The notes below the pieces were generated by a model, which searched no databases, had not been told where the DNA came from, and was given only the letters and a program-made list of their open reading frames with translations. Shown here in pieces: positions 1-31,583 of a stretch of 31,583 nt of DNA. Position 1 is the first letter of the stretch, and each line of letters starts with the position of its first letter. A program made the translations under genes and the position numbers. The DNA is from Dunaliella salina (taxonomy: Eukaryota; Chlorophyta; Chlorophyceae; Chlamydomonadales; Dunaliellaceae): positions 88,300 to 119,882 of the forward strand of contig MU070264.1 of NCBI GenBank assembly GCA_002284615.2. The letters are read 5' to 3'.

Positions 1-403
1 AAGCAATGGAATATTTCTGCGCAGGTGGCCTCATGAGTGATGCCATCCAGATCCCAGCAGACATCCATAATGCCAAATACTAATCCATAATACTGTATAC
101 TCATGCATGTTCTGCCAAGGCACGCACGGAGAGCCAACATGTGCAACCAAAGGAATTTTGCCAAAGCAACCACAGAGGGCCAACATGTGCAACCATTGGA
201 ATATTTCTGTGCAGGTGGCCTCATGAGTGATGCCATCCAGATCCCAGCAGACTTCCATAATGCCAAATACTAATCCATAATACTGCATACTCGTGCATGT
301 TCTGCCAAGGCACGCACGGAGAGCCAACATGTGCAACCAAAGGAATTTTGCCAAAGCAACCACAGAGGGTCAACAAGTGCAAGCAACGGAAATTTCTGCG
401 CAG
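1..403 (+). repeat. Acceptor-side junction array of der exon 1 (about 190-bp units)
   Basis: Two upstream units repeat the intron end, the CAG and about 45 bases of exon 1. The copied exon starts are at 25 and 215, and the real exon starts at 404, so the spacing is 190 and 189 bp. The copied exon part reads GTGGCCTCATGAGTGATGCC and then diverges. The array probably continues left of the window. An upstream coding exon is not visible in this stretch. Confidence 0.9.
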
Positions 404-520
404 GTGGCCTCATGAGTGATGCCAGCCAGCTCCCGGCGGACATCCGAGAGAAGGTCAACGCCCTGCGCTCTGTGAACGCGCGCGGCCTGCCCACTGCAAT
501 TGAGAAGCAAGCTGCACTGG
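404..520 (+). CDS. der: der exon 1 of window (post-G3 region of GTPase domain 1)
   Basis: The acceptor is TTTCTGCGCAG at 393-403 and the donor is G|GTGAGT at 520/521. The exon enters in phase 1, its first GT completing a Gly codon, and leaves in phase 1. It encodes [17 protein letters not shown] and on to IEKQAAL, matching the segment that follows the DTGG motif of Der domain 1. The acceptor is echoed twice upstream and the donor several times downstream. Confidence 0.93.
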
Positions 521-1884
521 GTGAGTGGGAATTTCAATGGAGACATCTGCGATGGAAGCATAGGTCATCGGCCCTCTGCAAATGTGAAGCAAGCCGTACT
601 GGGGGAGTGGGAATTTCAATTGAGACATCTGCGATGGAAGCATCTGCCGTTTGCCCTCTGCGATTGAGAAGCAAGCTGCACTGGGTGAGTGGCTAGTTCA
701 TGGGCTTTGGCCGACTTTGCAGCCGAGATGCACACTGAAGTCTAATGTGTTCAGGATCATTCCCGAATGTGCCGAACTGAGACATCAGCGGCCATCTGTG
801 TAATTGAGAAGCGAGCTGTACTGGGTGAGTGGGTGGGTGGAATGAAGACATCTGGGTGGAATGAAGACATCAGTTAGGCCAACTACCATCTGCCATCTGT
901 TACTGAGAAGCATGCTGGCCGTATTGAGTGATTGGGGGGTGTAGTTGAGAAGCAAGCTGTGTTGGGTGATTGAGAAGCACGCTGGCCGTATTGAGTGATG
1001 GGTAGGTGCAGTTGAGAGGCAAGCTGTGTTGGGTGATTGAGAAGCACGCTGGCCGGATTGAGTGGTGGGAAGGTGCAGTTGAGAGGCAAGCTGCGTTGGG
1101 TGATTGAGAAGCACGCTGGCCGGATTGAGTGATGGGAAGGTGCAGTTGAGAGGCAAGCTGCATTGGGTGATTGAGAAGCACGCTGGCCGGATTGAGTGAT
1201 GGGGAGGTGCAGTTGAGAGGTAAGCTGCGTTGGGTGATTGAGAAGCACGCTGGCCGGATTGAGTGATGGGAAGGTGCAGTTGAGAGGCAAGCTGTGTTGG
1301 GTGAGTGGAGAGTACAATGTGAGCCATCTACAATGGATTGGTCGGCCCTTTGTAGCCATGGGTAAATAGGGTGTTCCAATATCTCAAACGGGCTCGCCAA
1401 GCCTAGAAGAGGCTCAGCCCATTTGGGTAGGGCCTCTTCGGATACACTGATTTGTTGAGTAGTTTGTTGGGTAGGCGGTTTTGCACTATTTTTGGGTGAA
1501 AAGAGGGTCAGGCCCGTCTGCCAAATAGGTTCCCCGAGCATCGCCTAGACTCGCCCTCGGCAAGGCTCTCCTAGGTGCCTACTCAGCCCTAGCTATTTGC
1601 ATCTATGCAGGGAGAGTGGAAAGTGCAATGGAGAAGCAGGCTGCATTCGTTGAGCAGGCGTTGTCGCGCGATGGTGGTAGACAGGGTCTCCCAAGGAAGC
1701 TCCAATGTTGCCTGCACATGTGGGACGTGTGACTGTGGGGCTTGGGGTGCTTCCAGGGTGGGCATCAAATATTGAAAAACTGTGCAGGGAGGTGCTTTTC
1801 AAAGAATTGCACACATCTACTTTCATTCTGGCGTGCCCCTTATGCACCACACTGTGTTCGTTATTTGCAGGGTTGGATTCACAG

Positions 1885-1953
<69 letters not shown>

Positions 1954-4900
1954 TCTATGCTGCGCATTTTCCATGTTTTACGAGCCGCTGTGAGAAACAA
2001 GTAGCAGCAGCACTTGGCTTTTAAGATTGTTCCAGTGGTTTGCATGCTGGGAGTGACTCCATATCGTTGGTCCCTGTGACTAATACAAAAGCCCTCTGTA
2101 ACCTCTCAAGCCACAGCGAATGTTATGTTTGACCCCTTGAGCACCTCATGCAGTAATTTTAAAGAATTACTTTTGAATATCCCAATGAAGCATGAAAAAT
2201 AACACAATAACACTCTTGCTGTGACTCGTGGTGCATGGAGAGCACATACAAATCTGTGAGGTCGAAAGAACAGTGTTTTCGGCATCTTTCCTAAGCGTTG
2301 TTTATCTAAGGGGCTAGAATCACCCTCTGCCTCCTCATTAAACTGTGGCGCTTGCACACTTTGGCATCATAAAAGCACTTGAAGACTCATAATGCAAGTT
2401 AATCATCAGAGGGTCCTAACTTGGCCATTTTGGGGGGTCTGTCACAAGGAACTTTTCTGAAGCCCCCTGGCCTCGTCTTACCGAAAATTTTTGGGGCAGT
2501 CATGTTCTGTAATTACAAAGACACGACTCAGCAAAAAAAGTTGTGGAAGAATTGGCTCGGTGTGTGTGCTATGGCGCTCAAAAAGGGAAAAAGGGGGCCA
2601 TGTGGTGAAAAATGGGAATGTTCCACCTGACCCCATTTCGTTTGACGACAATTTTACCCTCAGGTGTGTGGCAGTGATGTAGCCAGCACCATTGCAAGTA
2701 AAATGGGGTCAATTGGTGGTCTGGCTGAGTCAGAATGGGCGAGAATGTCTGGGAGGCTATGTGGACCTCTAAGACCTCACCTCTGTTTTCACTCAAGGAG
2801 CACTCCTCAGGAACTTTTCTCGAGACATTCAAACAGTAAGATATCAAAAGATATAAAAAATAAAAGCTATCAAAATTTGGGGTCGAAATTTTGCGGCCAA
2901 ACTTTGACCTGGCCTAGTTTGGCACCGGTCACTGGAACCAAAATAAAAATTATTGCTAACAAAAGAACAAAAGATTTATTGCTAACAAAAGAACGCGCTT
3001 AAAGGCTTTCCAACGCACTAACTCCCGTTCTGGTTCCAGTGACCAGCGCAACTATAAAGTCATAATACTTCATAGTTGCACACATGAGTTGGGACCCTCT
3101 GGTTAATCATGCACACAATTAACACAGTCGGTATCACTTGAAAACCAAGGGTGTTAAGGAAAACCCTGGAGCAAGGCAGCAGCAGCAGCTTGTCACTCAC
3201 GTGTTCCATTTTTTGCAGGATAATATTTGAAGGTTTACTTTTTATGGAACAAGCCAACTCTGCGTATGTGCCCTTGCGTGAGGCAGGCCGCCTCTGAAGA
3301 GTTTCCAATGGGCAGCAAACACTGCAAAAGAGCCTCGTCACCGTGTTGACTCTGCACGCAATGGGAGCTTTCTCCTTGTGTCGCATGCATTGGTTCCAGG
3401 TGTGGAGGAGGCAGGCTCAGGAGCGTTGCCCTTGGATGGCAAGGCAAACTCCATGATACTGCTGGTGGACAGCATGCAATGAAAGCCTCTCCCATGTGTT
3501 TTATGCATGTATCCAGGTGTGGAGGAGGAGGACTCAGCAGTGCTGCTCGTAGATGGGCTTGACAAACTCCATAATGCTGCTGATGGAAAGCACGTAGTGG
3601 AAGCCTTCTCCCTGTGTTGCATGCGTTTGTCCAGGTGTGGAGGAGGTGGACTCAGCAGTGCTGATCATAGATGGCAAAGCAAACTCCATGGTGCTGCTGA
3701 GAAACAGCATGCCATGGGAGCCTTCCCCGTGTGCCACATGCATTTTTCCAGGTGTGGAGGAGGCAGGCTCAGCAGTGCTGCCCTTGGATGGCAGTGCAAA
3801 CTCCATGATACTCAACATGGAGAATCATGGAGAGAGCGTGCAAAGCAAGCTTCCTCCGTGCGTTGCATGCATTGTTCCAGGTGTGGAGGAGGCAGACTCA
3901 GTTGTGCTGCTGGTGGATGGCAAGGCAGGCCTGCAAGCAGGGGACCGCGAGATATTGGACTGGCTGCGCACAAACCACCCTCGCAAGAAAGTACACTTAG
4001 CTGTCAACAAGTGCGACAACGTTTCTAAAGCAGACCTCATGGTGGGTACAAAGGAGGTGGTCTTAGCTGTACAAAAAAAGCCGAACAGAGATAGTGTGCC
4101 TAGGTGTCAACACGGTGTAATGGCAACAACGTGTCCAAAGCGGGCCTTATGGTGGGTACAAGGCATGCTGCTGGTGGATGGCAAGGCAGGCCTGCAAGCA
4201 GAGGGCCGCGAGGTGTTGGACTAGCTGCGCACGAACCACCCTTGCAAGCAAGTGCACCTAGCTGTCAACAAGTGCGACAACGTATCTAAAGCAGACCTCA
4301 TGGTGGGCACAAAGCATGCTGCTGGTGGATGGCAAGGCAGGCCTGCAAGCAGGGGACCGCGAGGTGTCGGACTGGCTGCGCACGAACCACCCTCGCAAGG
4401 AAGTGCACCAAGCTGCTGGCAAGTGCGCTAACGTGCCCAAAGCGGACCTCATGGTGGGTACAAAGAAAGTGCACCAAGCTGTCGACAAGTGCGTTAACGT
4501 GCCCAAAGTGGACCTCATGGTGGGTACAAAGAAAGTGCACCAAGCTGTAGCTGGGTACAAGGAAAGAGCACCTTTCCTAGCGGTCAACAAGTGCGATAAC
4601 ATGTCCAAAGCGGACCTCGTGGTGGGTACAACATAAGCGCACCTAGCTATGGAGAAAGCTGTACAAAGAAAATGCACCTGGCTGTCAACAAGTGCGACAA
4701 CATGTCCAAAGCGGAGCTCACAGTGGGTTCAACGTGCTGTATAACCCTTTCTTTTCGATCTTGTCTGCTGTCAACACACTTCACAACAAGCTGTAGGCAA
4801 GCTTCATGGTACATGCAAAGCACGGGATGCTCCTTTTTCTGACGTTTGTCTGCTGTCATCAAGCGCAGCAGCGTATCCAGGGCAGACATCATCATGTGTG

Positions 4901-7900
4901 CAAAGCACAGGGGGCTCCATTTTTTGCCTGGAGTGCTGCGGGGCAAAGGTTTTCCCGTTTGCTGCTGCCAAAAAAAGAATGAATGCTAGCAAACAAAGAA
5001 TATTCAAGCTTCAAAGTCTGGGCCTCCAACTCTAATCCGGAATTAAAAATGGTGCCTGATTTGAACTTTTTGTGGGCTCCAGCCTTGCCCTGGGGCTCTG
5101 GAAAATTCTGCAGGTTGCTGCATTTGGGTGTGTGGAGGGCATCGATGCAGCTGTTTTGCTAAACGATTTGGTGGTTTTTGCACAGTGTGGCATCCATTTT
5201 GCACAGTGTGGCATCCATTTTGCACAGTGTGGCATCCATTTTGCACAGCGTGGCATCCATTTTGCACAGTGTGGCATCCATTTTGCACAGCGTGGCATCC
5301 ATTTTGCACAGTGTGGCATCCATTGAATGAGGTCCACGTTCGCAATTGAGTGGATATCACTGGAGTTCCGCATCAGGGCAGGTGCACCAACTGATCTTCA
5401 GAGCATGCTTGCTAAAAAGAAAAAAAAGCAAGACTCTGCAACAGGGAGCCAGTGCATCCCCGGAGCAGCGATGCATCGACTAAGCAGCATCCCTCCCAAT
5501 AACAAGACAAGGCTCCACAGTTTAGCAGGTGCACCAACTGGTCTTCAGGGCATGCTTGTCAAAAATAAGAAAACAAGGCTTTGCAATTAGGCAGCTGCAT
5601 CATACCATAGGGTGTATGTATAGTGTTCTGCAGTGCATGCCTGTCAACAACAAGGCAAAGGCCTGCAACAGGGTGAGTGCGTCTCTTGTGCCATGACTGC
5701 GATGCGTAATATACTAGCAAACCCCTTCATGGCACAATAAATAATATGATTTTTGTTATTACATATTAGACCCAAGAAGTAAAATTCCATCTGAAATTGG
5801 GTATGGTGGGGGTTGTGCACTCCAGCGATTGTTTATTGGAGTCCATTCGAAACAAGGATAATGAAAAAGAAAGTTTCTTGCGTTACAACTACAATTCATC
5901 ATGTCAACTTTGGAGCTGCATGCAGCAAGCATTCAGAGCAAGAAAGCATCCAAGGCTTCTGCTGAAAGTACACCGCTGCAGCAAATTAGGATACATTGTG
6001 ATGATCCATCTCCAGTGGCGCTCGGTCCTCTTTCCTTTCCCAATTCCCCTCCACATTCATCTCGATAAAGACAATTCGTTCCTGCACGGTCTTGTATCTC
6101 TTTCTCTCTTTTTTCTATCTCTTTTTTGGATTCCTGAAGGGGAACACAAAGGTGATGGAGAGGCAGAGAAATATATGTTGACATCAGTCAACTCAGTTGG
6201 CATGCAGGGGGGGAGAGCACAGATTACATCAGCTCAGATTACATCAGCTCAGATTACATCAGAAGTGGGCTTGTAAAAGGCTTCTGTGAATGAATGAGCT
6301 GCATTCAATGAAAAAGCACCACTACAGGCATTGTAAAAGGTCTCAAAGAAAAGAAAATTGAGGGGCGCTGAAGACAAGGATCCCCAGCAATTGCAACGAG
6401 ACCATGTTTCCTAAAATTCCCCCCCNCCCCCCCCCCCCCCCCCCCCNCNCNCACACACAAAGCAGAAGACACAGGGGAGCCTCAACTGGACCCCAAATTT
6501 GATGCACGAGGGCTGTTTGAAAGTGTATGCACCCGACACACATTTCGTCACCTCCACTGTCTGTCTCCCACGTTTCAACACGTGAGACGCGCGCATTGAG
6601 TTGCCTGCATCATTGAATCCCTGCGTATTTGAACACCCGCAGGCATCTGAGTTCTGGGAGCTGGGCTTGGAGCCTATCCCCATCAGTGCCATCACGGGCT
6701 CCGGCACAGGAGAGATGTTGGATGCGCTAGTCCAGGTGTGCAGCAAAGGGCTCTAAATGTGAGGCATGATGGGATAGTGGGGTTTTGGGGGGGGGGGGTA
6801 TAGTAGTTCCGCTTCTGCATCAGGCCGGAAGGAGTGCTGGGTGTGCTGGTCCAGGTGCGCAACAAATGGCTCTTTGCAGGTGTGCAAAACATGGCCCTTT
6901 GCAGGTGTGCGACAAATGGCCCTTTGCAGGTGTGCAACAAACGGCCCTTTGCAGGTGTGCAACAAATGGCCCTTTGCAGGTGTGCAACAAATGGCCCTTT
7001 CCAGGTGTGCACCACATGGCACTTTGCAGGCGTGCAACAAATGGCCCTTTGCAGGTGTGCAACAAATGGCCCTTTGCAGGCGTGCAACAAATGGGCCTTT
7101 GCAAGTGTGCAACAAATGGCCCTTTGCAGGTGTGCAACAAATGGCCCTTTGCAGCTCTTGCAACAAAAGGCCCTTTGCAGGTGTGCAACAAATGGCCCTT
7201 TGCAGCTCTTGCAACATCCACTTCAAATGGAGACCTGAGGAGACAGAGCTTACAGCCGTGCAATGAGATTGTCTGCATGCTTGTTTGAAATCAAAATCTC
7301 CACAGGCCTAGGGGCAGGAGCCCAAGGAGGCAGGGCTCTCTTGCTGATAATTTGCTAGCACATATCCCCTTCACTGAAGGGGAAGACTCTTCTGAAACAC
7401 CGCCTCCTTGTAAGAGATGCTCATGAGCCTCCTGAGCATCTCTTACAAGGAGGCAGTGTTCCAGAAGAGTCTTCCGAGCAATTACCCACGCTTGTAATCA
7501 CAAACCTGGGTGCTTCCTGCATGGAATAGAAAAAAATTGAGAAATTTGATTTTAAATTCCTGCATTACCCAACTCTGGTGGTTGACACCCTCGGCAGAAA
7601 CGATTGCCCAGCGATTGCGCATACAAGAAATATTTGCTGAAAGCAAGTTGCTTTTCTTAGCATGCATGCCCCTTTTAGAAAGGTCCTTTGTCCATCATTA
7701 CCCTGGCCATGGTGAGTTGTTTGTGTGTCTGCACATTATTGCAGGCATTACCACCCCCTAAAGGAGGAGAGCTAGAAGAGGCAGAACCACCCCTGTCTAT
7801 AGCAATTGTGGGGCGGCCTAATGTCGGTAAGAGTTCATGTGACGGCACAGTGCCTTTGTTACGATATGTAATTGGCTTAACTTTGTTTGCCTCGCAGGCC

Positions 7901-10900
7901 TGAGCACTCCAAGTGCTTGTGTGGCTAAAGCGCCAGTGAGCGCATGGCTTTCCCTCCGGCAGTGACATGAGTCTCTTTGAAAGAGTGCATGACACTTTTC
8001 CGGAAATCACCATCATCTCTTGATGTGAAGCACTTTGCCGGTTTAGTGCTGCTCACGCTTGGCATGTGCAAGCTCAAGCCTGCTTGATGCTTTGCCAATC
8101 CTTTCATACACCCTGATGCCTTCTTACCTTGCCGTCTCTTCACCCTCGCACCTTGAGCCCATCCCACCTGGTGCGCTGCCTACGTGCCTTTCCCTCGGTC
8201 TGTTGCTGTGTTTGGTTGCATCCATGCAACGACTTCCGTGAAGCCGCATTCATCGGGCATTGTGAGGCCCTCGATTTGCCCCCCCCTGCTATGTTCACAC
8301 TTGGATGTTAGCCTAGCATGCCGCCCTGTCACCCACTGCCCTGTGGGCCCTGTCACTAGTTGACTGCCCTTTTAATTGCCCTGTTGATTGCCCCATCACT
8401 AGTTGACTGCCTTGTTGATTGCCCTTTCACTAGTTGACTGCCCTGTTGATTGCCCTGTTGATTGCCCTGTCACTAGTTGACTGCCCTGTTGATTGCCCTT
8501 TCACTAGTTGACTGCCCTGTTGATTGCCCTGTTGATTGCCCTGTCACTAGTTGACTGCCCTAGTGATTGCCCTGTTGATTGCCCCGTCACTAGTTGACTG
8601 CCCTGTTGATTGCCCTGTCACTAGTTGACTGCCTTGTTGATTGCCCTGTTGATTGCCCTTTCACTAGTTGACTGCCCTGTTGATTGCCCTGTTGATTGCC
8701 CCGTCACTAGTTGACTGCCCTGTTGATTGCCCTGTCACTAGTTGACTGCCCTGTTGATTGCCCTGTTGATTGCCCTGTCGCCCACTGCCCTGTGGGCCCT
8801 GTCACTATTTGATGGTCTTTACAAGTTCATTATATCGTTATTAACTGTTTTAACCAACATCACCAATTCATCATTGACAATGCAAATGCTAATTTGCTTT
8901 CACTGTGGTCCTCTGTCACCCTTGCCCTCACTGATGATGATGATGATGGTGCCCTGTCGCTGTCACTCTTGCTTTCACTGTGATGCTCTCTGTCTGCCCT
9001 CTTGTCCTGTCGCTCATGCATTCACTGCCGTGTCGCCCTCCTCACCCTTGCATCCCCACCTCTGTCGCCCTGTCACCCTTGCATTCACTGCCCATTCAAT
9101 CAATCGCCCTTGCAATCACATCCCCGTTGCCTCAGCACCCTGGGCATCGCTGCCCTGCCCACCTCTGTTGCCCTGTCGCCCTTGCATTCACAGCCCTGAC
9201 GCCCAGTCAACCTTGCACTTCCTGCCTTGTTGCTCCTTCACACTTGCATTCACTGCCCTCTCTCCCCGTCACCCTCGTATCCACAGCCCAGTTGTCCCAT
9301 GACCCTCGCATTCACTGCCCTGTCGCCCACTCAACTTTGCACCTCTTGCCTTGTTGCTCTTTCATACTTGCATTCGCTACCCTGTTGCCCTGTCATCCTT
9401 TTATTCCCGGCCCTGTCACCCTTGCATTCACTTCCCTGTCGCCATGTGGCCCTACCTTTCACACCCCATCACTCTCGCCTCCACTGCCCTGTCGCCTCAT
9501 CACCCTTGCATCCACTGCCCTGTCGCCCCATTAACCTGGTATCCGCTGCCCTGGCACTCTCACATCCACAGCCCTTTTGCCACGTGGTCCTTTGCATGCA
9601 TTGCCCTGTTGCCCTGTCACGCTTGCATTCACTACTCTGTCGCCATGTGACCCTTGCTTTCACACCCCATCGCCCTCGCATCCGCTGCCTCATCACCCTT
9701 GCATTCATTGCCCTGTCGCCCCATGAACCTGGTATCCGCTGCCCTGGCACTCTCACATCCACAGCCCTTTTGCCACGTGGTCCCTTGCATGCATTGCCCT
9801 GTTGCCCTGTCACGCTTGCATTCACTGCTCTGTCGCCATGTGACCCTTGCTTTCACACCCCATCACCCTCGCATCCACTGCCATGTCACTTCGTCACCCC
9901 TTTCATCCGCTGCCTTGTCGTCCTGTCATTCTCATGTCCACTGCCCTGACCTCCACTGCTCTGTTAAATCGTCACCCAGTGCAGCTTGTCGTTATGGTGT
10001 TGCTCACACCCAGTTTGTGCAAGCTGAAGCACACACAACGTTTCCCCGTGGTCACCCTGCATCACTTATGGAGCTTGCTTGTGTTTTCTCCATCATTCGC
10101 CCACTTGCAATTCCTGCCAACTCTTGATTGATTCCGCAAGAAATCCAGATCCTGCTGAATACGAAGTATGGCAGTGCACTTGTGGGTTTGATTGTGTCGA
10201 ATAAGGGCCCAGCTTCTCAACTCTTTTCTGAGTAAATCCAACTGCACCACCACCATCATTTCTGTCCAAGCAGCCTGCTGGACATGGTACGAGAAGAGAA
10301 ATGCATGATGTGTGTAACCAGCTCACACTCAAAGAAATGATCCCCGCAGATGTGCAACCATCCGCTCCTCTTAAACAAGAATAGCCTGCTGGACAAAATT
10401 TAACAGGTGGAATGCCTTAGTGTGAGACATGGTCTTACAGGTGTAATGCTTGAGTGTGGGACACAACCTTACAGGTGGAATGCTTAAGCGTGAGACACAA
10501 TCTTACAGGTGGATGCTCAAGTGCGAGATGTAAGCAAAGCTCCCTGCAGTGCAGGTTTGAGGCTTTCCTTTAAGCCCAAAGCCTGAAGCCCACTTACTAG
10601 AAGGATCAAAGCCTTCACCGTCCATTTATTTTGCACCGCCACTGCACAACCACTGCACAACCATCCGCCCCTGGTGCAGGCAAGGGCAGCATGCTCGACG
10701 CGATCTTTGGGAGGTACATAATCATCTGCACCCTTGTTATACCACCACTGCAAAACCACTGCACAACCACTGCGCAACCGTCCGCCCCTTGTGCAAGCAA
10801 GAGCAGCGTGCTGAACGTGCTCTGTGGGGAGGTACATAACCATGTGCACCCTCGCTGCATCACCACTGCACAACCGCTGCACATGTGCAGTTGTACAACC

Positions 10901-13900
10901 ACTGCACAACCACCCACTGCACATGTGCAGTTGTACAACCACTGCACCACCCACTGCTTGCGCAGGCAAGAGCAGCCTGCTTAACGCGATCTGTGGGGAG
11001 GAGCGTGTGATTGTGTGTGACATAAGCGGGACGACCCGGGATGCAGTAGACACGGAGGTGACCTTGGCTTCCGGAGCCAAACTGAAGCTGGTGGACACTG
11101 CAGGCATTCGGAAGCGAACCAAGGTGTGCAGACCAGGGTCATCCAGAAGCGACCGGCTGCTTTGGAGGAAGTCTGAATGAGTGTGAGGGCTTGGTTTGTG
11201 GGGAGGAGCTTCTGGCTGTGTGTGGCATGAGTAGGGATCAGCATTGGCATATAGCGCTATATAGCATATAGCGCTATATTGCATTATAACACGCTATGTA
11301 TTTTTGCGAAAAGTGCCATATGCCGACTATAGGTCGGCATAGTATATGTAGTATAGCGCTATATAGCGCTAAAGGTTTGGCCCGTATAGCGCTATATGCT
11401 ATAGCGCTATAACGCTATATAGCGTTATATCACGCTATATATTTTTGCGAAAAGCGTCATATGCCGACTATAGGTCGGCATAGCGCTATATGTAGTATAG
11501 CGCTATATCGCTATACAGCGCTATATAGCGCTGTAGGTTTGGCCTATTTAGCGCTGTATGCCGATCCCTAGGCATGAGCGGTAGACCCAGGTGTGATTTT
11601 TTGATGGCTTTCGGAGTCGGAGAAACTGCAGCTGGAAGACACTGCAGGCATGCGAAAGCAGACCCAGGTGTGGAACGCGTTGCTCAGAAGCGACCCCAGG
11701 GTCAGATCTGAGGGAGTCCGAGGGTTCACTTGGAGGGGAGGAGCATGCCGTGATTGTGGGGCATGAGTCGGACATTGTGGGGCATGAGTCGGACTATGTC
11801 GTTGTGGGGCATGAGTCGGACATTGTGGGGCATGAGTCGGACTATGAAGGATGAATCAGTGGTCTCGGAGGTAACCTTTTCTTCCAGAGCTAAACTGGAG
11901 CTGGTGGACATCTTGGGCATTCGAAAGTGCATCAAGGTGCGTAGGCAGCGTCGCCCCTGCAGCAACCCTAGGGCTGGCAAAAGGAGTCTGAGGGAGTGTG
12001 AGGGTTAGGTCTGGGGGAAGGAGCGTGTGACTGTGCGTGACATGAGCTGTACCGCCGGGATGCTGAAATGCGGAGGTGATGTCAGCTTCCGGAGCCAAGC
12101 TGAAGCTGGTGGACGCTCCAAGCACTTGGAAGCGAACCAAGGTGCACAGACAGTGTCAAAGGCGTGTATTGGATTTGGTGCACTCCTCTGGAATGAAACT
12201 GAAGCTGGCAAGCACCGCTGTGTGGATGAGAGCAAGCCTGGGCGTGCGCATGAGTGGGGAAAAGGAATACGTGTGAGCTAGCAGGCACGCAGGGAGAGCC
12301 AAGACCACCTTGGTGGGAAGGAGCAAGCCTGGGCATGCACATGAGCGAAGAATTGATGTGAATGTGTGAGCTTGAGTTACGTAGGGAGAGCCAGGACCAG
12401 ATTCAAGGACGAAGAGCAAGCCTGGGCATGCACTTGAGCAAAGATTGGTTAAGTGTGTTAGCTGGTAGTCACACAGAGAAAGTTCAATGCCACCTCCGGG
12501 GAACAAGAGCGATCCTGGGCATGCACGATTTCGAATTTGTATTTGGCGAGGTACGCACACAAAGGGTGCCGAGGTAGTCCCCCCTTGATGCGACATTCAA
12601 TACACAAGATTTTGATGGTCTGCTACAAGGATTGTCTGTGACCATAGTCCACTTGTTGTAAGTAGGTTAATTTGAAACGCTGCAGCTATCTTGCTTGCCT
12701 CTTCGGGAGCAGAGGCTGTGTGACCAGTCTGGCAACAAGTGTCGAACTGGAATCTTGCTCTGCTGGGGTGAGGAAAGCCAAAAGGAGCACAGGGAATGAA
12801 AGCACGACAAAGCAGGGTTGGGTCAGTTGCTGGCCTGACAAATTGGATTCGCGAACGCTGCGACAAAGTTTGAGATTTGATGAACTGTTTGTATGTGTGT
12901 TTGCCTGTTGGCGGGAGGCTGGGAAGGAGCGCCTGCACCTCAGCCACCTGTCCCACCTTGAACAATTGTTTGCATGAACAATTGTTTGCATGAACAAGAG
13001 ACCATGTATGGGGTAGAGACCATGTATGGGGTAGAGACCATGCATGAACAATTGTGTGCATGAACAATTGTTTGCATGAACAATTGTGTGCATGAACAAG
13101 AGACCATGTATGGGTAGAGACCATGGATGGGGTAGAGACCATGCATGAACAATTGTGTGCATGAACAATTGTGTGCATGAACAATTGTTTGCATGAACAA
13201 TTGTGTGCATGAACAATTGTTTGCATTAACAATTGTTTGCATGAACAAGAGACCATGTATGGGGTAGAGACCATGCATGAACAACTGTTTGCATGAACAA
13301 TTGTTTGCATGAACAAGAGACCATGTTTGGGGTAGTCAGGGGGGTTTGTAATGGGAAAATCGGGGGTGTCAGGGGGATGTCAAGGGGTCCTTTTTGGCAG
13401 ATGGCATAAAGTTCTACGAACTGGCAATTGAAAGTTTGCAAATAATTCGAAAAAGTTCAAGAAATCTCAGGCCGTTCCAACCTCTCAAATGAACCCAACC
13501 TTGCAATAAAGCAAGTTTGACGCAGGTCGTGCTGACAAGATGGTCAGACCCAGCAAGGATGAGCTGTGCCAATGTCTCAGACGTGGCCCTAAAGGGAATT
13601 TCCTCATGCAAAGGACCTTGTGAGGGCAAAATTCCTTGTGCACATGCCCTTTTTTGGGGGAACGTGCTTGCACCAAGGCCCTTGAACTGGCTGACATGGG
13701 CAATCTTTTGCTGCTTCAAGGTCCCCAGAATTCACTCACGACCATGTATAGTGGCAGGCGACCCCGCAAGGACACTCTCTCTTTTGCTTTTGCGACTTGC
13801 ATTTGCACGCATGCAACTTTTGTTCATGAAACCTAGGAAACCCGCTACACACACACACACACACACACCAGGTTGCGGACAGTGCAGACAGCTCGGAGGC

Positions 13901-13985
13901 ACTGAGTGCGGAGCGTGCCCTCAGTGCCATGCGACGTGCCGATGTGGTGGTTGCCATTGTTGATGCATCTGAGGGAATCACACAG

Positions 13986-14076
<91 letters not shown>

Positions 14077-14077
14077 N

Positions 14078-14171
<94 letters not shown>

Positions 14172-17100
14172 CTGTGTATGTGTGAGTTTGTGTCCTGACT
14201 GCTGGTTGTTTTGTTGCGTCCATTTTCTTGGCCTATCTTGGTGACAGTGACTGCAAGGCGGATTGAGTTGCGTGCAAGGAGGTGTTGGAACGCCTGCAAA
14301 GCAGCCTCAATTGTCTGCAAAGCAGACCTCAGAGGTGTTTGCAGGTGGTAGCGACCTTTATGTCTCTAGGCTTTTAAAGTGCTTAAAGCACACACAAGCA
14401 CACACGAGCACACTGCTGTCTTGCTGCGCTTTGCGAACACTGCTATGTTGCTGCGCTTTGCAAACACTGCTGTATTGCTGCACTTTGCAAAGACTGCTGT
14501 ATTGCTGCACTTTGCAAACACTGCTGTATTGCTGCACTTTGCAAACACTGCTGTATTGCTGCGCTTTGCGAATACTGCTGTATTGCTGCGCTTTGCGACG
14601 TGCTTATCAATCCTTATTTTCTCTGGGCTCATACGGTGCTTTATTGCTGTACTGCTGCGCTTTGCGACATGCTTATCAATCCTTATTTTCTCTAGGCTCA
14701 TACGGTGCTTTATTACTGTACTGCTGCACTGCGACATGCCTAACAATTGTTAGTACTGGAGCTTAGCAAGCCCTGCAAGTTTGCTACACTTTGCGTGGCT
14801 TCGAGTAATAAGAAAGACCTGGTACCAAACAAGAGTAGGGTTTCTCCTACCCATTCCCATCACGCTTTGCGCAGCTCCTCACTGAGGACCACCAGAACTA
14901 GCCGCATGAGGCAACCCCATGAACTCCATGCAAATGAACGCCATGTGCACCTAATAGAAATCAAGTTCTGTGAAGACACAAGGCCAGAGCATCAGTTGAA
15001 CGCAGCAAAGCGGCAACATGCAGACCTTTGTAAACTGATTAACGCTAAAGCTGCTACAATTCACCCTATTCTCCTGGGTGTAGGTGGGACTATTTACACT
15101 GAGCATACCCTCAAGCAATTCAAACAACTAGGATTGGATCATCAGCATGCCACAAAGCTTGCTCAACAACTTCATGCCCATTCTATTCAATATGCCCACA
15201 AATAAGTCACCACACGCAGAGCCATTGAAAACAAGAATACTTCCCACAGCCAGGTTCTAGAGCCAGAAGCTTCTAGTAACCCTCGAGATCCACATTAGAA
15301 TTCTCTTTTTCATACTTTGTGGTGCAGGGGGCACACGGCTCTTTTTGAGCCAATGTGTCTTCTTAATTGATGTAGGGAGAATTTCTCTGCCTACGTAGTT
15401 TTTCTTTTCTTTCTTTTTCTTTTAGGGTGGCACACCTTATTTGAGCTGCTTCTGTTGTTCTGCCACACCTGTTTTACTGCTGCAGAGGTCCCTTGGTGCT
15501 CCTGTGTTTTTCCGCGCAGGACTTCCGCTTGACAGAAATGGCTGCAAATGAGGGGCGTGCAGTTGTGGTGGTGGTGAACAAATGGGACAGGGTGGACACC
15601 AGATTGTGGACGGAGGAGCGCTACATAGAGGACGTGCGGGGACAGCTGCGGCACGTTGGGTGGGCATCTGTGGTGTGCACAACAGCACACAAAGGTGAGG
15701 AAGGGGACAAGTGGATGGAAGAGTGTGCTACATCAGCGGGAAGGATTTGTGCATAGAGGGTTTGCAGGGGCAGCTGCAGCATGTTGGATGAGCATCTGTG
15801 AGCACACAGGAGCACACATGGGTGAGAAAGGAAAAAGAGGGTGGGGAAGCATGGAGCAGCGGAAAGGAGCGCTGCATAGAGGATGTGCGGGGACAGCTGC
15901 AGCACATTGGGTGAGCATCTGCGGTGTGCACAACAGCACACTGAGGTGAGGAAGGGGAGGAAGGAGGGGGAGGAAGGAGGAAGAAGAGGCAAACCGGGTA
16001 TAGGAGTTGTTGCATGGTTCTGGAATCCGTCTCACTTTTTGGGATGCGTCATGCGCCACAGGCAGAGGGGCTGGCGAAGTGCAAAGGCATGTGTTGTGCT
16101 TTTGAAATGTGTCCTTGTGCCATCTTTTCCTGCAGCCATGCTTGGCGCCCCTTCAATGTTGTATGAACATCAGACAGGACAGTCAGAGGATGAAGCATTA
16201 AGGCCATCCAATTTTTTTGGAAGCTTTTTCAGGTGGTGCCTTCAGAAGGGACCTCTGGAAGCCCAACTCCCTTGTTGCATGGCTGACAGGCAGGGAAGTG
16301 GATCAAGGGTCGGGGCAATCCAAGTTTTTTAGGTGATGCATTCAAAAGAGGCCTTTGGAAACCCAATTCCCATGTTGCATGGCCGATAGGCAGGGCAGTG
16401 GATCGAGTGATTTAAGCTGTCCAATTCCTTTTGGAAGCTCTTTCAGTTGATGCCTTTGAAGGAGGCCTCTGGGAACCCAATCCCCTTGCTGCATGGCTGA
16501 CAGGCAAGGCAGTGGATCGAAAGTTCAAATCCATCAAATATTTTCGAGTTTTTTTTAAACGGACGATGACTTCCAATGACACTCCTTGAGACCCAGACCC
16601 TTGACCTCGTTGCATGTCTTAATGCATGATAAAAAGGGCCGTAGATCAAGTGGTTAAGACCCTCAGATTTATTGGAAAGGTTTGTCAGGTGATGCCTCCA
16701 AAGGAGACCTCTGGAAACTCAATTCCTTGTAGCACGGCTGACAGGCAGGGCTATACATCTGGCCATGGATTGTCTTTTAATGTTTTCAAAGGCGACCTCT
16801 AAAAACCCAAACCCCCTTGTTGCATGGCTGACAGGCAGGGCCGTGGATCAAGTGGTTGAGGCCATTGTGGCAGCAGGCCAGCAGCACCGGAGGCGTGTAA
16901 GCACTGCCACATTGAATTTGGTGAGTCAGCAGCAAGCACTGTTCATTATATGAGGTGGGTCACTGCTGAGCGCTAATCCATTTATGAGCTGGGTCACAGC
17001 TGAGCACTATTCCATACATGTAGGGTGCGACGTGGGCGTGTAATAGTGCATAATACGTAATATTACATGGCCCTTCGCGTAATATTACTTATTCTTCGTG

Positions 17101-19683
17101 AAATTTACACCCTGGACTCAGCTTTGACCTCTGAGTGCAAACAGATTCAAAATCGACAGACTGTGCAAGACGGGAAGGTACAGGATTCACATTGAGAAAG
17201 GTGACGATGGGAAGAATAGGCAGCCAATCTTGAAACAGAACCTCACCCCAGAGGGCAAAAGACACCTTGAGGGCAAAAGGCACCTTGCGTGCTGCAATGC
17301 AAAGGATGCATACAGTTCTTGAGTGCGAGTTACCTTTGGCAGAGTATCAAGCAGCATGACAGGTCATGCAAGATGCAAGAGGCCTCTCCAGCAGGGCAGG
17401 AAGTCATTGACCTTGAGCAGGGTCCTGCATGATGAGGGCCCAAGGCAGTGCAGTCTTCAGTGATGGAGCACACAAATGAACCCCCAAGTCCGCAGGGAGA
17501 TTTGAGGCTGCTTCTGCGGAGCGTCATCTGCGCTGCGATCCCATTCATATGGGTGAGAAAAAGGGAGAGTCAGATGCACTTCAGTTGGAAATAGATGCTC
17601 TGAGCCCATCCTTTTCTGAGGGTGATGTGTAGGATTAAGTAATATAACGTAATTTATTACGTAATCATTTTCCTGTTAAGTAATGTATCATGTCGTACCC
17701 TGCATGTATGAGCTGGGTCACAGCTGAGCGCTGTTCAATGAGCGGATGGTGTTGATGAGCTGGGTCACAGCTGGGCACTATTCCATGTATGAGCTGGGTC
17801 ACAGCTGGGCACTATTCCATGTATGAGCTGGGTCACAGCTGAGAACTAATGCATATGAGCTGGGTCACAGCTGAGCACTGTTCAATGAGCGAATGGTGTT
17901 CATGAGTTGGGTCACAGCTGAGCACCAGGTCTGTCAGATCTTGGCTTATGTGGTATGATATTGGTCCTGCAAATACTCTCAACCCAAGGTATTGAGGTAT
18001 TTTACAGCACTTGGATTTGCAATGTTTGAGAGGAGCCATGAGTCAAAAAAATGTATGACTGCTGGGCTATGGTAGATGCAAGCAAATCTTGCGGCTCCCA
18101 CCAGGGGGTTTTCGTGGTCTTGCTGGTGAAAGACATAGAAAAAGTTGCGCCAGCTAGAAAGTCTGCATTTAGGACAGGTTCCCTGACTTGCAGCTGCACC
18201 AATGGGTGTCCTGATATGCAACGTACTCCTGGAATTGGCAAAGGAGGAAACGCTTTGTTTTACGCCTCACGCTTGTGGTGTACGCTGGTGTACGCTTGCC
18301 TGCGCACTCTTCACGCTTGCCTGTGTGCACACCGAAAACAAAAGCACATGTGTGCACCCCTAGCTTGTGCTCTGCCTTGTCATGCCAAGTACTGAGCATT
18401 GTATAGACCATCTATTTTGTAAGCAGAAGTCGCTGAATGCTTAATTTGCAGCTTGTTCTGACTGTAAGACCCGGCATTTGCGGTGAATGCTTGCAGATGT
18501 GTGGCTGGCTTTGAAGAGTGATAGTATGGCAAGGGATCGGCATACAGCGCTGTAAGAGCCATACCTGTAGCGCAACATAGTGCTATGTAGCGATGTAGCA
18601 CTGTATTGCGCTATGTAAAATCGCATGGTAACACTACTATAATTCTCCAAAACTCCCCTTTCCAAGTCGAATTTGGCCATCAGATTTGGATGGCAGGCGG
18701 GGGAACATGCACAGAGCACCCTTGCCAAAAATAAAAGTGGAAAATAAGTTTGTCAAGCTGTGGACTTGGTCTGGCACAAATATAGCGCTATATCAGCACT
18801 CCACTTTGGTGAAGGGCACATCCTCCTTGATGGTGTGAATGGCCATCAGTCTGTGAAACTGCTTGTGCTGGCTGGAGCTCACTGTAAAGGGTGCCTTCTT
18901 GCTCTTCTTGGGGGTGGGCTGGCCAATCGGTATTGCATGCATTGCGCAGTCCACCCCTTCCACTTCCTGCTCCTCTCTGGCTTCTTGCTGCTGCTGCCTT
19001 CACCTTTGCTCTGAGCTGTTACTCCTGCTGCTACTAATGCAGCTCTGCTGATGTGCACACATGGCAGACGCGTCCCTGCAGGGTTTGCAGAAGGGCTGAG
19101 GTCGGCCTTGCACACCTTGCACTCCAGCACGCACAGCCCCCCACACTCTGGCTTGATTTCAGCAATGAAATGATCACTCCATGCCTTATCGCTCCCACTC
19201 GTCAGCCTTTGCTTAAGGTCCTTAGGGGTGGCACGCCCCTGCACATGGGAATGCTTGCCTTTGTCGTCTAGTGCATTCTTCATCCATAGCAAATCCCTTG
19301 AACTATATCAATTTTTTGGATTTCCACGGCTTATACAGCCTTTTGAAGAGCAATTTAGGCATACCCAATTAAGCATGCACTATATCCCAAAATTATATAG
19401 CGCGATATCGTGCTTTATCGCGCAATCTTATAGCGCTATATGCCAATACCAATCCCCAAGTCTGACGCATTCAATTTGTATGGAAAAATCACGACGTATG
19501 ATCCCATTACATGCTGTTGTTCCAGAGGAAAATGGTACCTGAAACACTGGCATGGTGACACATTCCCCACAACCAATGCATGTGCAGGTAATTCGAGAGG
19601 CCACCGCATGGAAAGCGCCACCAACGCAACGGCGCTCCCTGAAAAAGGGCCGGATCTATTATGCCACCCAGGTAGTTCCTGCG

Positions 19684-19742
<59 letters not shown>

Positions 19743-20531
19743 GTCAATCCAGCAATCTGCTTAGTTGCGCTGTTAAAGCTACCTTTCATCGCACTGCTTA
19801 TCACCCTATTTGCATGAGTTGCTGCATCATGGACCTTAGTCCTATGCAAACACAAGGCAATAAAAGTTCACTTGTTGCCTCCCCTGGTCCTCACGTTAAG
19901 ATTGGATTGGATTGGCAACATCCTTGACTCTTTTTTCAGTTTTTCAGGGAAAAGGCACATGTGCATAGCTGTGTCTTGTGCCCTGCGAGCTCGCTACGTT
20001 GGGAACTTCTCCTCAGTGCGCACGGCCTCTGGCCTGCGTAGACTTTTACTTTCTTTTTGTGGTACACCTGCTTTCAGTTGCTCATGGCTTTCATACCTTG
20101 GGATGGAGGGGGCTCACGGCTCTTTTTTGAGCCAATGTACCTCCTTTTCCTTAATTGATGTAGGGAAAATTTGTATGCCTACGTAGTTTTCTCTTCTTTT
20201 CTTTTCAGTTGCCCACTGCGTTTCATACCCCCGCTTTTCTTTTCTTTTCTTCTCAGTTGCTCACCAATGGTTGCTCACTGCTTTTCTTTTCTTTTCTCTT
20301 CTTTTCAGTTTTGCCCACTGCGTTCCATACCCTCTTCACATATTGCAGGCCGCCATGCGCCCCCCCACCTTTGTATTCTTTGTCAATTCCCCATCCCTCA
20401 TCAGCGACGACTACAGGCGTTACATGGAACGCGCCTTGCGTGATAACATAGGATTGTCTGGCACACCCCTGCGCCTGCTATGGCGTGGTAAACCAGAGCG
20501 CACGCCACCTCCTAGCAAACCAAAGCCATGA
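404..20531 (+). CDS. der: Double-GTPase ribosome assembly factor Der/EngA (chloroplast type), 3' ten exons, N-terminus outside the window
   Basis: The gene is a join of ten exons: 404-520, 3881-4041, 6643-6735, 7745-7826, 10966-11123, 13872-13988, 15520-15694, 16835-16920, 19588-19671 and 20349-20531. Every intron starts with GT and ends with AG, and all phases agree. The product shows the tail of GTPase domain 1 ([11 protein letters not shown] after G3, NKCD as G4, [11 protein letters not shown] around G5). It then has an acidic linker, a complete domain 2 ([10 protein letters not shown]1, GTTRD G2, DTAG G3, NKWD G4, TTAHKG at G5) and the KH-like C-terminal domain ([29 protein letters not shown]). 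Der binds GTP through two tandem G domains and acts in large-subunit ribosome maturation. Plant DER does this in chloroplasts, and the plant-like C-terminus suggests the same here. A transit peptide cannot be judged because the first exons are missing. No stop or frameshift breaks the joined reading frame, so the gene is probably active despite its repeat-filled introns. Confidence 0.95.
521..900 (+). repeat. Donor-side junction copies of der exon 1
   Basis: The exon end TTGAGAAGCAAGCTGCACTG with its donor is repeated after the exon. Copied boundaries fall at 602/603 (donor mutated to GGGAGT), 684/685 (GTGAGT intact) and 824/825 (GTGAGT intact). The intronic segment GGGAATTTCAATKGAGACAT is also duplicated. 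A further decayed copy lies near 1630-1665. Confidence 0.88.
905..1312 (+). repeat. 67-bp minisatellite derived from the exon 1 donor region
   Basis: About six units with starts such as 974, 1041, 1108, 1175 and 1242 give an exact 67-bp period. Each unit holds GTTGAGAGGCAAGCTGCGTT followed by GGGTGATTG, recognisably the exon 1 end and donor with GTGAGT changed to GTGATT. The last unit, near 1305, has GTGAGT again. Confidence 0.88.
1885..1945 (+). repeat. (CA)n microsatellite in intron 1
   Basis: About 30 CA dinucleotides with one interruption (ACGCAC) near the right end. The stretches 1313-1884 and 1946-2900 around it hold no gene that I can recognise. Confidence 0.97.
2927..3044. repeat. 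Small inverted-repeat element
   Basis: GGTCACTGGAACCA at 2927-2940 is perfectly complementary to 3031-3044, and weaker pairing extends outward. Inside is a direct repeat of ATTGCTAACAAAAGAAC. It could be a foldback element. No target duplication is evident. Confidence 0.6.
3270..3880 (+). repeat. Acceptor-side junction array of der exon 2 (117-bp units)
   Basis: Four decoy acceptors (TTCCAG, ATCCAG, GTCCAG, TTCCAG) are each followed by GTGTGGAGGAGG and about 45 bases resembling the start of exon 2. The copied exon starts are 3400, 3517, 3635 and 3752, and the real start is 3881. The period is 117-118 bp, with a final 129. The copies retain VEEADSA..LLVDGKA-like reading for a short stretch, then turn into a shared intronic spacer. 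Confidence 0.93.
3881..4041 (+). CDS. der: der exon 2 of window (G4 of GTPase domain 1)
   Basis: The acceptor is GTTCCAG at 3874-3880. I place the donor at ATG|GTGGGT (4041/4042). The alternative GTGG|GTACAA at 4045 would leave phase 1 and put a stop at the start of the next exon. The exon encodes [31 protein letters not shown] and the G4 motif NKCD, ending KADLM. All six downstream copies of this junction end at the same GTGGG motif, which also supports the donor choice. An additional tiny exon is not excluded. Confidence 0.9.
4042..4910 (+). repeat. Donor-side array of der exon 2 copies
   Basis: Six further copies of the exon 2 end with a GTGGGT- or GTGGGC-type donor lie at 4152, 4303, 4454, 4520, 4622 and 4723. 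Two of them (about 4166-4302 and 4316-4453) are near-complete exon copies lacking only the first 25 bases and an acceptor. The first has a TGG-to-TAG stop in DWLRTNHP. The second is open through KADLM. Weaker copies continue to about 4910. Confidence 0.93.
5181..5327 (+). repeat. 21-bp minisatellite
   Basis: Seven units of CACAGTGTGGCATCCATTTTG in perfect 21-bp register. The only variable base is a T/C in CACAG(T/C)GTGG, in the order T T T C T C T. Confidence 0.95.
5370..5690 (+). repeat. Degenerate repeat of about 130 bp, three copies
   Basis: The motif GCAGGTGCACCAACTGRTCT followed by CATGCTTGYYAA and an A-rich run occurs at about 5379 and 5526. A weaker third copy lies near 5620. The stretch 5690-6215 that follows shows nothing recognisable. 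Confidence 0.65.
6220..6262 (+). repeat. 16-bp tandem repeat
   Basis: Nearly three copies of AGATTACATCAGCTC(A). Confidence 0.9.
6421..6456. repeat. Poly(C) tract with ambiguous bases
   Basis: A run of C is broken by N at 6426, 6447, 6449 and 6451 and followed by a short CA run. The length and bases here are unreliable. Confidence 0.9.
6643..6735 (+). CDS. der: der exon 3 of window (G5 of GTPase domain 1)
   Basis: The acceptor is CACCCGCAG (6634-6642) and the donor is CAG|GTGTGC at 6735/6736. The exon is 93 bases, phase 0 at both ends. It encodes [20 protein letters not shown] followed by [11 protein letters not shown], with the SA of G5 and the GTGE helix start typical of Der domain 1. Its donor is the apparent seed of the 25-bp array that follows. 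Confidence 0.93.
6825..7215 (+). repeat. 25-bp array seeded by the exon 3 donor
   Basis: About 14 units of GTGTGCAACAAATGGCCC plus TTTGCAG follow a copy of the exon 3 end (GCTGGTCCAG|GTGCGC near 6845-6860). The real exon 3 donor reads TAGTCCAG|GTGTGCAGCAAA, so the unit equals the start of the intron plus a CAG. Nearly every unit border reads CAG|GTGTGC, an acceptor and a donor back to back. Two units have CTCTTGC at the border instead. Confidence 0.93.
7381..7475. repeat. Near-perfect hairpin, 43-bp arms and 9-base loop
   Basis: The left arm 7381-7423 (GGAAGACTCTTCTGAAACAC...) pairs with the right arm 7433-7475 with only two mismatches. The loop is TGAGCCTCC. It lies in intron 3 upstream of exon 4. 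It could be a small-RNA precursor or a recent inverted duplication. Nothing in the sequence decides between these. Confidence 0.85.
7745..7826 (+). CDS. der: der exon 4 of window (inter-domain linker and start of second P-loop)
   Basis: The acceptor is TTATTGCAG (7736-7744) and the donor is GTCG|GTAAGA at 7826/7827. The exon enters in phase 0 and leaves in phase 1. It encodes the acidic linker [16 protein letters not shown] and the strand [11 protein letters not shown]. The intron that follows cuts the second P-loop inside the Gly codon immediately before the catalytic Lys. Confidence 0.95.
8355..8795 (+). repeat. Minisatellite of nested 12-bp units
   Basis: Units of TTGACTGCCCTGTTGATTGC type alternate in blocks of 31 and 43 bp, punctuated by CACTAGTTGACTG. 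I find no match to a neighbouring exon border. Confidence 0.93.
8915..9965 (+). repeat. Irregular C-rich minisatellite
   Basis: About 1 kb is made of variants of TTGCATTCACTGCCCTGTCG. A block beginning AACCTGGTATCCGCTGCCCT at 9533 is repeated about 193 bp later at 9726 with few changes. The open frames across it are repeat artefacts. Confidence 0.9.
10260..10965 (+). repeat. Acceptor-side copies of der exon 5 (P-loop exon)
   Basis: Two clear copies of the exon start follow CCACTGCACAACC repeats: GGTGCAG|GCAAGGGCAGCATG at 10680 and GTGCAA|GCAAGAGCAGCGTG at 10797. Each runs about 45 bases into the exon before changing to GAGGTACATAA. Weaker echoes of AAGARYAGCCTGCTGGACA lie at about 10268 and 10376. 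The spacer CACCACTGCACAACC is itself a minisatellite. Confidence 0.9.
10403..10525 (+). repeat. 34-bp tandem repeat
   Basis: Four imperfect units with the core TTACAGGTGGAATGCTTAAG and GTGAGACACAA, at about 10403, 10436, 10471 and 10505. The border again reads ACAG|GTG. Confidence 0.85.
10966..11123 (+). CDS. der: der exon 5 of window (G1-G3 of GTPase domain 2)
   Basis: The acceptor is GCTTGCGCAG (10956-10965) and the donor is AAG|GTGTGC at 11123/11124. The first two bases complete the Gly of GRPNVGKSS. The exon then encodes [16 protein letters not shown], the G2 motif GTTRD, the G3 motif DTAG and KRTK. Partial copies of its start lie upstream and several near-complete but broken copies lie downstream. 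Confidence 0.96.
11180..12230 (+). repeat. Broken downstream copies of der exon 5
   Basis: Copies of exon 5 segments occur at 11195-11231 continuing at 11579-11668, at 11737-11934 and at 12013-12141, with a remnant at 12185-12226. They keep GGAGGAGCGTGTGATTGTG-like and GCTTCCGGAGCCAAACTGAA-like parts and an AAGGTG donor. They carry indels and lost motifs (for example DTAG to DILG or DAPS). They are intronic pseudo-exons, not alternative exons of equal quality. The first copy is split by a hAT-like element. Confidence 0.9.
11232..11570. mobile_element. hAT-like MITE with 8-bp target duplication
   Basis: Terminal inverted repeats read TAGGGATCAGCAT on the left and TAGGGATCGGCAT on the right (complement), continuing into AGCGCTA-rich arms. 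The element is flanked by GGCATGAG at 11224-11231 and 11571-11578, a perfect 8-bp duplication. The interior is two copies of a unit of roughly 150 bp full of TATAGCGCTATA palindromes, with no coding capacity. Eight-bp duplications and YAGGG termini are typical of the hAT superfamily. It interrupts a copy of exon 5. Confidence 0.88.
12215..12530 (+). repeat. Tandem repeat of about 92 bp
   Basis: AGCAAGCCTGGGCATGCACA recurs at about 12230, 12322, 12416 and (as AGCGATCCTGGGCATGCACG) 12506. The intervening sequence (GGGAGAGCCARGACCA) is shared. Confidence 0.85.
12955..13330 (+). repeat. Two-unit higher-order minisatellite
   Basis: A 16-bp unit GCATGAACAATTGTTT (palindromic core AACAATTGTT) and an 18-bp unit GAGACCATGTATGGGGTA are interleaved in blocks. 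The stretches 12530-12955 and 13330-13845 show no gene. Confidence 0.93.
13847..13868 (+). repeat. (CA)11 forming the exon 6 acceptor
   Basis: The run of AC repeats reads straight into CAG at 13869-13871, leaving little normal polypyrimidine tract. Confidence 0.95.
13872..13988 (+). CDS. der: der exon 6 of window (domain 2, helix and strand before G4)
   Basis: The exon starts after ACACCAG (13865-13871), the end of a (CA)n tract, and stops at CAT|GTGTGT, where its donor is the first GT of a very long (TG)n tract. It is 117 bases, phase 0 at both ends. It encodes [20 protein letters not shown] and then [19 protein letters not shown], a good match to Der domain 2. The joined sequence ITQH-DFRLTE matches the usual QDF region of plant and cyanobacterial Der. 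Confidence 0.92.
13988..14166 (+). repeat. (TG)n tract of about 89 units forming the exon 6 donor
   Basis: The tract starts at the last base of exon 6. An N at 14077 may mark a join, so the true length is uncertain. Confidence 0.96.
14405..14735 (+). repeat. 27-bp minisatellite and a nested duplication of about 76 bp
   Basis: Units of CACTGCTGTATTGCTGCACT plus TTGCAAA repeat about six times. A longer block, GACRTGCTTATCAATCCTTA to GGTGCTTTATT, then follows twice. Confidence 0.88.
14823..15426 (+). mobile_element. 5'-truncated LINE 3' end (copy L1), gene-sense
   Basis: The coding part reads [16 protein letters not shown], then [30 protein letters not shown] and [11 protein letters not shown], the C-terminal PD-(D/E)XK-type endonuclease domain also seen at 29 kb. 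The ExK pair (EIK) is present. The upstream RPD half is lost by 5' truncation. A TAA at 15203-15205 ends the frame about 30 codons early compared with the 29-kb copy. A 3' UTR (GGCACACGGCTCTTTTTGAG) and a TTTTC-rich tail at about 15396-15426 follow. It lies in intron 6, about 90 bp before the exon 7 acceptor. Confidence 0.88.
15520..15694 (+). CDS. der: der exon 7 of window (G4 and G5 of GTPase domain 2)
   Basis: The acceptor is TTCCGCGCAG (15510-15519) and the donor is AAAG|GTGAGG at 15694/15695. The exon enters in phase 0 and leaves in phase 1. It encodes [18 protein letters not shown], the G4 motif [18 protein letters not shown] and CTTAHK at G5. Two degraded copies of its last 90 bases and donor follow. 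Confidence 0.95.
15695..15960 (+). repeat. Donor-side copies of der exon 7
   Basis: Two copies of the last 80-100 bases of exon 7 (GACAGCTGCAGCAYRTTGGRTG) end in donor-like GTGAGA at 15822 and GTGAGG at 15946. Both have frame-breaking changes. A purine-rich GGAGGAAG tract follows to about 16005. Confidence 0.9.
16230..16834 (+). repeat. Acceptor-side array of der exon 8
   Basis: The junction GTTGCATGGCTGACAG|GCAG followed by GGCCGTGGATCAAG is copied with decay at 16290, 16390, 16504, about 16634 and 16745, before the real exon start at 16835. Spacing is 90-130 bp. The intronic spacer (CCTTTGGAAACCCAATTCCC type) is repeated with it. Confidence 0.9.
16835..16920 (+). CDS. der: der exon 8 of window (start of KH-like domain)
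   Basis: The acceptor is GGCTGACAG (16826-16834) and the donor is TTG|GTGAGT at 16920/16921. The first two bases complete the Gly of the previous exon, giving [13 protein letters not shown]. The exon continues [17 protein letters not shown], the RRRVST segment characteristic of Der. Five decayed copies of the acceptor and first bases precede it. Confidence 0.94.
16921..17020 (+). repeat. 34-bp array beginning at the exon 8 donor, left part
   Basis: The first unit is the donor itself, GTGAGTCAGCAGCAAGCACT. The next units read GTGGGTCACTGCTGAGCGCT and CTGGGTCACAGCTGAGCACT, in 34-bp register. The array is split by a hAT-like insertion at 17021. Confidence 0.88.
17021..17702. mobile_element. hAT-like non-autonomous transposon, 682 bp
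   Basis: The ends are TAGGGTGCGACGTG and, complemented, CAGGGTACGACATG. The flanks are CATACATG (17013-17020) and CATGTATG (17703-17710). Undisturbed array units read CATGTATG, so this fits an 8-bp duplication with two later changes on the left. The subterminal regions are rich in TAATATTAC and TTACGTAA. No transposase is recognisable inside. Confidence 0.8.
17703..17930 (+). repeat. 34-bp array derived from the exon 8 donor, right part
   Basis: Six units of GAGCTGGGTCACAGCTGAGC plus ACTRTTCCATGTAT continue the array beyond the transposon. Two units carry a longer variant (TTCAATGAGCGRATGGTGTT). Confidence 0.9.
18030..18215. repeat. Dispersed repeat family, copy in intron 8
   Basis: GGAGCCATGAGTCAAAAAAA and the following ATGACTGCTGGGCTAT match 27127-27170 and, more weakly, 21474 and 26071. 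The minus strand here reads a possible CPKC finger in a short open frame, but I cannot assign it. The stretch 18215-18530 has nothing recognisable. Confidence 0.5.
18531..19457 (-). mobile_element. hAT-like element with degenerate transposase remnant
   Basis: The left end AAGGGATCGGCATACAGCGC matches the right terminus of the 11.2-kb MITE. The right end, complemented, GGGATTGGTATTGGCATATA, matches its left terminus. Both ends have AGCGCTA palindromes. Between them the minus strand (18879-19292) encodes [37 protein letters not shown] and [11 protein letters not shown]. This resembles the BED-type zinc finger and basic segment at the start of hAT transposases. No catalytic domain remains and I see no clear target duplication, so the limits are tentative. 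Confidence 0.6.
19588..19671 (+). CDS. der: der exon 9 of window (KH-like domain)
   Basis: The acceptor is CATGTGCAG (19579-19587) and the donor is CAG|GTAGTT at 19671/19672. The exon is 84 bases, phase 0 at both ends. It encodes [16 protein letters not shown] and [10 protein letters not shown], the signature of the plant and cyanobacterial Der C-terminal domain. A (GT)n tract begins 14 bases after the donor. Confidence 0.95.
19686..19741 (+). repeat. (GT)n tract after the exon 9 donor
   Basis: About 28 GT dinucleotides start 14 bases after the GTAGTT donor. Confidence 0.96.
20083..20214 (+). mobile_element. LINE 3' UTR fragment (copy L6), gene-sense
   Basis: GGGGGCTCACGGCTCTTTTT followed by GAGCCAATGTACCTC, AATTGATGTAGGGAAAAT and GCCTACGTAG matches the L1 3' UTR at 15.33-15.40 kb. 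It ends in TTTTCTCTTCTTTTCTTTTC, which runs into a CAG. Only the UTR is present. Confidence 0.85.
20210..20348 (+). repeat. Duplicated polypyrimidine-AG units before the last exon
   Basis: Three copies of a TTTTCTTTTC(T)TCAG block each precede TTGCYCAC, with AGs at about 20214, 20257 and 20308. TTGCCCACTGCGTTYCATACC follows the first and third. The true acceptor, ATATTGCAG, ends at 20348. Confidence 0.85.
20349..20531 (+). CDS. der: der terminal exon (KH-like domain and stop)
   Basis: The acceptor is CATATTGCAG (20339-20348) and the TGA stop is at 20529-20531. The exon encodes [33 protein letters not shown] and [12 protein letters not shown], then a short proline- and lysine-rich tail ending PKP. 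The [13 protein letters not shown] wording is close to land-plant DER, as I recall it. I see no certain polyadenylation signal: AATAAA-like words lie at 20953-20985 and 21029-21036, but algae often use other signals. Confidence 0.96.
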   Translation, partial: AAMRPPTFVFFVNSPSLISDDYRRYMERALRDNIGLSGTPLRLLWRGKPERTPPPSKPKP

Positions 20532-20634
20532 GCGAGTGTTTGGCAAACGCACAACATCCCTCACTGCCAAGTCTGTCCTTTCACCACCAGGCAACAAATG
20601 CTAGAGCTGGTGCTAGGAGTTGTGCTGGACAATT

Positions 20635-20890
20635 TCTCGGTTGGCCGCGGTTGACTGAATGCTGGTGATACCGGTTGACTTGACCTAATGCTGGTGACCC
20701 TAATTTCTGGTATTTGGTTGACCTGATGCTGGTAATCCATTCATGCTATCTAGATAGTAAAGATCCGGGCCACATCAGCTCCGCAACGGGTTTGAGTTTG
20801 AGTCTGTCTAGGAATCCCTGGTGTTCTTCTCTTCTCAGACAGCCCAAATTTCCTATCTTGTTCTTCTCTTCTCAGACACCCCACTCTCAG
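20635..20890 (+). repeat. Short tandem duplications downstream of der
   Basis: GGTTGACTTGACCTAATGCT-like units repeat three times (20640-20735). TGTTCTTCTCTTCTCAGACA occurs at about 20821 and 20859. No gene is seen between 20532 and 22080. Confidence 0.75.
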
Positions 20891-21289
20891 CACATTGTCA
20901 CAGTGTTCATCTCCACATCCTCTTCAGACAACCATTGAAACTTGAGATTCAGATAAAATAAAAGAATATAGAATAAAATTATATGAGTGCGTGGAGTGAA
21001 AGCCCTCCATGTTAATTATGGCAGTCCTCAATAAATATATTCGGCTGGTCTAAGGTAAACGAGCAATAAGTGGGATGATGCATTTGGGACCAAAATCAAG
21101 TGGAAACCTCTGTTTGAGGATATTGGTGTTGTGTGAGGTAGACCAGGGCCACCAGCTATCCTAAATCACATGCTGTACGTATTCTGAGCCCATACAGTGA
21201 TCGTGCAGTGGATTTGAAGTGAGAATTAAGATGGGCTCTCCGTACCAAGGGGATGCACAAGCTTTTGCATATCTGCACGAAATTGACTA

Positions 21290-21470
21290 TTGTGTGGGGG
21301 GAACCCCAGAAAAGAAAAGGAAAGGGAAACACTAAGTAGGCAGAGAAAGAAGATAAGGAGAAGGAAACAAATTGACTCATGAAGAGCCGTGCGTCCCCTC
21401 CTCTACAAGATATGAGACACATTGACTCATGAAGAGCCGTGCGTCTCCTCCATTACAAGATATGAGGCAG
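21290..21470 (-). mobile_element. LINE 3' UTR fragment (copy L7) with a tandem duplication of about 50 bp
   Basis: On the minus strand this matches the L1 UTR (CTCTTCATGAGTCAAT, TCTCTGCCTACTTAG, then a TTTCC-rich tail). The segment ATTGACTCATGAAGAGCCGT is duplicated at about 21372 and 21421. Confidence 0.7.
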
Positions 21471-21690
21471 GCCTTCAGTCAAGACACGCGGCTTCTAGCC
21501 TGCTCGTTAAAAGTAACAATATTGTGAAATAAAAAACAAAGGTCGTTCTTGTCTTGTTGCAGAAAAGTGGACACATCCTGAGCCTCGCAATGGGTATATA
21601 AAGACTGACATGCAGATTCATATTTAATGCAAAGTGAAACTACCTGAGGGTGAGTGCAGAAAAAGATGACACGTTTTTAATCTGGAGGGG
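21470..21690. repeat. Dispersed repeat family, longest copy
   Basis: It contains CAGTCAAGACACGCGGCTTC, TTGTTGCAGAAAAGTGGACA and TGCAAAGTGAAACTACCTGA, each found again in order at 26.07-26.20 or 26.88-27.03 kb. An A-rich GAAAGAAAAAGATAAG tail follows. It holds a TATATAAAG word at 21595-21603 that I do not take as a promoter. The family is unassigned. Confidence 0.6.
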
Positions 21691-22239
21691 TGAAAGAAAA
21701 AGATAAGTAAAAAAAGAGAAAAGTAAAAAAAGAAAAAGAAAGTCTACGAAAGCCAAGGCCCCTAACAAAAGTTAGAGACGTCACCAGGGGGCCCTTTGCC
21801 TAAACTAGGCAAAACTAGCCTAGGAGAGAGCAAAGACAAAAACTATTGGGGATCCAGAGGATTGTTAGCCATGCCCCTGAGCACTCAGACTCTCCTTCTT
21901 CCATCCTCAGCCGCCTCCGTGTGCCGCCCAGTAAAACCTCCTCCCAGGTGTCCCCTGGAAGCGAAGTGCATGTCTAGTGTTAATGATGGTGGATGATCTT
22001 AGGACGGCATGGTCCCTAAGCTGGGATGCTAGCGATTTAGCTTTTTGTTTGGTCAGGCCCAGATTTATAACTTATATAGAGGTGGAGGGATACTAGAAGC
22101 ACCAAGCTCTAGGATCTGGCTGTGGGTACCTACAGTACTCTTGTCTTCGATAGCACAACGCGTGGAAACAAACTTGTAGGCATATTGAACAGAATGAGCA
22201 TGAAGTTAATGAGCTAGTCGGACGTTGGTGATCCAGATC

Positions 22240-23240
22240 TAGATGTTTCAATTGCTTCAGGGTGTGCTCAGTATAAATAGTTCCATTGAAACTCAGGAAA
22301 ATTGTTGTAGCTTAAGCGCGAATAAGGTCTGCATGCTGCTGCTCAGCCGCATTCAACTGATGCTCTGGCCTTGCGTCTTCACAGAACTTAATTTCTATTA
22401 GGTGCACATTGCGTTCATTCGCGTCAAACTCATGGGGTCGCCTCATGCGGCTAGTTGTGGCGGTCCTCTGTGAGGAGCTGCGCAAAGCATGATGGGAATG
22501 GGTAGGAGAAACACCGCTGAAGTGTGTTTGAAGTGTGCATTAAAAGGGGTAATCAAAACAGCATTTGGTCGACCAGTGTTGAGTCTTTTCCTCTCTTCAA
22601 GTTGGTTACGAGGGAAGTGTTGAGTCTTTTCATCTCTTCAAGTAGGTAATGAGGGAAGAAGTAAGCAGGTAAAGTTCTGTTTGAGGCATGTGTAGGGAGT
22701 TGAAGGTTGTGCAAGCTTATAATCGCTGCCGAAGTCTGTGTAGACCAGGCCTGCTCCCACGGGGCTTTTGCTCAGGGCTTCCGTTAGAAAAAAAGAAAAG
22801 AAAATTATGCAGGCAGTGAAAACACTCCCCACATGTTGTGGAGTTCAGTTCTCATGTTGGAGATGATATGGTCCTGGCGGCCTGAGAGCATGTGGATTGC
22901 GCTGTCCAACTGATGACAGCATGGGTGGGTGCAAGATGGGTCAGTTGACTTTTTGAAACGGACTGCATGTTTTTGATTATACAGGGTGCAAGTGCGGTAT
23001 TGCAGGATGGTGTGCTTCGTGGGTGTGGATATACTTGACATATTCCTGAAAGCATTGCTAATTTTGTTATGTACATGTGGTAATAAGTTTTCATAGTAAG
23101 AATTGCAACTTGTTTTGGCATTGGCATATCCAAGTTTGTGTTTTGTATGCATGTGGAATTTAAGAGTGTTTTGAAGATTGGGGAGATAGGTGACCTTGGG
23201 GGCAGGAGGAGGAATCATGGACGTACCCGCAGCATGCACT
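22240..23240 (-). pseudogene. Zinc knuckle and PD-(D/E)XK endonuclease of L2, frameshifted
   Basis: YLPNLQNTLKFHMHTKHKLG, then QYRTCTLYNQKHAVRFKKST and CHQLDSAIHMLSGR mark the knuckle, whose last Cys is Arg. The endonuclease half has GRPNAVLITP, so the Asp of RPD is Asn, and [11 protein letters not shown], with an intact ExK. Frameshifts separate these pieces. Confidence 0.75.
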
Positions 23241-23389
23241 CTTTATCCTTCCTTGGCTTACCAAAACATATGTGTGTATGGATTCTCGCCAGGATCTGCA
23301 CTGGGGATCTCAGTTGTCTGTTACCAGTTGTTGGCTTGATGTGCCTGATGTTTAGCAACTTGCTTTGAAAGCATCTATATTCATTTCCA

Positions 23390-24320
23390 GCGATGCCAGC
23401 ATGAGACTTCACTATGAGAAATTGAATGTTGGTACGAGAGTTGCTAATGAGAGATGAATCATTTTCAGTGTTTCTCGTAAGGTTTTGGGGTGTGTAGCAA
23501 ATTGGCTACACAGGGTGCTCCTGCCAGAAAACAGTGTAGCAAGGCCCAAAAAATTTTTGCCGAAATTTTGGCTGCGCCAAAATTTTGGCAAGTCCTTTTT
23601 TTTATCACAATTACAAGTAACGCCTTTATAAGTAAACAAGGAGACTATCGTAGTCATCCAGTCTGTGGACAACCCCTCTCATGTCTCTCCCTCCCAATCC
23701 CTTTCGTGTCTCTGGTCCTCCCCCCTGTCAAATTAGACAAATGAAGCTGCTATCCAAAGTAAAGAAGACCCAACCATGCAAAGTCAAGCAATCCTTTCCA
23801 GTTTCTTAAACTAGCTCGTGATCATCACTATCAAGGACAAGGACAGGCTGCTGCTGCTGTTGCTGCTGCTGGGTGCCCAGTGGCGCTGGCCGTCGCTGCT
23901 TTGCTGCCGACCACTTTGCTATTGCCCTCTCAAATGGGAACTGCTCAGTGCATGCGTAGCCATGGGTGTAGGTGCTGCTGCTGTCTCCTGCTGCTGGCCC
24001 CCCTCTGTGCCTGCAGGCAACGCAGCGTGATTCATTTTCAGGACTCCTCCTTGGATATGCCTTTGATGCTTTCCAGGATAGAGAAGTTGTTTACGTATTT
24101 GGTTGAAGGAAGTGGGGCTGTCTGATACAATGTCTGCGTACTTGGCAATGATAGCAGCTGCAATTGCTGACAGTTCAGCTTGACAGATGGTTTTAGTTGT
24201 CCCAGCTCCGTTAGGTTCTACGAAGTTATTGCCGTCAGTAAATGGGCAGTAGACGCCTGCTCCATTTCCTTGCTTACCGTTCTAGACAAGGCAGCTGCCA
24301 CCTGTGTTTACCCATGTCTT
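23390..24320 (-). pseudogene. RNase H domain of L2, split by an insertion
   Basis: Minus-strand reading gives NGAGVYCPFTDGN, the motif AELSAIAAAI, then VSDSPTSFNQIRKQLLYP, and after a gap VKSHAGIAGNE. These are the RNase HI E, D and H-containing motifs. The first Asp appears lost (VNTGGSC where YTDGSC is expected). The domain is split by about 560 bp (23480-24040) that contains a GCTGCT-rich stretch and a 16-bp-arm hairpin at 23557-23591. Confidence 0.7.
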
Positions 24321-24399
24321 CCAGTCAGCATTGTGAGAGTGAGGATGGTACTGGATTGGCTGAGAAGCGAGTCTGTCTTTTGGATACTCATGCGTGAAG

Positions 24400-25960
24400 C
24401 TCTTGGGTATTTAAAGACGTGTTGTTTGTCAAATGGGACACGTTCCATTTTACTGAAACCTGGCATGTTATGCATGCATGGGATTGAGAACAGGGTGGCT
24501 GCAGACAGTCTGCAGCTTCCACTTTGCGGCTTCCTGCACATCGCCTGCTAGGTCCTGTGGCAAGGCTCTGTTATGGCTGTTGAGATGGACTCGAGCTGCA
24601 GTGTTCCAAACAGCAAAGATTCGAAGGTCCCAAGCATGCTTAGGTAGAGGTACCTCTTGCTCAGGGCAGGATTGAGGGGCACTGTGACCAAGTTTGGTGC
24701 AAGGAATGGTTCCAAGGTCGTGACAGTGGTGAAGGTAGGAGATAACAAGTTTGGAGTAGGGGTTAGTTGTCATGTCCTTACCCCAAGCAGGAAGGAACAT
24801 GAATGTAGCAGTAGTATCTGTGTTGAGAATGGCAGAGTAAATGGCATGCTGCAAAGCTTGGGTCATGATTCCCTCGTCATAAATGGGATGGCAGACTGAG
24901 AAGCCGGAGAATTTGTATGGGAAGGCATTATGCATGGCACCAAAGAGTATCTTGGGAGTCCGCACTCCACAAGTTCTGGTATTACGGGCTGTGGTCAAGT
25001 GGGAAGGCCATTTTTTTCCTGGGTTACCAAAGCCCATTTTTGAAGGGCAGTATGAATGTGAGTTGGGAGGGCTCGTGAAAAAGAGTCTTTGATCTTTTTG
25101 CTAGAGTTCTTTCTTTCAAGCATGGATTTGTGGGAAAGAAATCCTTGCAGCTCAGTGGCAAAGTTGCCTGGAGCTGGTGTTATTTCCTCGTGCATGCCAG
25201 CAAGCTTGGCCCCATAAAAAGCTTTGTAGAGGGTTTGGAAGCGGTTAGGGGAGGTCAAACCAACACATGTACTTTGCGTATTACATATGCAAGCCAGGTG
25301 TGCCATGCAGATTTCTGGGAATAAGGGAGAACCTGGTGTGACTCAGTCGCACCACTCCTTCGGGAGTGCGGAAGTTAGGGAAATTTTGTGGGTTCTAATC
25401 CTGGTGGGGGCTAATGGGGAGGCCCTTTCCTTAATGCACGCTCCTTGACCGCAAAATGCGTAGGAGCATAGACCTTCACCTCTCTTTTAAAATGAGGGGT
25501 TATGAAGTAGGAGGGGAATGGCTGTGGGATCCTGTGTCAGATGACGCTAGATGAGGGGAGTGCTGATCTGTGTACTTTACGAGGTCAACCTTGCGCAGCC
25601 AGTATTTGCATGAGCCTGTAGGTTTAATGTCTGCTTGAAAATTAGTGGGGTTTGTACCAAATGTGATCTTATTGCGCAATTCTGTGTCCAGTTTCTGCTG
25701 CCATACATTGGTTGCACCAGGTTTTTTCAAAGTCCTGTCTTTCAAGATTTAAATCTTGAATTCTACCCCCTCATGAGGGGGTAGAATGTGTTGTGGGGAT
25801 GGATAAATTTGGCTCGCTCTGTTGTGCTAAGAGTTTAAGCAAACATTCTTGAAATTTAGACCATTCTCCTGCAAATCCTCTAAGGGTAGCCAAGTGACCC
25901 TCCAGAGTTCTTAGCTGCTCTCCTTCAATTTTTTCCCCACACCTACATAACTGGCACAAG
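24400..25960 (-). pseudogene. N-terminal part of the L2 LINE ORF
   Basis: Frames at 25959-25771, 25745-25500, 25306-24995 and 25037-24468 chain together. The first starts CQLCRCGEKI and continues as a helix-rich stretch. The longest includes QALQHAIYSAILNTDTTATF, FLPAWGKDMTTNPYSKL and KHAWDLRIFAVWNTAARVHL. I recognise no named domain in it. The pattern of a hydrophobic strand, LPAW and NPY suggests a folded enzyme-like domain. Confidence 0.5.
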
Positions 25961-26065
25961 CCGAAATGTCATGCCTCCCATTCCAACCACCCACCCCTAC
26001 GTCCAGACCAACACGTGTGCACCTCAAACATCCCAAATTCACAGTACAGTCTAGGGTTCTGTCAG

Positions 26066-26200
26066 AAAAGGCCTCGAGTCAAGACGAGCGACTTCTGGCC
26101 TGCTCATAAAAGACAACTATATCTTGAAGGAAAAATTTGTTTGTTGCCTTCTGTTGCAAAAAGGTAGTCCTGGTCAGGAGCCTCTGAGAAGCATAACTTT
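26066..26200. repeat. Dispersed repeat family, second copy
   Basis: GAGTCAAGACGAGCGACTTC, TGGCCTGCTCATAAAAG and TTCTGTTGCAAAAAGGTAG parallel the copy at 21.47-21.57 kb. Confidence 0.6.
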
Positions 26201-26249
26201 TGGAATCCAAGGGTCAATTAAATATTCGGAATCCTGAGATCAAGAGCTA

Positions 26250-26310
26250 TCCATTGGTATATGCATGGGTCCGATCANTATCCATTGGTATATGCATGGG
26301 TCCGATCAGA
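26250..26310 (+). repeat. 30-bp direct duplication across an N
   Basis: TATCCATTGGTATATGCATG followed by GGTCCGATCA occurs twice, directly on each side of the single N at 26279. A poly(G) run follows at 26315-26328. This may be an assembly join and not a real duplication. Confidence 0.8.
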
Positions 26311-26879
26311 GGAGGGGGGGGGGGGGGGTGTCTGGCGGAAAATGGGCTTCTCAAAATTTTGGAACACCCCCTCCAGAATTTTTCTTGGCAAGTTCTACAG
26401 AATTCTAAAGACACCATTGGATTCCTGAGCTCGAGAACTGTCTATTGGCACCGTCTTTGGGTAAATTGAGTAAAAGGGGGGGTCTATGTGCATGGCTGGG
26501 AGTCAGTGCCATGCGCGCAAGGGTGTAGGCGGCAGGGGGTGTAGAGGCAAACATGCAGCAAATCAATTCAAACTTCCAGGATGGTGACAAGGTATGATGT
26601 GATTATGCATGGTGAAATTAGGAGGGCAGTTAGTGGACTTGCAAGCTAGTTGTGGGTGCCTGGAAGGGCAGGTATGCATGAGTGTCCTCTCCTCAGTTTT
26701 TGCCCCATATCTGTGCTCACCTCAATCCCTCAATGCGCTGAGTATGCAGGTTGACAGCTATTTAAAAGAGGAACATATTGGTACCCTTTTTGTCCGCATT
26801 GGGGCACTGGAAGGGGGGTTTTGGGGTGGGTGGGTGGGTCAGGGGGGTCCCACCCAGTTTTTGGGCATGGCTTCCACCA

Positions 26880-27200
26880 CTTTTTTCTTTAGCCTCCTGT
26901 CCTGGTTGCAAAAAAGTAGACATATCCCTGAGACCTGGAGTGGTTGAGTAAGGATGCATTTTAACTGCAAAGTGTTACCGCATGAGGGTGTGTACATAAA
27001 AAGGTGACGTGCCTTTCATCTTGTTTATCAATATCAGCCTCACATAAGTCATGATTGGGGGAAGGAGTGGAGCTTCAAGCTGCTCCCTCAGATCGGAGAA
27101 GGGTGAACAGGTTTTACAGGTTTTACAAGAAGGAGCCATCAGTCAAAACGCATGACTGCTAGGTTATAACTCAAAAAAGGAGTAATAAAAGGTTGGAAGC
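26880..27200. repeat. Dispersed repeat family, third copy in two parts
   Basis: CTGGTTGCAAAAAAGTAGAC, CTGCAAAGTGTTACCGCATG and AAAAGGTGACGTG at 26.90-27.02 kb, and GGAGCCATCAGTCAAAACGC at 27.13 kb, match the 21.5-kb and 18.0-kb copies. The two parts are in the opposite order to the 21.5-kb copy. The stretch 27200-27750 shows nothing recognisable. Confidence 0.6.
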
Positions 27201-27759
27201 TTATGACTTGTTGAATAAGTAACAATGCATTCAGGGCATGGAGAGTAGTTAAGCCAGGCACAGAAAGCTTAAAAACGCAGCACAAGGAAGCGCAACAAGA
27301 AAGATCAGAAGAGTGTGCTCAGTTACAAATAGACGAGTAAGGCCCTGGGACGTAATGCAGTCAGAAGAACTTATGAGCACTCTGCGTTGCATTAAGAGAA
27401 AGCAACAAGACCAAGCACAAAGCAGAGGGTATCATGTAAGTCGCATAAGATTAGCGCAGCCACATCCTGGGACTCATAAAAGCAAAGGTAAAAGTCTCCG
27501 CTAGGCACGGCCAGAGTGCGTTAAGGGAAAACCCAATAGTCAGCACTGGCACTAACAGTGAGTCCCACCAATGGAGGTAAGCTGTGAGCACCCAAGCAAA
27601 TGTAGGTTCGGCAGGTTGTCGGTCATCCATCCAGCCGCGCACTTTGCTTTCCTGGACGCAGCACGCCCCGTAGCCCCCCTCCCCAAAGCCCCATTACTTG
27701 GGTTGTTAATTTGAATGGTACGTTTGGTGCTATTAGTCTTTTAGGTCTTGGCAGCATGA

Positions 27760-28620
27760 CAGTGGAGTTTAGTTGTAGTTGTGTGGGCTTTATCTTTAGT
27801 TAGGCCAAGTTTGCAAAGGAATCATTTGTATATGGGTTGTAGATAGTTTCAGAAACTCCAATGAGTATGGTGTGTATGGTGACTCTGTTATTGCAGTGCT
27901 TGCCCCAAAAAGTTGTTGTGTGTCGGCTCTCAGTGGTGTTTTTTTTGGTTGATTTTGTGCAGTGTGGAGAGTTTGTTCAGGTTTGGTGTCAGAGCAAAAT
28001 TTATGCTAAATGAGGTGGACATCTCCGTCTTGGAATTCATATCGTGCGGATGATGTATGCAGTCTCTGCCTTTAACAAGGGGCAGGACTATAATGCCATC
28101 AGGGCGACTAAGTTGCATGTTTGATGGCTGTCTGGATGGAAACAGCCAATGTGGAATGTTTTGTTGGACACTATTTGGAATTTCCATCTCCAGAGAGCAT
28201 AGCCTCTCTGTATTGCATGCATCTATACATAAAATTCACAGTCTCCTTTGCTGATTGCTTCACCACAGATGCTGAGTGCTTGATGGTGGCAATTTTTGTT
28301 AACCTTCATCTGGGGGTGTGTGCATCTGAGTAAGGTATGGGAGGTGCTATCAGGTGCACCACATACAGGGTAGAGAGCGGGCCCAGGGAGATTTTTGTAG
28401 AATCTGTATGTTTGCCATTGTATAGGGTGTCTGTTCAATACTCGAGGACATTGGTATGTTCTTTGAGGCCACAGCTTTCATATGCCAGAAAGTGTCACTC
28501 CTTTTGGAATTAGCAGTGGGGTAAGAATTGGACATCCTGAGCAGGTTCTGCCAATTGAGGGTTAGCTATGAATGCTAAGTTTTGCTGTCTTCAATTTGTG
28601 CTTCTCATGTTTTGTTTGTT
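27760..28620 (-). mobile_element. Divergent LINE fragment (copy L3): zinc knuckle and degenerate endonuclease
   Basis: The minus strand reads YPVCGAPDSTSHTLLRCTHP, a C-x2-C-x7-H-x4-C knuckle with its first Cys changed to Tyr. It continues IPHWLFPS and SRPDGIIVLPL, the PD half of the endonuclease. Further on, VTIHTILIGVSETIYNPYT aligns with the [15 protein letters not shown] segment of L1 and L4. The ExK position reads SINFAL, so the catalytic pair is lost. This is a different subfamily from L1, L2 and L4. Confidence 0.78.
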
Positions 28621-28730
28621 CCAGTGTCTTGGAGGTTTGAAAGGGGCTTGTATTCTGTGTAAGAGCTGTGTGTCGTGACAGGTGCAGCAAACCAATAGAG
28701 ATGGAAGAAAGGGTTTCTGCCTGGTTGATT

Positions 28731-28953
28731 GAAAAAAGAAAAGAAAAGAAAAACTACGTAGGCAGAGAAACTCTCCCTGCATCAATTAAGGAAAAGGAGA
28801 CATATTGGCTCAAAAAAGAGAGCCGTGTGCCCCCTCCACCACAAGGTATGAAAAAGAGAATGCTAATGTGGATCTGGAGGGTTACTAGACGAACCTGGCT
28901 CTAGAATATGGCTGTGGGAAATATTTTTATTTTCTATCGCGCAGCGTGTGGTG
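28731..28953 (-). mobile_element. 5'-truncated LINE 3' end (copy L5), abutting L4
   Basis: This short copy contains the last codons and 3' UTR of the L4-type LINE and ends in a TTTTC-rich tail (complement of 28731-28753). Its 5' edge touches the TTTTC tail of L4 at 28953/28954, so the two stand head to tail. Confidence 0.8.
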
Positions 28954-29079
28954 AAAAAGAAAAAAAGAAAAACTATGTAGGCAGAGAAACTCTCCCTACA
29001 TCAATTAAGGAAAAGGAGACACATTGGCTCAAAAAAGAGCCGTGTGCCCCCTCCACCACAAGGTATGAAAAAGAGAATG

Positions 29080-29915
29080 CTAATGTGGATCTGGAGGGTT
29101 ACTAGAAGCACCTGGCTCTAGAACCTGACAGTGGGAAGTGTTCTTGTTTTCAATAGCGTGGCGTGTGGTGACTAGTTTGTGGGCATACTGAACAGAATGG
29201 GCATGAAGTTGTTGAGCAAACTTCGTGGCACGCTGGTGATCCAATCCTAGTTGTTTGAATTGCTTCAGGGTATGCTCAGTGTAAATAGTTCCACCTACAC
29301 CCTGGAGAATAGGGTGAATTGTAGCAGCTTTAGCGTTGATAAGTTTATAAAGGTCTGCATGCTGCTGCTTTGCCGCGTTCAACTGATGCACTGGCCTTGT
29401 GTCTTCACAAAACTTGATTTTTATTAGGTGCACATGGCGTTCATTTGCATGAAGTTCATGGGGTTGCCTCATGCGGCTAGTTCTGGTGGTCCTTAATGAG
29501 GAGCTGCGCAAAGCGTGATGGGAATGGGTAGGAGAAACACCATTAGAAGTATGTTTGGCATTAGAAGGGGTGATCAAAGCAGCATCTGGTCGACTGGAGT
29601 TCAGTCTTTTCCTCTCTGGAAGGTTACGAGGGAAGAAGTAGGCAGGCAAAGTTCTGTTTGAGGCATGTGTAGGGAGTTGGAGGTTGTGTTGAGCAAGCTT
29701 AAAATCGCTTCCTATGTCTATGTTTACTAGGCCTGCCCCTACAGGGCATTTGCTGAGGGCTTTTGTGATCTTTCTGCCTGCAATGTTATGGCGTTCAGTT
29801 TTCATGTTGGAGATGGTATGGTTTTGGCAGCTTGAGAGCACGTGTAGTGCGCTGTCCAAGTGATGGCAGCCTGGGAGGGGGCAAGATGGATCAGTTTACC
29901 TTTTAAAACGTACTG
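29080..29915 (-). pseudogene. Zinc knuckle and PD-(D/E)XK endonuclease of L4
   Basis: CPLPGCHHLDSALHVLSSC forms a C-x4-C-x7-H-x4-C knuckle. It is followed by NMKTERHNIAGRKITKALSK, an S-S-RPDAALITP segment, [34 protein letters not shown] and a stop after NPPDPH. It is the longest open copy (260 codons), but the ExK glutamate is Lys (IKIK for IEIK). The predicted nuclease should therefore be inactive. Confidence 0.82.
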
Positions 29916-30015
29916 CATGTTTTTGGTTGTAGAGGGTGCCTGTGCGGTACTTCAGGATGTTACGCTTCATGGGTGCAGAAATGTTGGGCATATTTCTGAA
30001 GGCATTGCTGATTTT

Positions 30016-30490
30016 TTATCTACTTGCGGTATTAAGTTTGAGTGAGGTGTCAGCTTCATTAGGCGACATAGCTGCTTGAAGTGCAAGGGCATCTGCGCCT
30101 TCATCACCAAGGATGCCACTGTGTGATTTTACTTCGTAGGAGCGTATAGGACCCTCTGATGCACAAATGTGATTTATTATTTCTTTGAGTATTGTTGTAC
30201 GTAAGTGGGTGGACATGTCCATGGGCTTGAGGATCGGGTTTCTAATCTGATTTAGTGCTGAAGAACTGTCAGTCGCATGTGAAATGTGCTGCCCTTGCCG
30301 TAGAGCCACCAGAATGGCAGCGAGCTCTGCTCTGTTGGTTGTATTAGCGGGTCCATGGCCTTCTGAATTTATTGCACAGGTGATGCCTTGCAAGATGAAA
30401 AAAGATGCTCCTGCCTGCTGTGTATTCCGGTTGTCGGAGTTGATGACCCTGACATCTGTAAATGTCAGGTGTCACCAGTCTGGGATCTTT
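30016..30490 (-). pseudogene. RNase H domain of L4
   Basis: The minus strand reads LTFTDVRVINSDNRNTQQAG, NRAELAAILVALRQG, HATDSSSALNQIRNP and VKSHSGILGDEGADALALQA. The four RNase HI acidic positions (Asp in FTD, Glu in AEL, Asp in ATDS, Asp after HSGILGDEGA) are all present. A frame change separates the first strand from the rest. The sequence stops being open just before the zinc knuckle. Confidence 0.82.
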
Positions 30491-31404
30491 GGTTGCAGGG
30501 GTCGCAGGAGGTTGCGTGTTAGGTCTAATGGTTTTTTGTTGGCTGCAGACTTTGAAAAGGTTGTGTATGTCATGATGCAAAAGCGCAAACCTTCTCCTCC
30601 TCATGTGCCAGGTGCTTTAAAAGAGAGGGGAGTGTTTTGTTTCTCAGCAACGTTGACTGCTTCTGTGGTACCACTTCCCCTCAGGAATTTCATGTTGTGG
30701 TTCCTTGAGCCAGTTTGGGTTATTACGAACACGTTCAGAAGGGGCTATCTGAGCAATGCTCCTTTTCTGCATCTCAAGCACAGTGGTCGTGCAAGGTCAG
30801 CGTCTGTCACTTCTCCCAGCTTTCAATTAAGTATGACTTACCCCCCTGATTCTTGCCAAGAGGAGCAGATGCAAAACGCAGGCAAGAATCACAAGTGCGG
30901 AAGGTTCAAAGTTATTATCCCAGAATTATCCCAGTTTAGAGAATATGTGGCTTAACGTCCAGAGGTGCCAAATGCCATGCACACAAAGGACAGGTTCACT
31001 CGAAGCTAATGGAAAGAGATGCGAGTGGACTGAGTTCTTCTCTTCTTCTTCTCTCTGCTGCTCACTTGCACAATTAATGCTTCCTGCTGCTCTGCTCTGT
31101 TCTGATGCTCTCACACACACAATACATACACTGTAGCCAGCTGCCTCCTTCCAGCAGTGTCCCTCCCCAAGGACTGCGGGTTTAGGCTCTCATGCCGTTC
31201 TCTAGGGCACTTTACAGATGAGTTTGAGCACTCCTCGAATCAATAGTCAGAACTGAGAGTTCTCTAAACTGGAGCAAAACACTGCCTCCAGCACAGACAA
31301 CGTTCTCCAACCGAATAACCAACATTCACGACCATAATTTAGCAATGACCATGATTCAGCGTGACAAGTAACTCACAACCACTTCATTCACTTCGTCGGA
31401 AAAG

Positions 31405-31583
31405 TTGCAACTGTTGATTCAACCGGGTTGAATCAATGGGAACTGGTTGTTTCCCACTTGAATCAACCATTCTTGTTGAATCAACCAGAATCAACAAGGA
31501 AATGGTTGAATCAAGCGGCTGGTTGATCCCTCAATGAATCAATGGGTGTTTCAACCATTTGGTTGTTTCCCACTTGAATCAAC
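31405..31583. repeat. Palindromic TTGAATCAACC repeat at the window edge
   Basis: TTGATTCAACC-G-GGTTGAATCAA is a perfect palindrome at about 31414-31436. TGGTTGTTTCCCACTTGAAT occurs at about 31445 and again at 31560. The array runs off the window. The stretch 30960-31405 shows no gene. Confidence 0.8.

Follow-up and report, generated by a model that had tools for sequence, protein, structure and literature searches.

The window, a stretch of 31,583 nucleotides of Dunaliella salina DNA, holds the gene of the GTPase Der/EngA. It comprises bases 88300-119882 of contig C824 (119882 bases), in an assembly of 284,922,659 bases and 1403 contigs; the published draft of D. salina CCAP 19/18, made from Illumina and PacBio reads, was about 343.7 Mb (PMC5658486). 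Ten exons in one open frame encode the C-terminal 417 residues, and the stop codon ends at 20531. The nine donors and ten acceptors are canonical GT-AG throughout. The translation is 100% identical over its full length to the public 658-residue D. salina protein and 97% identical to a transcript-derived MMETSP protein. About 240 N-terminal residues are unplaced, because the contig reads N at 64866-88299 (23 kb), immediately upstream of the window. Nine of the 19 splice junctions are accompanied by tandem copies of the junction in the adjoining intron, which we call echoes. A copy was counted in a gapped self-comparison if it included the junction with at least 10 bases on each side and lay in the adjacent intron. 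In the following list, exons 1, 2, 3, 5, 7 and 8 are based on open frame, splice sites and protein match, and exons 4, 9 and 10 on open frame and splice sites, with the absence of echoes taken from the self-comparison.

404-520, forward strand: exon 1, the first in the window
3881-4041, forward strand: exon 2
6643-6735, forward strand: exon 3
7745-7826, forward strand: exon 4, without echo
10966-11123, forward strand: exon 5
13872-13988, forward strand: exon 6, with its donor at the beginning of a (TG)n run, without a unit echo
15520-15694, forward strand: exon 7
16835-16920, forward strand: exon 8
19588-19671, forward strand: exon 9, without echo
20349-20531, forward strand: exon 10, the last, with the stop codon, without echo

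The (TG)n run at exon 6 is about 200 bases long (window 13980-14193), and its first GT is the donor itself. Donors in other genes (L084, L067, L052 and L037) also enter GT microsatellites, immediately or within about 25 bases.

The self-comparison found echoes at the acceptors of exons 1, 2, 5 and 8 and at the donors of exons 1, 2, 5 and 7, with units that contain 15-137 exon bases. The echo of the exon 3 donor lies under the E-value cut of this comparison, yet 32 of its 40 bases match the junction, and its local score of 44 exceeds those of all 100 shuffles (at most 26). Altogether, about 36% of the intron positions of the gene lie in arrays. Those at the junctions, and one array that is purely intronic, are the following.

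1-445, forward strand: exon 1 acceptor echo array, period 190, with copies at 1-66 and 191-256 that hold 42 exon bases
488-1337, forward strand: exon 1 donor echo array, with copies at 571-700, 652-700, 799-861, 1141-1177 and 1275-1337; GT kept in 4 of 5
3354-3927, forward strand: exon 2 acceptor echo array, four copies at a period of about 117 that include 40-47 exon bases; all four retain AG
3905-4733, forward strand: exon 2 donor echo array, six copies, all of which retain GT, with at most 137 exon bases
6832-7205, forward strand: exon 3 donor echo at 6832-6873, continuing as a 25-bp array with the unit CAG|GTGTGCAACAAATGGCCCTTTG
10639-11001, forward strand: exon 5 acceptor echo array (gapped self-comparison)
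10990-12158, forward strand: exon 5 donor echo array, with copies at 11605-11771, 11857-12046 and 12010-12158, the farthest being the best
15614-15992, forward strand: exon 7 donor echo array, with copies at 15752-15992 and 15865-15958 (gapped self-comparison)
16198-16865, forward strand: exon 8 acceptor echo array, three copies (gapped self-comparison); AG kept in 3 of 3
16936-17925, forward strand: intronic array without exon sequence, previously read as an exon 8 donor echo

The first-pass annotation of this DNA had claimed such arrays at 10 junctions, and self-comparison and local scores bear out nine of them. The exon 8 donor has to be dropped, as its best score is 26 against a shuffle maximum of 27 and the match does not include any exon base. 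The same annotation had described copies that decay with distance from the real exon, so that growth would be polar. We did not find this: among 18 junctions with at least three copies each, the correlation between identity and distance was negative at nine and positive at nine (median, 0.01), and at the donors of exons 5 and 7 of Der the best copy is the most distant one. No match joined the donor end and the acceptor end of the same Der intron in the nine introns compared, all of them under the 4-kb limit, where old homology may have decayed.

Echoes are not confined to Der. Our sample of about 154 kb of non-N sequence, picked by conserved domains, consists of 133,559 bases from other genes and a Der stretch of 20,560 bases. 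Outside Der, 30 of 147 junctions carry echoes: 14 of 70 in chaperonin and kinesin genes (39 exons), 11 of 44 in DEAD-box helicase genes (23 exons) and, in a later check, 5 of 33 in protein kinase genes (18 exons). The exon ends in these genes were placed by eye at canonical sites beside profile matches and are not transcript-verified. The chaperonin and kinesin set had 78 exon ends, from which four unassignable ends (first or last exon, N, or unclear) and four N-rich ends were dropped; at L030 one profile match ran across two exons, and the outer ends were used. The DEAD-box set had 46 ends (23 of 24 matches taken), of which one was unassigned and one N-rich, and the kinase set had 36 (18 of the 66 matches listed), with two unassigned and one N-rich. 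The arrays consist of head-to-tail copies, with the middle half of unit lengths at 66-110 bp and the 5th to 95th percentile at 38-146 bp. Identity between copy pairs runs from 70 to 91% (10th to 90th percentile), and because the copies have diverged in this way, a simple assembly artefact is unlikely to be the source of the arrays. Acceptor and donor echoes tend to occur on the same exon (10 exons with both, 17 with only one and 50 with neither; p 0.001), and one segment, C656, has no detected array. At about 539-600 of L088 there is a copy of the interior of a kinase exon upstream of that exon, and some echoes therefore extend far into the exon. In L025, a chaperonin intron has an apparent GC donor (GAG|GCAAGT, exon end 1611), an assignment based on where the protein resumes in the next exon.

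Repeat coverage by itself does not single out the junctions. It is flat over them, with 25 of 114 junctions covered at the junction itself (0.22), 21-24 of 113-114 at +60 to +300 (0.18-0.21 from +10 to +300) and 0.14-0.17 at +400 to +600, and it falls to 5 of 114 (0.04) at 60 bases into the exon. To read this as junctions being merely as repetitive as introns would be misleading. Since more copies inside the exon would alter the protein, a junction can be covered only by the terminal unit of an array; it is thus a small target, and the neutral expectation for it is lower than the coverage of the intron. We therefore simulated random tandem duplications with unit lengths taken from the data and uniform rates, in which duplications that span a junction were accepted, exonic ones were rejected and the exon anchor did not mutate. 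In these simulations coverage was 0.05-0.10 at the junction and 0.15-0.29 at 500 bases into the intron, and 90 of 785 detected arrays in eight sets spanned a junction (11.5%), compared with 31 of 84 in the real data with Der included. When Der was left out and the kinase loci were added, the figures were 29 of 77 for the real data and 97 of 624 (15.5%) for eight neutral sets, the highest single set giving 20 of 72. Homology-dependent renewal of anchored arrays did not account for the excess either: a simulation of array growth of this kind gave 185 of 1608 (11.5%) in eight sets, with parameters that overshoot array number and density, so that nothing but the ratio can be used. Compared with the neutral model, arrays that span a junction are about 2.4 to 3.2 times as frequent, whether the discovery gene is in or out, and this excess is the firmest result of the analysis.

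The edges of the arrays give a similar picture. At the 147 junctions outside Der, 24 exon-proximal edges fall 10-60 bp inside exons, almost fourfold the 6.4 that were simulated, whereas the first 60 intron bases hold 6 (7.3 simulated) and the region from +60 to +400 holds 45 (37 simulated). An earlier set of 133 junctions that included Der had 23 exon-end edges where 6.0 were expected, and the kinase set alone had 4 at its 33 junctions where scaling gives about 1.4. If exons lay in a general zone of instability, edges should be in excess on the intron side too; an excess on the exon side only does not fit such a zone. An array placement independent of splice junctions, which is what neutral minisatellites would give, was not observed, so the original view that the arrays are something other than randomly placed, ordinary minisatellites is upheld by both the frequency of junction-spanning arrays and the edge excess confined to exon ends. 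The idea that repeats are centred on junctions more often than on random positions was right insofar as arrays exceed the neutral null, but there is no peak of coverage. Selection that merely tolerates duplication as long as one junction stays intact had also been proposed; it is contained in the simulation and is insufficient for the observed excess.

An aspect absent from the first-pass annotation is the preferential retention of the splice dinucleotide in the copies. At 38 echo junctions (19 acceptors and 19 donors) this dinucleotide was kept in 112 of 123 distinct copies (91%). Where it occurs at other places in those copies, up to 100 bases away, it was kept in 60%, or 64% in the exon part. 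Paired by junction, retention was higher at the splice dinucleotide for 33 of the 37 pairable junctions, lower for 3 and tied for 1. As a function of offset, retention peaks only at the splice dinucleotide, where it is 0.91 (background, 0.65), and none of 5000 random-offset draws reached this value, with or without Der; for the five junctions of the kinase set alone, retention was 0.78 against 0.56 (P 0.11). Copies within one array are not independent, and the result rests on the 38 junctions. As a strict baseline we took the exon part of the copies at the first and second codon positions, where the anchor scarcely changes. Per-base identity was 0.871 there and 0.953 at the dinucleotide, with 30 junctions higher, 6 lower and 2 tied (p 0.0002), or 22 versus 6 without Der (p 0.004). 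Taking one copy per junction gave p 0.005 for the most diverged or the farthest copy and p 0.03 for the nearest against this baseline, and p 0.0002 or less against a baseline of local identity.

From the most to the least diverged class of copies, the dinucleotide was retained in 10 of 10, 91%, 90% and 90%, where a naive expectation is 46, 55, 66 and 82%. Retention is thus the same at all levels of divergence and therefore resembles constraint, with the excess carried by the more diverged copies; in the least diverged ones it is 0.90, barely over the expected 0.82. The 11 losses fall on 7 of the 38 junctions, and they include all three copies of the C99 acceptor and three of four copies of the L085 donor. 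Mutational stability of AGGT, or of the GT or AG context, is unsupported as a cause, given the peak by offset and the fact that AGGT elsewhere in the arrays is kept at only 51% (153 positions), against 79% at the 19 AGGT junctions; at the 19 junctions with another four-base word, that word is kept in just 63%. Among the positions up to 12 bases from the junction, +1 and +2 are kept best, both in donors (0.94 and 0.98) and in acceptors (0.94 and 0.95), and the first exon base has an identity of 0.90 in donor copies and 0.93 in acceptor copies. The preferential retention of the splice dinucleotide points to selection on the copies themselves. The case for constraint is good, but it comes from 38 junctions, and the mechanism behind it is something we infer. 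Offsets of the nearest copies, taken modulo three, have remainders of 0, 1 and 2 in 10, 16 and 12 cases; as there is no bias to multiples of three, use of the echo sites in the protein is unlikely, and we rejected it as an explanation.

How such copies arise and why they persist can be explained in several ways. In our tentative preference, which we hold with somewhat less than even confidence, duplications that span a junction persist because their copies stay competent for splicing, some copies perhaps being used in nested or recursive removal of the intron. Local tandem duplications would arise in and around D. salina introns in general. Those that span a junction would be retained more often, as the extra copy comes with a splice signal and is not necessarily dead intron, while the real junction beside the exon would still yield the correct mRNA. 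The copies could then pair with each other or with the real sites in intermediate splicing steps, so that a copy in use would be a removable piece that has been added and not a burden. From the moment a copy is used, losing GT or AG would leave a piece of intron in the message, and the dinucleotide would become entrenched. What is observed in support are the arrays, their excess over the neutral model, the array edges at exon ends and the preferential retention of the dinucleotide; that the spliceosome uses the copies, and that such use explains their persistence, we infer from these. Half of the echo junctions (19 of 38) are AG|GT, but this is no enrichment, as the proportions are 12 of 19 for donors and 7 of 19 for acceptors, compared with 38 of 64 and 21 of 64 at junctions without echoes. 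The lack of enrichment would count against a pure ratchet model, and a need for AG|GT in stepwise splicing gains no support from it. Of 51 copies at AG|GT junctions 50 had the dinucleotide, as did 62 of 72 copies at the others. A bolder version seems doubtful to us. In it, one class of D. salina introns would expand through tandem copying of their own junctions, the copies would remain working splice sites, removal would proceed piecemeal through a ratchet or nested array, and this would have been a main route of expansion for the intron-rich genome.

The simplest alternative is that these are ordinary neutral minisatellites, i.e., random duplications that are tolerated over junctions because the outer junction stays intact, with the conserved exon anchor only making old arrays visible. 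Flat coverage over the junction fits this, as do the abundance of arrays in all parts of introns (in Der they take up about 36% of intron positions) and the richness of green algal introns in tandem repeats, in the available text of PMC3887541. It is nevertheless disfavoured, and we consider it unlikely, as simulations that contain both tolerance and the anchor give 11.5% and 15.5% of junction-spanning arrays where 37-38% are observed, homology-dependent growth does no better, and neither kind of simulation predicts that the splice dinucleotide is preferentially kept. A mutational process that targets junctions, such as template switching at cotranscriptional R-loops or repair near stalled splicing, would duplicate exon-intron borders preferentially. 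It would explain why array edges crowd 10-60 bp inside exons and not in the neighbouring intron, and why acceptor and donor echoes occur together on exons, although this co-occurrence could also stem from differences in array density between loci, as the array-free C656 segment illustrates. Such a process gives no reason for retention of GT and AG in diverged copies, and as the whole explanation it is improbable to much the same degree as neutrality. A mutational preference for junctions may, however, act in addition to the splicing use of copies that we prefer; the co-occurrence of echoes on the same exon would be consistent with that, but equally with differences between loci.

Another possibility is that the echo sites are bound but not cut, serving as extra sites for U1 or for 3' splice-site factors, whether for recruitment, as decoys or as protection from premature polyadenylation. 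That +1 and +2 are the best-kept positions at donors and acceptors, and that this does not hinge on an AG|GT composite, would agree with binding. On the other hand, the positions at which donor copies would pair with U1 (+3 to +6) are hardly better kept than the rest of the intron (0.82 versus 0.78), and there is no known reason for arrays of acceptors, which makes binding alone quite improbable. Finally, the echo sites could be ordinary alternative splice sites whose unproductive isoforms regulate expression. The kept dinucleotides are compatible with this, and offsets without a bias to multiples of three would often mean a frameshift and decay, but regulated unproductive splicing would then be needed at 38 of the 166 tested junctions, and we regard this as very improbable.

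Some known systems resemble parts of what we describe. A stwintron consists of an external intron and an internal one that lies within a splice element of the former, and its removal takes two reactions. A dual-specific splice site is a single AGGT that serves both as donor and as acceptor. Ratchet points of recursive splicing, in Drosophila and human, are juxtaposed AG|GT sites in long introns that allow stepwise removal. Like echoes they are splice sites within introns, but they are not described as copies of the neighbouring junction, and the echoes of D. salina are not enriched for AG|GT. Introner elements are near-identical intron sequences across many unrelated genes; our echo units were each compared with their own locus only.

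That introns can be gained when tandem duplication supplies splice sites is an established model, according to the available portions of several papers (PMC4974935, PMC3629103, PMC2891723). In known cases (ATP2A1, the potato RdRp gene, fission yeast and Drosophila), as in the echoes, a local tandem duplication provides splice signals; the fission yeast gained introns have 24-nt tandem repeats with AGGC sites (PMC3629103), and in potato an intron-exon structure was duplicated (PMC4974935). In D. salina, by contrast, no intron gain is seen, and introns instead receive copies, often many, of a junction that they already have. For the stwintrons of Lipomyces, the accessible text proposes that new donors arise in an existing intron by donor duplication, followed by nested or one-step removal (PMC7138796). 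Those duplications, as described there, are 4-7 nt long and concern one intron, whereas in D. salina the units are mostly 66-110 bp, include exon sequence and occur at donors and acceptors in several gene families. The human UBC gene has dual-specific splice sites in a tandem array with one site per unit, and the accessible text reports an 8.4-fold enrichment of such introns in tandem repeats (PMC10809524); the UBC repeats given there are coding monomers, whereas those of D. salina are intronic with a piece of exon and have AG|GT at only 19 of the 38 echo junctions. Across 31 plant and algal species tandem repeats lie nearer to intron ends, most strongly in two green algae, Chlamydomonas and Volvox, but the study in its available portion treats repeat motifs and not exon-containing units, and contains no splice-site test in copies (PMC3887541). 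Hidden exons in Chlamydomonas intron gaps, as far as the source's available text goes (PMC4938644), have no bearing on junction echoes. In the available text of open-licence papers, a scope outside which the main analysis of the D. salina genome (Algal Research 2020) falls, no account was met of arrays whose units are entire exon-intron borders and keep the splice dinucleotide.

Junction echoes bring together, in one organism and with events frequent enough to be counted, three subjects: algal intron minisatellites, intron gain by tandem duplication and stepwise splicing. That echo copies keep their splice signal hints that the cell may still be using them. If the echo sites are used, the growth of introns need not be a pure burden, and D. 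salina would be a place to watch it; its genome is 53% intron, according to the available text of a review (PMC12702839). If they are unused, one still has to explain why diverged copies keep GT and AG and why there is an excess at exon ends. Echoes are also of concern to annotation, as close decoys both for gene finders and for the spliceosome. The window contains other repeats too. Intron 6 of Der holds a dispersed element (14840-15419) that is antisense to 28953-29538 (92%) and to 22085-22512 (78%), and the stretches 22083-23090 and 29092-30039 are 74% alike to each other. Palindromic TATAGCGCTATA repeats lie in intron 5 (11250-11561), and a related inverted stretch is present in intron 8 (18526-18605).
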